Source: Thermoplasmata archaeon
GTDB lineage: Archaea; Thermoplasmatota; E2; JACPAO01; JAHFTW01
Length of the DNA stretch: 64,000 nt
Reading direction: 5' to 3'
NCBI GenBank assembly: GCA_023269235.1
Contig: JAHFTW010000002.1
Span: 55,294-119,293 of the forward strand
Shown in pieces: positions 1 through 64,000 of the stretch. The notes beneath the pieces were generated by a model. That model searched no databases. It worked only from the letters and a program-made list of their open reading frames with translations, and was not told the DNA's origin. Position 1 is the stretch's first letter, and each line of letters starts with the position of its first letter. A program made the position numbers and the translations under genes.

Positions 1-374
1 GCGGCGGCCACGAACGGCGGCTCGTAGGCGTAGAGCTGCTGCATCGGGACCCCGCCGGCCGCTGCATGGAGTGCGAGGGCCGCGCCCGACGAGAACCCGA
101 CGACGAACGGCTTGCCTCCGGCAGCGGCGCAGACGGCGGCGAGGTCGTCAATCTCTTTTTGGACGGTGTACGTCGGGTTGTCGCCGGAGTCGCCGCGGCC
201 ACGGCGGTCGTAGCTGTACACGGTGAACGATTTGGCGAGGTTCTCGGCCATCTTGCGGGCGAAGACGAACGTGCGAATGGCGAGCGCGCCGGGCACGATG
301 ACGAGCGGCGGGCCGCTTCCGAGTTTGTCGTAGCCGATCTGGGTTCCGTCCTTGCTGGTCACGAAGTTGGTCAT
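1..374 (-). CDS. alpha/beta hydrolase (partial, runs off window start)
   Basis: Translation MTNFVTSKDGTQIGYDKLGSGPPLVIVPGAL...YDRRGRGDSG...VGFSSGAALALHAA, a typical alpha/beta hydrolase N-terminal region; start overlaps upstream stop (ATGA). Confidence 0.8.
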   Translation of the reverse strand, partial: MTNFVTSKDGTQIGYDKLGSGPPLVIVPGALAIRTFVFARKMAENLAKSFTVYSYDRRGRGDSGDNPTYTVQKEIDDLAAVCAAAGGKPFVVGFSSGAALALHAAAGGVPMQQLYAYEPPFVAA

Positions 375-763
375 GCGGATTCCTCCTTGGCGATGGCGAC
401 GGCCTGCTTGAGCAGACGCACCAGTTTGACCTTTGGCACGGCGCCGGGCTTCGTGAGCTTGACGGCGCGGTACGTGGCACTCGTGCTGGGCTCGAAGAGT
501 CCGTCCGCGTCGTCGATGCGGGCGCCGCGCGTCAGGCCGAGCGAGGCGTGCCTTGTGAAGATGGAGACGTGCGCGAAGCCGACGCCGTCCTTCACGGCCC
601 ACGTCGGCATCTGGTGGTACAGGTCCTCCTCGGCGTCCTTCACGGTGGAGCGGATGAGGTCGGCGAGCCAGCGGCCAGCTTCTCCGGGCTCGCCGAGCCC
701 GGCCTCAAGAACGCGCTCGACCTTGGGATTGCGTTTTTGCGGATCCTTGAGGCGGAACGTCAT
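371..763 (-). CDS. DUF1801 / YdhG-like small protein
   Basis: ORF 130 aa; pattern (DLYHQMPTWAVKDGVGFAHVSIFTRHASLGL) resembles DUF1801. Confidence 0.65.
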   Translation of the reverse strand: MTFRLKDPQKRNPKVERVLEAGLGEPGEAGRWLADLIRSTVKDAEEDLYHQMPTWAVKDGVGFAHVSIFTRHASLGLTRGARIDDADGLFEPSTSATYRAVKLTKPGAVPKVKLVRLLKQAVAIAKEESA

Positions 764-772
764 GCGGACACC

Positions 773-1315
773 TTAGAACGGAAGTTCTTGCTCGACGAGG
801 CGCTGCAGATTGTCGAGGCTCTGGCCCCATCCGATGGGGGCGCCGTCGGCGGCAGGGCCGGGCGGGATGCCTTCCTGGACGACGGAGACCTCGGTGCCGC
901 CCTTGACGGGCTTGAACGTGATGGTGGTCCGCATGTCGCCCTGCATGGCGGGGTCGTCGGTCTCGAAGAAGTTCGTGTGGACGAGGCGCTCGAAGGGCTT
1001 CATTTCGATGTAGCGGCCGCCGAACGTCTCGCTCCAACTGCGGTTGATGGTGGAGAACGACATGCGGAAGCCTCCGCCGACCTTGGCGTCCATGTTGTGG
1101 ACCTTGCCGGTGAAGCCGTGCCGCGGGAGCCACTTCGCGTACGCGTCGGGGTCGGTGAAGCAGTGCCAAATCCGTTCGGGCAGGGCCTTGAAGACCCGGT
1201 TAAGGTGAACGGTCACGGTCGTCGGTTGCACACGCTTCGTTTTGGATGCGATGGCTTTGGGTGGCAAACGGTCACGTTCCTGTTGCAACGGGCAGGAGGG
1301 CACGGACGCGGGCAT
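773..1315 (-). CDS. SRPBCC (AHSA1-like) protein
   Basis: FKALPERIWHCFTDPDAYAKWLPR...FETDDPAMQGDMRTTITFKPVKGGTEVSVVQEGIP, typical AHSA1/SRPBCC. Confidence 0.85.
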   Translation of the reverse strand: MPASVPSCPLQQERDRLPPKAIASKTKRVQPTTVTVHLNRVFKALPERIWHCFTDPDAYAKWLPRHGFTGKVHNMDAKVGGGFRMSFSTINRSWSETFGGRYIEMKPFERLVHTNFFETDDPAMQGDMRTTITFKPVKGGTEVSVVQEGIPPGPAADGAPIGWGQSLDNLQRLVEQELPF

Positions 1316-1667
1316 CGCGCAACCACAAGCCGCCCCACAAGAAGAACGCCAGGTAGATTGGGAACAGCACCGTGCTGAACAGTGGCTTCTCCACGCGCAT
1401 GTTGATCGCGATGGCGCCGCCGAAGTACGCCGTCAGCAAGACGGCCCCGAGGGCGGCGGTGCGCGGGATGAGACTCACCGCGAGGAAGATAGCCTCGAGA
1501 ATGCCGACCACGACGAGCATGTCTGCGGGCAGCCCGAGCTCCCCCGCGGTGGCCACGGCGTGTTGCTCTTTCGTGACGTGAAGGACGGTATCGAAGAGCA
1601 TGAACGAAGCGAACAGACCCGTGAGGACCCAGCTCGTGATGCGGACTTGTTTGCGGTCGAAGTTCAC
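1272..1667 (-). CDS. DoxX-like small membrane protein
   Basis: GTG start at 1667; SWVLTGLFASFMLFDTVLH...LGLPADMLVVVGILEAIFLAVSLIPRTAALGAVLLTAYFGGAIA, DoxX-like 4-TM pattern. Confidence 0.75.
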   Translation of the reverse strand: MNFDRKQVRITSWVLTGLFASFMLFDTVLHVTKEQHAVATAGELGLPADMLVVVGILEAIFLAVSLIPRTAALGAVLLTAYFGGAIAINMRVEKPLFSTVLFPIYLAFFLWGGLWLRDARVRALLPVATGT

Positions 1668-2620
1668 GCAGTTTCCCCCAACACTTTGGCCATGTGTCCA
1701 AGATTGCTGATGACGCCGTCGCGGCTGCCCTCGGTGAACTCGACGCTTGCCATGGGGCCCTGGGTGAAGGTCATCTTGGTGCCCATCACGCCGGGTTGCA
1801 TGGTTGGGCATTCCTCCAATTCGATGGTCACCGAGATCGGGTATGGTTTCTCGCCTGGACCAAGGAAAATGTCGAACATCCATTCCTGCACGAGGCGCTG
1901 ATTCGCAACGACTTCGAGGTAGGTGCCGTGGTTGTGCAACTCTCCGTGCTCGCGATTGGACATGGTGATGTCGTATTTGCCGCCGACTTTGACGTCCAGC
2001 GTGTTGACCTTGAATGCGTACCCCATCGCCTGCGCGCCGGGGCCCCACCACTTCGCGAGGCCCTCCTTCGTTGTCCACATTTGGTAGACCTTGCTCGTGG
2101 GGGCGTTGAAGTAGCGCACCAAGCGGAAGCCCTCGCCCGGGCCGGGCCGCTCGATTTCTTCCGCCAAACGATCGGCCACCATCGCGAAGCCGGCCGCGGC
2201 ACCTTCGGGCTGGTAGGGCCCTTGCTTGGGGAAGGGTCCGTGCGTGACTTTGAGGCGCGTGCCGCCGTTTTCCGGGATGAACTCCAAGGTCCCGGTGGCC
2301 TCCAGCCCGGACCCGTCCGGCCAGATGTCGCGCGTCACGATTTTCTTGTTGGGGACGATTTCGACGTAGGTCCAAATGGCCGTCCAGGGTTGGGTGCGGT
2401 GGCTGATGCGCAACTGGCCGCCGACCTTGAACTCCAAACGGTCCACCTTGCCCTCTCCAACGGGCCAGAAGAACTTCGGGAGCAGGGCGGGGTCGGACCA
2501 CGCCTTGAACACCTTCTCCGGGCTGGCCTTGAACCAACGCTCGACGTGCACCGTGCGGTCCTTGACCTGGCCTTTCGCGGGCTCAGTGATGCCCTGGATG
2601 TGCTGCTTGCGCGCGACCAC
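1664..2620 (-). CDS. two-domain SRPBCC (AHSA1-like) protein
   Basis: Two tandem AHSA1 units in one 318-aa ORF (FKASPEKVFKAWSDPALLPKFFWP; FNAPTSKVYQMWTTKEGLAKWWGP). Confidence 0.85.
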   Translation of the reverse strand: MVARKQHIQGITEPAKGQVKDRTVHVERWFKASPEKVFKAWSDPALLPKFFWPVGEGKVDRLEFKVGGQLRISHRTQPWTAIWTYVEIVPNKKIVTRDIWPDGSGLEATGTLEFIPENGGTRLKVTHGPFPKQGPYQPEGAAAGFAMVADRLAEEIERPGPGEGFRLVRYFNAPTSKVYQMWTTKEGLAKWWGPGAQAMGYAFKVNTLDVKVGGKYDITMSNREHGELHNHGTYLEVVANQRLVQEWMFDIFLGPGEKPYPISVTIELEECPTMQPGVMGTKMTFTQGPMASVEFTEGSRDGVISNLGHMAKVLGETA

Positions 2621-2622
2621 GA

Positions 2623-3081
2623 TTAAGCCTCCAAGCGTTTGGCGAGCTTGTCAAAGCAGGCGCCCCACCCGGCGGTGGCCCCGGTGTGATGCTCGCTGGG
2701 AACGCCATCCATGACGACGGTCATGCGCGTCTGCTTGGTCCCCACGGGCGTGAACGTGACATCGATGAGGAACGACTTGTCGGGGGCGCCTGACACAAGG
2801 CGGCGCGGTTTGTCGAGGACGTGGAAGACGCCGCTGTTCGGCATCTCCTGGCCGTTGTCGAGCGGCATGAAGAACGCGACCTTGCCTCCGACGCGGACCT
2901 CGAAGGTTTGAATCTTCAAGTCGGCTTTGCCCGGGTTCATCCATTTCGCGTACCGCGTCGGATCCGTCCACTGCTCCCAAAGACGCTCCGGAGTGGCGTC
3001 GAAGACCCGCTCGAGCTTGAGCTTCGGCGGTTTGGCGGGGACGGTCTTGGTCGGGGCGGCGGGCGGGGTCTTGCTCGTCAT
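2623..3081 (-). CDS. SRPBCC (AHSA1-like) protein
   Basis: FDATPERLWEQWTDPTRYAKWMNPGKADLK...MTVVMDGVPSEHHTGATAGWGACFDKLAKRL. Confidence 0.85.
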   Translation of the reverse strand: MTSKTPPAAPTKTVPAKPPKLKLERVFDATPERLWEQWTDPTRYAKWMNPGKADLKIQTFEVRVGGKVAFFMPLDNGQEMPNSGVFHVLDKPRRLVSGAPDKSFLIDVTFTPVGTKQTRMTVVMDGVPSEHHTGATAGWGACFDKLAKRLEA

Positions 3082-3392
3082 GATTCATCATCCTCCAGGG
3101 CTTGCTCGAGGCGGTCGAAGGCGGCGTTCCAGCGGGCCTTGGATTCTTGAATCCACTTGTCCGCGCGTTCTAGGCCGTGGGCCCGCAGGCGAACGTGCCG
3201 GCTTCGACCGTGCTTGCGTGTTGCCACAAGACCCGCCTCCTCGAGGACCCGGACATGCTTCTGCACCGCCATGAGGGTGATGGGGAGCGGCGACGCGAGG
3301 TCGCTGAGCGTCCTCTCGCCCGCCTCCAGCGCTGCCAACAGGTGGCGGCGCGTGGGGTCGGCGAGCGCGGAGAAGGCCCGGTCCAGATCCAT
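3078..3392 (-). CDS. ArsR-family winged-helix regulator
   Basis: FSALADPTRRHLLAALEAGERTLSDLASPLPITLMAVQKHVRVLEEAGLVATRKHGRSRHVRL; ArsR pattern, 4-nt overlap with SRPBCC gene. Confidence 0.9.
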   Translation of the reverse strand: MDLDRAFSALADPTRRHLLAALEAGERTLSDLASPLPITLMAVQKHVRVLEEAGLVATRKHGRSRHVRLRAHGLERADKWIQESKARWNAAFDRLEQALEDDES

Positions 3393-3454
3393 GCTAAACC
3401 GTTAGGTTGAGCTTCTTTGTAAGCCTTTTCGTGGGGCTCCCTGCTGCCGATATC

Positions 3455-3910
3455 GTGGCAACCAGCAAGAAGACCGCGAAGCCGAAGGCCAAGGCCATCC
3501 CGGTGCGCGGAGGCGGAACGGGCGGCACCGGAGCGACGTCCGGCGTGAAGGACGGCATGGACACCACCTACTACCCCAATGGGCAAGTGAAGGAAGTCGG
3601 CCAGCGCGTCGGGGGCAAGAAGCAAGGCCCGTGGACGGTGTACCACCAGGACGGAACGGTGTGGAGCACGGGCACGTACGACCACGGAGTCGAGCATGGG
3701 CGGTTCATCTGGAACGCCAAGAACGGAGTCCTCCGGCAAGCGGGCTCCTTCGACCACGGCGTCCAGACCGGTCTGTGGAAGCGCTACCGCGGCGGAACCG
3801 GCGTCCTCTACGACTCCGGCACATGGGAAAACGGCAAGCGCGTCGGCAAGTGGACGACGTACGACAAGGATGGCGCCGTCAAGAAGATTCAGACGTTCAA
3901 GCCGAAGTGA
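3455..3910 (+). CDS. MORN-variant (YwqK-like) repeat protein
   Basis: Repeated YYPNGQVKEVGQRVGGKKQGPWTVYHQDGTVWSTGTYDHGVEHGRF units; GTG start proposed. Confidence 0.7.
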   Translation: MATSKKTAKPKAKAIPVRGGGTGGTGATSGVKDGMDTTYYPNGQVKEVGQRVGGKKQGPWTVYHQDGTVWSTGTYDHGVEHGRFIWNAKNGVLRQAGSFDHGVQTGLWKRYRGGTGVLYDSGTWENGKRVGKWTTYDKDGAVKKIQTFKPK

Positions 3911-3916
3911 ACCGCT

Positions 3917-4318
3917 TCAACGCTTTTTTGCCGCCCTGCCGCCCATGTCTCTCGCCACGTCCTGCATCATCGCAAGCCGCAACTTAACGAGCCGCATCAC
4001 GAGCGCGACGGGGATGGGTTTGTCGTGCGGGAACTGGATGGAGCCGACGCCCAACTTGTAGCCCTTCACGGCGGCGGGGTGGGCCTGGAAGAAGGCGGGA
4101 CCGACCATGTGGAGCGTCGCATGCTGCGCGGCGGCGCCGAAGAAGACGACCGGTTTCCCGCCCAGCTTGTAGACGGGGACGCCGTAGCTGATGCCCTCGA
4201 CCGCCTCCGGGGCGGCGGCGAGGATGGCGGACCGCAGGACGTCAAGCTGGTTCTGCACAGGCCTTGGCCACTGGGCGAGGAACCGCGCGACGTCGGGCGA
4301 GGGCGTCGTGGAACTCAC
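3917..4318 (-). CDS. DUF1801 protein
   Basis: PRPVQNQLDVLRSAILAAAPEAVEGISYGVPVYKLGGKPVVFFGAAAQHATLHMVG. Confidence 0.8.
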   Translation of the reverse strand: MSSTTPSPDVARFLAQWPRPVQNQLDVLRSAILAAAPEAVEGISYGVPVYKLGGKPVVFFGAAAQHATLHMVGPAFFQAHPAAVKGYKLGVGSIQFPHDKPIPVALVMRLVKLRLAMMQDVARDMGGRAAKKR

Positions 4319-4884
4319 TTTGTCTTGCCGCCCACGCGGTCGTAGGCGGCCTGTAGCCCCTTGACGTCCAATTTGACCATGCCCATCATGGCCTGGAAGA
4401 CGGCGCCGACCTTCTTCGGGTCGGGGTCGCTGGTCAGGCGCAGGAACGCCTCCGGGACGATCTGCCAGGTGAGGCCGAACTTGTCGTCAATCCAGCCGCA
4501 CCGGCTTGGCGTTCCGCCGTCGCCCTCGAGGGCGTTCCACAAGCGGTCCACTTCCTTCTGGTCCTTGCAGACGACGAAGAAGGAGAACGCGGGGCTGTGC
4601 TTGTACATCGGGCCGCCGTTGAGCGCCATCACCTTCTGGCCGGCGAGCGTGAACGTGCCGCCCATCGGCCCCATGCCATCCACGCGCGAGCCGGGGAACA
4701 GGCCGACGTAGTAGCGGGCGGCTGCCTCGCAGTTGTTGTCGAACCAGAGGAACGGGGTGATGCTGCGCACGGAGGACCCCGCCGGCGCTGGTTTGGCCTT
4801 CGCGACAAAGCTCGGAGGAGACGCCTTGGTTTTCTTGGCGACGGCCTTGCGCGCCGTCTTCTTGGCGGGTCGCTTCGTCGCCAT
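4315..4884 (-). CDS. VOC/PhnB-like glyoxalase-fold protein with Lys/Ala-rich N-terminal tail
   Basis: ITPFLWFDNNCEAAARYYVGLFPGSRVDG...AFSFFVVCKDQKEVDRLWNALEGDG...CGWIDDKFGLTWQIVP, PhnB-like. Confidence 0.85.
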   Translation of the reverse strand: MATKRPAKKTARKAVAKKTKASPPSFVAKAKPAPAGSSVRSITPFLWFDNNCEAAARYYVGLFPGSRVDGMGPMGGTFTLAGQKVMALNGGPMYKHSPAFSFFVVCKDQKEVDRLWNALEGDGGTPSRCGWIDDKFGLTWQIVPEAFLRLTSDPDPKKVGAVFQAMMGMVKLDVKGLQAAYDRVGGKTK

Positions 4885-5370
4885 CTACTTTCCTCCCGAC
4901 AGGCCGATGAGCATCCCACCCGGCTCGCGCACGGTGGCGATGACGACGCCCGGCATGATCTCGTTGGGCGCCATGATGGGCTGCGCCCCGGCGCGGACAG
5001 CCTTCGCGAAGGCGGCTTGGCAGTCGGCGACGTGCACGGTCGGTGTGCTGTGCGGCACCTCACCCGGTCCGAGGCCGCGCACGCCGCCTCCGCCCTGCTC
5101 GGAGAACGCGAACAGGTGGTAGTCCCCTGCAGGGGACGGGAACGCGGGGCGGAACGTCCAGCCGAACGCCTTCGCGGCCCACGCCTTGGTGGCGAGCGGG
5201 TCGCTGGTGGCGAGCTCGGTGTGGGTAATCCATCCATAAAGGCCCTGCGTCGGCGTGTGCCGGCCAGGCGCCTTGGGTTGGGGGACCTTGCGGGCTGGCG
5301 CCTTTCGCACGGCGGCCTTGGCCGGATTGGTGGTCTTCTTCGCGCTCTTGCGGACAGGGGTCTTGGCCAT
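4885..5370 (-). CDS. VOC-family protein with Lys/Ala/Pro-rich N-terminal tail
   Basis: MAKTPVRKSAKKTTNPAKAAVRKAPARKVP then WITHTELATSDPLATKAWAAKAFGWTF; VOC pattern. Confidence 0.8.
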   Translation of the reverse strand: MAKTPVRKSAKKTTNPAKAAVRKAPARKVPQPKAPGRHTPTQGLYGWITHTELATSDPLATKAWAAKAFGWTFRPAFPSPAGDYHLFAFSEQGGGGVRGLGPGEVPHSTPTVHVADCQAAFAKAVRAGAQPIMAPNEIMPGVVIATVREPGGMLIGLSGGK

Positions 5371-5588
5371 GGTGCGCCGGCGCCGGCGGGGCCGGCAAGT
5401 AGCAAGCCGGCTTTGGTGCTTGAACCTGACTGACCCCTGCGACGGGTCGTCGGCACGGCGACCTCGACGGGTCCTCTTCCAAGCCAGCGACGCCCGCAGG
5501 TGCATGTGACGGCAACGGAATGGCCTTCGCCCTCGACGCCCTGCTCAGCCCGCCCACGGACCCCAATCGCGCCGCTGGGTCGCGACGG

Positions 5589-6893
5589 TCATCCGGCCGG
5601 CTCGGGCCCCTTCGTTCCGCCGATGGGCTCGTCCCCCGGCTCCGGAGGCGACGCCGTCGTGTCCTCGGGGACATCCGGCTCCACCGGCTTCGCCGACGAG
5701 GCGCCTGCCAGCGTGGATCGCTTGGCGAACGGGCGCGCGAGCGGGGGTGCCGCATCGCGCAAGGCGAGGTGCTCCGGACTGGTGATCTCGATGCCGGCTT
5801 CGCCGAACAGGTCGAGCACGCGCTCGATGAGTTTGGAGCGGATGGCGACCATGACGCGCGGGTCGGCCACGAAGGCGTGAAGCGTGTAGGAGACTGCGAA
5901 GTCGCCCAGCTCCTCCTGGAAGATGCGCGGTTCCGGATCGGCGAGGACGCCCTCCTGCTTGGCCGCCTGCTTCAGGAGGCTGTGGACCTCGCGCCACGGG
6001 ACCTCGTAGCCCAGCCCGATGCGGACCTCGACGGCCACGCCATTGCCGCCCGCGTCCGCGCTGTAGTTGGTCATCGGCCCGGCCATGACGAGCTGGTTCG
6101 GGATGGCGATCTCCTCGTTCTTGATGGTGCGGACGCGGGTCACGAACAGGGTCCGCTCGATGACGTCCCCCGTGATGTCGTGGATGCGCACCCGGTCGCC
6201 GCGGTCGAAGCCCCTCGTGTAGGTCAGGACGATGCCGGCGACGGCGTTGCCGATGGCGCTGCTGGCGCCCAAGCTCACCAGGGCGCCCACGAAGATGGCG
6301 ATGCCCTGGAACCCAGAGGTGCCGCTGCCGGGCAGGAGCGGGAAGATGAGGATGGCGACGAGGATGACGATGGCCATGCGCACCAGGCCGTAGGTCTGGC
6401 GGGCCCAGCTTTTGTCGAACTTGGGAAGGCGGATGCGGCCCTTGCGGATCTCCTCAAACATCCACCGCACGGCGCCGAGGAGAATCCGGAACACGACGAC
6501 GAGGAGCACGATGTTGGCCAAGTTCGGCAGGAACGCGACGAAGCCTGCCCCCAGCCCGCGCGCGGAGGCGGTGAAGAAGCTCCAGGCGGCGTCGAGGAGG
6601 ACGTCTCCGCCGGGGAGCACGAGGGCGAGGAGAAACGGCCAGGCGAGCAGAAGCACGAAGCGCCACATCCACAGCGCCGCGCGGTTGCCGAGTTTCCGCA
6701 GTTCGAGAAGCCACCCCGAACCCATGATCTGCATCGACCCGAGGCGCAGCGGCTTCGCGGAGCCCGGGCCCTCCTTGACCACCGCCTCCTGCCAGTGGCG
6801 AAACAGGATGGAGCCAAGACGCCACAGGGCCGCGAGGGCAGCCGTCATCGCCGCCGCCAGGAGCAGGCCGATGGGCCAGGAGAATGCGACCAT
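5589..6893 (-). CDS. MscS-family mechanosensitive channel
   Basis: VSLGASSAIGNAVAGIVLTYTRGFDRGDRVRIHDITGDVIERTLFVTRVRTIKNEEIAIPNQLVM, MscS pore/beta-domain signature; N-terminal TM helices. Confidence 0.92.
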   Translation of the reverse strand: MVAFSWPIGLLLAAAMTAALAALWRLGSILFRHWQEAVVKEGPGSAKPLRLGSMQIMGSGWLLELRKLGNRAALWMWRFVLLLAWPFLLALVLPGGDVLLDAAWSFFTASARGLGAGFVAFLPNLANIVLLVVVFRILLGAVRWMFEEIRKGRIRLPKFDKSWARQTYGLVRMAIVILVAILIFPLLPGSGTSGFQGIAIFVGALVSLGASSAIGNAVAGIVLTYTRGFDRGDRVRIHDITGDVIERTLFVTRVRTIKNEEIAIPNQLVMAGPMTNYSADAGGNGVAVEVRIGLGYEVPWREVHSLLKQAAKQEGVLADPEPRIFQEELGDFAVSYTLHAFVADPRVMVAIRSKLIERVLDLFGEAGIEITSPEHLALRDAAPPLARPFAKRSTLAGASSAKPVEPDVPEDTTASPPEPGDEPIGGTKGPEPAG

Positions 6894-6949
6894 GCCGGGG
6901 CATGGCCCAGGTGCCGGTTAAAGACCTCTGAACCCCGGGAGACTCGCCG

Positions 6950-7444
6950 CTACGTCCTGAACTCGGGGCTGCCCGCGCCCCACCCGGGCAGGTCGCATGA
7001 CTGCCCCAGCCAGGAACGCAGCTGCGCCTCGTCGTACTCCGCGTCGTTGTGGATGTGGAGACCCCGCGCCTGCACGAAGGCCGTGACGGGCGGCGCCGGG
7101 TCGAGGCCACGGGCGTACAAGGCGACAGCGACGTAGCCCTTGAACGACCAGAGCGCCATGAGCCAGCCCTGGCCAGGCCGACCGTAGAAGGGGACGCCCA
7201 ACGGCTGCGACGGCTTGCGCCACTTGGCGTGGCGCTGGATGCCGGGGATGGTCTTGCCGATGAGGGCGTCGATGCGCTTCACGAGGGCCTTGTGCTCCGG
7301 CTTGACCGCGTCGAGCCAAGCCTGGACGTCGGCGCCGCCGTCGGCCTTGGCAGGCTTGGCCTTCTTGGTGGCCTTCGCGGCGGCGGGGCGCGCGACTTTC
7401 TTCGCGGACTTCTTTGCGGCGGGCTTGCGGGATGGAGAAGCCAT
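6950..7444 (-). CDS. DUF1801 protein with Lys/Ala-rich N-terminal tail
   Basis: MASPSRKPAAKKSAKKVARPAAAKATKKAKPAKAD then DUF1801-like KALVKRIDALIGKTIPGIQRHAKWRKPSQPLGVPFYGRPGQGWLMALWSFKGYVAVALY. Confidence 0.75.
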   Translation of the reverse strand: MASPSRKPAAKKSAKKVARPAAAKATKKAKPAKADGGADVQAWLDAVKPEHKALVKRIDALIGKTIPGIQRHAKWRKPSQPLGVPFYGRPGQGWLMALWSFKGYVAVALYARGLDPAPPVTAFVQARGLHIHNDAEYDEAQLRSWLGQSCDLPGWGAGSPEFRT

Positions 7445-7497
7445 GGCGCCGGCCAACCGTGGCTCCGGCTTGAACCTGTCCTCGCGCTGCGGAGAGA

Positions 7498-8004
7498 CTA
7501 CGACTTGCCCCAGCCTGGGATGGCGGCTGCCTGCTTGAGCCACGTCGCCATCTGCGCCTCGTCGAGGTCGCCTTCGTGGACGTCGATCCAACGTCCGGCT
7601 TTTCCTTCGCCGCCAGGCGGGACCGGCCGCAACGACGTGCCGAGGAAGAAGGTCGCCTTGACGGCGTTCGTAAACACGTGGAACGCGAAGAACCAGCCCT
7701 GGCCCTCCACGCCATAGAAGGGCGAGTTCCACTTCACGGCCTTGCGGACCCCAGGGACATGCTTTACGACGAGGGCATCGAGCCGGCGCGCGACGTCGCG
7801 CTTCCAGCCCGGGATGGCCGCGATGTAGGCCTGCACCGGGGCGTCGCCGTCGGCCATCTCGACCTGCGGGTTGCCGCCCGCCAGGAGACGAGGCTGGGCT
7901 ACTGCTTTGGCCGGCGTCTTGGCCATCGCGGCGCGCGGGACGGACGTCTTCGCCGCGGCCTTCGCGGACGTGGCAGCCTTCTTGGTCGTCTTCTTGGCGG
8001 GCAC
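7498..8004 (-). CDS. DUF1801 protein with Lys/Ala-rich N-terminal tail
   Basis: PAKKTTKKAATSAKAAAKTSVPRAAMAKTPAKA then DVARRLDALVVKHVPGVRKAVKWNSPFYGVEGQGWFFAFHVFTNAVKATFFLG; GTG start proposed. Confidence 0.75.
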   Translation of the reverse strand: MPAKKTTKKAATSAKAAAKTSVPRAAMAKTPAKAVAQPRLLAGGNPQVEMADGDAPVQAYIAAIPGWKRDVARRLDALVVKHVPGVRKAVKWNSPFYGVEGQGWFFAFHVFTNAVKATFFLGTSLRPVPPGGEGKAGRWIDVHEGDLDEAQMATWLKQAAAIPGWGKS

Positions 8005-8101
8005 GCCAGGAGACCCGGGCCTCGCCAGATGAACCTCACGGCCGAGGCGGTCGTGCACGTCCCCGAAGCCCTTATCGCGGCGCCCCAAGGTCGGTGCCCG
8101 C

Positions 8102-8551
8102 ATGCGCGTCACCTCCTACGTCGACATTCAGGCTCCCCCGAAGGCGGTGTGGGCCGTCGTGAGCGACATCGAGCGCCTTCCCGGCCGCGTCAAGGGCATC
8201 CTGAAGGTGGAGGCCGTGGACCGCCCCAAGACAGGTCTGGTAGGGTTCAAGTGGCGCGAGACGCGGAAGCTGTTCGGAAAAGAAGCCACCGCCGTCATGT
8301 GGATCACGGACGCCAAGGCCCCCAGCCACTACGAGAAGCGCGGCGAGGAGCGCGGGGTCGTCTACACGACGCGAATCGGCGTGTCCTCCACCCCGGACGG
8401 GTCGCGGTTGACCATGTACTGGCAGGGCATCCCGCAAGCGTTCGGAGCGAAGGTGATGCTTGCGCTCATGGCGCCCCTCATCAAGAGCGCCACGCGCAAG
8501 GCCCTGCGCGACGACCTCGCCGACATCAAGGCCGCCGTCGAGGCCGCGTAG
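8102..8551 (+). CDS. SRPBCC polyketide-cyclase/dehydrase-like protein
   Basis: MRVTSYVDIQAPPKAVWAVVSDIERLPGRVKGILKVE; SRPBCC pattern. Confidence 0.85.
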   Translation: MRVTSYVDIQAPPKAVWAVVSDIERLPGRVKGILKVEAVDRPKTGLVGFKWRETRKLFGKEATAVMWITDAKAPSHYEKRGEERGVVYTTRIGVSSTPDGSRLTMYWQGIPQAFGAKVMLALMAPLIKSATRKALRDDLADIKAAVEAA

Positions 8552-8606
8552 CGCACTTGGCGTCGCGGCAAACCGGAAGCTGGCCCGTGCGCCGACGAAG
8601 GCCGGG

Positions 8607-8624
8607 TTTACCGCACCTTGTAGT
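8607..8624. repeat. candidate attL core of an integrated element
   Basis: TTTACCGCACCTTGTAGT matches TTTACCTGACCTTGTAGT at 44326-44343 (same orientation, 2 internal mismatches); both encode YKVR-stop on the minus strand. Confidence 0.65.
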
Positions 8625-8801
8625 GAGTGTCGGCGCCGTTGCTGACAATTCGCCTACAACACGGTCACTGATGGTCGCTTGCCCGGGTCCTTGTTAGGGG
8701 CAAGAACTACCGAACCACGTGGAAGGTAAATGGCTGATGCCGTACAGACTATGCAAGTAGCGATGCTGCAATTTCGACGCCGTTTCCATTGTCTTAGCCA
8801 G

Positions 8802-9707
8802 TCACCTCGGCTGGACGTTGATCTTGAAATTTGCGCCATTGGAAGCCGGAAACCAGTTTTTTTCCATTAGCTTGCGCTGCACAAATTCGCTGGAGGCTTT
8901 GGGTGTGAAGCCGGGCTTGGCCCTGCCGCATACCACGACGTAGGCGGGACCATTCCATTGTGCAAACAAACGCACCATGGCAAGCACCGTGGTGTCGTTG
9001 ATCTTGAGCTGAACATGGTGGACCATCCCCGCTGGGACTGGGGGACTTTCTTCGGGCGTGAGGCTTCCGACCCATTGGCCAATATCGTTGGAAATGCCGA
9101 GCAAGGCAGGTACAATGGGCGATTCCAACACGTTTTCTGCGCCGTATTGTGCGCAAGCGAAAGCATACCCAACTTTTCCAATCAAGCGGAGCCAGTCTGA
9201 GGGGACAACCTGCAGTTCTCCTTTAATTTCCGTTGCGCCGTGCTGTTTAACCAGTTTTTCGGCGGCGCTTGTGTCAAGCAGCGCTGTCGAGACGCCGATG
9301 ATTCTCACCTGTTCGGGATTTGCATCAGGAATGCCAATCCCTGCCGGTCCAATTTCCGGGAACGAAATTACAACTGGTATATCGTTCATGTTGCCGGTCA
9401 CGTCTTTCGTGGACCCGTCTGCAAAGCCCAGAGTGATCGTATGGCTCGGTGGCTGCGTTTTTGGCGTCCGACTTGGTGCCTCAAGCTTGTCTCTCATTGG
9501 CCCCAAGAACCGTTTCAGGATGCGGCTTTCGAACGGTTTGAACTTGTCCTGACAAACACGACAGGTGGCTTTGCGATATACCCACGGGCCAGCGATAGAG
9601 TATGGGACAACGTGTTCGTCTGTGAGCTCTTGTTTACTGCCGCAGAAAATGCAGATTGAAGATCGCCCCATTTCGACCGGTTCCATGCCCGGTGCATATT
9701 TGCCCAT
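8802..9707 (-). CDS. HNH-endonuclease-like protein
   Basis: SICIFCGSKQELTDEHVVPYSIAG...CRVCQDKFKPFE; CxxC-HNH(_5-like) pattern. ATG at 9707 preferred over longer ORF. Confidence 0.65.
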   Translation of the reverse strand: MGKYAPGMEPVEMGRSSICIFCGSKQELTDEHVVPYSIAGPWVYRKATCRVCQDKFKPFESRILKRFLGPMRDKLEAPSRTPKTQPPSHTITLGFADGSTKDVTGNMNDIPVVISFPEIGPAGIGIPDANPEQVRIIGVSTALLDTSAAEKLVKQHGATEIKGELQVVPSDWLRLIGKVGYAFACAQYGAENVLESPIVPALLGISNDIGQWVGSLTPEESPPVPAGMVHHVQLKINDTTVLAMVRLFAQWNGPAYVVVCGRAKPGFTPKASSEFVQRKLMEKNWFPASNGANFKINVQPR

Positions 9708-9920
9708 GTCTCCAACAATTGCAGAGGGGAGATGGTCTTTGGGGCTAGTTTGGCCTAAAGATGCTGCCGCGGCTGCAAATTTCCATCCGAGAAAGGCGGT
9801 CCCCCGACTTCGGAACTCTAAATCCTGGATTCCAGCCACCGCGCGGTTGGTATTCCCCTTGGCTTAGCCAATGCCCATGTCTCGGACAGGCGCCAAGGCC
9901 AGTCTCAGAGGTCGATCCGG

Positions 9921-10832
9921 ATGACTTCCTCCTTTGCGGTTAGCAACAAGGACCATGAGAAGGTCGTCGCCCAATGGGAGCTCGAGTACCGGATCCCGGA
10001 ATCAAAGGGGAGCTCCGTGCTGTCGGCCCAAGCTCAATTCTCCCAGATTTGTAGTGCCTTGAAGGGAATTGTCAGCCCCGGCAAAACTGCGGTTCCCTTC
10101 TCACGTGTCCGCACGGTTCAGGGAGGCGTGCTGCTGCACGGGCCTCCCGGCTGCGGAAAGACCCATTTGGTTCAGGCCGCCGCTGGCGAACTTGGTCTGC
10201 CGCTGTTCGTTGCGCAACCAGCGCACGCAGTGGGAGTCTACTTCGGTGAGACCGGACGTGCATTGACATCCCTGTTTGAAGCTGGGCAGCGGGTCGCTGC
10301 CAAAGGGAAGGGGGCCGTTCTTTTCTTAGACGAGCTGGAAGCGTACGGCCGCAGGAGCGCGAATCCAGATGCCATCGCGTACAACATGATGATGGCGAAC
10401 GTGCTCAAACTCATCGACTTAGCCTCGGCTGCCGAAGGAGGCAATCGATTGGCCATCGTGGGTGCCACGAACATGCCGGATGCCTGCGATCCCGCCCTGC
10501 TCAGCCGGATGTCAACCCGTCTCGAAATCCCAATTCCGGATTCAATCTCGCGTCGGGCCTTCTTTGAAGGCAACATCGCGGACGCCCGCGCTGCGGGGTT
10601 CGACATCGACCCGCAAAATCGAATGGAAGCCCTCGTGTCCGCGACTGATGGCTTGAGCACGCGCGCCCTGAGTCAACTCTTGGACGCCGTGAACGCTCTG
10701 GTCCTGTCGGGCGACGGCGCCGCCTCGCTGGGACGCATGGACCTGCTGGACGCGCTAACCATTGTCGTAGAAGCAAAGGGATCGACTGAAGCGGATCGCC
10801 GATTGCGGGAAGGGTTTGGGGGTTACACCTAG
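9921..10832 (+). CDS. AAA+ ATPase
   Basis: Walker A GPPGCGKT, Walker B AVLFLDELEA, sensor GATN, Arg-finger region SRMSTRLEIPIPD. Confidence 0.92.
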   Translation: MTSSFAVSNKDHEKVVAQWELEYRIPESKGSSVLSAQAQFSQICSALKGIVSPGKTAVPFSRVRTVQGGVLLHGPPGCGKTHLVQAAAGELGLPLFVAQPAHAVGVYFGETGRALTSLFEAGQRVAAKGKGAVLFLDELEAYGRRSANPDAIAYNMMMANVLKLIDLASAAEGGNRLAIVGATNMPDACDPALLSRMSTRLEIPIPDSISRRAFFEGNIADARAAGFDIDPQNRMEALVSATDGLSTRALSQLLDAVNALVLSGDGAASLGRMDLLDALTIVVEAKGSTEADRRLREGFGGYT

Positions 10833-11740
10833 TGTTGCTTCACCGCTTCCCCGACTTCCAACCTCTCCAATTGCACCATCGAGCCGACGTCGAACTAGCG
10901 CTTTCACGCACGAGCGCGTATCTGCCGCCATCTGATTTCCATCCCACCTCGCTCCTGGTGTGGGGAGGAAGCGCAGCCGGAATCGCGAAGCTCGAGCATG
11001 GAATCGTGGTCCGACTCCCCGCCTATATACACGGCCGATCAGATGTTCTCACTTGGTTGGCACCCCACACAAGCCACGATGAACTTGATGCTCTGACGAA
11101 ATTTGCTGTCACGGAGGGTTTGTCACTGGAGTTGCTCCCGGAAGCTACCGCTGCCGGTCTGCCTGCCAAAACCGTCGTGCTTCTGGACACTCCAGGTCAC
11201 TCCGATTACATTTACGAGACGACGGAGACCGCAACTCTCGTAGGCAATGAATGGCGCAAGAAACGGCGTGATCTCGAACGGTTCATCGGCGGTGCTGGCC
11301 GCAGCGCGCGCACCGGGTTGATGGATCTCGCCAATCCAAAACACCGAAATGAATGTCGCCAACTTTTTGTGGAGTGGATGTCCCACAAAGGGGGAAAAGC
11401 CGCCAACGCCAATGAGTGGCAAGCCTTCGAACGGTTTTCACAAATCGCATACAGCCTGAATCTAACTACGATTGGCGTATGGCTCAATGGGGCACTCAGT
11501 GCATTCTCCATTGGGGAATCCTTCGGTCCAAGCGGAGCCACGTTCCACTTCGAGAAAGCCATGCCCGGAGTAGCCGGCCTAACCACGCATCTCCGAACCA
11601 CCCTTTGCCGCGAGCTGGCAAAGAATGGAGCAGACTGGATCAACGGTCAACAAGACCTTGGCGTTCCAGGCCTCAAGCACTCAAAGCGCTCATGGCAGCC
11701 CACGACAATGCTGCAGAAATTTTCCCTGCCGAACCACTAG
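10832..11740 (+). CDS. DUF2156-like (MprF C-terminal/FemABX, GNAT-fold) acyltransferase
   Basis: C-terminal NGQQDLGVPGLKHSKRSWQPTTMLQKFSL resembles the DUF2156 NxEQDLGxxGLRxxKxS motif; GTG start overlaps AAA+ stop (TAGTG). Confidence 0.7.
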   Translation: MLLHRFPDFQPLQLHHRADVELALSRTSAYLPPSDFHPTSLLVWGGSAAGIAKLEHGIVVRLPAYIHGRSDVLTWLAPHTSHDELDALTKFAVTEGLSLELLPEATAAGLPAKTVVLLDTPGHSDYIYETTETATLVGNEWRKKRRDLERFIGGAGRSARTGLMDLANPKHRNECRQLFVEWMSHKGGKAANANEWQAFERFSQIAYSLNLTTIGVWLNGALSAFSIGESFGPSGATFHFEKAMPGVAGLTTHLRTTLCRELAKNGADWINGQQDLGVPGLKHSKRSWQPTTMLQKFSLPNH

Positions 11741-11792
11741 CGGTTAGTCGGCTGCGCGGAAAAGGTTGAAATTACTCAAAGTGCCCTCAGAC

Positions 11793-11815
11793 CAGAAAAA
11801 CACGGAATTTTTCTG
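11793..11815. terminator. hairpin downstream of AAA+/DUF2156 pair
   Basis: CAGAAAAA-cacggaa-TTTTTCTG, 8-bp perfect stem, 7-nt loop. Confidence 0.4.
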
Positions 11816-11880
11816 CCATTAGAGTGGCGTCTTACAAATTCGTCGACTGGTGCCGTGCTCGTTTTGACCTTTCGCATACT

Positions 11881-12318
11881 TCAGGGAATTTCGTGATTAT
11901 TGAGTTTCGCCGCCAGAGATTCTGTAGTTTCCCAGCCTTGTGGTGCCTTCCTACCGTGGGCCTTGTTCCGATGGCACTGCAACAGCACGGCTTGCTCGAG
12001 TTGCAGATTTGGATCGAGCTTCGGATCCAGGAGGTCGTGCGCTTGATACTGGTGAATATCATTCAGGTTGAGTTGCACGCACTGGACCAAATCTTCCTCC
12101 GAGAAGTCAGTTGGCTCCACTGCGCGTTGGGCTTGAACCACGACGAAAAGCAGATTCTCGTTTTCCTTGTGGCGCACGATTGAACCGGGGGCGAACGACG
12201 GCCGAACATTCGTCTTCGAGGCCGGGGTGGCGGGCGAAGGCGTAACAGAATGGCGAGCTTCTTTGGGCAAGGCTTTGGAGGGCCGCCGGACGGGGATCTT
12301 CTTTGTTATTTCAGGCAT
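11881..12318 (-). CDS. hypothetical protein
   Basis: 145-aa ORF, coherent composition (FAPGSIVRHKENENLLFVVVQAQRAVEPTDFSEEDLVQCVQLNLNDIHQYQAHDLLDP). Confidence 0.55.
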   Translation of the reverse strand: MPEITKKIPVRRPSKALPKEARHSVTPSPATPASKTNVRPSFAPGSIVRHKENENLLFVVVQAQRAVEPTDFSEEDLVQCVQLNLNDIHQYQAHDLLDPKLDPNLQLEQAVLLQCHRNKAHGRKAPQGWETTESLAAKLNNHEIP

Positions 12319-12377
12319 TTCTATGGCCTTTCTCTTGGCAGTCGATTTCTGTCCTCGCTTGGCCGAGGGTTTCGCCG

Positions 12378-12545
12378 TCAGTCGTCGTAGAGTTTGTCCC
12401 GGAAGTCAGCCTCTGCCTCTTCCTTCGTCTTGCCGAACCCCTTGACGAGGTTGCCTTCCTCATCCTTGCCTCGGGCCACGTAGTAGTCGTGGCCGAAACC
12501 GAAGGCTCCGTTCTCCATGCGGATTGATGGGCGAGTTGGGCTCAT
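12378..12545 (-). CDS. small hypothetical protein (55 aa)
   Basis: MSPTRPSIRMENGAFGFGHDYYVARGKDEEGNLVKGFGKTKEEAEADFRDKLYDD. Confidence 0.45.
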   Translation of the reverse strand: MSPTRPSIRMENGAFGFGHDYYVARGKDEEGNLVKGFGKTKEEAEADFRDKLYDD

Positions 12546-12703
12546 GTCATGCTCCAGACAGCATGAATGCATTCGCAGCATTCAGGATTTCGGCAACTGC
12601 AATGCCAGATAACTTCCCGGTAGCGAGATTGGGCCCTCTGGGCGGGACCCAATTGGTCGTTGGGCGCAAGAAATGAGTTGAGCCCATCTCTAGCATTCAG
12701 TCC

Positions 12704-15700
12704 TTATTGCATCAATTGACGAATCGCTTGATTAGCAAGAAGAATTTCCACGAGTTGCGGCAATTCTTTTTCCTTTTTCATTGCGAGGCTAACAAGCTGT
12801 GCCGAGAGAACCTTATCGCCGCCCTTGGCAGCGAGTACCGCATGCACAAGCATGAGGCCGGGGCTGCACGTCAGAAGAAGGTCGTTGGCTGGAAGCGCCG
12901 GGAGCTTTTGCGCAAATTCCTGCTCAGCTCCAACAAGGATGCTCGCGGCCACGAGTTCAGTCCGCCACCCAACAGTGTCCCGCCCCGGTTCTTCGCCCAT
13001 TTTTTCAATCAATTCTCGAGCGCCCCTCAGAAGCTCCAATGCCGGGGGTAGCAGTTTGGGCGACTGCCCGATTGCCACGGCAAGAAGCATATCGGCCCCC
13101 GGATGCAACGGCGCGTTCTGGTCTGTAGCGTGCTTTTTGCCTTCGGTAACGACGCGGTCCGCACTAACAGGGTCGCCAACCCGAAGGAGGAAAGCCGCAT
13201 ACTTCGAGCGATATCCAAATGGATTTCCTGCAATTACATCCCCGGCCTTGATCGCATTGCGGAAAGCTGCATCCGCCTTGAGCCGCATGTGGCCCAACAC
13301 AATTGAGGTCGAATTGGGAGGCGCTCTCAAGAAACCCGGGGCCACAAATTCGGAGTATGCGTTTGCGTAGGCGCTATGGAAACGAGTTTCGTTGATTTCC
13401 CTGCGACGGGCGTCGTTTGCAAAACAGTGTTGCAAACCGGCAATCGCTTCTTGCGGCCTTCCTCTAAGCGTAAGGAAGTTTGCAAACTCGACCGCAGTCC
13501 CGCCCAGCATCGACGCATGGACTGTCCCGAACTCCAAGCCCTTGCCACCCGGCCAGGCGCTACCCAAGATTTGCCGGAATAAAGGCTCGGCTTCCGTGGT
13601 TCCCGCCAAGTCCCCTCGCTTGGCGAGGGCCTGCGCTAGTCTACGGGCGTTTGCTGCGGTTCGTTGGTTTTGAAAGGTCTGTCTTATTTCGTCAATAGCT
13701 TCGGTTCCCCGAACGAATTGCGCCTTGAATAACTTCAATTTATGTTTGATGGCGGGACTTTCTGGATTGGCAACTATAGCCTCGTCAAGGCGGTCAGATG
13801 CCTCTTTTTTTCGACCGCGTTCCTGAAGGTGATGAACATGCTGTTCCCACAGGGATTGCGCGGAAGGATGGTCTTTTAGCCAGGTGTATACGGCTTTCAA
13901 CACCCCGTTTTTCTGTTCGGCTGATATGGCCAATTTGTCATGGCGACCAAGACTCCAGCCTGCCCATGCAATCCAGGTCTGCTCCCCCATGTCATCTTGG
14001 TTCCGCGTGGTCCAGTCGTTGACCGTCGTGAAGACCTTGCTTGCAAGGTTGAGCAGCGTACTGCGTTCGGCAAGCTTCAGAGTTGCAACGACCTCCGGCC
14101 CGCCTCCATCGTCTTTTTCGAGTCTTTTCAAGAATGCTTCAAGGACCCGCCGTTGATCCGATTCAAGCGGGAGTACGTCCACGGCGACCTGCCATGCCCC
14201 ATATGGCAAGCGATAGATGTTGTCTTGCAGGAATGATACCCAGGTTCGGCGATGCCGCAAGCTCGCCTGCATCGTAGGCTTCGGCTGTCCGTCCTTGTTG
14301 GTGTCGCTACAGCATTCGTGGAGCAAAACCGCTGTGGTGCCATCGAGCCCCTCGCTGTTCGCAAGCTCCAAGAGTTCTGCAAAGGCCTGATCCACATCGT
14401 CCTGCACACGTTCGCGTCTCGCGTAATTCAAAATCGCGCTTAGCACAGCTCGATCGTCTGGATGACTGTATAGCCAGGCCTTTGCGGCGTTTTTGGCAAT
14501 CGACTTCTCATGGTCTGACCCTTCTCGGCCGTGCGCGGCTTTCAACTGGAGCAAAACATCTTCTGTTGTCTTTGGAGTCGTTAGCACTATGCGGAGCACC
14601 AACTCCTTCGGCGATGCCTCGACGGGAACGGCCGAAGGTGCCATGGCCGCAATCGCACTCGGCGTAATTTGGGCAACCTCCACTTCCCTCAATTTTATTC
14701 GTGATTTCTGCACTTGTTCAGCAGGCAACTCCATCTCAATTCCCTGAAGAACATCTTTCGCCAGTTTACCATGTTCTCCGCCAACGGTCTCACTAATCAC
14801 TTTCCAGGTGCCAAACAAAGTCCATTTGAGGTTCAATCCCCAGTCCCACGCGATTTGAGCGGCGCGTGAGTTTGGGGCCCCCAAATAATCGCCGTCCCTG
14901 TGAACCAGGCCTGATGTCAAGACGGGCAAGAGCTCGGAGTCAGGCCAGATTTGACGCGCGACCGCGACCGGCAAGCGCAGGCCAAATCTGCCACCAAGGA
15001 AAATGGCACCCATGACCGGCCATGCGTCGCGACTCCCGCTGAAGTCCACCAATCTCTGTTGAAGCGCTTCAGGTCGGCCGTTGGACAAGAACCACGAAAC
15101 GTCGCCAATCGCCAGCGGGCTATGGTCTTCCACAAGCCGCGCGGCCTCGTTAGGATTAGGCCTGGGTGTCAGGGTGGCATCCAGCAGCGCTTCAATCGAG
15201 TTACGGAGAGTTCTTTTTTCAGGTGCCTGTGGTGCATCGAGCGGGATTGGTTCCGTCTTTGGGTGCGCACATTTTGCTGTGACCACCGTCAACCGCGGTT
15301 GGAATTGTCCTCCAAGGAGAACGTCTGCCGCGTCTTTTGTGACTTCCTCTACAACAACCATAGCCCGGCGCACAGCCCCGAGGTCGTTGATGATTGCCCG
15401 CCATGCCCCTGTTAGCGTCGGATCGTCGATGCGATACACAGGACACGCCTTGGTTGCTGCATCGCGTGACGATGCATGCGCAATTGCCAATAGCATTGCA
15501 GATTTTCCTGTAGGTCCTTCGCCAGTCAGTAAGAATATCTTCGGCCCAATGTGGGTCTCCTTAAGCTTCTGAAGAATGGCATCAAAATTGGGGCGCCGAT
15601 GAGCAGCGGGCGAGCTCACTACTCCAAGGGTTGCGGGCAAGCTCCCCTGATAGAAGGACACCAGTTCCGGGGGCGTGGCTGGCGTGACTTGATCCGGCAC

Positions 15701-16303
15701 GATGTGGAGGTACCCGGGGTCCTTGGGAATAACTTCGCCTGCGTAGATTGCCAGTGCATCCTGTTGCGGCCGCGTCCATTCTTGTGCTTGGAATCCCGCG
15801 TCCCAGCTTGCCACCAAATTGGCCAGGTCCAACGCGGTCGTGACCACTGTGTCTTGGCCCGTCTTATCCGGCACACTCGGCCGCCCGGGCAGCCAGTAGA
15901 TGCCGCGAAACCGATTGTCCTCAAAGGCGCCGTTCCGCAAGCCAGGAAACGCGTCATTTTCGATTCCGTTTAGGTTGCCATTGTTTTTCTCGAATTCAGC
16001 CTTCAGGCGCCGAATACCCCTATCGATTTGAATTGAAGGTGCCGTGCATTCTCTGCCATGGACGAGATTCTTCGCATGGAGGTTGGTCGCACCTTGATAC
16101 GTCTTCAACTCGACTACGAAGACAAGTTTCTTGCCGATGATTATGAAATCCGTTTCCAGGTTGGAAGTGTGCCGATGCGGAGGAATGAGAATGCAGTTCA
16201 CGCTTGCATTCGCCTGAAGCGCCGCGTTCAGATCACGAAAATGCTTCCGCTCGTCGCCCTTGGTACCAACCGTGCTTGCATCCCGCGGCGTTCGAACGGC
16301 CAT
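12704..16303 (-). CDS. NERD-domain + P-loop NTPase (STAND-like) + TPR-like repeat protein, 1199 aa
   Basis: N-terminal NERD pattern (KHFRDLNAALQANASVNCILIPPHRHTSNLETDFIIIGKKLVFVVELKTYQG), P-loop LLTGEGPTGKS, acidic Walker-B-like AMVVVEEV, long helical repeat C-terminus. Confidence 0.8.
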   Translation of the reverse strand: MAVRTPRDASTVGTKGDERKHFRDLNAALQANASVNCILIPPHRHTSNLETDFIIIGKKLVFVVELKTYQGATNLHAKNLVHGRECTAPSIQIDRGIRRLKAEFEKNNGNLNGIENDAFPGLRNGAFEDNRFRGIYWLPGRPSVPDKTGQDTVVTTALDLANLVASWDAGFQAQEWTRPQQDALAIYAGEVIPKDPGYLHIVPDQVTPATPPELVSFYQGSLPATLGVVSSPAAHRRPNFDAILQKLKETHIGPKIFLLTGEGPTGKSAMLLAIAHASSRDAATKACPVYRIDDPTLTGAWRAIINDLGAVRRAMVVVEEVTKDAADVLLGGQFQPRLTVVTAKCAHPKTEPIPLDAPQAPEKRTLRNSIEALLDATLTPRPNPNEAARLVEDHSPLAIGDVSWFLSNGRPEALQQRLVDFSGSRDAWPVMGAIFLGGRFGLRLPVAVARQIWPDSELLPVLTSGLVHRDGDYLGAPNSRAAQIAWDWGLNLKWTLFGTWKVISETVGGEHGKLAKDVLQGIEMELPAEQVQKSRIKLREVEVAQITPSAIAAMAPSAVPVEASPKELVLRIVLTTPKTTEDVLLQLKAAHGREGSDHEKSIAKNAAKAWLYSHPDDRAVLSAILNYARRERVQDDVDQAFAELLELANSEGLDGTTAVLLHECCSDTNKDGQPKPTMQASLRHRRTWVSFLQDNIYRLPYGAWQVAVDVLPLESDQRRVLEAFLKRLEKDDGGGPEVVATLKLAERSTLLNLASKVFTTVNDWTTRNQDDMGEQTWIAWAGWSLGRHDKLAISAEQKNGVLKAVYTWLKDHPSAQSLWEQHVHHLQERGRKKEASDRLDEAIVANPESPAIKHKLKLFKAQFVRGTEAIDEIRQTFQNQRTAANARRLAQALAKRGDLAGTTEAEPLFRQILGSAWPGGKGLEFGTVHASMLGGTAVEFANFLTLRGRPQEAIAGLQHCFANDARRREINETRFHSAYANAYSEFVAPGFLRAPPNSTSIVLGHMRLKADAAFRNAIKAGDVIAGNPFGYRSKYAAFLLRVGDPVSADRVVTEGKKHATDQNAPLHPGADMLLAVAIGQSPKLLPPALELLRGARELIEKMGEEPGRDTVGWRTELVAASILVGAEQEFAQKLPALPANDLLLTCSPGLMLVHAVLAAKGGDKVLSAQLVSLAMKKEKELPQLVEILLANQAIRQLMQ

Positions 16304-16485
16304 GGCCCGACTCAGCTACGACGACGCCGAAGACCGGAGAGCGTCGAGTTCTGAACGCCGAAGTGATTTATTAGTCGCTCGGAAACCTGGATTGTGGGTG
16401 TCGTCTCCGCTAGGCTCTTCTACGAAGACACGCTAGACAACTCGCCCGAAAGGGCGACGGATTGGTACCCGGCCAACCGTCTACC

Positions 16486-17112
16486 ATGGCAGTCTCTGCC
16501 ACACCAACAAAGGATTTGGAAGAGCATCCGGACTTCTACGCGGAGGCGCCGCGGGTCAGAAGCGCCCTCGATGTCCGGGCGGCACTTCTCCACCGTGTCC
16601 AACGTGACCCCTGCCGTACCGCTAGGTTTGTCGCCGCTACGGATGGGCGGACTTCTGCTACAGCTGCCAAGACACACCTTACGGCCCTCGGGGACGCTGG
16701 CGCCGTCGTGCCGTGCCAAGCTGCGACACCCAAGCGGGGTCCTCGGGGCAAAGCTGGTTTCCGGGTAACGTCCAGGGGCGAAGCCACGCTGGTGGACTAC
16801 GACCTAATTGTTTCGCAGCTAGCGCCCAATGTCCTGATTGAAGAGGCCGCGCGCGTCCTCTCCTACGTCAAGGCCCACGATGGTGCCTCGGTGACCGAAA
16901 TTCGTCTTGGATGCGGTAGCCGCCACTGCGCCCAGCGCTGGATGACGTTCGCGTGGGACCGCCTCGTGCGTGTCGCCGATGCGCTGGCAAACAATGGCTG
17001 GCTGGCACGTCGCGAGACGGTGTCGGGCATCGGCTGGCACATCACGGACGCTGGCACGGCTCTGGAGGGGCGTCTAATCACCTTGATTCACGGACTTGGA
17101 CTGAAGCCATGA
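16486..17112 (+). CDS. hypothetical winged-helix-like protein
   Basis: 208-aa ORF with ARVLSYVKAHDGASVTEIRLGCGSRHCAQRWMTFAWDRLVRVADALANNGWLARRE, wHTH-like. Confidence 0.5.
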   Translation: MAVSATPTKDLEEHPDFYAEAPRVRSALDVRAALLHRVQRDPCRTARFVAATDGRTSATAAKTHLTALGDAGAVVPCQAATPKRGPRGKAGFRVTSRGEATLVDYDLIVSQLAPNVLIEEAARVLSYVKAHDGASVTEIRLGCGSRHCAQRWMTFAWDRLVRVADALANNGWLARRETVSGIGWHITDAGTALEGRLITLIHGLGLKP

Positions 17113-17243
17113 CGAAGCCTTTCTCACCGAAGCGGTGCGCGCGCAATCGCGGTGCCGAACGCGACAGTGACGAAATGCGAATCCGGGATTCCGCATGCCG
17201 CGAGGGCCATCAAGCCAGCGTGGCTATGGAGGTTTGACCCACA

Positions 17244-17825
17244 ATGAACAAGGACAGCGCCAACCCGACCTACACGCCCGCCACCGCTGACCAAAGGACC
17301 GCGGGGGACAAGGCCTTCGAGCAGGCACTTCACGACAAGACGCCGATTCCTGTTTCCCCCGACGGCACCCCCGGCTTTGGTTACAGCGGCCCACAGGTGG
17401 CGCCGCGAGGGTGGTGGGCGTGGAACGACGATCCCCGCATGGAGGATCGGTCCGCCGCAGAAGTCGCGGCCATGCGCTACTTCCCGGGATTCAAGATTTA
17501 CCGCGAGCCGGACGGTGCGCGACGGTGGTACTGGGCCGGCCAAGTCAAGAGTGACTCAGGCCACACCTACGATTTGGAAATCACGTACCCTGACAACTTC
17601 CCGGTCCAGTCACCCGTTGCCTTCATCCCGAATCTGCCGCTCAAGAACGTCTCGGAACTTCACAGGTTCAAGGACGGGCAATTGTGCCTATTTAAACCAG
17701 GGGAACGCGGGATTGAGCCCGGACAGACCGCTGCGGACATCGTGCGACGCGCCGCCCTATGGGTCCGTGCCTATGAGTTTTTTTGCAGAAATTCATACTG
17801 GCCAGGCCCGGCGGCATCCCACTAG
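17244..17825 (+). CDS. prokaryotic E2-like (UBC-fold) protein
   Basis: GHTYDLEITYPDNFPVQSPVAFIPNLPLKNVSELHRFKDGQLCLFKPGERGIEPGQTAADIV; YPxxFPxxxP plus G-x-LCL catalytic-Cys motif (Cys148, codon 17685-17687). Confidence 0.8.
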   Translation: MNKDSANPTYTPATADQRTAGDKAFEQALHDKTPIPVSPDGTPGFGYSGPQVAPRGWWAWNDDPRMEDRSAAEVAAMRYFPGFKIYREPDGARRWYWAGQVKSDSGHTYDLEITYPDNFPVQSPVAFIPNLPLKNVSELHRFKDGQLCLFKPGERGIEPGQTAADIVRRAALWVRAYEFFCRNSYWPGPAASH

Positions 17826-17837
17826 GAGACTGACACC

Positions 17838-19394
17838 ATGACGACCCCAACCCCTGCACAAGCCGACAACCGAACCTCCGGCGACAAGGCCTTCGAGCGA
17901 GCCCTTCACGAACAGAAGGCGATCCCGGTTTCGCCCGACGGAACCCCGGGTTTCGGTTACGACGGCCCCACCATTGAACCGCGCCCCTGGTGGTCTGCGC
18001 CGATGCGGCTTCTGAACTCCCGAGCTCGGCAACGGGTCGGCGAGATTCGTCTGACTCGCCAGCAGTACGAAGCCATTCGAAACGAAGTTTTGCAGAAGGC
18101 GCCCTTGGAGACGGGTGGCGTGGTCATTGGCCAGGTCGCGCCGTCCGGACGAGACTTCGATGTCGTGGCCGTCACAGGCCCCGGGCCGAATGCGATCCAT
18201 GAGCGCTACCACTGCAGCATTGACGCTGACTACGCGCAACTGCACATGCGAGCTTTGTCCGAGGACAAACGAAACGTGCCGGCTGCTGACTGGCATTCTC
18301 ATCCAGCGGGTCTTCGAGTGCCATCTGGGCCCGACCAGGCAGCGATGGCACAACTGGAAGCCGACGGGTACGCCTTGCGTGCACACCTCATCGCCACAGT
18401 CGATACCGAAGGCTTCCACCTCGACGGTTTCATCAAGCGTCTCGGCTGCAAAATTGAACCCGCTCGGATTGTGTTCGTCGAACCTGATCCCCACGCCTTG
18501 TTCCAGCGCCTTCGAGGCTTGGCTGGCGTGGACACACTCGTCAAACGCGAAGTCATGATTGTTGGGGCGGGCTCCGGGAACAGCCTTGTCGTTGACGGGC
18601 TCGTGCGCGCCGGCGTAGCCTCTTTTAGTCTCGTGGACCAGGATGTCGTCTCCACTCCAAACTTGGTACGCGGCATCTTCGAAGCGCGCGATGTAGGCCG
18701 ACTCAAAACTGAGGTTCTGCGCGACCGCATTCTCTCCATCAATCCTCGCGCGCACGTCGCAACCTTTTCTCACACTATTCAAGAAAAGCAAGACGCGCTG
18801 GAGATCGCCGCGGAATCCGCGGATCTCATCATTTGCGGCACCGACAGTCAAGACGCCAACCACAGCGTCAACCGCCTCGCCCTGAAGGCCGGCAAGCCAG
18901 CCGCTTACGGTGCCGCTCTTCCTGAAGCCTATGGGGGAGATTTCGTCTTGGCTTTGCCTGGGCAGGCCTGCTACGCGTGCGTAATGAGCGCAATCAGCAC
19001 CCCAGAGAGCGCGCCCGGAGCCCCTCAACCGCGTGGCATCAACTACGCGAGCGGAGCCGCCGCCGCGTTGCCGCCCCAGCCAGCCCTTGGAGTCAACGTT
19101 TCAATCCTCGCGGGAGTTTTCACCAAGCTTTGCCTTGATTTCCTCATGGCAGGCACCGGTCCTTCCAAGGGAAACGTCCTGTTCTACGGCATCGAACCCA
19201 AGCCGCCGTTCACCGATAGTTTCCAGACCATTTGGCAGGAAGTGCTTCGCAAGCCAGGTTGCCCAGCGTGCATGACTGATGACGAGTTCGCCGCACGACA
19301 GGGCGAAAGACCGCATGGGGTTCCCGCCTCGTTGGCCGAAATTATTCGGAGCGCAAAGCCGAAGGCACGCATCGTGCCACTGGACGCTGCCTAA
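17838..19394 (+). CDS. fused JAB/MPN(+) peptidase - E1-like (ThiF/MoeB) protein
   Basis: JAMM motif E..(LETGGVVIG)...HSHPAGLRVPSGPD; E1 nucleotide-binding VMIVGAGSGNSLVVDGLVRAGVASFSLVDQDVVSTPNLVR; CYAC...CPAC zinc site. Confidence 0.88.
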   Translation: MTTPTPAQADNRTSGDKAFERALHEQKAIPVSPDGTPGFGYDGPTIEPRPWWSAPMRLLNSRARQRVGEIRLTRQQYEAIRNEVLQKAPLETGGVVIGQVAPSGRDFDVVAVTGPGPNAIHERYHCSIDADYAQLHMRALSEDKRNVPAADWHSHPAGLRVPSGPDQAAMAQLEADGYALRAHLIATVDTEGFHLDGFIKRLGCKIEPARIVFVEPDPHALFQRLRGLAGVDTLVKREVMIVGAGSGNSLVVDGLVRAGVASFSLVDQDVVSTPNLVRGIFEARDVGRLKTEVLRDRILSINPRAHVATFSHTIQEKQDALEIAAESADLIICGTDSQDANHSVNRLALKAGKPAAYGAALPEAYGGDFVLALPGQACYACVMSAISTPESAPGAPQPRGINYASGAAAALPPQPALGVNVSILAGVFTKLCLDFLMAGTGPSKGNVLFYGIEPKPPFTDSFQTIWQEVLRKPGCPACMTDDEFAARQGERPHGVPASLAEIIRSAKPKARIVPLDAA

Positions 19395-20719
19395 TGCCCG
19401 GACCCATGGCACCCCCGCCGGGGTGGGGTACAACCGGGGAAAGGCAGACTGTCAGCTCGGAGCCGCCGACATCCAGCTGGGAACCATTGCCAAATTCTCA
19501 GCAGCGGGAACGCGTTTTCTCACCTGCTCCGAGACGCGGCTCTCGCTTGGCGAGGGGGATTATGCGCGTTGGCGCATTTTTTGCCGCTGGCGTTGTCCTG
19601 ATTGCGGTATTCGCTTTGGTCGGCTCCGGACTTGCCGCATTATCATCACAGCCTTGGTCGACTTCCTCCCCGCACAGCGAAGCAACCGCAACTCAGGCAC
19701 CATTCGTAGCCCTGTCACCAATTTCGGTGACTGGTCACCTGCCATCGCCTCGCTACGCTGCCGCGGCCGCGTGGGTTGGCAATCAAGTCATCGTCGTTGG
19801 AGGGGCCATTGACAAGACGCACTTCGTTGATGAAATTGTCTCCTACGCCCCGATCAACAATGTTGTCCACACCATGACGACTCACCTACCTGAACGATTG
19901 GCCTACACAAGCCTGGCCTGGGACGATTCCTCCGGAACGTTGTACATCCTTGGCGGACAACGTGAAAACGGGTCTTTCTCATCGGCGATTCTTCGATACG
20001 ATCCGATGCGGGACGCCTTCATGCAATCCGCATCCACTCTGCCCGAGGGGCGTTGCTGCGGGACGGCGTTCTGGGACAGACAACGCGTGATCTACGTTGG
20101 CGGTTACGCCACTGGGCCGAACGGGAATGAATACGCAGGCGTCGATAGTTTCAACCCTTCCACTGGCGAGGTCTCGACAATCTCCCACGACTTGCCGGGC
20201 GTCTTGCTTGCAGGGCGAGGCCTGGCCTCCGCCGGAAACGCTTGGGATGGTCACTACCTCTACTTGATGGGCGGCCAATCTCCATCATATTCCAACTACA
20301 TCGGGGAGGTCACACGCCTTGACCCGTATGGCGATGTCGTCGAACGAGTGGCCCAGAATGGGTCGTGGGAAGTTCCGGATCAACTTTACAGTGGCAAGCA
20401 AGTGCTGGAATCGGACTCCTGTTGTGGTTCGGCGTGGTGGGATTCCACTAACCAACGCGTCATTTTGGCAGGAGGCATCGATGTCGATTGGCAAGGCTCG
20501 ACCACAAGTCGAAACACCTATGCGTTCGACCCAGCCACCAAGGCCATCCAGAAACTGCCGTGGAGTCTTCCAGAGCCGCGCTCGCACGCGGGGACCGCAT
20601 CATTCAACGCTGGAAACTGCGCCTTGATCTTTGGTGGATACGATGGAAGCACCGCGATGGACTCCATCCTCCAATTCGAGGCGACTGGAGAGTCCTGCCG
20701 ACAAATCGTACGAAGGTAG
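19394..20719 (+). CDS. membrane-anchored Kelch-repeat beta-propeller protein
   Basis: Cytoplasmic-like N-terminus, one TM (MRVGAFFAAGVVLIAVFALVGSGLAAL), repeated Kelch units (VIVVGG, LYILGGQ, VIYVGGY, LYLMGGQ, VILAGGI, LIFGGYD); TAATG overlap with JAB-E1 gene. Confidence 0.85.
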   Translation: MPGPMAPPPGWGTTGERQTVSSEPPTSSWEPLPNSQQRERVFSPAPRRGSRLARGIMRVGAFFAAGVVLIAVFALVGSGLAALSSQPWSTSSPHSEATATQAPFVALSPISVTGHLPSPRYAAAAAWVGNQVIVVGGAIDKTHFVDEIVSYAPINNVVHTMTTHLPERLAYTSLAWDDSSGTLYILGGQRENGSFSSAILRYDPMRDAFMQSASTLPEGRCCGTAFWDRQRVIYVGGYATGPNGNEYAGVDSFNPSTGEVSTISHDLPGVLLAGRGLASAGNAWDGHYLYLMGGQSPSYSNYIGEVTRLDPYGDVVERVAQNGSWEVPDQLYSGKQVLESDSCCGSAWWDSTNQRVILAGGIDVDWQGSTTSRNTYAFDPATKAIQKLPWSLPEPRSHAGTASFNAGNCALIFGGYDGSTAMDSILQFEATGESCRQIVRR

Positions 20720-20760
20720 GAGACCAACCCCAATGCTGCGGCACACCGTCAGATGACACC

Positions 20761-21570
20761 ATGAGAACTCTACAACCTCTGGACGGGGAGACCACTTCGT
20801 GGCGCGGCTCCCCGCATTTCATGTCCTTCTTGCCGTTCTTTTCACCTTGGCTAGGTTTGCTCGTTTGGGGACTTGCGTTTCCAACTCTCTGGCCTTCTTG
20901 GCCATCAGGGTTCAAGTTCGTTGCATGGCTAGGAGTCGGAATCCTCATTCTGGTTGCTACCGCATATTTCGCGCTTCGAGCGGCCTATCTTGCGGGCGGA
21001 TTCGGTCTACTCGCTGCCATTGTCTCGAGCCAAAGCTTTGGCTGGAATTCACCTCCCATCCTGGCGGCCGAAGTGGCCGCCATCGGAGCCCTGGGAATCA
21101 TCGGCACTGAATTTTGGCGCCGAAGCCACATCTATTGCCTGACGAACTATCGGATTTCTGTAAAATCTGGTGTTGTCAAGCGCCGAGAACGCAGCATCAG
21201 GTACAACGCAATTTCTGATCTCCACGTTCAGCAGGGGCTATTGGGGCAGCTCGCGGGATACGCAAGCATCGTCCCGGTGACCAACAGTGGCCTAGGTCTG
21301 GGGAGTGATTTTGCAATGGCTGGAGCGGCGTTCAACCTGCAGCGCCTTCGTCGGTCTCTTCCATTCACGCTTGGCGGCGGTGGAGGCCACAGCCGAAACG
21401 CTGCAAAGGTAGCTCCCGGCGATTGTCTTTTCGGAGTCCGCCCAGCCGAAGGTGTACACCACTTCATTGAGGCTAGAATCCACGAGCACTCTCCAATCGC
21501 CCATTCCATCAACCAGGTCAGCGCGCTTGGCCGCATCGAACGGTTGCTGCAACAGCGGATGCAGCAATAG
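20761..21570 (+). CDS. membrane protein with bacterial-type PH (bPH2/DUF304-like) domain
   Basis: Several TM helices then YCLTNYRISVKSGVVKRRERSIRYNAISDLHVQQGLLGQLAGYASIVPV, bPH2-like. Confidence 0.7.
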   Translation: MRTLQPLDGETTSWRGSPHFMSFLPFFSPWLGLLVWGLAFPTLWPSWPSGFKFVAWLGVGILILVATAYFALRAAYLAGGFGLLAAIVSSQSFGWNSPPILAAEVAAIGALGIIGTEFWRRSHIYCLTNYRISVKSGVVKRRERSIRYNAISDLHVQQGLLGQLAGYASIVPVTNSGLGLGSDFAMAGAAFNLQRLRRSLPFTLGGGGGHSRNAAKVAPGDCLFGVRPAEGVHHFIEARIHEHSPIAHSINQVSALGRIERLLQQRMQQ

Positions 21571-21795
21571 TCATCCGGACGAGTAAAAGTTCTGCTCGTT
21601 CCGGGGGCACTGTTCGCGCATGAGGGCCATGCAGCGCAGGATGCTGGCGTCGCCTGTTCCCGCGCTGCTGGTCGTGTTCTTGCACTTGCTGCACGTCGCT
21701 TCGACTCCGTCCAGCCACAGGCCGTCGTCGTTCTCGACCTCCTGCTCCTCAGTCGTGCAGCGGACAAGCACGCTAGCGATCCGTGACGCCGCCAA
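21571..21795 (-). CDS. small Cys-containing hypothetical protein
   Basis: VEATCSKCKNTTSSAGTGDASILRCMALMREQCPRNEQNFY. Confidence 0.5.
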   Translation of the reverse strand: MAASRIASVLVRCTTEEQEVENDDGLWLDGVEATCSKCKNTTSSAGTGDASILRCMALMREQCPRNEQNFYSSG

Positions 21796-23467
21796 TCCAG
21801 AGGAACCGACCGCGGGGGTCTTGGTGGACGTGGAACTTGTCCGTCATGAATTTCAAAGTGCCTTCGAAGGCGGCCTGGTCGCCATCGAACGCCGGCTGCC
21901 GGCCTACTTGTTCCCAGAGCGCCTTGTAGGTGATGTAGGGCTCGGCGAGCACGGCGAACTGGACTGCACGGTAACGTGGGTCGGTCGGCCGGGACACCTG
22001 CTGGCCCAAGTCCACGAGGACGGCCCGGTTCTTCTCCACGAAGCGTTCGAACAGCCGCAATTGGGTGTCGTGCACCTTCTTCGCCTCCGGAACGCCCAGG
22101 GTCGAGACTCCGTTGGCCCTGGCAAACGACGAGCCGAGTTGCACGAAGGTGGCCGGCAGGCGAGGCGCCATGATGTTCATCAGCGCGCGGCGGTCCGCCG
22201 TGCGCCTGGCGAAGGACTCCAATTCGCCTTCGATGCGGTCGGCGACGCCGGTCACGTACTGGGACAGGGCCTTTCCGTCCACCTGCGGGACGGTGTGAAG
22301 GTGCGACGCAGCGACGGCGCCCCAGATGCGGCTGTCGGCGAAGCGATGGATGGTGCGTTGCACGTACTTGACGTCAATGACCTCGTCCAGCTCCATGGGC
22401 AGGGACGCATCGGCGGCCGCGTGGCCGAGGATGGTTGCGATGGCTTTGGATCGGGTCGAGCCGTTGGCGAGGCGCATGCTCGCGTGGCGGCTTTCCTCCT
22501 CGCCTCCGCGCTGCCTGGCAGCTTGGGCGGCGTAGGTTGCGGGGTCTTCGGCCACGAAGTGCGTCATCGTGTGACCGGTTTGGGGCGGGCGCTGCGCGAA
22601 GTGCATCTCGACGCCCCGGCGCAGGTCGGTCCAGGCGCCTTTGGCGGCGTTCCCGGCAGGCCAAGGCCGCATCTCGGGCGGCGTGAGGCTGCGGTGGTCG
22701 CGCTGGAACTGGTCGACTTGACTGGCGCTCAAGCCGAACGTGTCGACGGCGACCGAGACGCCGCCGGATTCCATGTTCCTCGGCGGACTGCTCAACAGCG
22801 GCAAGCCATGCACCAGGCCCGTGAGAGGGTCGCATCCGAGGGCTTCGGTGACGAGCTGGACCAATTCCTTTGGCTTGACCTCGACGTCGGAGTAGGCGAC
22901 CAGTGGCTCCTGTTCCGTCCACGCCTCAACCGTGACGCAGTAGTCTCCGATGGTGCTGCCGCGTTCGGGGAAGTAGGCGCCCAGGGTGGCGGATTCGATT
23001 CGGATGAATTGCCCATCCTGAGGGATGGGCTTTCCCTCTGGAACGATGGCAACGACCTGGCCCCCGTCTTGGTTGTACAGGGCGCCGAGGCCGATCGGCG
23101 TACCGCGATTGCGGAGGCTTGCCTTGACCGTGGCGGACAGGCGCAGGGGAACGACGTAGACGTTGGCCTGCGAGATCGCCCCTTTGCGGAGGCCTTCGAC
23201 CCACGAATGGAATTGGTCTAACTGGGCCTGTTCGTGTTCGCGAAACTCGTGCCCCCTCATCCGGACCCATGGCGTCCGGACCTTGAACGGGTCCGCGAGG
23301 CTGGCCTGAATCTCCCGGTAGACCGCTGGGTATGCCATCCAGCCATTGCACCCCGCCGGCACCGTATAGACCCAGCGGCGGGTGGTGAAACCGCTCCGGA
23401 AAGGGGAGTTTTCACCGCCCCCCGCAAAGCCTGACGACAGCCTAGTCTCCGGCGCGGTTGGGTCCAA
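21773..23467 (-). CDS. hypothetical protein, 564 aa (start may be internal)
   Basis: Long ORF with coherent composition; possible OB-like segment DGQFIRIESATLGAYFPERGSTIGDYCVTVEAWTEQEP. Start overlaps divergent gene. Confidence 0.55.
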   Translation of the reverse strand: MDPTAPETRLSSGFAGGGENSPFRSGFTTRRWVYTVPAGCNGWMAYPAVYREIQASLADPFKVRTPWVRMRGHEFREHEQAQLDQFHSWVEGLRKGAISQANVYVVPLRLSATVKASLRNRGTPIGLGALYNQDGGQVVAIVPEGKPIPQDGQFIRIESATLGAYFPERGSTIGDYCVTVEAWTEQEPLVAYSDVEVKPKELVQLVTEALGCDPLTGLVHGLPLLSSPPRNMESGGVSVAVDTFGLSASQVDQFQRDHRSLTPPEMRPWPAGNAAKGAWTDLRRGVEMHFAQRPPQTGHTMTHFVAEDPATYAAQAARQRGGEEESRHASMRLANGSTRSKAIATILGHAAADASLPMELDEVIDVKYVQRTIHRFADSRIWGAVAASHLHTVPQVDGKALSQYVTGVADRIEGELESFARRTADRRALMNIMAPRLPATFVQLGSSFARANGVSTLGVPEAKKVHDTQLRLFERFVEKNRAVLVDLGQQVSRPTDPRYRAVQFAVLAEPYITYKALWEQVGRQPAFDGDQAAFEGTLKFMTDKFHVHQDPRGRFLWIGGVTDR

Positions 23468-24224
23468 GTGGTCGCTCCGCCATCGCTTGGTCGTGGACCA
23501 GGTCAGACCGTTTGCTGACGATCGCCTACTCGTCGGTTGCCTGTACTGCGCGGGCCGCGCAGAAACCCGCGACCACGTCCCATCGAAGGTGTTCCTGGAC
23601 GACCCCTATCCGACCAACCTCCCGGTCGTGGATGCCTGCCTGGCTTGCAACAACGGCTTCTCCGCCGATGAAGAGTACGTTGCATGCCTCATCGAGGCCG
23701 CGCTCGCTGGCACCACCGAACCGGACAAGATTCGGCGGCCCTCCGTGGCAGCAATCCTGCGCCGTGCCCCAGGGCTGCGCGCCCGCATCGACTCAGCAAG
23801 GGCCGAAACAGACGGAAACGTATCCTACAAGGCCGAACTCGGCCGCGTCCGCAACGTTGTCCTGAAACTCGCTCGGGGCCACGCCGGCTACGAACTGAGC
23901 GAACCTTGCCGCCAGGAACCCACCCATGTATCCATTGTCCCCATCGGCCTCTTTACCAAGGAACAACGAGAGGAGTTCGAGGACGCCAATTTTCCGGAAA
24001 TCTGGCCAGAGGTCGGCTCTCGCGCTATGCAGCGGATGTCGGTCCTGCAACCCAGGCTAAGCGGGCCACAAGGGGACGGTGCTTTCCCCGGTTTCATCAT
24101 CCAGGACTGGCAGGACGTCCAAGACGAACGCTACGCCTATCTAGCAACCGCGGACGGCACCGAAGTGCGCGTCCGAAGCATTATCGGCGGCTACCTCGCC
24201 TGCGATGTGCGATGGGCGCAATAG
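23382..24224 (+). CDS. HNH-endonuclease-like protein (start uncertain)
   Basis: CLYCAGRAETRDHVPSKVFLDDPYPTNLPVVDACLACNNGFSADEEYVACLIEAAL, CxxC-HNH pattern; true start probably ~23490. Confidence 0.65.
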   Translation: MVKPLRKGEFSPPPAKPDDSLVSGAVGSKWSLRHRLVVDQVRPFADDRLLVGCLYCAGRAETRDHVPSKVFLDDPYPTNLPVVDACLACNNGFSADEEYVACLIEAALAGTTEPDKIRRPSVAAILRRAPGLRARIDSARAETDGNVSYKAELGRVRNVVLKLARGHAGYELSEPCRQEPTHVSIVPIGLFTKEQREEFEDANFPEIWPEVGSRAMQRMSVLQPRLSGPQGDGAFPGFIIQDWQDVQDERYAYLATADGTEVRVRSIIGGYLACDVRWAQ

Positions 24225-24330
24225 CGCCGCCCGGTTGAACTCGACTTCCCGCTCAAGGCCAGAAGCGAATGACGGCTGGCCGTAGACCTACCAACTGCGT
24301 CCCGCGGGCTGGAACGGGAGCGTGCAGGCT

Positions 24331-24340
24331 CTTTATTTAG
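24331..24340 (+). promoter_or_regulatory. archaeal TATA-like box for DUF262-Z1 operon
   Basis: CTTTATTTAG about 25 nt upstream of ATG at 24359. Confidence 0.45.
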
Positions 24341-24358
24341 GTCGGCGTTGGCGTTTCC

Positions 24359-25852
24359 ATGACCCCTGAGGTCGTAGCCGGAGCGCCAGACACTGAGGAG
24401 CAGAAACGCCGTCTGCGCCAGGAGATTTCCATCCGCTTACACCTCGACTCGCGAGCTGCTGCTCACGACGACCAGTTCTGGAAGGAGGTCGGTCTCGCGC
24501 ACCAGAGCGCCGACCCGAAAGCCAGCACTGCTCAACTCGCTACCCTCGTTCTTAGGAAACTGGGCGCGGCCGACGACGAGAGTGCCGACTTTGCCGAGGA
24601 AGGCGGCAAAGCCGTCAACATCGCCGCCCACGAATGGCTCCTGGCCTACCTGATGGACGCCGGAGACCGTGCCGAAGGCACCGAGGAGGGGGACGAAGAC
24701 GACGACGGAAACCTGGCTCGCGAGCAGCAGATCCTCGTTGCCAATCAGGACAATCCCATCCAGAGCATCGTCCAATTCATTGAGGACGGTACAATCGTCC
24801 TTGATCCCGACTGGCAACGTGGCTACGTGTGGAAACAGCGCCAAAAACGCCGGTTCATCGAATCCGTCTTCCTCAACCTCCCCATTCCGCCAGTCCTGCT
24901 CTTCCAGGACCAGCAGACCAAGAAGATGTTCGTCATTGACGGTCGCCAACGTTTGGAGACGGTATACCGATTCCGGAAAGGCTCGAAGGAGAAGAAAGAG
25001 TCCTTCCGCACATACGGCCCGAAACAGCCCGGATGGACGCCAGCGGACAAGCTGAACCCGGCTGCCAACAAGTACTTCGACAAGCTGCCCGAAGAAATGC
25101 AGCGCCACTTCAACACATTCGTCATCCCGGCGCGCGTCTTCATGAATCTCCCACGCCGCACGCTCTACGAGGTCTTTCGGCGATACAACACGGGTTCGGA
25201 GAAGCTCCGGCCGGCCGAAATCCGCAAAGCGGTCTACCAGGGCGCACCACTCCACGAAATGATGTACGAAATTGCGGGCGAAGCCGGCGTGGAGGCAATC
25301 TCCGACGAGCGCGAACGGGAAGTAGCCCGCGTCCTGGAGGACACGATGCGCGGCAAGAAGGCCCGATACGGCGCATACAACTTCGTGGGGCGTTGCCTCG
25401 CCTTTGCCAACGTCAAGGACGAGATGTCGGTGGCAAACGCCATCAACCGGTTCATGGACGACTTCGCAAAAGACGATGCACAAAAGTTCCGAGAGCAGTT
25501 CATTCGCGCACTCGAGACAACCCTTGTCTGGTACGCTCAACACCATCCGCTGTGCACGACCGACAGCGAAGGCAAGCGCGTTGCGTTCCATGAGTGGATT
25601 GCAACAATCCAGGTCGCCTCCACTATGGCGGCGCTCAACAAGATTGATGCTGGTGAATTGACCGAAGAGGCGGCGATGGAGACCGTGCGAACGCGGTGGG
25701 ACGCATTCGTCTACGGATCGTGGAACGACCAGGCCAAAGCAAACATCGGCGGCGTGCTGCAGGAGAAACAAAACACGACTACGCATTGGCAAAAACAGCG
25801 CGACTGGATTGCCATGCTCGTCGGCCCCGAAGCCACCGTCGCAGCCCAGTAA
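24359..25852 (+). CDS. DUF262-domain protein (ParB-like/GmrSD N-terminal type)
   Basis: IQSIVQFIEDGTIVLDPDWQRGYVWKQRQKRRFIESVFLNLPIPPVLLFQDQQTKKMFVIDGRQRLETVYRF, canonical DUF262. Confidence 0.9.
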   Translation: MTPEVVAGAPDTEEQKRRLRQEISIRLHLDSRAAAHDDQFWKEVGLAHQSADPKASTAQLATLVLRKLGAADDESADFAEEGGKAVNIAAHEWLLAYLMDAGDRAEGTEEGDEDDDGNLAREQQILVANQDNPIQSIVQFIEDGTIVLDPDWQRGYVWKQRQKRRFIESVFLNLPIPPVLLFQDQQTKKMFVIDGRQRLETVYRFRKGSKEKKESFRTYGPKQPGWTPADKLNPAANKYFDKLPEEMQRHFNTFVIPARVFMNLPRRTLYEVFRRYNTGSEKLRPAEIRKAVYQGAPLHEMMYEIAGEAGVEAISDEREREVARVLEDTMRGKKARYGAYNFVGRCLAFANVKDEMSVANAINRFMDDFAKDDAQKFREQFIRALETTLVWYAQHHPLCTTDSEGKRVAFHEWIATIQVASTMAALNKIDAGELTEEAAMETVRTRWDAFVYGSWNDQAKANIGGVLQEKQNTTTHWQKQRDWIAMLVGPEATVAAQ

Positions 25853-25854
25853 CC

Positions 25855-28452
25855 ATGAGCCAAACCTCAGCCCCCATTTTCCTGTGGCCGGGCGAGATTG
25901 AGCGCCCTGACCCAGACTCGTACGTCCCGCCAAGCGGTGCGTGGTGGGCGCAGTACATGGCCTCACTAGCACCCGCGATTGCCAAAGGGCAAATGTCATC
26001 GGCGGCCATCGAAGAACTTACACGCTCGTCCCGCCGCATTGGCGCGCTATTACCTAACCCTCGCGAATGGACTCGCCCTAAGCCGTGGAAGGGCCTCGTT
26101 GTGGGCTCGGTGCAGAGCGGCAAGACGCAGAGTATGATGGGTGTCGCTGCAGTTGCTCTCGACGCGGGCTATCGATTCATCATTGTACTGGCTGGCTTGA
26201 AGGACGACTTGCGCACGCAGACGGGCCGCCGGTTCAACACCCAGCTTCTCCTGAACAACGACATGGTGCCCGGAACTCAAAACGCGACCACCATGAAAGG
26301 CCCTCGCGGACCGCAAGGAAAGTGCCGCGCATTCGCCCAGCCATACTTTCGAGATTGCACAGATGATGCGTCCCTGGCAGTTGTTCTGCCCACCGTCGTC
26401 AAGACGCAGCCCGTCGTCCTTGTGATCAAGAAGAGCCCAACGAGTCTCGCGTTCGCCAGGCGCCTCCTGCGCGCCGTCTACCAAAGACACGGCTTTGACA
26501 AAGTTCCCACCTTAATCCTCGATGACGAATGTGATGAAGCCTCGGTGCCAGGCGGATCAGCCGAAGAAAAACCCGTGCCAGAGGGAATCACGGGCCTGTG
26601 GGAAAACATGGACCAGCTCCCGAATGTTGCATATGTAGGCTACACGGCCACGGCTGCAGCCAACCTATTGCAAGATCCGGCATGGCCTTTGTTCCCCGAT
26701 TTCGTTTGGCTTCTGCGAAGTCCCGGCGATGAGGACTCCGATTTGGAGTACCGCGAGCCCGCGGCAGATTCATGGTACTCGGGCGGCGACTGCTTCTACG
26801 AGGATTTCGGGGACGATGCCCGGGAGGACTCCAACTTCCTAGTTGCAGCCACAATCACCGACGACGATTTGGCGAAAGCGCCAGAAGAAAACCAAAGCCT
26901 CGCCGACGCGATCCGCGCCTTCTTCGTCGCCGGGGCCTATCGACTTGTGCTTCAACCCGGCACAGCCCTGGCCGGGGACGCACCGAGGCCAGACCCTCAC
27001 TCAATGATGATTCACACCTCCGCCGTTCAGGATGACCACGACACCTGGCTGGCTGGGCTGCTGGCGACTTGGGGGGAAGCCCGCACGCCGGAAGGTGTTC
27101 TAACGCTTGGGCCCTCAAGACTGAGTCAGGATTTGGCCGAACACGAAGGCAACTGGAAATCCTGGTTCGACCGCTTCTCGGCCGCCCGCAGCCGAATCTA
27201 CGATGACCGGCCGCGACCCGCACCCTTCAGCCAGCCGTCGTGGCAAACCGTGAAGGGTCGGCTTCCCGAGGCCTTCGCACACTCGCGGGTGAAGGTCGTT
27301 AACTCCAACGTCGGCGAATTCCTGGACTACGACAAGGCGCTCGCCGCCGACGGGCGGGAACTCCCTCCACAGGACGTGTACGTCATTGCAATTGGTGGCT
27401 CTCGTCTATCGCGAGGAATCACCGTCAAGGGATTGGGCATCTCCTATTTCGCCCGCTGGGCTGTCAACAGATACGAAGACACGCTGCTGCAAATGAGCCG
27501 ATGGTTTGGGTACCGTGGCCCCCATCTCGAATTTTGCAGAGTTTTCCTCACGCCGGACGCATACCGCGGCCTCCGGGAAATGAGCGAAAATGACCGCCGC
27601 ATTCGCCGCCGCCTAGCAGAACTCATGCGCGCTAGGTCTTCACCAGCTGAAGCTACCATCGTATTTCGAGCAAGCCCAGAAGTCCTTCCAACAGCCAAGC
27701 TTGGTGCGGGAAAGATTCGTCATCTGGCATTCAGCCCGTTCACGCACGCATTCACGGATGTCCGCTACGGAACGCAGGACGCCACCAATCAAGACTGGGC
27801 AGAAAAGGTAGCCAATCTCATACAACAACGGACTCACGTACGCGCAACAACCGACAGCGGCACGCTACGTGGTTTGTACACAACCGAGCTAACCGCATTG
27901 GAGGTGGCCGACCTTCTCGACGGCATCGGCTACGAAACCCACAACCCCGACGACGATGAGAACGTCCACGAAGGCCGATTCCGCAAGCCCGACCGTTCCC
28001 GTCCCGCGGCGATTAGGCTACAGGCGGGGAGCGACCCCTACCACGTCGCTTCGTACCTTCGGTATTGGCACACCATCGATCCCGGCAATACGCCAGTATT
28101 CAACGTCGGTATCTCCCAGGGTGAAATGGTGGACCACGCCAAACCATTCACCTTCCCGCTCGTCAACCGCGAGGTCACGCCCGAAGGACGCGTCGAGGGA
28201 AGCTGGACGGGCCCAAGTTCCGGTTGGCCCGGTGACTTCTACTTCGACAGGCCCCCTGTAACTCAGCATCTTGGACGGAGTGAGCGCGCGCAGGGCGCGT
28301 CCGGCCTGCTACTCCTGTATGTCATTCACAAGGCCGCAACAGGCAAGAATCAGAAGGGAACTCCGCGGCCCTATCACACACCGATGATCTGCATCAGTAT
28401 CCCCGCAGGAGGCCCGCACTTCACCAGAGTCGTGCGCAGAGGACGGACATGA
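25855..28452 (+). CDS. Z1-domain ATPase
   Basis: WKGLVVGSVQSGKTQSMMGVAAVALDAGYRFIIVLAG...LRTQTGRRF; IAIGGSRLSRGITVKGLGISYFAR...DTLLQMSRWFGYRG, Z1 signature; 2-nt gap from DUF262 gene. Confidence 0.9.
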   Translation: MSQTSAPIFLWPGEIERPDPDSYVPPSGAWWAQYMASLAPAIAKGQMSSAAIEELTRSSRRIGALLPNPREWTRPKPWKGLVVGSVQSGKTQSMMGVAAVALDAGYRFIIVLAGLKDDLRTQTGRRFNTQLLLNNDMVPGTQNATTMKGPRGPQGKCRAFAQPYFRDCTDDASLAVVLPTVVKTQPVVLVIKKSPTSLAFARRLLRAVYQRHGFDKVPTLILDDECDEASVPGGSAEEKPVPEGITGLWENMDQLPNVAYVGYTATAAANLLQDPAWPLFPDFVWLLRSPGDEDSDLEYREPAADSWYSGGDCFYEDFGDDAREDSNFLVAATITDDDLAKAPEENQSLADAIRAFFVAGAYRLVLQPGTALAGDAPRPDPHSMMIHTSAVQDDHDTWLAGLLATWGEARTPEGVLTLGPSRLSQDLAEHEGNWKSWFDRFSAARSRIYDDRPRPAPFSQPSWQTVKGRLPEAFAHSRVKVVNSNVGEFLDYDKALAADGRELPPQDVYVIAIGGSRLSRGITVKGLGISYFARWAVNRYEDTLLQMSRWFGYRGPHLEFCRVFLTPDAYRGLREMSENDRRIRRRLAELMRARSSPAEATIVFRASPEVLPTAKLGAGKIRHLAFSPFTHAFTDVRYGTQDATNQDWAEKVANLIQQRTHVRATTDSGTLRGLYTTELTALEVADLLDGIGYETHNPDDDENVHEGRFRKPDRSRPAAIRLQAGSDPYHVASYLRYWHTIDPGNTPVFNVGISQGEMVDHAKPFTFPLVNREVTPEGRVEGSWTGPSSGWPGDFYFDRPPVTQHLGRSERAQGASGLLLLYVIHKAATGKNQKGTPRPYHTPMICISIPAGGPHFTRVVRRGRT

Positions 28453-29492
28453 ACGACATCGAAACCCTCGTCAAACGCTTCGAAAGCCTCCCTTCTGCGC
28501 GCGAGGGCCGGTGGAGCGTCGACCCCCTGGTCGAGAACCGGGTCTATCTGACCCGGAGCGACGATGCCCGGAACGCTCTTTTCATCGTCGGTCCCCTCGC
28601 TTCGTTTGGTACTTACCCCAAGAGTCGCGCGATTCAACATGCCTCAGGAGTCGTACCAGTTCCCGGCGGCAACCCCATCGAAGCGTTGAGGCTCACAAGT
28701 CCCGCTGGCGGATACGGAAACCGTGCGGTCGCCCACGTCGCCTACGAAATCTTGGCGCTCCTTTCCACCAAGCCCAGTATCCCCAACGCGGACCTGGTCG
28801 CCCAAGTGAGTTGGGTGCTTGAGTTGCTCTCTTCCCAGGAAGCCACGATGCCCCCAGACCAGCAGAAGGGACTGATTGGCGAACTGCTTTTGCTCCGTAA
28901 GTTGATTGTTGTGGCACAGAGCGCCGGCCTGCCAACGCGCGAAGCCCTGCGACGCTGGATGGGCTGGGACAAGGCCAAACGAGACTTTGCCGCAGAGGGC
29001 CTGGCGATTGAAGTGAAGGCTACCGCTCTTGCGACGCGTCGCCATCACATCGGCAGCATAGACCAACTTGAAACCCACGGTCAAGAGACCATTTTCCTAT
29101 TCTCGGTGGGGGCCAGACTGGATCCCACCGCGCCCCGCAAACTCCCGGACATCGTCAACGAATGCCGCCAACTGCTCCTGTCTCTCGATGGGTCGCCAGA
29201 CGAAGACGCACGAATGCAATACGACGAAGTTGTCCAGCGTTACGGATACGACGCATCTCAGGAAGCGGTCTATCGAGCACTGCCTGGTGTCCTCAACTTC
29301 CACTTGCCCCCTCGATTCTATCGTGTCAGTGATCTCGACCGGTTGCGCCTTACGTCCTTCAAGGGCGATGCACCGCCGTCGATGGTCAGTGAAGTGTCCT
29401 ACGTGTTGGACGTGCGAGCCACGGAATTGTCCCCTGGCGAGGAACAGGAGCTCCTCCTGTCCCTTCTACGCTCCCCGGCAACCGGAGCTTGA
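28449..29492 (+). CDS. PD-(D/E)XK-type DUF4420 protein
   Basis: QQKGLIGELLLLRKLI...WMGWDKAKRDFAAEGLAIEVKATALATRRHHIGSIDQLE, DUF4420 signature; 4-nt overlap with Z1 gene. Confidence 0.85.
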   Translation: MNDIETLVKRFESLPSAREGRWSVDPLVENRVYLTRSDDARNALFIVGPLASFGTYPKSRAIQHASGVVPVPGGNPIEALRLTSPAGGYGNRAVAHVAYEILALLSTKPSIPNADLVAQVSWVLELLSSQEATMPPDQQKGLIGELLLLRKLIVVAQSAGLPTREALRRWMGWDKAKRDFAAEGLAIEVKATALATRRHHIGSIDQLETHGQETIFLFSVGARLDPTAPRKLPDIVNECRQLLLSLDGSPDEDARMQYDEVVQRYGYDASQEAVYRALPGVLNFHLPPRFYRVSDLDRLRLTSFKGDAPPSMVSEVSYVLDVRATELSPGEEQELLLSLLRSPATGA

Positions 29493-29544
29493 ACGTAGGC
29501 CAGACCGCGCAACTGACCACCTGCCGCCTTGGACTGAAAGCCAA

Positions 29545-30858
29545 TCACGACGCGGCTAGCGCCGCCTTGGCAATCCGCTTCACTACGCCAACATGCACCG
29601 CGTTGCCGAGGGCCGCGAACGCCTCTGCCCGGGCGCCAGGCAGTTGGTGCTCGTCCGGGAACCCCTGCAAGCGAAGTCCTTCAATGCGCGTAAGGTACCG
29701 CTTCTCGGGGCCCAGAATTGGAACCTGCGTCGACGTCATGGCGACCAATGCCGGTGAAGCGTTGTACCGCTTGGCGCGAAGTCCCGACGGCCGGAATTGA
29801 AGGACCTTCGTCCAGAGGTCCCGCTCTTCGTTCATGCAATTCCATTCAAGTTTTCGCAGGCTGGCCGGGAACTTTTTGAGAGTCTCAAGCCACCCGCCGG
29901 GGGCATGGGCAAGGTTTTCCCCAAACCAGTCTCGCGAGTCCCCAATCATGGCCACTTTCCACGAGGGAAACTCCGCCACCGGCGTCCGGGCGTAAGATGG
30001 AAGCCCCTCAATGTATGCCTCTTTCGACGTGGTCGGCGGAAACTTCTGGGCTCCCACGTGGTCGCGGATCTTGTCTGCGCTCAGTCCCCACGGAGCATGG
30101 CTTCGGAACGGATACGTTTCCCAGGCTTCGTCGCCCCAAAGCGGCGAAAGGATCGGAGTCTTTTCTGGAACCGCTTTGATGAGGTTGTTCCAGTGGTTGA
30201 TGCAGCGCACCTGCTGATCGGAAAGGACCGTTTCGCGCTTGTGCGCAGCCGAAGGCGCCTCCTCAACGACTTTGGAAAGCGAAGTCTTCGGGGCCTGGCG
30301 AGCCGGGAATTCGACCGTGACATCCTCGCGCGTCGCTACGATGTAGAAACGCTCGCGTTGGTGTGGAAAGCCCAGGTGATGGGGCGAAATCAACCCGTTA
30401 CCTCCACTTGCCTTGTGCTCCGTCGCGCTCACGTGGTAGCCCGCGGTCTCCAGACCAATCTTGAGTTCGCGCCACGCTGCGCCCTTTCCAATCCGTCCGA
30501 AGTTGCCCACATTCTCCAGGAGGACGTACGACGGCTTTCGAGCACTAGCGATTTTCACAATCTGCCGCATGAGCTTGCCGCGGTTCTCGCGCCGCCCATG
30601 TTGCTTTCCGGACTTCGAGAAAGACGGGCACGGGAAGCCGCCAGCCAAGATGTCGTGTTTAGGGACATCGTCGACCGCCTTGACAATATCACCCTTGAGG
30701 TAACTCGCCGAGCCGTCGAAGTTCTTCTTATACAAATCCTGCAAACCCGGCACGATCTCCGAGGCGAACACACAATTGTGCCCAAGCCCATCGCCTAGTG
30801 CCCTATGAAAGCCGCCGAGGCCCGCAAACAGGTCGACGAAGTCGAGGGTCTCCGGCAT
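29545..30858 (-). CDS. DNA (cytosine-5) methyltransferase
   Basis: LDFVDLFAGLGGFHRAL, GGFPCPSFSKSGK, SYVLLENVGNF, m5C methylase motifs I, IV, VI. Confidence 0.92.
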   Translation of the reverse strand: MPETLDFVDLFAGLGGFHRALGDGLGHNCVFASEIVPGLQDLYKKNFDGSASYLKGDIVKAVDDVPKHDILAGGFPCPSFSKSGKQHGRRENRGKLMRQIVKIASARKPSYVLLENVGNFGRIGKGAAWRELKIGLETAGYHVSATEHKASGGNGLISPHHLGFPHQRERFYIVATREDVTVEFPARQAPKTSLSKVVEEAPSAAHKRETVLSDQQVRCINHWNNLIKAVPEKTPILSPLWGDEAWETYPFRSHAPWGLSADKIRDHVGAQKFPPTTSKEAYIEGLPSYARTPVAEFPSWKVAMIGDSRDWFGENLAHAPGGWLETLKKFPASLRKLEWNCMNEERDLWTKVLQFRPSGLRAKRYNASPALVAMTSTQVPILGPEKRYLTRIEGLRLQGFPDEHQLPGARAEAFAALGNAVHVGVVKRIAKAALAAS

Positions 30859-30913
30859 GGCCGCAAGAATTGGAGCTCTGCGCGCCTAATAAACTTGGAT
30901 GAGCTCGACGAAG

Positions 30914-31468
30914 CTACTTCACCGCGCGAAGCTCTCGATACACAATCGGCCGCGCCTGCTTGAGTCCCAGCTTGACGCCAGGCTGATCGACGACCCAACG
31001 GAGGTAGTGAGAGGCATCGCGTACATCGCCAGCAGCCTTGTCCTTTGCCAGTTTCTCGCGCAACAAAGCGGTTGCGGGCGACGTTTGGCGCCCGCCTTTG
31101 CGGCCCTCCCCGGACTTCGCCTTGTGTCCGCGTACTAGTGGCGCTCCGAAGATTCGCTTCGCCTCGCGGTTGATGATGAGGGCGGCGCTGTTGTCGCTGC
31201 CTTTGTGGCCGGCTCCGCGCAGTGCGGCGAGGTAATCATTGCGCGATCGTGGGCGGTCGCCGTCGGCCGTCATGGCAGCGATGAGTGCCTGGGTCGCTGG
31301 GCTTGGTTTCCTGCCGGGTCTTCCGCGGGCCTTGCCATCAACGATAGCGTTCGGGCCAGTCAATTCGGCTGGGCTCAACGTCAATCGCATTCCGTTTCCC
31401 CAATCCAATGTGATTGGGCCTGTCACGCGGAGGACTTGACCTGTGGCTCGGGCCATTGGCGTGGCCAT
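30914..31468 (-). CDS. hypothetical basic protein with internal duplication
   Basis: 184-aa ORF with two similar segments (GRKPSPATQALIAAM...NDYLAAL and GRQTSPATALLREKL...SHYLRWV). Confidence 0.5.
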   Translation of the reverse strand: MATPMARATGQVLRVTGPITLDWGNGMRLTLSPAELTGPNAIVDGKARGRPGRKPSPATQALIAAMTADGDRPRSRNDYLAALRGAGHKGSDNSAALIINREAKRIFGAPLVRGHKAKSGEGRKGGRQTSPATALLREKLAKDKAAGDVRDASHYLRWVVDQPGVKLGLKQARPIVYRELRAVK

Positions 31469-31536
31469 GGACGCGGGGTTATGGAATCTTCGTGTGAGGC
31501 GACCAGGATGAGTGCTGCGAGCTGGCTAAGCCTTAT

Positions 31537-31550
31537 CCATATCAATATGG
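31537..31550. promoter_or_regulatory. palindrome upstream of fic gene (candidate operator)
   Basis: CCATAT-CA-ATATGG perfect inverted repeat directly before ATG at 31552. Confidence 0.4.
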
Positions 31551-31551
31551 T

Positions 31552-32634
31552 ATGCTATGTGTGCGGAAGAAGGACACGAGCAAGGGCTTCGACCCGAGGT
31601 GCCACGTGGACGACTCCATGCGGTCGCCGGCTCGCCACGCGTTTCGGTTGGACGGGCAACTGGACAAAGGCGTGCTCAGTCCGAATCTACACCAACTCAT
31701 CCTCACGATGGCGCGTGTACGAAACGTCGTCAGCAGCATGCTCATGGAAGGCGTGCGCGTCGATCTCACCGCAGCGCGGGCCGTCGTTGAATCTGGTAAG
31801 CCGACCACGGATAACGAAATCCAAGTCCTTCGCTTCGCTGAGCGCTACCGCTGGATTCACGAAACGCCAGCCGAGAAGCTTCCTGAACCGGACTTGAAGT
31901 TGGCTAAGGCGCTGCACAAGGAGCTCTTTGCTGGGCATGACGAGTACTTACCCGGAGAAGTCAAAGATGGCCCCAACGCGATTGTTGAGCCCATCACCGG
32001 CCGCGTGCTCTTCGAATGCACCCCGCCGGAGAGAGTCGAAGCCGAAATGGCGGCCCTCCAATCGTGGCTGAAATCAAAGAGCGAAACCGACCTCGAACCA
32101 GTAGTCGCCGCGATTTGGTTCGCCGAGTTCGAAGCCATCCACCCGTTCCGCGATGGCAACGGCCGGCTGGGACGACTCCTGAATCTACTCGTTCTCAAAA
32201 AACTCGGATTGGAGAACATCGTACTCGTGCCGTTGGACGCTCGGTTCTACCACAACCGCGACCGCTATTACGAACGTCTAGCCGCCACCAATGACGGAGT
32301 GATGTGGCACGTTTGGGGCAGGCACTACTGCAAGGAACTCGAAGCAGCGTATCGACAAGCCGTCTCGATGGGCGACCTGCAAGTTGTCCTGGATCAACAG
32401 ACCAGCAAGCCGACCCGGGCGGTCCTCGAATGGATCCTCCTGGGCGGCAATGCCTGGTTTGCCCGGGGAGATTACCCGAATCCCAAGAAGTTCAGTGACG
32501 TCTCCATCACGAAAGCATTGGCGGTGTTGACGCAGCAAGGCGTCCTTGAAGCCAAAGGAGAGAAACGCGGGCGTAAATACCGCGTTAGCACGGCGTACCT
32601 CAAGAAAATCTTTACCGGAGCGCTTCGGGAATAA
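31552..32634 (+). CDS. Fic-domain protein with C-terminal winged helix
   Basis: HPFRDGNGRLGRLLN Fic motif; SSMLMEG matches inhibitory (S/T)xxxE(G/N); C-terminal wHTH ITKALAVLTQQGVLEAKGEKRGRKYRVS. Confidence 0.92.
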   Translation: MLCVRKKDTSKGFDPRCHVDDSMRSPARHAFRLDGQLDKGVLSPNLHQLILTMARVRNVVSSMLMEGVRVDLTAARAVVESGKPTTDNEIQVLRFAERYRWIHETPAEKLPEPDLKLAKALHKELFAGHDEYLPGEVKDGPNAIVEPITGRVLFECTPPERVEAEMAALQSWLKSKSETDLEPVVAAIWFAEFEAIHPFRDGNGRLGRLLNLLVLKKLGLENIVLVPLDARFYHNRDRYYERLAATNDGVMWHVWGRHYCKELEAAYRQAVSMGDLQVVLDQQTSKPTRAVLEWILLGGNAWFARGDYPNPKKFSDVSITKALAVLTQQGVLEAKGEKRGRKYRVSTAYLKKIFTGALRE

Positions 32635-32708
32635 TGGTCCAGACATGGTCAATAACTGCCATTAAGCAAACTAGAGGTTGCAAAAGACCGACCTTGGAAC
32701 GTGCTTCG

Positions 32709-33176
32709 TCAGAGCGGTACGAACGCGCGGATTTCGGTTGTATTGCGCCGTAACGCAAGCCTTGCTCTTCCCTTATTGTGGAGTAGTGCTCCAGTTTTGG
32801 AGGTTTTCTGCTTTAGAACTGACGCTGGAAATACTTCCCTTAACTCTGGTTTGTAACCACCTCTTTGCCAGCCGTTTTTGGGTGCAAACCCAGTCCAGTC
32901 GTCGCTTTGACGCGCCACTTTGACAACCGCATCGGGCCGCACGGATAGTACGGCATTAGGACGATAGCCAGTTTGGATGGTGATTCGTCGATCAAGATGA
33001 CCCGGACCTACAAGGCGGCCAGCCGACAGCGGTGGCGGCGACACGGCAGATGCAGTTACTGTCTTGACGGCCATCTTCACAGGAGTCAGGGCCGAGTGTC
33101 GGCGGCCGTCCAGGATTTGCGCGACTTCTTTCGAAAACGCTCGCCCGAATAGCAAGCCATCTGGGGGATTAGCCAT
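32709..33176 (-). CDS. hypothetical protein
   Basis: 155-aa ORF, start overlaps upstream gene stop, less GC-rich than flanks. Confidence 0.4.
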   Translation of the reverse strand: MANPPDGLLFGRAFSKEVAQILDGRRHSALTPVKMAVKTVTASAVSPPPLSAGRLVGPGHLDRRITIQTGYRPNAVLSVRPDAVVKVARQSDDWTGFAPKNGWQRGGYKPELREVFPASVLKQKTSKTGALLHNKGRARLALRRNTTEIRAFVPL

Positions 33177-33657
33177 CGCCGTGGCACGTTAGGCAAACCC
33201 ATTCTGGGTTTTCGATGGAGCGCTCCTGCATTGCCCGGCCGCAAGTCTGGCACCAGCAGGGGCAGCGCTTTGTCCCATGCAAGCGCAGGGATTCCTTCAG
33301 GGCCTCGTCTGGACTAACAAAGCCGAAGAGAGCGCCGCCACCCGTCTGGTACAATTTGTACCATTTCTTGCCCTGGGAATCTGTGAAATCCATGAGGAGC
33401 ATGAGATGCGGACAAGCCCCTGCTGGAATTGACGGCCGCCAGTATTCGACGCGATTTGGGTAGTCATTTGGCAAGACGTGGCATTCGAGGCGGTGCTTGC
33501 CCACAAGACGTTGCGCGGCTCGCTCAATTTGCTTTGCACCCAATTCGTAGCCGGGTACGTCCTTGACGATTGCATCAAGCGTTCCCCGGCCATTGATTCG
33601 CCACAAAGTTCGGAGGATCGCTTCCTCGAGCAGCAGTTCCTTGCACGCGGAACACAT
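33169..33657 (-). CDS. hypothetical zinc-finger protein
   Basis: MCSACKELLLEE... and CPCWCQTCGRAMQERSIENPEWVCLTCHGDG; ATG at 33657. Confidence 0.55.
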   Translation of the reverse strand: MCSACKELLLEEAILRTLWRINGRGTLDAIVKDVPGYELGAKQIERAAQRLVGKHRLECHVLPNDYPNRVEYWRPSIPAGACPHLMLLMDFTDSQGKKWYKLYQTGGGALFGFVSPDEALKESLRLHGTKRCPCWCQTCGRAMQERSIENPEWVCLTCHGDG

Positions 33658-33892
33658 GCGAATCCTCGGGACTGCCCCGATGATGACGCTGGTGTGCCAT
33701 GAGCGCAGGCCGGGGTCGATTCCACAGAAGGACTCGGATTTCTCGTTGAGGTATACATGGGGAAGTCGGTCGTTTTGATTCGCCAAAAGGCCGGCGAACC
33801 CCAGTGGTGGCGAGTACGGTCTAGGCACGCTTGGGCCTCCGGAGGTGCTTCTCGAAGAGCCAACGATAGATGGATCGAATGCCGTACATTTG

Positions 33893-34294
33893 CTATGGAA
33901 CCGGGTCCCGTCGAATGCGTCGTAGGGCTGCCTGGTCCAGGACTTGCAGTGGTTCGAATACACGAGGCAATGCCTGATGATGTTCGAGGCATAGCGTGGT
34001 ACCCAATGGGCGGCCCCCCGTTTGTGCCAGCACGACTGGGCTTCCAATCAGGATGCGGGCCGCCAATTTCGGCCCCGGGTCCCCGTCAGGGCACATAATG
34101 CAGCCATTGAAGTTCCAGCGGATACCAGGGCAGCTGCGCATGATGGCCTCGACGTAGAAGCGAATGAAGTCGTTCCGCGCCTCCGCCGTGATTGCGGCCG
34201 TCATCCTGTGGTGCTGGCCGTACATGTCTAGCGCCTCTTGAATCGCCGCGTGAAGCTCCTTCGGGAGGTCGTGCATGTCGGAATTTGTGGCCAT
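33893..34294 (-). CDS. hypothetical protein with Cys/His motif
   Basis: WNFNGCIMCPDGDPGPKLAARILIGSPVVLAQTGGRPLGTTLCLEHHQALPR. Confidence 0.45.
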   Translation of the reverse strand: MATNSDMHDLPKELHAAIQEALDMYGQHHRMTAAITAEARNDFIRFYVEAIMRSCPGIRWNFNGCIMCPDGDPGPKLAARILIGSPVVLAQTGGRPLGTTLCLEHHQALPRVFEPLQVLDQAALRRIRRDPVP

Positions 34295-34301
34295 TTTGTC
34301 C

Positions 34302-34742
34302 TCACGAGTCGGGGCGTTTTCGCCTGTTCTTCAAAGACGGTTCCCCGGCGAAGAGCCACGGGTACGATGCCAGAAACGCAGGAACGCGGTCCAAGCCGAC
34401 AAGCCGGGTGTTGAATTGCATCACCGCAAGCATGCCCGCCCGGTAGGATCGAAGAACATCTTCGCCAAGAACTGTAATCGACCACGTCACGGGCCGACGA
34501 ACTCCCTTCGTCACTGTGTTGCCCGCGACGTAACCCCTGGCATTGAGCCACGCCAAAGTCTCTCGCAGCTCCCATGCCTTGATGCTGGTGAACGTCCGAA
34601 TTCTCGTCGAGGACGCCTTCCCGCCAAGAAGGTAGAGGTTGTTCAGCAACTTGTACGGGCGAATCGGTTGGTCTGCTGGGAACTGATTCCTGTGCTGGGC
34701 GCCATTCCCGACGGGCTTGGGAGCTCCGGAGGCTCGCCCCAT
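34302..34742 (-). CDS. winged-helix-like hypothetical protein
   Basis: YKLLNNLYLLGGKASSTRIRTFTSIKAWELRETLAWLNARGYVAGNTVTKGVRRPVTWSITVLGEDVL. Confidence 0.5.
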   Translation of the reverse strand: MGRASGAPKPVGNGAQHRNQFPADQPIRPYKLLNNLYLLGGKASSTRIRTFTSIKAWELRETLAWLNARGYVAGNTVTKGVRRPVTWSITVLGEDVLRSYRAGMLAVMQFNTRLVGLDRVPAFLASYPWLFAGEPSLKNRRKRPDS

Positions 34743-34743
34743 T

Positions 34744-35121
34744 CTAGTTCACCTTCGAGGCCCGCTGAAGTTGGAAGGTCAGTACCGTGCGCTTGGAAAC
34801 GTCAGGCGTCGTGAAGTCATGAACAATCACAGGGTCGAGGTGGAACGGGTTTCCACACGCCTGGACGTGGCGCAAGTAGTCGACGACGAGGAAGGGCCAC
34901 GCTTCGTCTTCCCATCCAATCACGCGGTATTGTCCCCAGTTGCTGCTGTCGAGCCGAAGGGCGTGGTGGCGCCTTCGCTCGATGTCGAGGCAGTGGGGAT
35001 CGATGGGTTCGCCGGGCGCATGTTCCTGCAACCCTTCCGTGATCATGCGAACAAGGCCGCTGGACGACGCCTCGGTGGACTTGGGCGCGGGGACGTTAGA
35101 GCGGGGCAAAGCCTTCACCAC
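34744..35121 (-). CDS. hypothetical protein
   Basis: 125-aa ORF in overlapping minus-strand gene string. Confidence 0.4.
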   Translation of the reverse strand: MVKALPRSNVPAPKSTEASSSGLVRMITEGLQEHAPGEPIDPHCLDIERRRHHALRLDSSNWGQYRVIGWEDEAWPFLVVDYLRHVQACGNPFHLDPVIVHDFTTPDVSKRTVLTFQLQRASKVN

Positions 35122-35602
35122 GGCGGTAGATGCGGCCAGAGTTGTGCAGGTTGCCCATGGCCTTGGTGACGTCGTCGACCGTCAGGTCGACCTTTGCCAG
35201 GATTGCGATGACGGTTTCAGCCTTGGCGCCCTGGCTGCCATTCTTCTCTGAGATTTGCCTGATGGCTTCGAACGCGATTGCCATCTTCCAGTGGTGGTTG
35301 CGGGATTCGACTGCCATGAGCTCCACGAGCTTGTCGCTGGGGTAGAGGCCTTCTGGGACGGCCGGACGCGGCGGTGGGGCCGACTTAAGGCCAGGGATTG
35401 CGAGGATGGCGTCTTGCATGCGGGCCAATGGCGGCCGGCCGGCCGCCACGTCGGCCGCACCCACCATTAGGATGGTGATGCCGTGGCGAACGAATTCGTC
35501 TCTTGACAGGGGAACCGCAAACGCGCCGGAAGCCAGGAGGTCGTCGATGGCTCTCGCTAGGCTGGCCGTGACGTTGACCGTCTTCGTGCCCGTCCTGCTC
35601 AA
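35096..35602 (-). CDS. hypothetical protein, possible RHH-like N-terminus
   Basis: KTVNVTASLARAIDDLLASGAFAVPLSRDEFVRHGITILMVGA. Confidence 0.45.
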   Translation of the reverse strand: MSRTGTKTVNVTASLARAIDDLLASGAFAVPLSRDEFVRHGITILMVGAADVAAGRPPLARMQDAILAIPGLKSAPPPRPAVPEGLYPSDKLVELMAVESRNHHWKMAIAFEAIRQISEKNGSQGAKAETVIAILAKVDLTVDDVTKAMGNLHNSGRIYRRGEGFAPL

Positions 35603-35807
35603 GAGTCTTCCTCCAGCGTCTCGGCGAGTTTTTGGATGATTTTCGCCAGCTCGGGCGCGGCCTTGCTCGCCTCGTCGAGGCGAACGCCGACCCCTACCCA
35701 GAATCGAACGTATTCACTCACGCTCGTTGCCTTCCCGGGGACGAGCGTCTTCACCGTGGCGTACAACTCGTCCGGGAGTCCGATGGTGGTCCAGCCGTCT
35801 TTACCCA
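35599..35807 (-). CDS. small RHH-like DNA-binding protein
   Basis: MGKDGWTTIGLPDELYATVKTLVPGKATSVSEYVRFWVGVGVRL. Confidence 0.55.
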
Positions 35808-35931
35808 TTTTGTCACGTAAGCGCGCCGTCGCTGGGGGGGAGCTATTGGGTCCAGGGCTTGTGTCTTGCGCGGGGGGGCCAAATTGACGCGGCACGAACC
35901 TTCCGTACCGTCCGGGGTTCTTAGGGCGTTT

Positions 35932-36351
35932 TCAGGTGCCGGGGGCTGAAGAAGGCGGTTTGGGCCGAATTCGGTTCTCCGCCCGGAACTCGTAGCCCTC
36001 GCTGCGCTTGTAGACCTGGAAGAAGAGGGAGTCGCGCTTGCCTTCGGCGCCGACCCAGCGCCAGATTTGGACGTCGTCGAAGCGGTCGTCCCAGGGAATA
36101 GCTTCGAGGGCCTCGATCTTGTTGCTGATCGTCGTGTGCTTCGTGACTTGCAACCAAAGGGTGCGCTCGCCCACCTTCTTTCCGATGAGATCGACGGCGC
36201 CGAAAACGTCGTTGCCATTGCTGCGCGGGCCGGCGGCCGTCATGTACGAGTTGCGAATCGTCCGGTGCATGGTCCAGCCCTGCCCCTGGTGCAGCTTGAG
36301 GACCTCCACCTCGAGCTTGCGGCCGATTTCGACCGGATTCTTCCGCTTCAA
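35932..36351 (-). CDS. putative PD-(D/E)XK-type nuclease (Holliday-resolvase-like)
   Basis: IGRKLEVEVLKLHQGQGW...NDVFGAVDLIGKKVGERTLWLQVTKH, E...D...(Q)xxK-like arrangement. Confidence 0.5.
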   Translation of the reverse strand: MKRKNPVEIGRKLEVEVLKLHQGQGWTMHRTIRNSYMTAAGPRSNGNDVFGAVDLIGKKVGERTLWLQVTKHTTISNKIEALEAIPWDDRFDDVQIWRWVGAEGKRDSLFFQVYKRSEGYEFRAENRIRPKPPSSAPGT

Positions 36352-37577
36352 GTGGCACCAGCCATTAGGTTCTGGCGCTTCAGCGCCAGCAGGTACTCGA
36401 CCTTCTGGCCAGCACGGTGGGCGCGCTTTGGCTTGGAGAAATCAAGGTAGCGAGACACGACCTTGTCTCCCGTATGCCCGAGGCCCAGGCTAATGCTGTC
36501 CAAGGAATCGAGATCGGCCCCCTTTGCGGAGGCGAACGTTCGCCGGTGCTGGTAGGGCGTGTAACCCTTGATGCCGAGGGCGTCCGCCGGTGCCCGTGAC
36601 AAGGTGGTGTATTCGTCCATCCCCATCGGCGCGTAGTAGCCCAGTTTTGCTGCCTTGGGGCTGAAGAGCACCATGGGTGGCGGGCCCGGGTTTGATTCGC
36701 CCTGGACCGGCTTCAGGAGGGTCGGGTGGATGCTCAGCTGCTGGCGGAACGTCTCGCTTGCACCTTTGAAGCTCAGGCGACCGTCGTCGGCGACCGGACG
36801 GTTCGGGCGCGGCTCGTAAACCTTGACCTTCTCGTCCTGCCAGTCGATGCCAATGATGGGGCACATGCGAGCGTGAAGCGGGCGAGACCCGTTGAGGACT
36901 TCGAGCGTCTTGATTGTGCGGGCTTGGACGAGATCGCTTGCATCGAGGCCGAACTGGCCCTGTTGAACCACCAGGAGCATATCGGCTGCTTGGTCGTCGT
37001 CCAGGCTCAGGTTCGTCCGTTTCTTGCGCTCCGCTTGGAACTTGACATTGGCGGGCGCAGCAATTGGGGCGATGGCCGGCGGCTTGGATGCTTGGTGAGC
37101 GAGCTTTTGGGCATCGACGTCCGGAATTTTGCTCGCCCGGTAGCAGACGTAGTAGAGCCGATACAGGGTCCGTGACGCGTGACCCTTGAATTGCGCGTCG
37201 TTGCGTGTCCACAGCTCGCTTGCTGCTTGGGGCATGATGCGGCCTGGAGTGCGCAAGGGGAACGCCTCCATGGCGCGCAATTTGGCGCGCTCATCCGGGG
37301 TTGCCTCGCTCATGGGGCGTTCATCGTCGCCCATGACATAGTTGAGTCGTTCCAAGACCATGCATGGGCCAAGCACCGTGCCGCGCTTCTTGGCCGTGTT
37401 CAGGAATTTGAAGAGGTCGAAGGCTTCCTGCTCCCGTTTCTTGTTGCACATCATTTGCAGGGTGTTTTTGATGCGGCGTTTCGGGCTCTCGCCGAAGAAG
37501 TTGTGCAACTTGTCTACGTTGTCAAGCAGTTCCATGTTGTGCAGGTTCCACTTCGCGTTTGTCGTTGGTTCGTTCAT
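36348..37577 (-). CDS. tyrosine-recombinase-like protein
   Basis: NGSRPLHARMCPIIGIDW (Arg I box), YTPYQHRRTFAS (Arg II box, His replaced by Tyr), GLGHTGDKVVSRYLDFS (GH and Tyr). Confidence 0.65.
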   Translation of the reverse strand: MNEPTTNAKWNLHNMELLDNVDKLHNFFGESPKRRIKNTLQMMCNKKREQEAFDLFKFLNTAKKRGTVLGPCMVLERLNYVMGDDERPMSEATPDERAKLRAMEAFPLRTPGRIMPQAASELWTRNDAQFKGHASRTLYRLYYVCYRASKIPDVDAQKLAHQASKPPAIAPIAAPANVKFQAERKKRTNLSLDDDQAADMLLVVQQGQFGLDASDLVQARTIKTLEVLNGSRPLHARMCPIIGIDWQDEKVKVYEPRPNRPVADDGRLSFKGASETFRQQLSIHPTLLKPVQGESNPGPPPMVLFSPKAAKLGYYAPMGMDEYTTLSRAPADALGIKGYTPYQHRRTFASAKGADLDSLDSISLGLGHTGDKVVSRYLDFSKPKRAHRAGQKVEYLLALKRQNLMAGAT

Positions 37578-38842
37578 GGTTGGACCTCTGTAACAGCTAG
37601 TTTTGCCAATTCGTCGGGGGCGAGCCCCTTGTCGTAGAGTTGGATGACCAGGCGAACGAGCGCCGCTTTGGCCATGCCCTGTGGAGTGAGGGCATCCAGT
37701 TGCAAGACGCGCAGGCATACCTTGCAAGTGCGATCTCCGGCGCGGTTGGCGTGACCAGCGGGGCAGTAATGGGTGTCGAACGTGGGTCCGAATTGGATGG
37801 GGAGAAGCAATTCCTTGCCGACCTGAGGATTGTTCTCCAGGAAGTTCTGGATCCGGCGGACATGCTGGAGATCGCGTGTGCCCATCATGCTGAGCAACCA
37901 GGCATCGATGTCGCCGTCGATGTTGAGCAGCGTGGCCAGGATGGTGTTGCGCAGGCGCTCGCGGCTGATGGGTCCGATGTTGTCGCCCAAGCTGGAGATG
38001 ATGCTGTGGAGATTGGGTTGTGGCTGGCCGGGATTGGCAGGGTCTTCGAAGAGAAGCTTCGTGGGTTCCTCCCCGATCTCTTTCAGGTAGTCCTCAACGA
38101 TTGCTGGAGCGACGATGATTTGGTAGATGCGCTCGGTCGGGACGCTCTTGGTCTTTGGGAGTTTGACGTAAAGTCGCTGGTTCTCCTTGTAGAACTGGCC
38201 TCGGCGAATCGTCCACAACTCGTTGTCCTGCATGGGGCTGAGGCTTAGAACGAAGAGGCAACGGGTTCGGGGGTTCTGCGCCCGGGTCGCCAGGATCGTG
38301 TTGATGTGTGTCCAGGACGAAAGGCGCACGGGGTAAACGCGGGCATTGTGGTGGCCGGGCCACGTGGCGTAGGCGTACGCTTGGTTGACTCCGAATCGGG
38401 CGACACAGTACCGGTAGTGGCCTCGCTGCAGGGACGCGGCTTCCGTTCCATTGGGGGCAAGGTCATGGCGGTTCGGCTTCGTTCCGTGGCGGAGGGCCTG
38501 GCAAGCGGACAGCCAGCCGGCAAACTCGTCGGGGTCCTGTTCGTCAAACGGCCTTCCGGAAAGGTGCGCCAGGAAAGCCATGATTCCAAGTGCTTCACGT
38601 CCGCGTGTTGAGACATGCAAGGCGCCGTTCACGTAGCCAAAGTTGGGGGCGGCGTCGGGCGCACGCAGGCCGGTGCTGGCCTTCCAGTGCCCGGTCAATT
38701 GGCCATTGATGTAGGCCACGAAGGCGTCACGGTCGCCGACATTGATGGCGGGGTCGGATGCAAAGTGGAGGACGGCTTCGATGCGGTCGTAGCCGGCGAG
38801 GGCGGCGCGAACGCAGTCCTCCATGGGGGTCAGGCAAGTCAT
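37574..38842 (-). CDS. degenerate tyrosine-recombinase-like protein with C-terminal zinc ribbon
   Basis: LSLSPMQDNELWTIRRGQF, ISRERLRNTILATLLNIDGDIDAWLLSMMGT, CPAGHANRAGDRTCKVC; 4-nt overlap with 36348-37577 gene. Confidence 0.5.
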   Translation of the reverse strand: MTCLTPMEDCVRAALAGYDRIEAVLHFASDPAINVGDRDAFVAYINGQLTGHWKASTGLRAPDAAPNFGYVNGALHVSTRGREALGIMAFLAHLSGRPFDEQDPDEFAGWLSACQALRHGTKPNRHDLAPNGTEAASLQRGHYRYCVARFGVNQAYAYATWPGHHNARVYPVRLSSWTHINTILATRAQNPRTRCLFVLSLSPMQDNELWTIRRGQFYKENQRLYVKLPKTKSVPTERIYQIIVAPAIVEDYLKEIGEEPTKLLFEDPANPGQPQPNLHSIISSLGDNIGPISRERLRNTILATLLNIDGDIDAWLLSMMGTRDLQHVRRIQNFLENNPQVGKELLLPIQFGPTFDTHYCPAGHANRAGDRTCKVCLRVLQLDALTPQGMAKAALVRLVIQLYDKGLAPDELAKLAVTEVQP

Positions 38843-38898
38843 GGGGAGCCCCCCGTAGTGGCGGCCGCCTTGACCTTGATGCCGTACACTCCGCGCTT

Positions 38899-38976
38899 TA
38901 CATTGGGTTTGGCGGGGGGAAAATCGCCACAAATAGGCACCCATACGGGGGAGCGTACCCCGCCAAACGCAATGTA
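38899..38976. repeat. large inverted repeat upstream of the recombinase pair
   Basis: TACATTGGGTTTGGCGGGG (38899-38917) versus CCCCGCCAAACGCAATGTA (38958-38976): 18/19 complementary, 40-nt spacer. Confidence 0.8.
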
Positions 38977-39026
38977 TGGCGTTTCGGCTTGGCTGCGTTG
39001 GTCATCGCGCTGGGGTAGGGCGTGCA

Positions 39027-39353
39027 TCACATCACCCTGCCGGTGACGGTGCCGGCCGCCTTCGCGACGGCGACGTGGCGGGAGATGATCTCGAGGCGGC
39101 GCTCCTCGTCGAGGCAGGCCTTGGCGCCCCCAAAGTCGTGGCACGGCGTCTTGTGGCTCGCCAGGCAGCGGTGATAGCGATCCGTCAGCTCGGCGTCCGT
39201 GGCGGCCGCCGGCGGCAGGCGGTGCAGCTTGGCCACCTTAACGATGATCTCAATGCGGACTTGCTCCGGCGGAGCGTCGTGGAGGCCCTCTTTGGTCTGG
39301 AAGGTCAGTTCGTCCGGGGTGAGCGGCGAGGCAATGTCGAACATTGCGCTCAA
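39027..39353 (-). CDS. hypothetical protein
   Basis: 108-aa ORF overlapping the next RHH-like gene by 4 nt. Confidence 0.4.
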   Translation of the reverse strand: MSAMFDIASPLTPDELTFQTKEGLHDAPPEQVRIEIIVKVAKLHRLPPAAATDAELTDRYHRCLASHKTPCHDFGGAKACLDEERRLEIISRHVAVAKAAGTVTGRVM

Positions 39354-39649
39354 GCCCCCGTCGCGACGGCCGCCGCAGCTTGTCGGATGATCCCGCGCGC
39401 GACGGCGCTCCGGTTTGCGCCGAGATGGTCCTGCAGTTCCGCCAGGCGTTCGAGCGATTCCCCCGTGAACGAGAAGCTGACGTCGATGCCCCCCGCGATA
39501 CCCATGTCAGTAGGCACAATCTGGGGGCCTTGCGCAATGACGTCGTTCAGGACGCCGCTGAGCGTCGTAGCATTCTGACGGCGGCGAAGGCGCTCCAGCC
39601 TCCTGACATCCTGTTCGTCCAAGTGGACCGAAACCCGCCGGGCCTTCAC
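39350..39649 (-). CDS. RHH-like DNA-binding protein
   Basis: MKARRVSVHLDEQDVRRLERLRRRQNATTLSGVLNDVIAQ and SFTGESLERLAELQDHLGANRSAVARGIIRQAAAA. Confidence 0.55.
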   Translation of the reverse strand: MKARRVSVHLDEQDVRRLERLRRRQNATTLSGVLNDVIAQGPQIVPTDMGIAGGIDVSFSFTGESLERLAELQDHLGANRSAVARGIIRQAAAAVATGA

Positions 39650-39795
39650 TTGTCACCACCCCGGGAGAGGACGACAAGCAGCTTGCGCGCCAGGAATTCG
39701 ACGCGCTGCAGGCGGTTCATCCCGCTCAACTCCGGGAACACCATGTTCGGGTCCGCTCCGGAGATGTCCTTTTCTTTCTCCACGTACCGTCCATC

Positions 39796-40704
39796 ATGCT
39801 GGAGGGTAGGCATCTATCGAGCGCCAACCAGGAGGAAAGCGCCCTTCGTTTTCAGCTCTTTAAATACACCGCGGCGCACCACGGTTTTTTTGTCGCGTAC
39901 CGTACCAGCTTCGTGGCAGCACGTGAGCGAGCCTACCTACGGATTGAGCTGACCAAGCTCGGCTCCCTGCAGGCGAAACTTGACAGATGGGCAAAGGTCG
40001 AGTTCCCCACGGACCCCGAGGCGGACGCCAAGATGCTCGTCCGCAAGCTAATCCAGCTCTACGCTCGGGAAGCTGCCCGCCCCGAATCCGCCAGAAAGGG
40101 CACCGCAACCCCCCTTGCCCGGCTGAAATTCATTCGCGGGAGCCTCCTCGCCGACAAGGAACGAGGCGCGGAGGTGACGGCCCTCCACACGTTCTTGCGA
40201 GGAAACCCTGCAAGCACGCGCCAGGCGAGGGCGAAAAAACTCCGTTCAGCAGGCGATGAAGGCGGAACTCCGGTTCCGTCGGCGTATCGTCAAGGCTGGG
40301 ACAATCTCTTCCTCGCGTGCATTCAGTACGTCAGCACTCCTGACGCATTCAAGGCAGTAGAAGTTGCCTTGAATATGGACGGGGAGGTCCCCTTTTCGAC
40401 GACCGTAAGGCCGGCGTCTGAGGCCGGATTCCCCGGCGCGGAGCGGCAACTCGAGTACGAGTCTGGGATTCTGGACGCGAAAATGGCTCTCTGGTCGTTC
40501 ATGCGAACCTTGCGCTTCCTGGACGAGTTCCCGGAGTTTGCCACTGTGAGCGGCTACGACGACCACCTCGCATTCAACGACGACGACACACTCGCGAAGC
40601 TAGAATGGCAACGTGACGAAATCGATCCACAGGCGGGTCAACAACCTACTCCAGCGGTTGTAAAACGGATTGCACACCGGGGCCGTGTCAAGAAGCAGGC
40701 CTAG
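39796..40704 (+). CDS. hypothetical protein
   Basis: 302-aa ORF with coherent composition, no recognised motif. Confidence 0.5.
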   Translation: MLEGRHLSSANQEESALRFQLFKYTAAHHGFFVAYRTSFVAARERAYLRIELTKLGSLQAKLDRWAKVEFPTDPEADAKMLVRKLIQLYAREAARPESARKGTATPLARLKFIRGSLLADKERGAEVTALHTFLRGNPASTRQARAKKLRSAGDEGGTPVPSAYRQGWDNLFLACIQYVSTPDAFKAVEVALNMDGEVPFSTTVRPASEAGFPGAERQLEYESGILDAKMALWSFMRTLRFLDEFPEFATVSGYDDHLAFNDDDTLAKLEWQRDEIDPQAGQQPTPAVVKRIAHRGRVKKQA

Positions 40705-40733
40705 CCCTGGTCGTCGGCTGTCGAATGAATATG

Positions 40734-41018
40734 TCATCGGCGGCCGCCGGCAGACGAGGCATTCGCTTCACTAATCAATAGGTTGGCCGCGTCCCAAGTC
40801 CAATCCGGTCCACGCAACAGCAAGTCGAGGTCGTCATGCATGAAGTGAAGGAGGCCTTCTGTTCGCGCAACGAAGACCCGTGCCCACACCGCTGCCAAGT
40901 TTGGTTGCACTCTCATGCTGCGGTTTGCCCAGATCATTGCCCGCAGGTTTCGCCCGTGATCGTAGTGCCGGAAGGCGTAGACGGCAATGAGTTCGGCAAA
41001 AATGGAGCGTGGCGTCAT
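40734..41018 (-). CDS. hypothetical small protein
   Basis: MTPRSIFAELIAVYAFRHYDHGRNLRAMIWANRSMRVQPNLAAVWARVFVARTEGLLHFMHDDLDLLL. Confidence 0.35.
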   Translation of the reverse strand: MTPRSIFAELIAVYAFRHYDHGRNLRAMIWANRSMRVQPNLAAVWARVFVARTEGLLHFMHDDLDLLLRGPDWTWDAANLLISEANASSAGGRR

Positions 41019-41148
41019 GGAGCAAACACCAGTTGTCGGCGTTGATAGCGCAATTCGTGAAGAGGAGGCACCACCGGTAATTGCATGCACTACTAGGCTT
41101 GATTGGCTATTGGCGGGCCGACGGGACAGCACGCGCACTGCAGTTCGG

Positions 41149-42309
41149 TCAATCGGTACAGCCTCGTGACGCTGGCGTCCGGCTACTGACACAAGGCAGT
41201 ACGCCGGGCGTGAACGTCTCGGTTCCGGTCTGCAAGACGAGTTCGGGGATGTCGTTGGGGAGGCACCACGCGCAGCCGCGGTGGGTGAGGGCGTAGTCGA
41301 GCATTTGCCCAACGTAGCTGAACTCGCAGTTGGAACCGATGACCTGGATGCTGCGCTCGACAACACCCAGGGCGTGGCCGGCGGCGTCAACGACCGGGCT
41401 GCCGGAATCGCCGCCCAGGCATTGGCCAACGAATTGGGCGGTGCTGCCCCACGCAAGGTGGCGGGGGTCAACGGGGAGAGTCTCGGTGGGCGTGGCGAAG
41501 CCCTCGCGGGGCCTCGTCATCTCCTGGACTGGGGGCACGATGCCCGACACGATGGGAGGCGTCTCGCGGTAGATGGTGCCGCCGACAGTGTAGAGGTGGT
41601 CTCCCATGCTGGGCGCCGTGCGCGTCATGGGGAGAACGGGGCCGCCCCAGTGGTCGAGACTGGGGTTCGTGACGTGGGGGTCGACTTCGATGAGGGCGAA
41701 GTCGTTCTCGTAGCACGCCTCAACGTTGTGTTCGCCGAGCTGCTTCATGGCGAGATTCGAGTTGTACACGTAGTGGCCAACGCTGCGGGCCTTGGCGTAG
41801 TCCATCCATTGGAGGTCGGGGCCGAAGAAGGCGAGGCGCTGGTCGTTGGCGGGGTCCACTGGGGCGGGGCCCGTCAAAGCGGCGCAGTCCCCTCCGCTGT
41901 TGGGAAGGGCGGCGCAGTGGGCTGCAGTCCCGATGAAGACGCGCGTCGCGTTCGGGTTGGTGAACACGAAGTTGGCGGTGCAGCCGCCGTTCCAGGAAAT
42001 GAATTGGACGCCGGGGTACACTTTGGCGTCCGCCTTGGGGGTCCAGCCGTCGTGTTCGAGGCTCCACGCGGGGGGCTCCTGCGTGGTGTTCGTCGTCGAG
42101 TTGGTGGTGGGGTGCGAGCTCGTCGAGGACGAGGGGGAAGGCGAGGAAGACGAGGAAGACGGAGTCGAGGACGGGTGGTGCGTTATCGCCGCAGAGCTGC
42201 TAGGTGCCACCGGATTTTCGTGGCCAGCACCTGCTGAAGGAGCCGGGCCGGATGGGCCCGAACAGCCCGCAACGAGCAACACGATCACTGCCCAGCCGAT
42301 CCTATGCAA
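41149..42309 (-). CDS. secreted trypsin-like serine protease (lipoprotein)
   Basis: Lipobox VAGCS, Ser/Thr/Pro-rich linker, catalytic TAAHC, NDFALIEVD, GGDSGSPV. Confidence 0.85.
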   Translation of the reverse strand: MHRIGWAVIVLLVAGCSGPSGPAPSAGAGHENPVAPSSSAAITHHPSSTPSSSSSSPSPSSSTSSHPTTNSTTNTTQEPPAWSLEHDGWTPKADAKVYPGVQFISWNGGCTANFVFTNPNATRVFIGTAAHCAALPNSGGDCAALTGPAPVDPANDQRLAFFGPDLQWMDYAKARSVGHYVYNSNLAMKQLGEHNVEACYENDFALIEVDPHVTNPSLDHWGGPVLPMTRTAPSMGDHLYTVGGTIYRETPPIVSGIVPPVQEMTRPREGFATPTETLPVDPRHLAWGSTAQFVGQCLGGDSGSPVVDAAGHALGVVERSIQVIGSNCEFSYVGQMLDYALTHRGCAWCLPNDIPELVLQTGTETFTPGVLPCVSSRTPASRGCTD

Positions 42310-42365
42310 GTAGTATTACCAAATCCGACTGAGTCTTATGCTTTCCCGCAAGGTCTCCCGGCTCC

Positions 42366-42542
42366 ATGGGCCGCCGACCGAAGACGTACGCCTCTGAGGA
42401 GCCTAAGGTAAGGCGCTCGGTCACCATCGACGCAGACCTCGACGCCTGGGTCCAGCAGCAGGTCGGCACAGGCAAGCCGTTTTCCTCCTACTCCCACGCC
42501 GTCCAGTCCGCTGTCGCCCAGCTGCGCCAACGCGCCCGTTAG
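42366..42542 (+). CDS. small RHH-like protein (58 aa, below ORF-track cutoff)
   Basis: MGRRPKTYASEEPKVRRSVTIDADLDAWVQQQVGTGKPFSSYSHAVQSAVAQLRQRAR-stop. Confidence 0.6.
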   Translation: MGRRPKTYASEEPKVRRSVTIDADLDAWVQQQVGTGKPFSSYSHAVQSAVAQLRQRAR

Positions 42543-42565
42543 GAATCCTCGCATCGGCCAACCGA

Positions 42566-43699
42566 CTAGATGCCCAGGACGGGGCCGTACTTCGCGTACA
42601 GCTCGGGCAGACGACGTAGGTAGGCATCGTACCGCTCCAGACTTCCCGGGGCCAGATCGCCGCGAATCAATTGGACGTCCGCGTCCTGCGCGCCGGCGTC
42701 GCGAGCGGCCGTCGTGCCGAAGGCACGGAAGGCGTGGGAATTGGTCCGGTCTTGGCGGCGGGTTTCCTTCCCAGTCATCAGGCCGAGCTCGATTGCGTCA
42801 TTTTGGAGGGCGGTGTTGTAGTTGTGCACAGCCTCCTTGCCCCACGGGTTGCCGAAGATGGTGATCAAGAACCGGTGGTGCAGGGGCTTGCCGTCCTTGC
42901 CCCGCTTGACGTGCTCGTCCCACCAGACCTTGTATTGGCGAACCCAGCGCTTGGCTTCGGCGTCGAGGATGATGCGCATGTTGCCCTTGCGCTTGTTTCC
43001 AAGCTCCCAATTCATAGGGATATCCATCCACCCCTCCTCGAGATTGCAAAACTCGGGGTCGAAGCTCAACTTGAGGACCTCGTGGATGCGAATGAGACAC
43101 TTTGCCATCAGCATGTAGCCGATGCCGTGGTTGATGGGCGTGCCGGTGACGAGACTGCGGATTTCCTCGAGCTTGAAGTTGCGGCGGCGCGGCTTCCGGC
43201 GGCGTTCATCGAAGAGTGACGAGTAGCGGCTGGCAAAGTCCCGCATCACCTTCAAGGCGGGGTTGTGCTTGATGCGGCCTTCCTCCAGGAGCCACTCGTA
43301 GAACCGGTTGATGGCGCAGATGTACGACCATTGGCCGGCCGGGTCCAGCGGTTGGTACCCTTTGCAGGACGTGTAGTCGGTTTGTCCGCGCAGCAGTGGG
43401 CACTGCTCGATGTCGAACCAGTGGCCACGGCATTCCGGCGGGTCGCTAAGCATCAACCGGGAGCATTTGCGTTCCATGCGGGCCATGAAGGCCTCAATGT
43501 CGGCCGACTGGAGGTCAGCGGGTACCTTCTCGAACATGCGGATGAAGACGCCGACGTAGGTCTTGTTGTTGCGGCGGGAGTTCTTGGCGCCACGCTTGTC
43601 AACGTGGAGGCTCCACTCGCGGTAGTACTGTTCGGGCGTCGTCCAGGGCTCGAGGTCGCGAGGAGGTGCGACCTCGATGGTTTGGGTCCAGGTGTTCAC
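42566..43699 (-). CDS. tyrosine site-specific integrase
   Basis: LMAKCLIRIHEVLKLSF (Arg I), NSHAFRAFGTTAARD (HxxR), LIRGDLAPGSLERYDAY (Tyr); N-terminal SAM-like region. Confidence 0.75.
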   Translation of the reverse strand: MNTWTQTIEVAPPRDLEPWTTPEQYYREWSLHVDKRGAKNSRRNNKTYVGVFIRMFEKVPADLQSADIEAFMARMERKCSRLMLSDPPECRGHWFDIEQCPLLRGQTDYTSCKGYQPLDPAGQWSYICAINRFYEWLLEEGRIKHNPALKVMRDFASRYSSLFDERRRKPRRRNFKLEEIRSLVTGTPINHGIGYMLMAKCLIRIHEVLKLSFDPEFCNLEEGWMDIPMNWELGNKRKGNMRIILDAEAKRWVRQYKVWWDEHVKRGKDGKPLHHRFLITIFGNPWGKEAVHNYNTALQNDAIELGLMTGKETRRQDRTNSHAFRAFGTTAARDAGAQDADVQLIRGDLAPGSLERYDAYLRRLPELYAKYGPVLGI

Positions 43700-44259
43700 G
43701 CCTGGTCCCCCTTTTTGTTGGCGGCCGAGCGAAGGGCCTGTTGCAAGGCCTCCTTGAGAGTTCCCTCGAGGCCCTCCACGCGGGTCTTCATGTCGCTATT
43801 CTCGACGCTCAGCTGTCCGCAAGTCCCGCGCAGGGCCGTGTTCTCATCCCGGAGCCGCTGGTTCTCGGCGCGGAGATCCTGTACGGCATCCTCGAAACCG
43901 TTGATGCCCTTCTCGACCATCATGACGATCCACGCGCTGAGGGAGCGCTGCTTCTCGGCGAGTTTCTTCCAGGTCTTCTTGCGCTCCGGCGAAACGTGGA
44001 TCGTGGTCTTGCGCTCACGGTACTTTGCCTCGGCGGCCGACAAGGTGGCGGCTTCGTCTTCGGTCAGGGTCTCACGGTGCTGGCGCTTGTAGCGGAGCTG
44101 GGTGACGTGGTTTTGCGGGCGGGGACCGAACGGCATGTTGGAAGCCAACACGGTCCCATGGTTGGTAAGATCTCCTGGGAAATTCACAGGGTAGCTGACT
44201 TCGTCTCGTTCCCGCTGTAGGCGGTTTGTAGGCTCATCGGGCATTGGCTCACGCTTCAT
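43696..44259 (-). CDS. coiled-coil hypothetical protein coupled to integrase
   Basis: DLRAENQRLRDENTALRGTCGQLSVENSDMKTRVEGLEGTLKEAL; 4-nt overlap with integrase gene. Confidence 0.5.
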   Translation of the reverse strand: MKREPMPDEPTNRLQRERDEVSYPVNFPGDLTNHGTVLASNMPFGPRPQNHVTQLRYKRQHRETLTEDEAATLSAAEAKYRERKTTIHVSPERKKTWKKLAEKQRSLSAWIVMMVEKGINGFEDAVQDLRAENQRLRDENTALRGTCGQLSVENSDMKTRVEGLEGTLKEALQQALRSAANKKGDQA

Positions 44260-44291
44260 GCCCCTCTGTTGGCGACCGCGGCGGCCGGCCG

Positions 44292-44324
44292 TTCGCCTAC
44301 AACACTCGACGTGTTGGAGGCGAA
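44292..44324. repeat. inverted repeat adjacent to attR
   Basis: TTCGCCTACAACAC-TCGAC-GTGTTGGAGGCGAA, 13/14 complementary. Confidence 0.75.
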
Positions 44325-44325
44325 C

Positions 44326-44343
44326 TTTACCTGACCTTGTAGT
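44326..44343. repeat. candidate attR core
   Basis: TTTACCTGACCTTGTAGT, overlaps last codons and stop of the cytochrome b C-terminal-subunit gene. Confidence 0.65.
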
Positions 44344-45049
44344 ACGTTGCGTTGAGCTTGGACTCGTAGCGCGGGCGGTGGCGCTGGAAGACCCAGAACG
44401 CGAAGAACGTGACGAGGAGCGTCTGGTGCGCGGTCAGCAGGCCGAGCCAGTCGATGAGCGTGCTGGGGTCGGGGACCTTGAGGGACTCGTAGATCCAGTG
44501 CGCGTGGCCGTGGAACGGTTGCACCTCGTAGGCGAACAGGATGTCGGCGATGGCGACGATGCTGAGCCACCACACGAGGGCCAGGCCGAAGACGCCCATG
44601 GCCGCGTTGAGGGGGCCCTCGACGGGGCGCTTCGCTTTCTTCCCGAGCGTGAAGAACGGGATGAACATCGGCCCGAGGACGATGACGTTCACGAGAATCG
44701 TGCCGAGGAACTTGGTGTCGATGAGGGGGTCCGGCAGGAACGGGATGCCGAAGCTGGGGATGGGGTACTTGGCGAGGAAGATGGGGCCGAGCGACCACAA
44801 GAGGTACCAGTCGGGCTTGACGTACCGTGGCGGTTTCGTCATGTCGTAGCCGGGGTGGAGCGGCGGCGGCACGATGGAGATGAGCAGGAAGATGGTGCCC
44901 ATCATGAACGCGATGAGGATGCCGTCGCGCAGCAGTTCGTCGCCGAGGCTGATGCCCTCGACGCCTTTCTGCTTCTTCGCCGGCTTCGCCAGCTCGAGGC
45001 GCACCTTCGCTTCGACGTAGAGATTCGTGAGCTGCTTGAGGGAGGCCAT
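44327..45049 (-). CDS. cytochrome b C-terminal domain protein (subunit IV-like)
   Basis: PPPLHPGYDMTKPPRYVKPDWYLLWSLGPIFL, cytochrome b/b6 C-terminal pattern. Confidence 0.85.
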   Translation of the reverse strand: MASLKQLTNLYVEAKVRLELAKPAKKQKGVEGISLGDELLRDGILIAFMMGTIFLLISIVPPPLHPGYDMTKPPRYVKPDWYLLWSLGPIFLAKYPIPSFGIPFLPDPLIDTKFLGTILVNVIVLGPMFIPFFTLGKKAKRPVEGPLNAAMGVFGLALVWWLSIVAIADILFAYEVQPFHGHAHWIYESLKVPDPSTLIDWLGLLTAHQTLLVTFFAFWVFQRHRPRYESKLNATYYKVR

Positions 45050-45060
45050 CTCACATCACC

Positions 45061-45918
45061 TCAATGGGGCTCCGCCATGCCTTGGAGCCAGACGATGAAC
45101 ATGTGCAGGACCATGAGCCCGAACAGGATGAACGGCAGGATCCAAACGTGCAGGACGTACATGCGGGGGATGAGGCCCGCGTTGATGTCGGTTCCCGAGA
45201 ACATCAGCTTGGCGAGCGTGTCGCCGATGCCCGGGATGCTGCCGAACATGTTCTGGCCGATGGTGGCGGCCGCGATGGCGAGCTGGTCGGCCGGGAGCAA
45301 GTAGCCCGAGTACGCGAAGAAGAACGTGATGCCCAGCAGGAGGACGCCAAGGACCCAGTTGAGCTCGCGGGGCTTCTTGTAGGCGCCCACGAAGTAGACG
45401 CGCATCATGTGGAGGAAGACGCAGGCGACCATGAGGTGCGCGCCCCAGTGGTGCACTCCGCGCAGGACGTAGCCGAGCGTCACCTTCTCCATGATGAACT
45501 GCACCGACTCGCGCGCCGCGAACACTTCCTGCGGCTCGTAGTGGGGCACGTAGTAGAGCGCCAGCACGACGCCGGAGATGGTCAGGATGAGGAAGCTGAT
45601 GAACGCCAGGCCGCCCAGGCAGTAGAGCGGGTACCAGTACCAGATGGTGCGCAGCTTGTAGCGTTCCGTGTGGCTGCGCGGGAGCTGGCGGTTGATGCTC
45701 AGCGAGGCGGCTTTGGCCGCCTCGATGTGGTTCTTGATGCGGATGGAGTCGTCGAGGTACGCGAGCGTCATCAGGTAGAGGCGCGCGAACATGCCCAGGC
45801 GCTTCTCCTTGGCGAGCTTCTCGTACGCGCGCTTGCCGGCCTTGTGGGCGCGCTCGTTCGTGGCCTCGGTGGCAGGGGCGGGCATCGGGGGGGCCGCGGG
45901 GGCGGGGGTGTCGCTCAT
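45061..45918 (-). CDS. cytochrome b N-terminal (b6-like) protein
   Basis: SGVVLALYYVPHYEPQEVFAARESVQFIMEKVTLGYVLRGVHHWGAHLMVACVFLHMMRVYFVGAYKKPRELNWVLGVLLL. Confidence 0.93.
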   Translation of the reverse strand: MSDTPAPAAPPMPAPATEATNERAHKAGKRAYEKLAKEKRLGMFARLYLMTLAYLDDSIRIKNHIEAAKAASLSINRQLPRSHTERYKLRTIWYWYPLYCLGGLAFISFLILTISGVVLALYYVPHYEPQEVFAARESVQFIMEKVTLGYVLRGVHHWGAHLMVACVFLHMMRVYFVGAYKKPRELNWVLGVLLLGITFFFAYSGYLLPADQLAIAAATIGQNMFGSIPGIGDTLAKLMFSGTDINAGLIPRMYVLHVWILPFILFGLMVLHMFIVWLQGMAEPH

Positions 45919-45919
45919 G

Positions 45920-46714
45920 TTACGCCTCCTTGGCGGCCTGCGAACCGAGGGCGAACGCGGTCTTGCCGGCCTTGCCGTCCAAGTCCGCGTCGCGGTACGC
46001 GCCTTGCTTGAGGATCTCGGCGCCCAGGATGGCGTTGGAGGCCGCCTGGATCTTGCCGTCCGGGTCCGAGAAGCTGCCGATGCGCATGCGGATGATGTCA
46101 AGCGGCGCCGGGGGGGGCGTGCCGGGGACGTTGCGCGCGAGGTTGTGGATGTCGTACTGGCCCTGGTGGCAGGGGCAGAGGATGCGGCCCTCGTTGATGC
46201 CGTCGCCGTTGTAGTCCTCGATGTCCTTCGAGGCGCCGAACAGGCCGTTCCAGCCGACCGTGCAGCCGAGGTGCTTGCACTTGCCGCGGTACACCAGGAT
46301 CGCGTAGGCGGGGTCGCTCGGGTGCGGGACCGCGAACTGGGCGGTGTTGATGCCGCGTGCCGCCGAGGAGGCCTTGAGGATCTCGATCTTCACCATGTAC
46401 ACGATGGCGGGCAGGAAGTTCCATTCGCCGACGAAGGGCTGGTTCGAGGGCTGCGGCTTCAAGTCGGCGACGGTGACGGGAATCTTGGCGTTCGTCTTGG
46501 GGTCGCGACGGATGACGGGACCGGAGCCGGAGCCGGCGAGCGCGTTGGGCGCGATGGCTGGCAGGACCTGGCTGAGGGCGCCCGGCAGGATGGCGCCGGC
46601 GACGGCGAGGCGCACGGTGTTGCGCACGAAGTCGCGGCGGCTCAGAAGGGACTCACCCTTCGGCTTTTCGCCGGGCAGGATGGTCTTGGCGGGCGGGTTG
46701 GGGCCGGGGCTCAT
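45920..46714 (-). CDS. Rieske iron-sulfur protein
   Basis: CKHLGC...CPCHQGQYD Rieske boxes, N-terminal twin-Arg-like RRDFVRNTVRLAVAGA. Confidence 0.93.
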   Translation of the reverse strand: MSPGPNPPAKTILPGEKPKGESLLSRRDFVRNTVRLAVAGAILPGALSQVLPAIAPNALAGSGSGPVIRRDPKTNAKIPVTVADLKPQPSNQPFVGEWNFLPAIVYMVKIEILKASSAARGINTAQFAVPHPSDPAYAILVYRGKCKHLGCTVGWNGLFGASKDIEDYNGDGINEGRILCPCHQGQYDIHNLARNVPGTPPPAPLDIIRMRIGSFSDPDGKIQAASNAILGAEILKQGAYRDADLDGKAGKTAFALGSQAAKEA

Positions 46715-46793
46715 TTCAGCTGCACCCCTCCATCCGTTCCGCAAGCGGACCGGATGGTCCGCTGCGCTAGGTTGCAGCTGGACTTCGCTGCGC

Positions 46794-47195
46794 TCATTTC
46801 AGCTGCACCCCCTCGTCCTCCCATTTGCGGAAGCGCCGCTTCACGATCGTCGTGTGGTCGCGGAAGTAGCGTTGGTAGAGGAACACCATGAAGCTGAAGC
46901 TGAAGAAGAGGCAGGCGAGCCAGAACGAGATGATGGTCTGCTCGTTGAGGAACAGCTTGCCAAGCGGCGCGCCGTTGATGGCGGGGTCATGGGTGGCCGC
47001 GTTGTTGGCGTCCGGGATGTGTTTCTTCGGGTCCGCGATCATGTCCTGGTAGATGGCCATCGAGACCAGGACCAGGAAGAGCATCTGCACGACGAAGAGG
47101 CCGAGGATGAGCGCACCCGCGAAGGCGGGGCGGCTGGCCGCCGTGCGGCGCACGACGGTGCCGGGGACCTTGCCGGTCTCGATCTCCAGGCTCAC
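46794..47195 (-). CDS. two-TM hypothetical protein in cytochrome cluster
   Basis: GALILGLFVVQMLFLVLVSMAIYQDM and TIISFWLACLFFSFSFMVFLYQRYF helices. Confidence 0.7.
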   Translation of the reverse strand: MSLEIETGKVPGTVVRRTAASRPAFAGALILGLFVVQMLFLVLVSMAIYQDMIADPKKHIPDANNAATHDPAINGAPLGKLFLNEQTIISFWLACLFFSFSFMVFLYQRYFRDHTTIVKRRFRKWEDEGVQLK

Positions 47196-47198
47196 GGC

Positions 47199-47984
47199 TC
47201 ACCTGTCCTTCTGGTCGGAGTTGTGCTCGCTGCCGAACTTGAGGAAGACGTAGCCGGCGACCATGATGAAGATCATGCCCGCGAGGCCGATGAGGCCGAT
47301 CCAGTACTGCTGGAGGCTGATGCCGAACTCGACGGCCTCGACCTTGGCCGCCGCTCCGGCCTGGGCGCCGGAGCCGTCGGTGAGCCAGACGCCCATGCCG
47401 CGGTAGACATGGTCGCCGCCGTCGGGGCCGCCGTTGCCGTTGACATCGTTGACGAAGTAGTCGAAGACGACGGCGCCCGATTCGGGTGCGGTCCATTGGA
47501 CGCTCCAGTGCGTGTTCTTGGCGTTCGTGTGCGTGGCCTGCGACTGGTCCTTGGTCACCTGGACGTCGGCGGAGCCGGCGGGGACGTCGAGCTTGCCGGC
47601 GCTCGCGGCGAGGTTGAAGCCGGCGTGGTTGTCCTGGTCGGGAGCCTGCTCACCGGTCAGGGTGATGGTGATGGTGTAGACGGTGCCCTTCACGTAGGCG
47701 TTGCCGGCGAGGGGTTGGCCCTGGGCGTCCGTGATGGCAAGGGCGACATTGGAGGTGGCCGAGGGTGCGGCGAACTTGCCGGACGCGCCCTTGTCGTTGT
47801 GGCAGGAGGTGCAGCCGTTCTTGGCGAAGTCGCCTGGGAAGATGCTGACGTCCTTGCTCATCCCCGTCGAGAGGCCGAGGCCGGAGGGGGCGAGGATGAC
47901 CAGGACCGCGGCGGCCAGCACGAAGGCCGCGAGAGCGTTCCGGTTCTTCCAGGGCGCCAGGAGGGGCGTCACGCTCGCGCCCAA
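47199..47984 (-). CDS. membrane monohaem c-type cytochrome
   Basis: NGCTSCHNDKG haem motif, beta-rich domain, C-terminal TM. A GTG at 47972 may be the true (leaderless) start. Confidence 0.8.
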   Translation of the reverse strand: MGASVTPLLAPWKNRNALAAFVLAAAVLVILAPSGLGLSTGMSKDVSIFPGDFAKNGCTSCHNDKGASGKFAAPSATSNVALAITDAQGQPLAGNAYVKGTVYTITITLTGEQAPDQDNHAGFNLAASAGKLDVPAGSADVQVTKDQSQATHTNAKNTHWSVQWTAPESGAVVFDYFVNDVNGNGGPDGGDHVYRGMGVWLTDGSGAQAGAAAKVEAVEFGISLQQYWIGLIGLAGMIFIMVAGYVFLKFGSEHNSDQKDR

Positions 47985-48088
47985 GGTCCCCTCACTTATA
48001 ACTGGTGCGACCCCGGGACCGCGTCGCGCGACGACGCGGGGGGTCCGCCGTTCCGAAGCCTCAAAAAACCCCGCCCTGTCGCGCCGTC

Positions 48089-48337
48089 ATGGCGAAAGCG
48101 AAGCCCAGCACGACCACCCTGAGCGCGACCGAGGCCGCCCAACAGAAAGGCGAGCGGCTCGTCCTTGTCTCGTTCCTGGTCGGCGCCATCGCCGTCGTCA
48201 TCGGCATGGGGCTCGTCTCCAATTTCCTCTCCAACAACGCGGAGAACCGCATTCCCCTGCTCGTGGGCTTCGGCGCCGCGGCCGCCCTCACGGTCGCCCT
48301 CTACCTCGTCGGCCGCCGCCTGGCCCACAAGGCCTGA
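48089..48337 (+). CDS. two-TM small membrane protein
   Basis: MAKAKPSTTTLSATEAAQQKGERLVLVSFLVGAIAVVIGMGLVSNFL...LLVGFGAAAALTVALYLVGRR. Confidence 0.6.
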   Translation: MAKAKPSTTTLSATEAAQQKGERLVLVSFLVGAIAVVIGMGLVSNFLSNNAENRIPLLVGFGAAAALTVALYLVGRRLAHKA

Positions 48338-48344
48338 GGCCGAC

Positions 48345-48677
48345 GTGGCCGACCGCATCCCGGACGTCTCCGCGCGCATCGCGGAGCCCGCGGAAGGCGT
48401 TGCGGCGCACGAGGAGCTGGGCCGGGTCGTCGTCGTGCGCGTCCGCTATGGCCCGACGCGCCGCGCGCTCGCCCGGCTGGTCCGCCTTCCCACGACGTTC
48501 ACCGTGCGCCTCGACGAGCTTGGCTCCGCCGCGTGGCGCCTCCTGGATGGCCGGCGGACGGTCGCGGAGGTGCGCTCCGCCCTCGAGCAGCAGTTCCCGT
48601 GCCAAGACGGCCTGGGCGCGCGGCTGGGGAAGTTCCTCGGCCTGATGGTGAGCCGCGACCTTGTGCGGCTGCGCTGA
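48345..48677 (+). CDS. PqqD-like protein
   Basis: FTVRLDELGSAAWRLLDGRRTVAEVRSALEQQF, PqqD-like; GTG start. Confidence 0.7.
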   Translation: MADRIPDVSARIAEPAEGVAAHEELGRVVVVRVRYGPTRRALARLVRLPTTFTVRLDELGSAAWRLLDGRRTVAEVRSALEQQFPCQDGLGARLGKFLGLMVSRDLVRLR

Positions 48678-48708
48678 AGCCCGTTTTTCGGCTGGCCTGT
48701 GGTGCGGC

Positions 48709-49359
48709 CTACTTGCCTTCGCAATGGTCGTACAGGCCGACCGCACGGTAGCTGTAGCCCGGCCTCTGGGGATTGGCGACGCTGGGCGTGTAGCTCCAGT
48801 GCGCGTAGGCTCCGCTGGGGTCGGGGGAGCCGTCCTGCTTGTCGAGGAGGACGTGGACGGTGAAGTTGCTGGCGAGGCGGTCCACGAAGTGGAACTCGCT
48901 GAACAGGAGCAGATCCCCCTTGGCGTCGTAGCCGTCGGGGAGACCGATGAGGCTGAACGGCAGGACCCTGCCGCCCTCGGGGCCGCCGGAGGCGTGGGTG
49001 AAGCGCAGCGACAGGTCGCCGCCCATGACGTAGACGTAGCGCGCCGTCGTCTTGCCGTCGCGGGTTTCCCAGTTGAAGTCGAGAAGGATGCGGTCCTGCG
49101 TCAGCGTCCGCCCGTCGTTCGTCGTCTCGGTGTCGCCGCTGGTGAGGGGCGTGCCGGGTTTCGTGGCGTTGCCCGCGGAGAAGTCCACGGACTGCCACGT
49201 CGTGGGGTCACGCGGGTTCATGACCGTGGTCACGGAGGGACTGTTGAGGCCCTCCGTCCAGTTCGGGCAGGTCGGGGAGATGCTGGACACGCGGGTGGGG
49301 CCGTCGAGGCAGCCGGCGGCGAGGGCCAGGATCGCGACCAGGGGAACAAGCAGGCGCAT
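48709..49359 (-). CDS. lipoprotein, hypothetical
   Basis: MRLLVPLVAILALAAGCLDG lipobox. Confidence 0.65.
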   Translation of the reverse strand: MRLLVPLVAILALAAGCLDGPTRVSSISPTCPNWTEGLNSPSVTTVMNPRDPTTWQSVDFSAGNATKPGTPLTSGDTETTNDGRTLTQDRILLDFNWETRDGKTTARYVYVMGGDLSLRFTHASGGPEGGRVLPFSLIGLPDGYDAKGDLLLFSEFHFVDRLASNFTVHVLLDKQDGSPDPSGAYAHWSYTPSVANPQRPGYSYRAVGLYDHCEGK

Positions 49360-49396
49360 GCGACGCGATTCCGCGTCATCCTCTTGTGCTTTGAGG

Positions 49397-49939
49397 TCAG
49401 GCGCCGCAGACGCGGTACTGGAAGCGGGCCTCGAGCTCAAGGGTGGCCCGGGCGCCGCCTTCGTTGGTGAGGGTGAGCCAGAGCGGGCCCGGGGCGGGGG
49501 CGGGGCCGCCCGCGACGCCGGAGAGGAGGACCTCGAACTCGCGCTGCGCGTCGGCGGCGGACGCGAAGGCGAGCACGGGGACGAAAGCGGGCTCGGCGGC
49601 GCGGTAGGAGCGCAGGGCGAGCTGCGCGCCCATCGTCCCGTTGGCGTCCGCGAAGGCGCGCACCGCGACGGCGCCCTCGGTGACGGTGAGGTTGCTCACG
49701 CGCAGGGTGACGAGGTCCACGGGGAGGCCTGCGTAACGGAGGCCGGCGGGCGGGTCGAGGCGCGTGCTCAGCACGTCGTGGGCGGCAAGGGTGGAGCGCT
49801 CGGAGAGGATGCCGGGCCCGGGGAGCCATTGCGGGCAGTAGCCAAGCAGCGACGGAGCGGAAGAGGTGTCCTCGCCCGGCAGGCCCGTGCATCCGGCCAG
49901 AAGGAAGGTCAAGGCCGCGGCGGCGACGAGGGGGCGCAC
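49397..49939 (-). CDS. lipoprotein, hypothetical
   Basis: VRPLVAAAALTFLLAGCTG lipobox; GTG start. Confidence 0.6.
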   Translation of the reverse strand: MRPLVAAAALTFLLAGCTGLPGEDTSSAPSLLGYCPQWLPGPGILSERSTLAAHDVLSTRLDPPAGLRYAGLPVDLVTLRVSNLTVTEGAVAVRAFADANGTMGAQLALRSYRAAEPAFVPVLAFASAADAQREFEVLLSGVAGGPAPAPGPLWLTLTNEGGARATLELEARFQYRVCGA

Positions 49940-50015
49940 GCCCTTGCCAGGCCCGGCTCCCCCAAGACGGTTGCGGAGCGTGCCCTTAAGGGGCCGCGCC
50001 GGGTGGCGGAAGACG

Positions 50016-51182
50016 ATGATGGACCGCAAGAGGATGCAGGCCGCGGCCGAAGGGTACGACGCGAAGAAGCTGGCCTTGTCCTGCGTCGCGAGCCACTCCG
50101 GCCTCGACGTGTACGACGGCGCCGTGGACGAAGGGTTCCGCAGCATCGCCGTGGCGCAAAAAGGGCGCGAAGAGGTCTACAAACGCTACTTCGCCACGTT
50201 GCGCGACGCGAAGGGCAAGCGCATCCGGGGCTGCGTCGACGACACTTGGACGTTCCCGAAGTACGACGGCATCATGGCGCCCGCCCAGCAGAAGAAGCTG
50301 CGCGCGAACAACGCCTTGTGGGTCCCCAACCGCGCCTGGACGAGCTACTGCGGCATCGACGGCGTCGAGGATGGCTTCGAGGTCCCTCTGGTCGGCTCCC
50401 GCAGCCTACTGCGCTCGGAGAACCGCGGCGAGACGAAGGACTACTATTGGCTTCTCAAGAAGGGCGGCCTGCCGTTCCCCAAGAAGATTCGTGAGCCCGC
50501 CGACATTGACCGGCTTGCCATCGTCAAGCTCCACCATGCCAAGAAGAAGCTGGAGCGCGGCTTCTTCACCTGCGCCAGCCCCAAGGAGTTCAACGCGAAG
50601 GCCACGACGCTTCTGAAGCAGGGCGTCATCGACAAGGAATCGCTCGCCAACGCGCACATCGAGGAGTACGTCATCGGCCCCGTGTTCAACCTCAACTTCT
50701 TCTACAGCCCGGTCAGCAAGAAGACGCGCTCCGCGGAGCCGCTGGAGCTGCTCGGCATCGACTGGCGCTTCGAGTCCAGCCTCGATGGTCACGTCCGCAT
50801 CCCCGCTCCCCAGCAACTGACGCTCCCGGAGCACCAACTCGTCCCCGAGATGACCGTCGTCGGCCACAACACCGCCACCGTCCGCGAGTCCCTGCTCGGC
50901 AAGGTCTTCGCTCTCGGCGAGAAATGGGTCGCGGCCGCCAAGGAGCACTACGACCCCGGCATCATCGGCCCCTTCTGCCTCCAGACCTGCGTGGACAAGG
51001 ACATGAACTTCCACATCTACGACGTCGCCCCGAGGATTGGCGGCGGCACGAACGTCCACGTCGCCGTCGGCCACCCCTACGGCAACGCACTCTGGCGCAC
51101 CAACATGAGCACGGGACGCCGCGTGGCTTTGGAAGTCAAGAGGGCGGTTGACGCGGATTGCTTGGCATCCATCGTCACGTAG
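50016..51182 (+). CDS. purP: PurP-like ATP-grasp FAICAR synthetase (formate-dependent)
   Basis: LALSCVASHSGLDVYDGAVDEGFRSIAVAQKGRE...IVKLHHAKKKLERGFFTCAS...IEEYVIGPVFNLNFFYSP...IIGPFCLQTC...APRIGGGTNV. Confidence 0.88.
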   Translation: MMDRKRMQAAAEGYDAKKLALSCVASHSGLDVYDGAVDEGFRSIAVAQKGREEVYKRYFATLRDAKGKRIRGCVDDTWTFPKYDGIMAPAQQKKLRANNALWVPNRAWTSYCGIDGVEDGFEVPLVGSRSLLRSENRGETKDYYWLLKKGGLPFPKKIREPADIDRLAIVKLHHAKKKLERGFFTCASPKEFNAKATTLLKQGVIDKESLANAHIEEYVIGPVFNLNFFYSPVSKKTRSAEPLELLGIDWRFESSLDGHVRIPAPQQLTLPEHQLVPEMTVVGHNTATVRESLLGKVFALGEKWVAAAKEHYDPGIIGPFCLQTCVDKDMNFHIYDVAPRIGGGTNVHVAVGHPYGNALWRTNMSTGRRVALEVKRAVDADCLASIVT

Positions 51183-51183
51183 C

Positions 51184-51543
51184 ATGAAGACCGACTCCAA
51201 CCCCCGCGTCTTCGCCGTCGTCTTCGGCAACCTGTACCCGATGTACGTCAACAAGGTCGAGCGCAAGGACCGCACAACAAAGGAGTTGGACGAGGTCCTG
51301 TGCTGGCTGACCGGCTACACTGCCGCCGGTCTGAAGAAGCAGAGGACCAACGGCAACGATTTGACCAAGTTCTTCGCGGAGGCGCCGAAGATGAACCCGA
51401 AGCGTTCGCTCGTCACCGGCGTCGTGTGCGGCGTGCGCGTCGAGGACATCGCGGACCCTTTGATGCGCGAGGTTCGCTGCATGGACAAGCTCGTGGACGA
51501 GCTCGCGAAAGGCCGGGCGATGGAGAAAATCCTGCGGCAGTAG
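51184..51543 (+). CDS. DUF2200-like protein
   Basis: VFAVVFGNLYPMYVNKVERKDRTTKELDEVLCWLTGYTAAGL. Confidence 0.75.
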   Translation: MKTDSNPRVFAVVFGNLYPMYVNKVERKDRTTKELDEVLCWLTGYTAAGLKKQRTNGNDLTKFFAEAPKMNPKRSLVTGVVCGVRVEDIADPLMREVRCMDKLVDELAKGRAMEKILRQ

Positions 51544-51551
51544 GGGCGACG

Positions 51552-52085
51552 ATGGCCACCATCTACTACACGGCGACCTCCCTCGACGGGTTCCTGGCGA
51601 CGAAGGAGAACGACCTCTCCTGGCTCGACGCTCTGCCGCAACCGAACACGGACACCTACGGCCCATTTATCGCGAACGTGGGCGCCCTGTGCATGGGCGC
51701 GGCGACGTACGAGTTCCTTCTGGCGCACGTCGCCAAGGGCAACCCGTGGCCGTACCAACAGCCAACGTGGGTGTTCACGCACCGCAACCTGCCCACACCC
51801 GCGGGCGCCGACATCCGCTTCGTGAGCGGCGAAGTCGCCCCCGTTCACGCTCTCATGGTCGTGGCCGCGGCGGGCAAGGACGTCTGGGTGTGCGGCGGCG
51901 GTGAGCTCGTCGGGCAGTTTCTCGACCGGGGCTTGCTAGATGAGTTGGTCATCACGGTCGCGGCGCAGACAATTGGCGCGGGCAAGCCGTTGCTGCCGCG
52001 CATGGCCCGACTCCGTCTGGTGTCGGCCAAGATGTTGGGGGCGGGGTTCGCTGAGTTGCGGTTCGTTCCACGGCGGAACAGTTAG
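51552..52085 (+). CDS. dihydrofolate-reductase/RibD C-terminal-like protein
   Basis: MATIYYTATSLDGFLATKENDLSWLD...DVWVCGGGELVGQFLDRGLLDELVITV. Confidence 0.88.
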   Translation: MATIYYTATSLDGFLATKENDLSWLDALPQPNTDTYGPFIANVGALCMGAATYEFLLAHVAKGNPWPYQQPTWVFTHRNLPTPAGADIRFVSGEVAPVHALMVVAAAGKDVWVCGGGELVGQFLDRGLLDELVITVAAQTIGAGKPLLPRMARLRLVSAKMLGAGFAELRFVPRRNS

Positions 52086-52158
52086 TCCTACTCATTGCAA
52101 CATAGGACGTGGCCTAAGAACAAGCGCGCCGGACATACTTGTTTGATTTGATTGCGAT

Positions 52159-52797
52159 CTAATCTTTGGCCTTCTCATCCACCCGAGCGTAATACGACGT
52201 GGGTGGATAAGTTGGGACTGATGCATACCCTGATTCCGCGTCAATCAGAATTATTCCAGGATTCATTCCGATTGCATTTGGCTTGAAATGACGCCGCCGG
52301 ATTGTAAGACGCTTTTTGCAGATGCTACCGTCATCGAGAACAAGTCGCAGAATCAATTCTGTTCCTGGGTGAAGACATGTTTCGAGTCCTTTGTCGTGAA
52401 GAACCAGAGTTTGCATTCCACCCGGCAATATTGCGTTGTTAGCCACCATATTCCGAATCGAAGGAATTGCGGCCCCAAGATTCGCCCAACTTAGCTCGCG
52501 GCTGGAGAAACTGCCATTGCCTTCCTTGGTTTCCAGAAAGATTGTCTTTACGTTCCTAGTTTGGTCACCGCCATTTTTCAGATTGACCACCAGAGTGCCG
52601 TATCGCCATGCAATCGAAAACAAGGTAATTCTCACTGTGTGAGATCGGATTGTAAGCCGATCCCATCCGCGGAACTTTACAAAAATGTGAATTGCCTCTG
52701 TCGCCACGCCGCCAAGCATAGCCCCGACTAGGGCGTCGGTCCATTCCATGAATCCGCAGAGTCTTTGCTTCAGATAAGGCGTCTGAAACTCGCCCAA
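52159..52797 (-). CDS. hypothetical protein (AT-rich orphan)
   Basis: 212-aa ORF, clearly lower GC than neighbours, no recognised motif. Confidence 0.5.
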   Translation of the reverse strand: MGEFQTPYLKQRLCGFMEWTDALVGAMLGGVATEAIHIFVKFRGWDRLTIRSHTVRITLFSIAWRYGTLVVNLKNGGDQTRNVKTIFLETKEGNGSFSSRELSWANLGAAIPSIRNMVANNAILPGGMQTLVLHDKGLETCLHPGTELILRLVLDDGSICKKRLTIRRRHFKPNAIGMNPGIILIDAESGYASVPTYPPTSYYARVDEKAKD

Positions 52798-52817
52798 ATC
52801 AACGAACTGCCGGAATA

Positions 52818-53420
52818 TTACGCGAACGTCGCAACATCCGCGAACGGCTTGCGGCTGCTGGGGTGCTCGCGGGCGCGCATGCCTTCGGGCAGGACGTCGG
52901 CGGGGCCTTGGTGGCCGATGGCGATGGCGCAGACGACCTCGTGCTCGGCGTCGAGGCCGAGGATCTGCTGGGCCTTGTGGATGTCCACGCCGCCCATGTA
53001 GTGGGCCTTGAGGCCGTGGCGTTCGGCCTCGAGGACGAGTTGGAGCGCCGCGGCGCCGGTGTCGAAGAGTCCGTGGCGGTTGGGCGTCCCGGCGGGGTGC
53101 TTGTCACTGGGCGGCACGGTGGTGCGGGCGACGACCCAGACGAGGACGGGCGCCTTGTCGGCCCAGGAGCGGTTCCACGGGTTGATGGCCTCGTTCCATG
53201 CGTCGCGCGTGGCGCCGGGGCCGTTCGTGATGTAGAACTTCCACGGCTGCAGGTTGTTGCTGCTGGGGGCCCAGCGCGCGGCCTCGACGGCGGAGTCGAG
53301 CGCCGCCTGCTCGACGGGGGCGGAGGTGAAGGAGCGCGGGCTCCAGCGGTTGACGAAGAGCGGGGTGACGGGATGCTCGGGGGTGCGGGCGAAACTTTGG
53401 GGAGTGGAGACGGTGGTCAT
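52818..53420 (-). CDS. nitroreductase-family protein
   Basis: VNRWSPRSFTSAPVEQAALDSAVEAARWAPSSNNLQPWKFYI...LEAERHGLKAHYMGGVD. Confidence 0.92.
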   Translation of the reverse strand: MTTVSTPQSFARTPEHPVTPLFVNRWSPRSFTSAPVEQAALDSAVEAARWAPSSNNLQPWKFYITNGPGATRDAWNEAINPWNRSWADKAPVLVWVVARTTVPPSDKHPAGTPNRHGLFDTGAAALQLVLEAERHGLKAHYMGGVDIHKAQQILGLDAEHEVVCAIAIGHQGPADVLPEGMRAREHPSSRKPFADVATFA

Positions 53421-53560
53421 GCTGTTGCCTTGCTTTGTGGTACACAATGTGTAGTTTAAGGCTCCGCAGTTCGTAGCAAAGGAGTCGCTACGGGAATGGG
53501 GAGTGAGCTTGCCTTGCCTCGACCGGCCGACCTTATGGGATCGGACCCGGATGCCTCTGC

Positions 53561-54130
53561 ATGGAGGCCGCCCAAGGGGCCGTGCGCGGCGCGACCGTCG
53601 CTGTCGCCGCCCTCGCCGTCGGAATCCTGCTGCTCAGCGCGCTCCAACCGGGCGCCCAAGCGACGCGACCGCTGATGGCGGCGGACGGGTCCATGCTCGC
53701 CGTCCCGGCCCAGCCCGGCGTGACGAAGGCGGTCTGGAACGGCCATGCCATCCTCGTCTTCGCCACGACCTTCGACGAACTGGCCGGCGTGGACGCGGCG
53801 CGCGGCCTCGGCTCCGCCACGAACTCCATCGCGGGACCGAACGGGTTGCGGCTTTTCGCCCTCTCCGCGAAGTCCACCCAGGCCGGCTGCCTTGTCGGCT
53901 TCAATCCCACGCTTGGCGCTTCCCGAGACGTCGCGGACTACGACCGCGACGGCGTCGCCGACGGACGCATCATGGACCCATGCCACCAAGGCCAGTGGGA
54001 CGCCTTCAACAAGGCCAAGCCTGTGCCTGGGACGCCGGCCCCGACGCGGCTGGCCGCCCTCGACCTCGCCCTGCGGGACGGCGTCCTGGTCGCAAGCGCG
54101 TTCGACGGCCCCATTGGCGTCCACCGTTAG
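53561..54130 (+). CDS. degenerate Rieske-fold paralog
   Basis: STQAGCLVGFNPTLGASRDVADYDRDGVADGRIMDPCHQGQWD aligns to CKHLGCTVGWNGLFGASKDIEDYNGDGINEGRILCPCHQGQYD of the 45920-46714 Rieske protein. Confidence 0.75.
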   Translation: MEAAQGAVRGATVAVAALAVGILLLSALQPGAQATRPLMAADGSMLAVPAQPGVTKAVWNGHAILVFATTFDELAGVDAARGLGSATNSIAGPNGLRLFALSAKSTQAGCLVGFNPTLGASRDVADYDRDGVADGRIMDPCHQGQWDAFNKAKPVPGTPAPTRLAALDLALRDGVLVASAFDGPIGVHR

Positions 54131-54186
54131 CCCACGGCCCCTGCCCGCTCCGGCAAGCGTAAGTCGAAGAGCCGGCTGACGCGCGC

Positions 54187-54858
54187 ATGCGCATCGCCGT
54201 GCTCGGAACGGGCGGAGTCGCCCAGAACCTCGCTTCCGGATTCCTCGCCAAAGGCCACGAAGTCGTCATCGGCACCCGCGACCCCAAGGCCTCCACGGCC
54301 CGCGTGGCACCCGACCAGATGGGCACCCCCGGCCTCGGCACCTGGCTCAAGACCAACCAAAAAGTCAAGGTCCACGCGTTCGCCGACGCCGCGAAGTGGG
54401 GCGAAGTCATCGTGTTCGCCATCAAAGGCGAGCAGGTCGCCGCCGCCGTCAAGGCCGCCGGCCCCGACCATCTCGCCGGCAAGCTCGTGCTCGACACCAC
54501 CAACCCGCTCGAGTTCGGCGCCAACGGCATCCACAAGGCGAAGTCCATCCCAGACTCTTGCCTGCAGGTCATCCAGCGCGCCGCGCCCAAGGCGAAGGTC
54601 GTGAAGGCGTTCAACTGCACGCCTGGCCACCTCATGGTGAACCCGAAGAACCGGGGCGACCAGCTCATCTGCGGCGACGACAAGGCCGCGAAGGAGCAGG
54701 CGACGAAGATCCTCAAGGAGTTCGGCTGGGACGTCGCGGACGTGGGGACCGCCGACAAGGCGCCGTACGTGGAGGCCGTCTCCATCGCGGCATGCAACTA
54801 CGCGCTCGCCACGAACGACTGGAACTGGGTCGTGGCGCTCCCGGGACGCAACAAGTAG
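54187..54858 (+). CDS. NADP/F420-dependent oxidoreductase-like protein
   Basis: MRIAVLGTGGVAQNLASGFLAKGHEVVIGTRDPK...KAFNCTPGHLMVNP. Confidence 0.85.
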   Translation: MRIAVLGTGGVAQNLASGFLAKGHEVVIGTRDPKASTARVAPDQMGTPGLGTWLKTNQKVKVHAFADAAKWGEVIVFAIKGEQVAAAVKAAGPDHLAGKLVLDTTNPLEFGANGIHKAKSIPDSCLQVIQRAAPKAKVVKAFNCTPGHLMVNPKNRGDQLICGDDKAAKEQATKILKEFGWDVADVGTADKAPYVEAVSIAACNYALATNDWNWVVALPGRNK

Positions 54859-54911
54859 CCCCAGTCTCCCATGTGGGAAACGGCTATGGCCAAGCCCCAT
54901 GTGGCGCCCGC

Positions 54912-55412
54912 ATGGCCACCAAGCCCTTCACGCTCGAACTCTGGATCGACGCCAAGCCCGACGCTGTCTTCGACGTCCTCGCCGACCTGGACCAGGCCAA
55001 GGCGTGGCATCCGAGCATCGTCTCCATTGAGAAGCTCACCTCGGGCCCCCTGAAGGAGGGCTCGACCTGGATCGAGACGCGCCCCATGCGCGGCAAGCCC
55101 TCGCCCGCCACCATCAAGGTCACGCAGTTCCAGCGCCCGAACGCCTTCGCCATCCACGTGGACCACAAGATGGTGGACCTCGACTGCACCTTCGCCATCA
55201 CGCCGATGAAGGGCGGAACCCGCGTCGAGTACACTGCCGTCGGCAAGGGCAAGGGCCTCGCGCGCCTTTTCTCCGGCATGATCAACAAGCAGATGGAGAA
55301 GGTGGACGGCGACCTGCTGCCCCGCCTCTGCCACCAAGTCGAGGCCAACGCCAAGCCCGCCAAGGCGCCCGGCGCCAAGCCGGCCAAGAAGGCCGCGAAG
55401 AAGGCGAAGTAG
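54912..55412 (+). CDS. SRPBCC protein with Lys/Ala-rich C-terminal tail
   Basis: LELWIDAKPDAVFDVLADLDQAKAWHPSIVSIEKL; tail KPAKAPGAKPAKKAAKKAK. Confidence 0.85.
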   Translation: MATKPFTLELWIDAKPDAVFDVLADLDQAKAWHPSIVSIEKLTSGPLKEGSTWIETRPMRGKPSPATIKVTQFQRPNAFAIHVDHKMVDLDCTFAITPMKGGTRVEYTAVGKGKGLARLFSGMINKQMEKVDGDLLPRLCHQVEANAKPAKAPGAKPAKKAAKKAK

Positions 55413-55425
55413 CGACCTGCCTGAG

Positions 55426-55586
55426 CACAGATTCCGCAGAACTTTCCTTGCTCGATGCGGGCAGACGTTCGTCGGGAAAACGTCGCTTGCGACAATGACG
55501 CAGATTCCAGGTCTGCTGAATTTTCGGCGGCAGTCTTAGCGCCTGGTGCCGCCAGCTCAGCGCGTGGAGAATCTGCGGATTCTGTG
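55426..55586 (+). repeat. palindrome-ended dispersed repeat, copy A (MITE-like)
   Basis: CACAGATTCCGCAGA ... TCTGCGGATTCTGTG (14/15 inverted); homologous over much of its length to the reverse complement of 57717-57882. Confidence 0.75.
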
Positions 55587-55600
55587 TCTCGGAGAGGGCG

Positions 55601-56452
55601 TTAGGCCGGAATCGAGCCGAACTTCCCGGCCTGGAAATCCTCGACGGCCTGAATGATTTCGGCGCGCGTCGTCATGACGAAGGGGCCGTACTGGAACACC
55701 GGCTCGCCCAGCGGGACGCCCGTGATGAGCACGGCTCCGAAGCCCTCGGGACCCGCCGTGAGCGTCACCGTGTCGCCCGCGCCAAGGACCGCCAGCTCGC
55801 TGTGGCGCACGGCCTTGCCCGCAACGGTGCCCGCGCCGCGCACGCTGTACACGAAGCCCTTGTGCCCAGCGGGGACGTTCATCTCGACCGCCCCGCCGGC
55901 GGTCAGCTCGGCGTGGAGGAACTGGATGGGCGTGCGCGTGGCGATGATGGCGGAGGCGTCGCGGAACTTTCCCGCGAGGACCTTCACGGTGCCGCCCGGA
56001 AACGTGACGGCGGGGATTCGCGCCCCGGGGAATTCTTGGTAACGCGCCGGCATCATCTTGTCCTTCGCGGGGAGATTGACCCAGAGCTGGAGCCCGTGCA
56101 GGGTGCCGCCGTTGCGGCGCAGCTCGGCGCTCGGCATCTCGGAATGCATCACGCCGGAGCCGGCCGTCATCCACTGCACATCGCCGGGGCCGAGGCGGCC
56201 CTTGTGGCCGTGCGAGTCCTTGTGCTGAAACTCCCCCTCGAGGAGATAGGTCACGGTCTCGAAGCCGCGGTGCGGGTGGTCGGGGAAGCCCTGGCGTGAG
56301 TTGGGCGGCAAGACGAGCGGACCCATCTCGTCGAGCATCAGAAACGGGTCGAGGCGTCCGACGGACTGGCCGGGGAAGGCACGGTGGACGACCATGCCGT
56401 CACCCTCCGGGGTGGCGGGGGCGGCGACGACGCGTTCGATGGTGCACTGCAT
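55601..56452 (-). CDS. pirin-family protein
   Basis: DPFLMLDEMGPLVLPPNSRQGFPDHPHRGFETVTYLLEGEFQHKDSHGHKGRLGPGDVQWMTAGSGVMHSEMP. Confidence 0.95.
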   Translation of the reverse strand: MQCTIERVVAAPATPEGDGMVVHRAFPGQSVGRLDPFLMLDEMGPLVLPPNSRQGFPDHPHRGFETVTYLLEGEFQHKDSHGHKGRLGPGDVQWMTAGSGVMHSEMPSAELRRNGGTLHGLQLWVNLPAKDKMMPARYQEFPGARIPAVTFPGGTVKVLAGKFRDASAIIATRTPIQFLHAELTAGGAVEMNVPAGHKGFVYSVRGAGTVAGKAVRHSELAVLGAGDTVTLTAGPEGFGAVLITGVPLGEPVFQYGPFVMTTRAEIIQAVEDFQAGKFGSIPA

Positions 56453-56554
56453 GGAGCGAACTCGGCGTTCCTGGGTTTGGCCTTTCGCTTCAGGGGAAGG
56501 AAGCGACTTCGAGCCCTCAAACGCTTAACCGCGCGCCCAGGTGGCCGCGTGTCC

Positions 56555-57073
56555 ATGGCGAAACGGCTGCCCGACCCGAAGCGGTGGGAGTACGTCCGGG
56601 TCCACTCGGGCCTGCACGGCCGCGGCCTGTTCGCCGCCGTGGACATGCCCAAAGGCCAGCGCGTCATGGAGTACCTTGGCGAGCGCGTGGGGAAGAAGGA
56701 GAGCGAGCGCCGCACGGAGGCGCAGTGGGCGAAAGGGCACGTCACCGTCTTCACGCTCAACAAGCGCGTGGACCTCGACGGCTCGCCGGCGTGGAACCGC
56801 GCCCGCCTCGCCAACCACTCCTGCGACCCGAACTGCGAGTCGCAAAACGACCGCGGCCGCCGCATCTGGATCGTCGCCCGCCGGAGCGTCAAGGCAGGCG
56901 AGGAGCTGACCTACGACTACCACTTCGACTTCGTGGACCCGCCCCCCCTCTGCCTCTGCGGAGCAGCGCGCTGCCGCGGCTTCATCGTGGGTCCGCATCA
57001 CGTCCGGCGGCTGAAGGCGTGGCTAAAGCGGGAGAACCTCCCGACGCCCGCGGGGCTGCTTCCACGTCGGTAA
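56555..57073 (+). CDS. SET-domain protein-lysine methyltransferase
   Basis: SGLHGRGLFAAVDMPKGQRVMEYLGERV...NHSCDPNCESQN...GEELTYDYHF...CLCGAARCRGFI (SET and post-SET motifs). Confidence 0.92.
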   Translation: MAKRLPDPKRWEYVRVHSGLHGRGLFAAVDMPKGQRVMEYLGERVGKKESERRTEAQWAKGHVTVFTLNKRVDLDGSPAWNRARLANHSCDPNCESQNDRGRRIWIVARRSVKAGEELTYDYHFDFVDPPPLCLCGAARCRGFIVGPHHVRRLKAWLKRENLPTPAGLLPRR

Positions 57074-57109
57074 GGGAACGCTCATCGTCCCTGTCCTCCT
57101 CCGACGTTC

Positions 57110-57715
57110 GTGTTCGTCTGCCCGATGCACCCGGAGATTCGCCAGGACGGCAAAGGCCGTTGCCCGCTGTGCGGCATGGCTCTTGTGGACGACGCCGTTC
57201 CCCCAGTCGCCCACGCCGAGGAGGCCGCCAGCTACCGGCCGCTCATCGTCGTCTTCCTCATGCTGCTCGCCGCCACGGCCGTGCGCGCCTGGGCCGACTG
57301 GAGGAGCGGCTCCCTGTCCGGAACCGGCGTCGTCTCGACCTTCATGGCGGGTTTCTTCCTCGTCTTCGCCGGTTTCAAACTGATGGACCTGCGCGGCTTC
57401 GCTGACGGCTACTCCACGTACGACCTGTTGGCCCGGCGCGTCCCGGCGTACGGCTTCGTGTACCCGTTCATCGAGTTGGGCTTCGGTCTCGCGATGCTCG
57501 CCGGCCTCGACGCGCCCGCCCTGCTGTGGGCCGAGCTCGGGGTCATGCTGTTCAGCGGCCTCGGCGTCGCGCTCAAGCTCGTTAAGGGCGAGAAGTTCCA
57601 GTGCGCCTGCCTCGGCACGTTCCTCAAGGTGCCGCTCACCAAGGTGACGCTCGTCGAGGACTTCGGCATGGCCGCCCTCGCCGGCGTTCTTCTGTTCCTG
57701 CGCGGGACGACGTGA
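57110..57715 (+). CDS. heavy-metal-binding domain fused to MauE/DoxX-like membrane domain
   Basis: VCPMHPEIRQDGKGRCPLCGMALV, then MauE-like helices (FAGFKLMDLRGFADGYSTYDLLARRVPAYGFVYPFIELGFGLAML). Confidence 0.8.
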   Translation: MFVCPMHPEIRQDGKGRCPLCGMALVDDAVPPVAHAEEAASYRPLIVVFLMLLAATAVRAWADWRSGSLSGTGVVSTFMAGFFLVFAGFKLMDLRGFADGYSTYDLLARRVPAYGFVYPFIELGFGLAMLAGLDAPALLWAELGVMLFSGLGVALKLVKGEKFQCACLGTFLKVPLTKVTLVEDFGMAALAGVLLFLRGTT

Positions 57716-57716
57716 A

Positions 57717-57882
57717 CACAGATTCCGCAGATTGTTGTCTGCTAAGCTGGCAGAGCGAAGGACTGCAAGAACACGAGGCCGCAAGCATTCATGAGACCCA
57801 GCATCTGCTGCATTGTCGCGGCCGACCGTTTTCTGACGAACAGCTGCCCGTACAGAGCAAAGAAAGCTCTGCTGAATCTGTG
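57717..57882 (-). repeat. palindrome-ended dispersed repeat, copy B (MITE-like)
   Basis: CACAGATTCCGCAGA ... TCTGCTGAATCTGTG (14/15 inverted), opposite orientation to copy A. Confidence 0.75.
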
Positions 57883-57893
57883 TCCAGGCGGAG

Positions 57894-58316
57894 TTATTTC
57901 TTCGGCGCTTTGGTCGCCTGCGCCTTGCGGAAGGCGGCGGCGACCGCCTTGCGCAGCGCGCCCTCGGGTCCAGCCGCCGGGTCGAGGCGGACCCACCCGA
58001 AGAGCTTGAACACGGCGCCCTCGGGGTCGCCAAGCGGGAAGGCGGCCGCGAGCTCGGCTTTCTGCGGCGCGTCCAGCAGAAGCTCCACAGCGCCCGGCTG
58101 GGCGCCGCCCCGCCACAGGCGCACGAACTGGTTGCAGCCCACGATGAGGGCAACGTGCTCCTTGCCGAACTCGGCCTGAAGCTCCGCCCCGGCCGCGGCC
58201 GCGTCCTCCTGCGCCCACGCCACGGCGGCGAGGAGGGCCGCCCGTTGCGGCTCCGGCGCGCGCTCGAGCAGGCGCACGGCGCGCTCGTCGGCGGGGACGG
58301 TCGGTGTGTGGTCCAT
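57894..58316 (-). CDS. hypothetical protein
   Basis: MDHTPTVPADERAVRLLERAPEPQRAALLAAVAWAQEDAAAAGAELQAEFGKEHVALIVGCNQFVRLW. Confidence 0.55.
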   Translation of the reverse strand: MDHTPTVPADERAVRLLERAPEPQRAALLAAVAWAQEDAAAAGAELQAEFGKEHVALIVGCNQFVRLWRGGAQPGAVELLLDAPQKAELAAAFPLGDPEGAVFKLFGWVRLDPAAGPEGALRKAVAAAFRKAQATKAPKK

Positions 58317-58448
58317 GGCCCCTTCGACGCGGCGGCACGGCAAAACCCTTCACTTCGGGGACGCGACCAGGGTGCTTATCCCGCGCCGGACGCGGCTTTC
58401 ACGAAGTCGCTAGGCTGCTTATAGCGGCTGCCCGGGGGATGACGGGCC

Positions 58449-59093
58449 ATGAACGCGTGGAGTGTTCTTGCAGGCTTGCTGGTGACCGTCGGCGGAGCGG
58501 GCGCGGGGGTGCTTCTCCACCCATTGGAAGGGTCGCCCCTCACAGGATCAGCGCCGCAGGACGGTGGCGGGCCTCTCGGACTTGGCGATCCGCTGGGCCT
58601 TGGCGGCGGGAGCGGCAACAGCACCGGCGGCAACGGCGCCGGCGGGAACAGCACAAGCGGAAACGGCACCTCGCCCCCGTCCGGCAACAGCTCGGCGCCG
58701 CCACCGTCCAGCACGACGGCGCCGCCCGCCAACGCGACGGCCGCCACGAACGGCACCTGCTCCTGCGTCCACATCGAGGAGTGGAACGACGGCGTCGGCC
58801 CCGCCTCCGGGCGCTGGTCGTTCCCGGTCGTCGCCTCCAACACGTTCCTGACCTTCCACCTCGACGTCGGCTCCGGCATCGGGGTGGACGATGGCGTGAG
58901 CGCGCGCCTGCTCGACGGCAACGGCAACGTGGTGGCGCAGGTCGAACGCTCCGGGTTGGAGCTGCTCACCTCGTACGCGACCATGGACGGCACCCTGAAG
59001 GACCCCAGCGCGGGGACCTGGACCCTCGAGGTCAAAGTCAACGGCGTCGGGCTGCTCGGCTCCTACGACGTCAGCGTCGAGACGGGCTGCTGA
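58449..59093 (+). CDS. secreted protein with low-complexity linker and PPC-like beta domain
   Basis: N-terminal hydrophobic segment, GGSGNSTGGNGAGGNSTSGNGTSPPSG linker; TATA-like GCTTATAGC ~30 nt upstream. Confidence 0.65.
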   Translation: MNAWSVLAGLLVTVGGAGAGVLLHPLEGSPLTGSAPQDGGGPLGLGDPLGLGGGSGNSTGGNGAGGNSTSGNGTSPPSGNSSAPPPSSTTAPPANATAATNGTCSCVHIEEWNDGVGPASGRWSFPVVASNTFLTFHLDVGSGIGVDDGVSARLLDGNGNVVAQVERSGLELLTSYATMDGTLKDPSAGTWTLEVKVNGVGLLGSYDVSVETGC

Positions 59094-59355
59094 GCGGAGC
59101 TTCCTCACGGGAGCGGGGCTGGTCGGCCCAGGAATCCCACAGGGGCGTGTCGTCGCCGTCGAGGCCGAAGGCGTCGATGCCCATCTGGCGACGGAGCAGG
59201 TTCTGGATGGGGTTGTGCGGCATGGTGCACCCGAGGGCAGGGACCCTGCTTTCGCGCCGCTTAAGCCCATCGAATCCTGGTTCGGCAGGGCGCGACATCG
59301 CGGGAGGCGAAGGCCGGCGAAGGCCGAACTAATCAATCCAACATGAACATGTTCA

Positions 59356-59895
59356 CTATTGAATCGAAGATGCGGCCCACACCCGGCCGACCCGAAGGTC
59401 GTGCGCCTCCAGCGGCAAGGCGGGCACCACCTGCGCGTCGAACGCGAGGGCCCAGACCGGGCAGCGCAGGCCTGCGAGGAAGCGGTCGTAGTGGCCGCCG
59501 CCCCGCCCCAGCCGCTCGCCCGCCACCGTGAAGGCGACTCCTGGGACAATGGCAAGCTGAACCTCCGACGCCGCGGCAACGGGGCCGGTCGGCTCGGGGA
59601 TGCCGCCCCATCCGGGCCTGAACTCGGTCCATCCCGACGCGGCGCGCAGGACCAGGCCCTCTGGAGTGGTGACCGGGAACAGCGTGGGCTTGCCGTCCCG
59701 CCACGCCGCGTTGGCGAGCCCGACGGTGGAGAACTCGGGCGCCACGGAGCGGTACAGCAGGACGCTGCGGGCGCTGCGCCACTCTGGCGTCGCTTGAATC
59801 GCCGCCGTGACGAGCTCCTCCTCGAGGGCACGCCGCGCCGGCGGCATGCGGGCGAGCCGCTCCCGGACCTGGGCCCGCAGGGCTGCCTTGTCCAC
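59356..59895 (-). CDS. 5-formyltetrahydrofolate cyclo-ligase
   Basis: SVLLYRSVAPEFSTVGL...LFPVTT...QLAIVPGVAFTVAGERLGRGGGHYDRFLAGL. Confidence 0.92.
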   Translation of the reverse strand: MDKAALRAQVRERLARMPPARRALEEELVTAAIQATPEWRSARSVLLYRSVAPEFSTVGLANAAWRDGKPTLFPVTTPEGLVLRAASGWTEFRPGWGGIPEPTGPVAAASEVQLAIVPGVAFTVAGERLGRGGGHYDRFLAGLRCPVWALAFDAQVVPALPLEAHDLRVGRVWAASSIQ

Positions 59896-59945
59896 GCCCC
59901 GGGGAGGGGGCCTATCTTTATGGGCGCGACCGGCCTCGACGCCCC

Positions 59946-61043
59946 ATGGGACAACCGGTCGCCTCCTGGCTCGCAGGATATGACCCCAAGGACCTCACCA
60001 TCGCGACAGCGGTGAGCCACTCCAGCCTCCAGATCTTCCACGGGGCGAAACTTGAGGGTTTCAAGACGCTCGCCATCGCCGCCGGCGACCGCGATGTCCG
60101 CTACTACGACGCGTTCCCGAAGGCCAAGCCCGACCGCATCCTGAAGCTCAACCGCTACCACGACCTCCTGGGGATGGCCGAGGAACTGCGCGAAGAGAAC
60201 GTCATCCTGATTCCGCACGGCAGCCTCGTCGAGTACCTGGGACCGGACAACTACGTCAACATCGGCCTCCCCATCTACGGCAATCGCAACGTCCTGCACT
60301 GGGAATCCGACCGCGACGCCCAGCGCACCTGGCTCGAGGCCGCCGGCATCCGCATGCCGCGCAAGATCTCCGACCCGCAAGACATCAACGAACCAGCCAT
60401 CGTCAAGTACCACGGCGCGAAGGGCGGCCGCGGCTTCTTCATCGCGAAATCCTACCGCGACTTCAAGCGCCACATCCAGGAGGGCGAGCCCTACACCATC
60501 CAGGAGTTCGTCCTCGGCACGCGCTACTACCTGCACTACTTCCACAGCCCCCTCGTCAAGGAAGGCTACCAAGTCGAGCTCAAGGACGCCGCCGGCAAGG
60601 TCGTTGCCACCAGCACGCTGCAGATGCTCAGCATCGACCGCCGCGACGAGTCCAACATCGACGAGATGAACCGCCTCGGCTCGCTCAAGGACATGGACGA
60701 GATCGGCATCCCGCCCACCTTCGTCGTCACCGGCAACATCCCGATGGTCATCCGCGAGTCGCTGCTGCCCGAGGTGTTCCGCATGGGCGAGCAGGTCGTG
60801 AAGGAGGCGCACAAGCTCTTCGGCGGCCTGTGGGGCCCCTTCTGCCTGGAGACCGTCGTCACCGACAAACTGGAGTTCCGCGTCTTCGAGATCAGCGCCC
60901 GCATCGTCGCCGGCACCAACCCCTTCGTCGGCGGCTCGCCCTACTCGGAAATGATCGCGCCCGGCCTCAGCACCGGCCGCCGCATCGCCCAAGAGATCAA
61001 GCTGGCCGCCCAGACGGGGCAACTGGCCAAGATTCTCACCTGA
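59946..61043 (+). CDS. purP: PurP-like ATP-grasp FAICAR synthetase
   Basis: IATAVSHSSLQIFHGAKLEGFKTLAIAAGDRDVRYYDAFP...IVKYHGAKGGRGFFIAKS...ISARIVAGTNPFVGGSPYSEM. Confidence 0.93.
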   Translation: MGQPVASWLAGYDPKDLTIATAVSHSSLQIFHGAKLEGFKTLAIAAGDRDVRYYDAFPKAKPDRILKLNRYHDLLGMAEELREENVILIPHGSLVEYLGPDNYVNIGLPIYGNRNVLHWESDRDAQRTWLEAAGIRMPRKISDPQDINEPAIVKYHGAKGGRGFFIAKSYRDFKRHIQEGEPYTIQEFVLGTRYYLHYFHSPLVKEGYQVELKDAAGKVVATSTLQMLSIDRRDESNIDEMNRLGSLKDMDEIGIPPTFVVTGNIPMVIRESLLPEVFRMGEQVVKEAHKLFGGLWGPFCLETVVTDKLEFRVFEISARIVAGTNPFVGGSPYSEMIAPGLSTGRRIAQEIKLAAQTGQLAKILT

Positions 61044-61143
61044 GAGGCCAGCCAGGACCGGCCTGCGGGGCCGAGCGACGCGAGCGCCCCGCCGTCCAAC
61101 GTGATCGACCTTGGCTGAGGGCGCGGCGGCGCCGTCGGTTTTG

Positions 61144-61164
61144 AGCCGGCACGAAGTGCCGGGT
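61144..61164. terminator. hairpin downstream of purP
   Basis: CCGGCAC-GAA-GTGCCGG perfect 7-bp stem within this interval. Confidence 0.3.
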
Positions 61165-61181
61165 CTTCGGTTGAAGGTCGC

Positions 61182-61237
61182 ATGGGGATCAAGCTGGCCA
61201 CCCAGACGGGGCAGCTCGGCAAGATCCTGACGTAGTT
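61182..61237 (+). pseudogene. orphan duplicated purP 3' end
   Basis: MGIKLATQTGQLGKILT-stop matches the real purP terminus IKLAAQTGQLAKILT-stop ~190 nt upstream. Confidence 0.65.
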
Positions 61238-61327
61238 CGCGCGGCGCGTGCCGGACCGACGAACCGAAACAGCACAGACTGCGCAGGATGCTCTGTGCGC
61301 TCTATGTTCTCGGGGGTTCTTCTCGCC

Positions 61328-62488
61328 TTAGCGCGCCGGCGCCGGGTCAGGGTCCGTAGATTCGCCGCCCAAGTGGGAGTCCTGCTCGTCCACGAGGTTG
61401 ACTTCGGGGTCGAGGTAGTCGGCCTCGTACACGTTGAGGATGGAGACCGTCACGCCGACCAGAAGCGGGCCGAGGAACAGGCCGATGAACCCGAACACGG
61501 CGGCGCCGCCCAGCACGCCGACGAGGACGAGCATGGGATGGATGTCGCTGTGGCGCCCGATGAGCTTGGGCTTCACGACGTTGTCCATGAGGACCATCAC
61601 GATGAACGTGCCCCAAGCGAGCATGAAGACGCCGCCCCAGACGTTGCCGTCCACGATGAGATACAAGCCGGCGGGGATCCACACCAAGTTCGTGCCGACC
61701 ACCGGCAGGAGGGCGAGCAACGCCATGACGGCACCCCACAGGACCGGGTTGGGAAGCCCGGTGATGAAGAAGCCGATGCCGCCCAAGGTGCCCTGGATGA
61801 GGGCGCCGAGGATCTGGCCGAGGAAGACGGCGTTGAGGCCCTGCCGCGTCTCGCGCAGGAGGTAATCCACTTGTCGGGCGGGCAGCGGCGTCGAGCGACG
61901 CAGCCACGCGACAAGGCGTTCGCCATCGACGAGGACGTAGTAGATGACCATCGGGATGATGGCGATGGCGATCATGATGTCCGGCACGGCGGCAATCATA
62001 TCCTGGCCGAGATTCGTCAATGTCTCCACCAGCCAGCTTTTCCCCGCGGCCGTGGCGTTGACCAGGCTCATGCGCAGCTCGGTCGCGTTCTGGCCCGGGT
62101 ACACGTAGCCGAGGAGCTCGCGCGGCAGTTGCCGCTCGACGGTCTTGTTGATGTACACGTCGAGGTTCTTGTCCCCGAGGTTGGTGGCAAGGCTGCTCAC
62201 GTCCTTGTACATCGCGACGCCGAGGACCAGCAGCGGGATCGCCATGATGAGGAACATGGTGAACATCGTGAAGCCGGCGGCGACACGGTTCGGGAAGAGA
62301 CGCTCCCAGAACTTGTCAATGGGCAGCGCGATGACGGCGAGGAAGACGCCCGTGATGATGAGGACCACGAAGGCGTGGAAGATGAGCCACGTCAGGTAGA
62401 ACATGGCGCCCAAGATGAGGAAAAAGAACGCCTGGCTCTGCTTGGGCAGGCGCCGCCAGGGGCGGCCGCTCTTTGGTGACACGCGCAC
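61328..62488 (-). CDS. AI-2E family transporter (PerM-like)
   Basis: Multiple TM; LRETRQGLNAVFLGQILGALIQGTLGGIGFFITGLPNPVLWGAVMALLALLPVVGTNLVWIPAGLYL...GRHSDIHPMLVLVGVLGG. Confidence 0.9.
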   Translation of the reverse strand: MRVSPKSGRPWRRLPKQSQAFFFLILGAMFYLTWLIFHAFVVLIITGVFLAVIALPIDKFWERLFPNRVAAGFTMFTMFLIMAIPLLVLGVAMYKDVSSLATNLGDKNLDVYINKTVERQLPRELLGYVYPGQNATELRMSLVNATAAGKSWLVETLTNLGQDMIAAVPDIMIAIAIIPMVIYYVLVDGERLVAWLRRSTPLPARQVDYLLRETRQGLNAVFLGQILGALIQGTLGGIGFFITGLPNPVLWGAVMALLALLPVVGTNLVWIPAGLYLIVDGNVWGGVFMLAWGTFIVMVLMDNVVKPKLIGRHSDIHPMLVLVGVLGGAAVFGFIGLFLGPLLVGVTVSILNVYEADYLDPEVNLVDEQDSHLGGESTDPDPAPAR

Positions 62489-62543
62489 GTCAGGGGGCTT
62501 GTCCCTTACAAGCTTGAGGGTGGCCTAGCCGAAGCGGTTTGGC

Positions 62544-63128
62544 TCAGTCGTTCGTGCGCGCTTCCTCGCAAATCCTGACGAAATTGCGGAACATCTGCAC
62601 CCCATGCTCGGTGTGCTCGACCTCCGGGTGGTAGCTCATTCCGAACAGCGGCCGCGTCGCGTGGCGCATGACCTGGATGGGGCAGTCCTTCGAAGAGGCG
62701 AGGACCTTGAAGCCGGGCGGTAGGACCGAGACCTCGTCGTGGTGGCTCGCCCAGACTACGGTCTTGGCGGGGACGTCGCGCAGGATGTCGCCCTCGTCGA
62801 GCACATCCATCTCGACGCGGCCAAATTCCGGGGCGGCCCCGGGCGCGGCCTGGCCGCCGAAGTGGCGCGCCATGTATTGGTGGCCGGCGCAGACGCCGAG
62901 GACCGGGACCTTGAGCTGGTCGAGGTAGTCGCCGACGTTGCCGAGCCGGTCGTCGAGGCCGACGCGGGCCCCGCCGCCGGAGAGTAGCAGGCCATCCACG
63001 TTGGCGGCGGCGATGTCCGCGACCGGGGTGCTGTTCTCGACGATCTGGGTCTCCTGGCCCAGGTAGCGCAGGACGCGCCACTGCCGGTGGGTCCATTGGC
63101 TGCCGTTGTCCACGACCCAGATGCGCAT
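62544..63128 (-). CDS. guaAa: GMP synthase glutaminase subunit (GATase type 1)
   Basis: VVDNGSQWTHRQWRVLRYLG...LLLSGGGAR...PVLGVCAGHQYMARHFGG...FGMSYHPEVEHTEHG. Confidence 0.93.
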   Translation of the reverse strand: MRIWVVDNGSQWTHRQWRVLRYLGQETQIVENSTPVADIAAANVDGLLLSGGGARVGLDDRLGNVGDYLDQLKVPVLGVCAGHQYMARHFGGQAAPGAAPEFGRVEMDVLDEGDILRDVPAKTVVWASHHDEVSVLPPGFKVLASSKDCPIQVMRHATRPLFGMSYHPEVEHTEHGVQMFRNFVRICEEARTND

Positions 63129-63220
63129 GGCTGGCCCACGTCCACCGGGCTCAAAAAGGGCGTCCCCGGACCCGGCGGGCGCGGGCCAATCTTCATCCAG
63201 CGGTCGCCGATGGATTTGGC

Positions 63221-63688
63221 GTGCCCGCGCGGCCCGCCACGCTCCGTCTCCTCCTGGTCGAGGACCACGCCCAGGACGTGCGGCTGCTGCAGGAGGCGTT
63301 CCGCGAGACCGGTTTCGCCGTGGACCTGCAGGCCTGCCCCGACGCGGAGGCGGCCTGGAAGGCGCTCCAGGCGGCGCAGCGCCCCGCCGACCTGCCGCAG
63401 GCCATCCTCCTGGACCTGAACCTGCCCGGCACCTCGGGGCACGAGTTCTTGGCGCGCCTGAACCAGGACGCCCGGCTGCGCGCGCTCCCCGTCGTCGTGC
63501 TCACCTCCTCCAACCACCCAAGCGACGTGGAGCGCGCCCGGGCCGGCGCGGCGTCCGCGTACTTCCTCAAGCCCTTGACGCTCGCGGGTTACCTCACCCT
63601 CGCCGGCGAGCTCCAGACCCTGTGGCGCAACGGCCTTCCTCGTCGCCCGTCGGCAGCGCGCCCCGCGGGCCACCGCGCAAACCCTTAA
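63221..63688 (+). CDS. response-regulator receiver protein (Rcp1-like)
   Basis: LRLLLVEDHAQDVRLLQEAFRETG...AILLDLNLPGTSGHEFLARL...VVVLTSSNHPSDVERARAGAASAYFLKP; GTG start. Confidence 0.92.
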   Translation: MPARPATLRLLLVEDHAQDVRLLQEAFRETGFAVDLQACPDAEAAWKALQAAQRPADLPQAILLDLNLPGTSGHEFLARLNQDARLRALPVVVLTSSNHPSDVERARAGAASAYFLKPLTLAGYLTLAGELQTLWRNGLPRRPSAARPAGHRANP

Positions 63689-63704
63689 TGGACGCCGGCC
63701 AGTG

Positions 63705-64000
63705 ATGACACGCATGGGCCGGCCCGCAGCGTCCTCGCGCGCGTCGTTCCTCGGGGTCGCGGTCCTTTTCGCCGCCGTCGCCCTTGCCGCCCCCGTGCAG
63801 GCCGAAGGGGAAGTCCTCGCGGCCGTCGCCACCATCGCGGTCCCCGCGCCACTGGACCGGCTTCAGCTCCTGTATCCCGCGGACGCCTTCCCCGAGGCCG
63901 GCCCGTTGCCCATCGTGGATTCCTGCGGGACGAACCATTTTCAGGTCGATGCCCCGGCTGGTTGGTTCCGTTTCCTGGAGGCCCAGCAGGAGACCGGGTG
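63705..64000 (+). CDS. secreted protein, partial (runs off window end)
   Basis: MTRMGRPAASSRASFLGVAVLFAAVALAAPVQAEGEVL signal peptide; TATA-like CCCTTAATG upstream. Confidence 0.6.
   Translation, partial: MTRMGRPAASSRASFLGVAVLFAAVALAAPVQAEGEVLAAVATIAVPAPLDRLQLLYPADAFPEAGPLPIVDSCGTNHFQVDAPAGWFRFLEAQQETG

Follow-up and report, generated by a model that had tools for sequence, protein, structure and literature searches.

The cassette described here lies in a 64,000-nucleotide stretch of a Thermoplasmata archaeon contig (the window, to which coordinates refer unless another locus is named). It consists of four genes, all on one strand and in operon-type order:

17244-17825, plus strand: E2-like (UBC-fold) protein, 193 aa; core at about residues 70-190, with His140 and a catalytic-type Cys148 (H-x7-C, GQLCL)
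17838-19394, plus strand: JAB-E1 fusion, 518 aa; N-terminal module, JAB/JAMM at about residues 75-186, ThiF/E1 at about 222-439, C-terminal CxxC
19394-20719, plus strand: Kelch beta-propeller protein (Kelch Pfam families), with a proline-rich N-terminal tail and one predicted TM helix at about residues 52-80 (hydropathy)
20761-21570, plus strand: bPH_2 membrane protein, 269 aa, with bPH_2 at residues 119-175 (Pfam, 8.4e-10; hydropathy)

A Shine-Dalgarno-like GGAGG or GGAG precedes the ATG of both the E2 and the JAB-E1 genes. The ATG of the Kelch gene shares one base with the stop codon of JAB-E1, and a 41-bp gap separates the Kelch gene from the bPH_2 gene.

The assembly, 92.6% complete, consists of 26 contigs totalling 1.96 Mb. 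In the window, GC content falls to 0.56-0.63 from about 8.6 to 42 kb, versus 0.64-0.70 on either side, and few genes of this stretch are picked up by a codon model that was trained on the window. Apart from the cassette, the stretch carries the following genes:

12704-16303, minus strand: NERD nuclease-like/STAND-type NTPase protein, 1199 aa, adjoining the cassette
24359-25852: GmrSD-N/DUF262 protein
ending at 28452: Z1 protein
28449-29492: DUF4420 PD-(D/E)XK protein
29545-30858, minus strand: C-5 cytosine methylase
31552-32634: Fic protein

Because of its lower GC and codon composition and its defence-type gene content, the stretch is read as an acquired (mobile) defence island. Within it, the adjacent DUF262/GmrSD-N, Z1, DUF4420 and C-5 methylase genes (24359-30858) form a restriction-type cassette, and at 9921-11740 an AAA ATPase gene is followed directly by one for a protein with an LPG_synthase_C (lysyltransferase-type) domain. 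Two overlapping ORFs on the minus strand at 36348-38944, one with a stretch that by eye resembles a tyrosine recombinase (HRRTF..LGHTG..Y), have no Pfam or PHROG match; they are possible integration genes of the island. Elsewhere the window has two paralogous PurP-type genes (50016-51182 and 59946-61043), separated by about 9 kb; PurP-type and archaeal-type GMP synthase subunit A genes mark the genome as archaeal.

The E2 has no Pfam match; it matches the PADLOC E2 families (E=1e-13) and aligns with the Cap2-type (CBASS) E2 domain through the His and Cys of H..GxLCL. The JAB-E1 protein matches Prok-JAB (2.3e-10, residues 75-186) and ThiF (1.2e-31, residues 222-439) in Pfam. Its JAMM pattern is complete (LETGG..HSHP..VPSGPD), and the residues of the E1 nucleotide site are present (GAGSGN..D.D....N..R..K..CGTDS). 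Judged by these residues, the cassette has ubiquitin-type conjugation and deconjugation motifs, in that the JAMM, the E1 nucleotide site and the E2 cysteine all look intact. CxxC pairs at 378/381 and 475/478 suggest a zinc site in JAB-E1. In the crossover region, the alignment has no cysteine where MoeB has one, so the E1 may pass its adenylate straight to the E2 or use another residue.

No ubiquitin-like protein (Ubl) family was found in the cassette or in the scanned flanking genes, a search that a divergent Ubl could escape. ThiS/MoaD (PF02597), found in 13 of 14 control genomes, gave nothing at E<=1 in this genome, at its 92.6% completeness, and the ubiquitin family (PF00240) gave nothing over the cut-off. 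The other clear E1 of the genome is MoeB-like, with a C-terminal stretch that resembles rhodanese by eye; it too (G000:C24, L058) has no ThiS/MoaD partner at E<=1 in this incomplete genome.

Several known systems resemble the cassette in part. In operon type 6e, a JAB domain sits on the N-terminus of the E1, beside a polyUbl and an E2/RWD protein (Iyer, Burroughs, Aravind 2006; PMC1779556). The cassette shares with it the N-terminal fusion of JAB to E1, a separately encoded UBC-fold protein alongside and a sporadic distribution. It differs in that no polyUbl gene is seen among the scanned flanking genes (again, a divergent one could escape), in that the type 6e E2/RWD protein lacks the catalytic cysteine whereas here Cys148 of GQLCL aligns with the Cap2 E2 cysteine, and in the Kelch and bPH_2 membrane proteins and the N-terminal module common to E2 and JAB-E1. 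CBASS type II (Cap2 E1-E2, Cap3 JAB) has the same sort of E2 core (H..GxLCL) and related ThiF and JAB domains, but there the E2 is fused to the E1 and JAB is separate, whereas here the E2 is separate and JAB is fused to the E1; in addition, no CD-NTase is present in the cassette or its nearest flanking genes, and the Cap3 model scores 17.9 bits against a cut-off of 200. Bil (BilABCD), too, has a defence context and groups an E1, an E2 and a JAB-type peptidase in a single operon. However, Bil has a two-domain Ubl (BilA-type), where none was found here, and an E1 with a second adenylation domain and a Cys domain, where here there is a single ThiF without a crossover cysteine; also, in place of the CEHH motif of Bil, the present E2 has no histidine shortly past its cysteine (PMC11354881). 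6A-MBL is an E2-E1-JAB triple fusion with an MBL, unlike the present separate E2 gene with no MBL adjoining, and its model (NF058523) scores 97 bits against a cut-off of 320. The closest plasmid E1 (38% over 182 aa of the ThiF core) belongs to a JAB/E2-like/E1 cassette of a Bradyrhizobium barranii plasmid (NZ_CP088281.1, L042). That E1 also lacks the crossover-loop cysteine, but JAB is separate from it and there is no common N-terminal module. On these sequence comparisons, at least one of the defining features tested is lacking for each of CBASS, Bil and 6A-MBL, and type 6e is matched in the JAB-E1 order but not in the active-type E2 or the absence of polyUbl.

Among the genomes of the phylum, searches with E2 and JAB-E1 gave no close relative. 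The plus-strand loci of ThiF matches that were inspected are of MoeB/ThiF types, some with a Ubl-like N-terminus, and no ThiF match of the phylum covers the JAB part of JAB-E1. Two genera have an E2-E1-JAB operon that is UFC1/UBA5-like (UFC1 4e-15):

L053:4453-5946, plus strand: UFC1/UBA5-like operon, JAB from 5867
L051:1894-2, minus strand: UFC1/UBA5-like operon
L052:6693-4459, minus strand: UFC1/UBA5-like operon

The E2 of these genomes (G296, G385 and G363) matches Pfam UFC1 at up to 4.3e-15 and shares an operon with JAB and with a ThiF E1 that is UBA5-like by eye. The E2 of G296 is preceded by a small ORF whose resemblance to UFM1 stays below the cut-off (Pfam E=0.19); a 2014 survey reported Ufm1 as absent from Archaea (PMC4327156).

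The E2 and JAB-E1 proteins of the cassette share a module at their extreme N-termini, which stops ahead of each catalytic domain:

17268-17420, plus strand: module copy A, E2 residues 9-59 (protein and DNA alignment)
17844-17996, plus strand: module copy B, JAB-E1 residues 3-53 (protein and DNA alignment)

The two copies align without gaps, with 36 of 51 residues identical (BLASTP, 80.9 bits, E=2e-22); the alignment score of 210 compares with a mean of 25.6 (s.d. 5.1, maximum 61) for 2000 shuffles. In DNA, the module appears as a 152-nt direct repeat (17266-17417 and 17842-17993) that is about 69-70% identical, and outside it identity drops to 22% in the 60 nt upstream and to 13-37% in 30-nt steps downstream, the homology breaking off sharply past the WW motif. 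These results bear out the earlier note, which had described a module of about 44 aa common to the E2-like and JAB-E1 proteins on otherwise unrelated folds: the module is real, the flanks are unlike, and its count of 32 identities in 44 is right. Its second segment (17862-17993) also stands, while its first was started one codon early, at 17283, and runs from 17286 to 17417. The module has three parts, GDKAFE[QR]ALH with the single lysine common to both copies, a Pro/Gly segment IPVSPDGTPGFGY.GP, and PR.WW. IPVSPDGTPGFGY, the longest stretch without a difference between the copies, is non-catalytic and falls in no Pfam domain. Single-sequence AlphaFold models, whose confidence is very low (mean pLDDT 38.8 and 36.1), both show coil after a helix (residues 15-31 and 16-24).

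The copies differ at 47 positions over 153 nt, of which 12, 8 and 27 are at codon positions 1, 2 and 3, respectively (third-position excess, p=6e-4). By the NG86 method, dN is 0.23 and dS is 1.37, giving a dN/dS of about 0.17, with a 95% bootstrap interval of 0-0.36 for this one sequence pair. The clustering of differences at third positions and the low dN/dS support, for the one pair at hand, selection on the protein as what keeps the copies alike, a view that the earlier note had reached from synonymous differences. Different codons are used at 16 of the 36 identical residues, versus 21.5 expected for independent draws from the codon usage of the cassette; synonymous sites are therefore near saturation but not at it. 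One stretch of 13 residues is identical between the copies with differing codons; a run of identical codons, GACAAGGCCTTCGAG, is also present, and there may have been partial gene conversion between the copies.

A two-row profile built from both copies finds only these two in their own genome, the next best place being C9:159797 (E=0.026). In 393 genomes of the phylum, its own included, four other matches (G181, G001, G081 and G115) reach E 0.002-0.009 with 17-19 bits, versus 124-129 bits for the true copies, and were judged chance. The weak matches in G001 and at C9:159797 were inspected and read as chance; those on the minus strand (G081, G115 and two weaker places in the own genome) were judged by score alone. 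Degenerate peptide scans of the GTDB representatives with the module alignment or a cassette protein gave no confirmed relative, and scans of viral contigs with the module, the cassette proteins and a PDGTPGFGY DNA pattern gave none; both kinds of scan need exact short peptides, and distant relatives are missed. Plasmids gave module matches only at E>=2, phages none and Pfam none, and the best match in PDB, a 34-residue peptide (E=0.024), was judged chance. In all searched sets the module occurs on this E2 and this JAB-E1 only, and a widespread unrelated linker, which the earlier note had named as a refutation, is excluded at the level of similarity searched, which a diverged module could escape. 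As to homologous cassettes lacking the module, no shared E2/E1 N-terminus is present in the UFC1/UBA5-like operons, the Bradyrhizobium cassette or two Cap2/Cap3 pairs. These distantly related operons do lack it, but they belong to other families, and because of that distance the idea of a module particular to this family is left unrefuted.

The earlier note had suggested a docking tag for a common scaffold, a membrane-partner signal, or a substrate or Ubl surrogate modified in cis. We favor, tentatively and at somewhat less than an even chance, the explanation that both copies stem from duplication of an N-terminal docking tag by which E2 and JAB-E1 co-assemble. The tag would consist of a short amphipathic helix (the GDKAFE part), a rigid Pro/Gly segment and a PR.WW anchor. 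As a binding element it would let both enzymes bind the same kind of site, so that a single assembly would carry out activation by the E1, transfer by the E2 and removal by JAB. The reasons for this preference are the N-terminal position of the module, the retention of residues while codons drift, the restriction to two adjacent genes, the non-catalytic nature of IPVSPDGTPGFGY outside Pfam domains, as expected of a binding motif, the two membrane-protein genes that follow, and the helix-then-coil form of both low-confidence models. The site would probably be on a partner from the cassette, the first candidates being the cytoplasmic tail of the Kelch protein and the bPH_2 protein. If the Kelch protein is oriented N-in/C-out, its propeller would be extracellular, which would leave only its tail, some 50 residues long, for binding. 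The searches gave no closely homologous cassette in which both tags might be seen to co-evolve with a partner.

Other explanations place the binding elsewhere. The N-terminal extension of UBC12 docks on the NEDD8 E1. By analogy, the E2 extension could dock in a putative groove of its own E1, with the JAB-E1 copy filling the same groove in cis or across an E1 dimer and so gating E2 recruitment. The tag carriers are exactly the two partners that need to meet, and nothing else in the genome carries it, but the groove is hypothetical and the AlphaFold models gave no interface, and we consider this mechanism unlikely. Alternatively, the module could bind a Ubl or a substrate, in a role like that of the UFM1-interacting sequence of UBA5, so that both enzymes hold the same modifier. 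Such a modifier must be held by E1 and E2 alike, and a short modifier-binding sequence is documented in the E1 UBA5 (PMC5428781). Against this stand the lack of a Ubl gene in the cassette and the empty ThiS/MoaD and ubiquitin-family searches described above, to be read with the incompleteness of the genome and the possible escape of divergent Ubls, and a modifier-binding role seems to us distinctly improbable.

The module may instead be a non-functional or weakly functional leftover of a segmental duplication of a 5' coding end, with no common binding site and only mild constraint, for example as a leader for expression, translation initiation or solubility. Such duplications arise easily between adjacent genes of one operon, and the DNA is still 69% identical and includes the GACAAGGCCTTCGAG run; nevertheless, the upper 95% bound of 0.36 on dN/dS and the 13 residues kept despite differing codons make this quite unlikely, if marginally less so than modifier binding. 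The module could also be the conjugated or cleaved polypeptide itself, a cis substrate auto-modified by its own E1, E2 and JAB, which would accord with the failure to find a dedicated Ubl. There is precedent in CBASS Cap2 for E1/E2 machines that conjugate a non-Ubl protein. However, the module is N-terminal rather than C-terminal, has no Gly-Gly-type end, offers one common lysine only and has no predicted beta-grasp elements, and of the explanations considered we regard this as the least probable.

To return to the docking tag, its fullest form is that one duplicated tag brings both the JAB-E1 and the stand-alone E2 to a Kelch/bPH_2 membrane scaffold without a conventional Ubl. This would be a previously undescribed archaeal membrane-anchored conjugation machine, a proposal that we hold to be doubtful as a whole, if a shade less so than docking in an E1 groove. 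Stand-alone prokaryotic E2s must locate their E1 without a Cap2-type fusion, and a shared, selected tag would be a simple and testable answer. It would also offer a way to trace the partner and the modifier that are missing from Ubl-less cassettes. If the docking tag is real, E1-E2 pairing can evolve through duplication of a short docking element.
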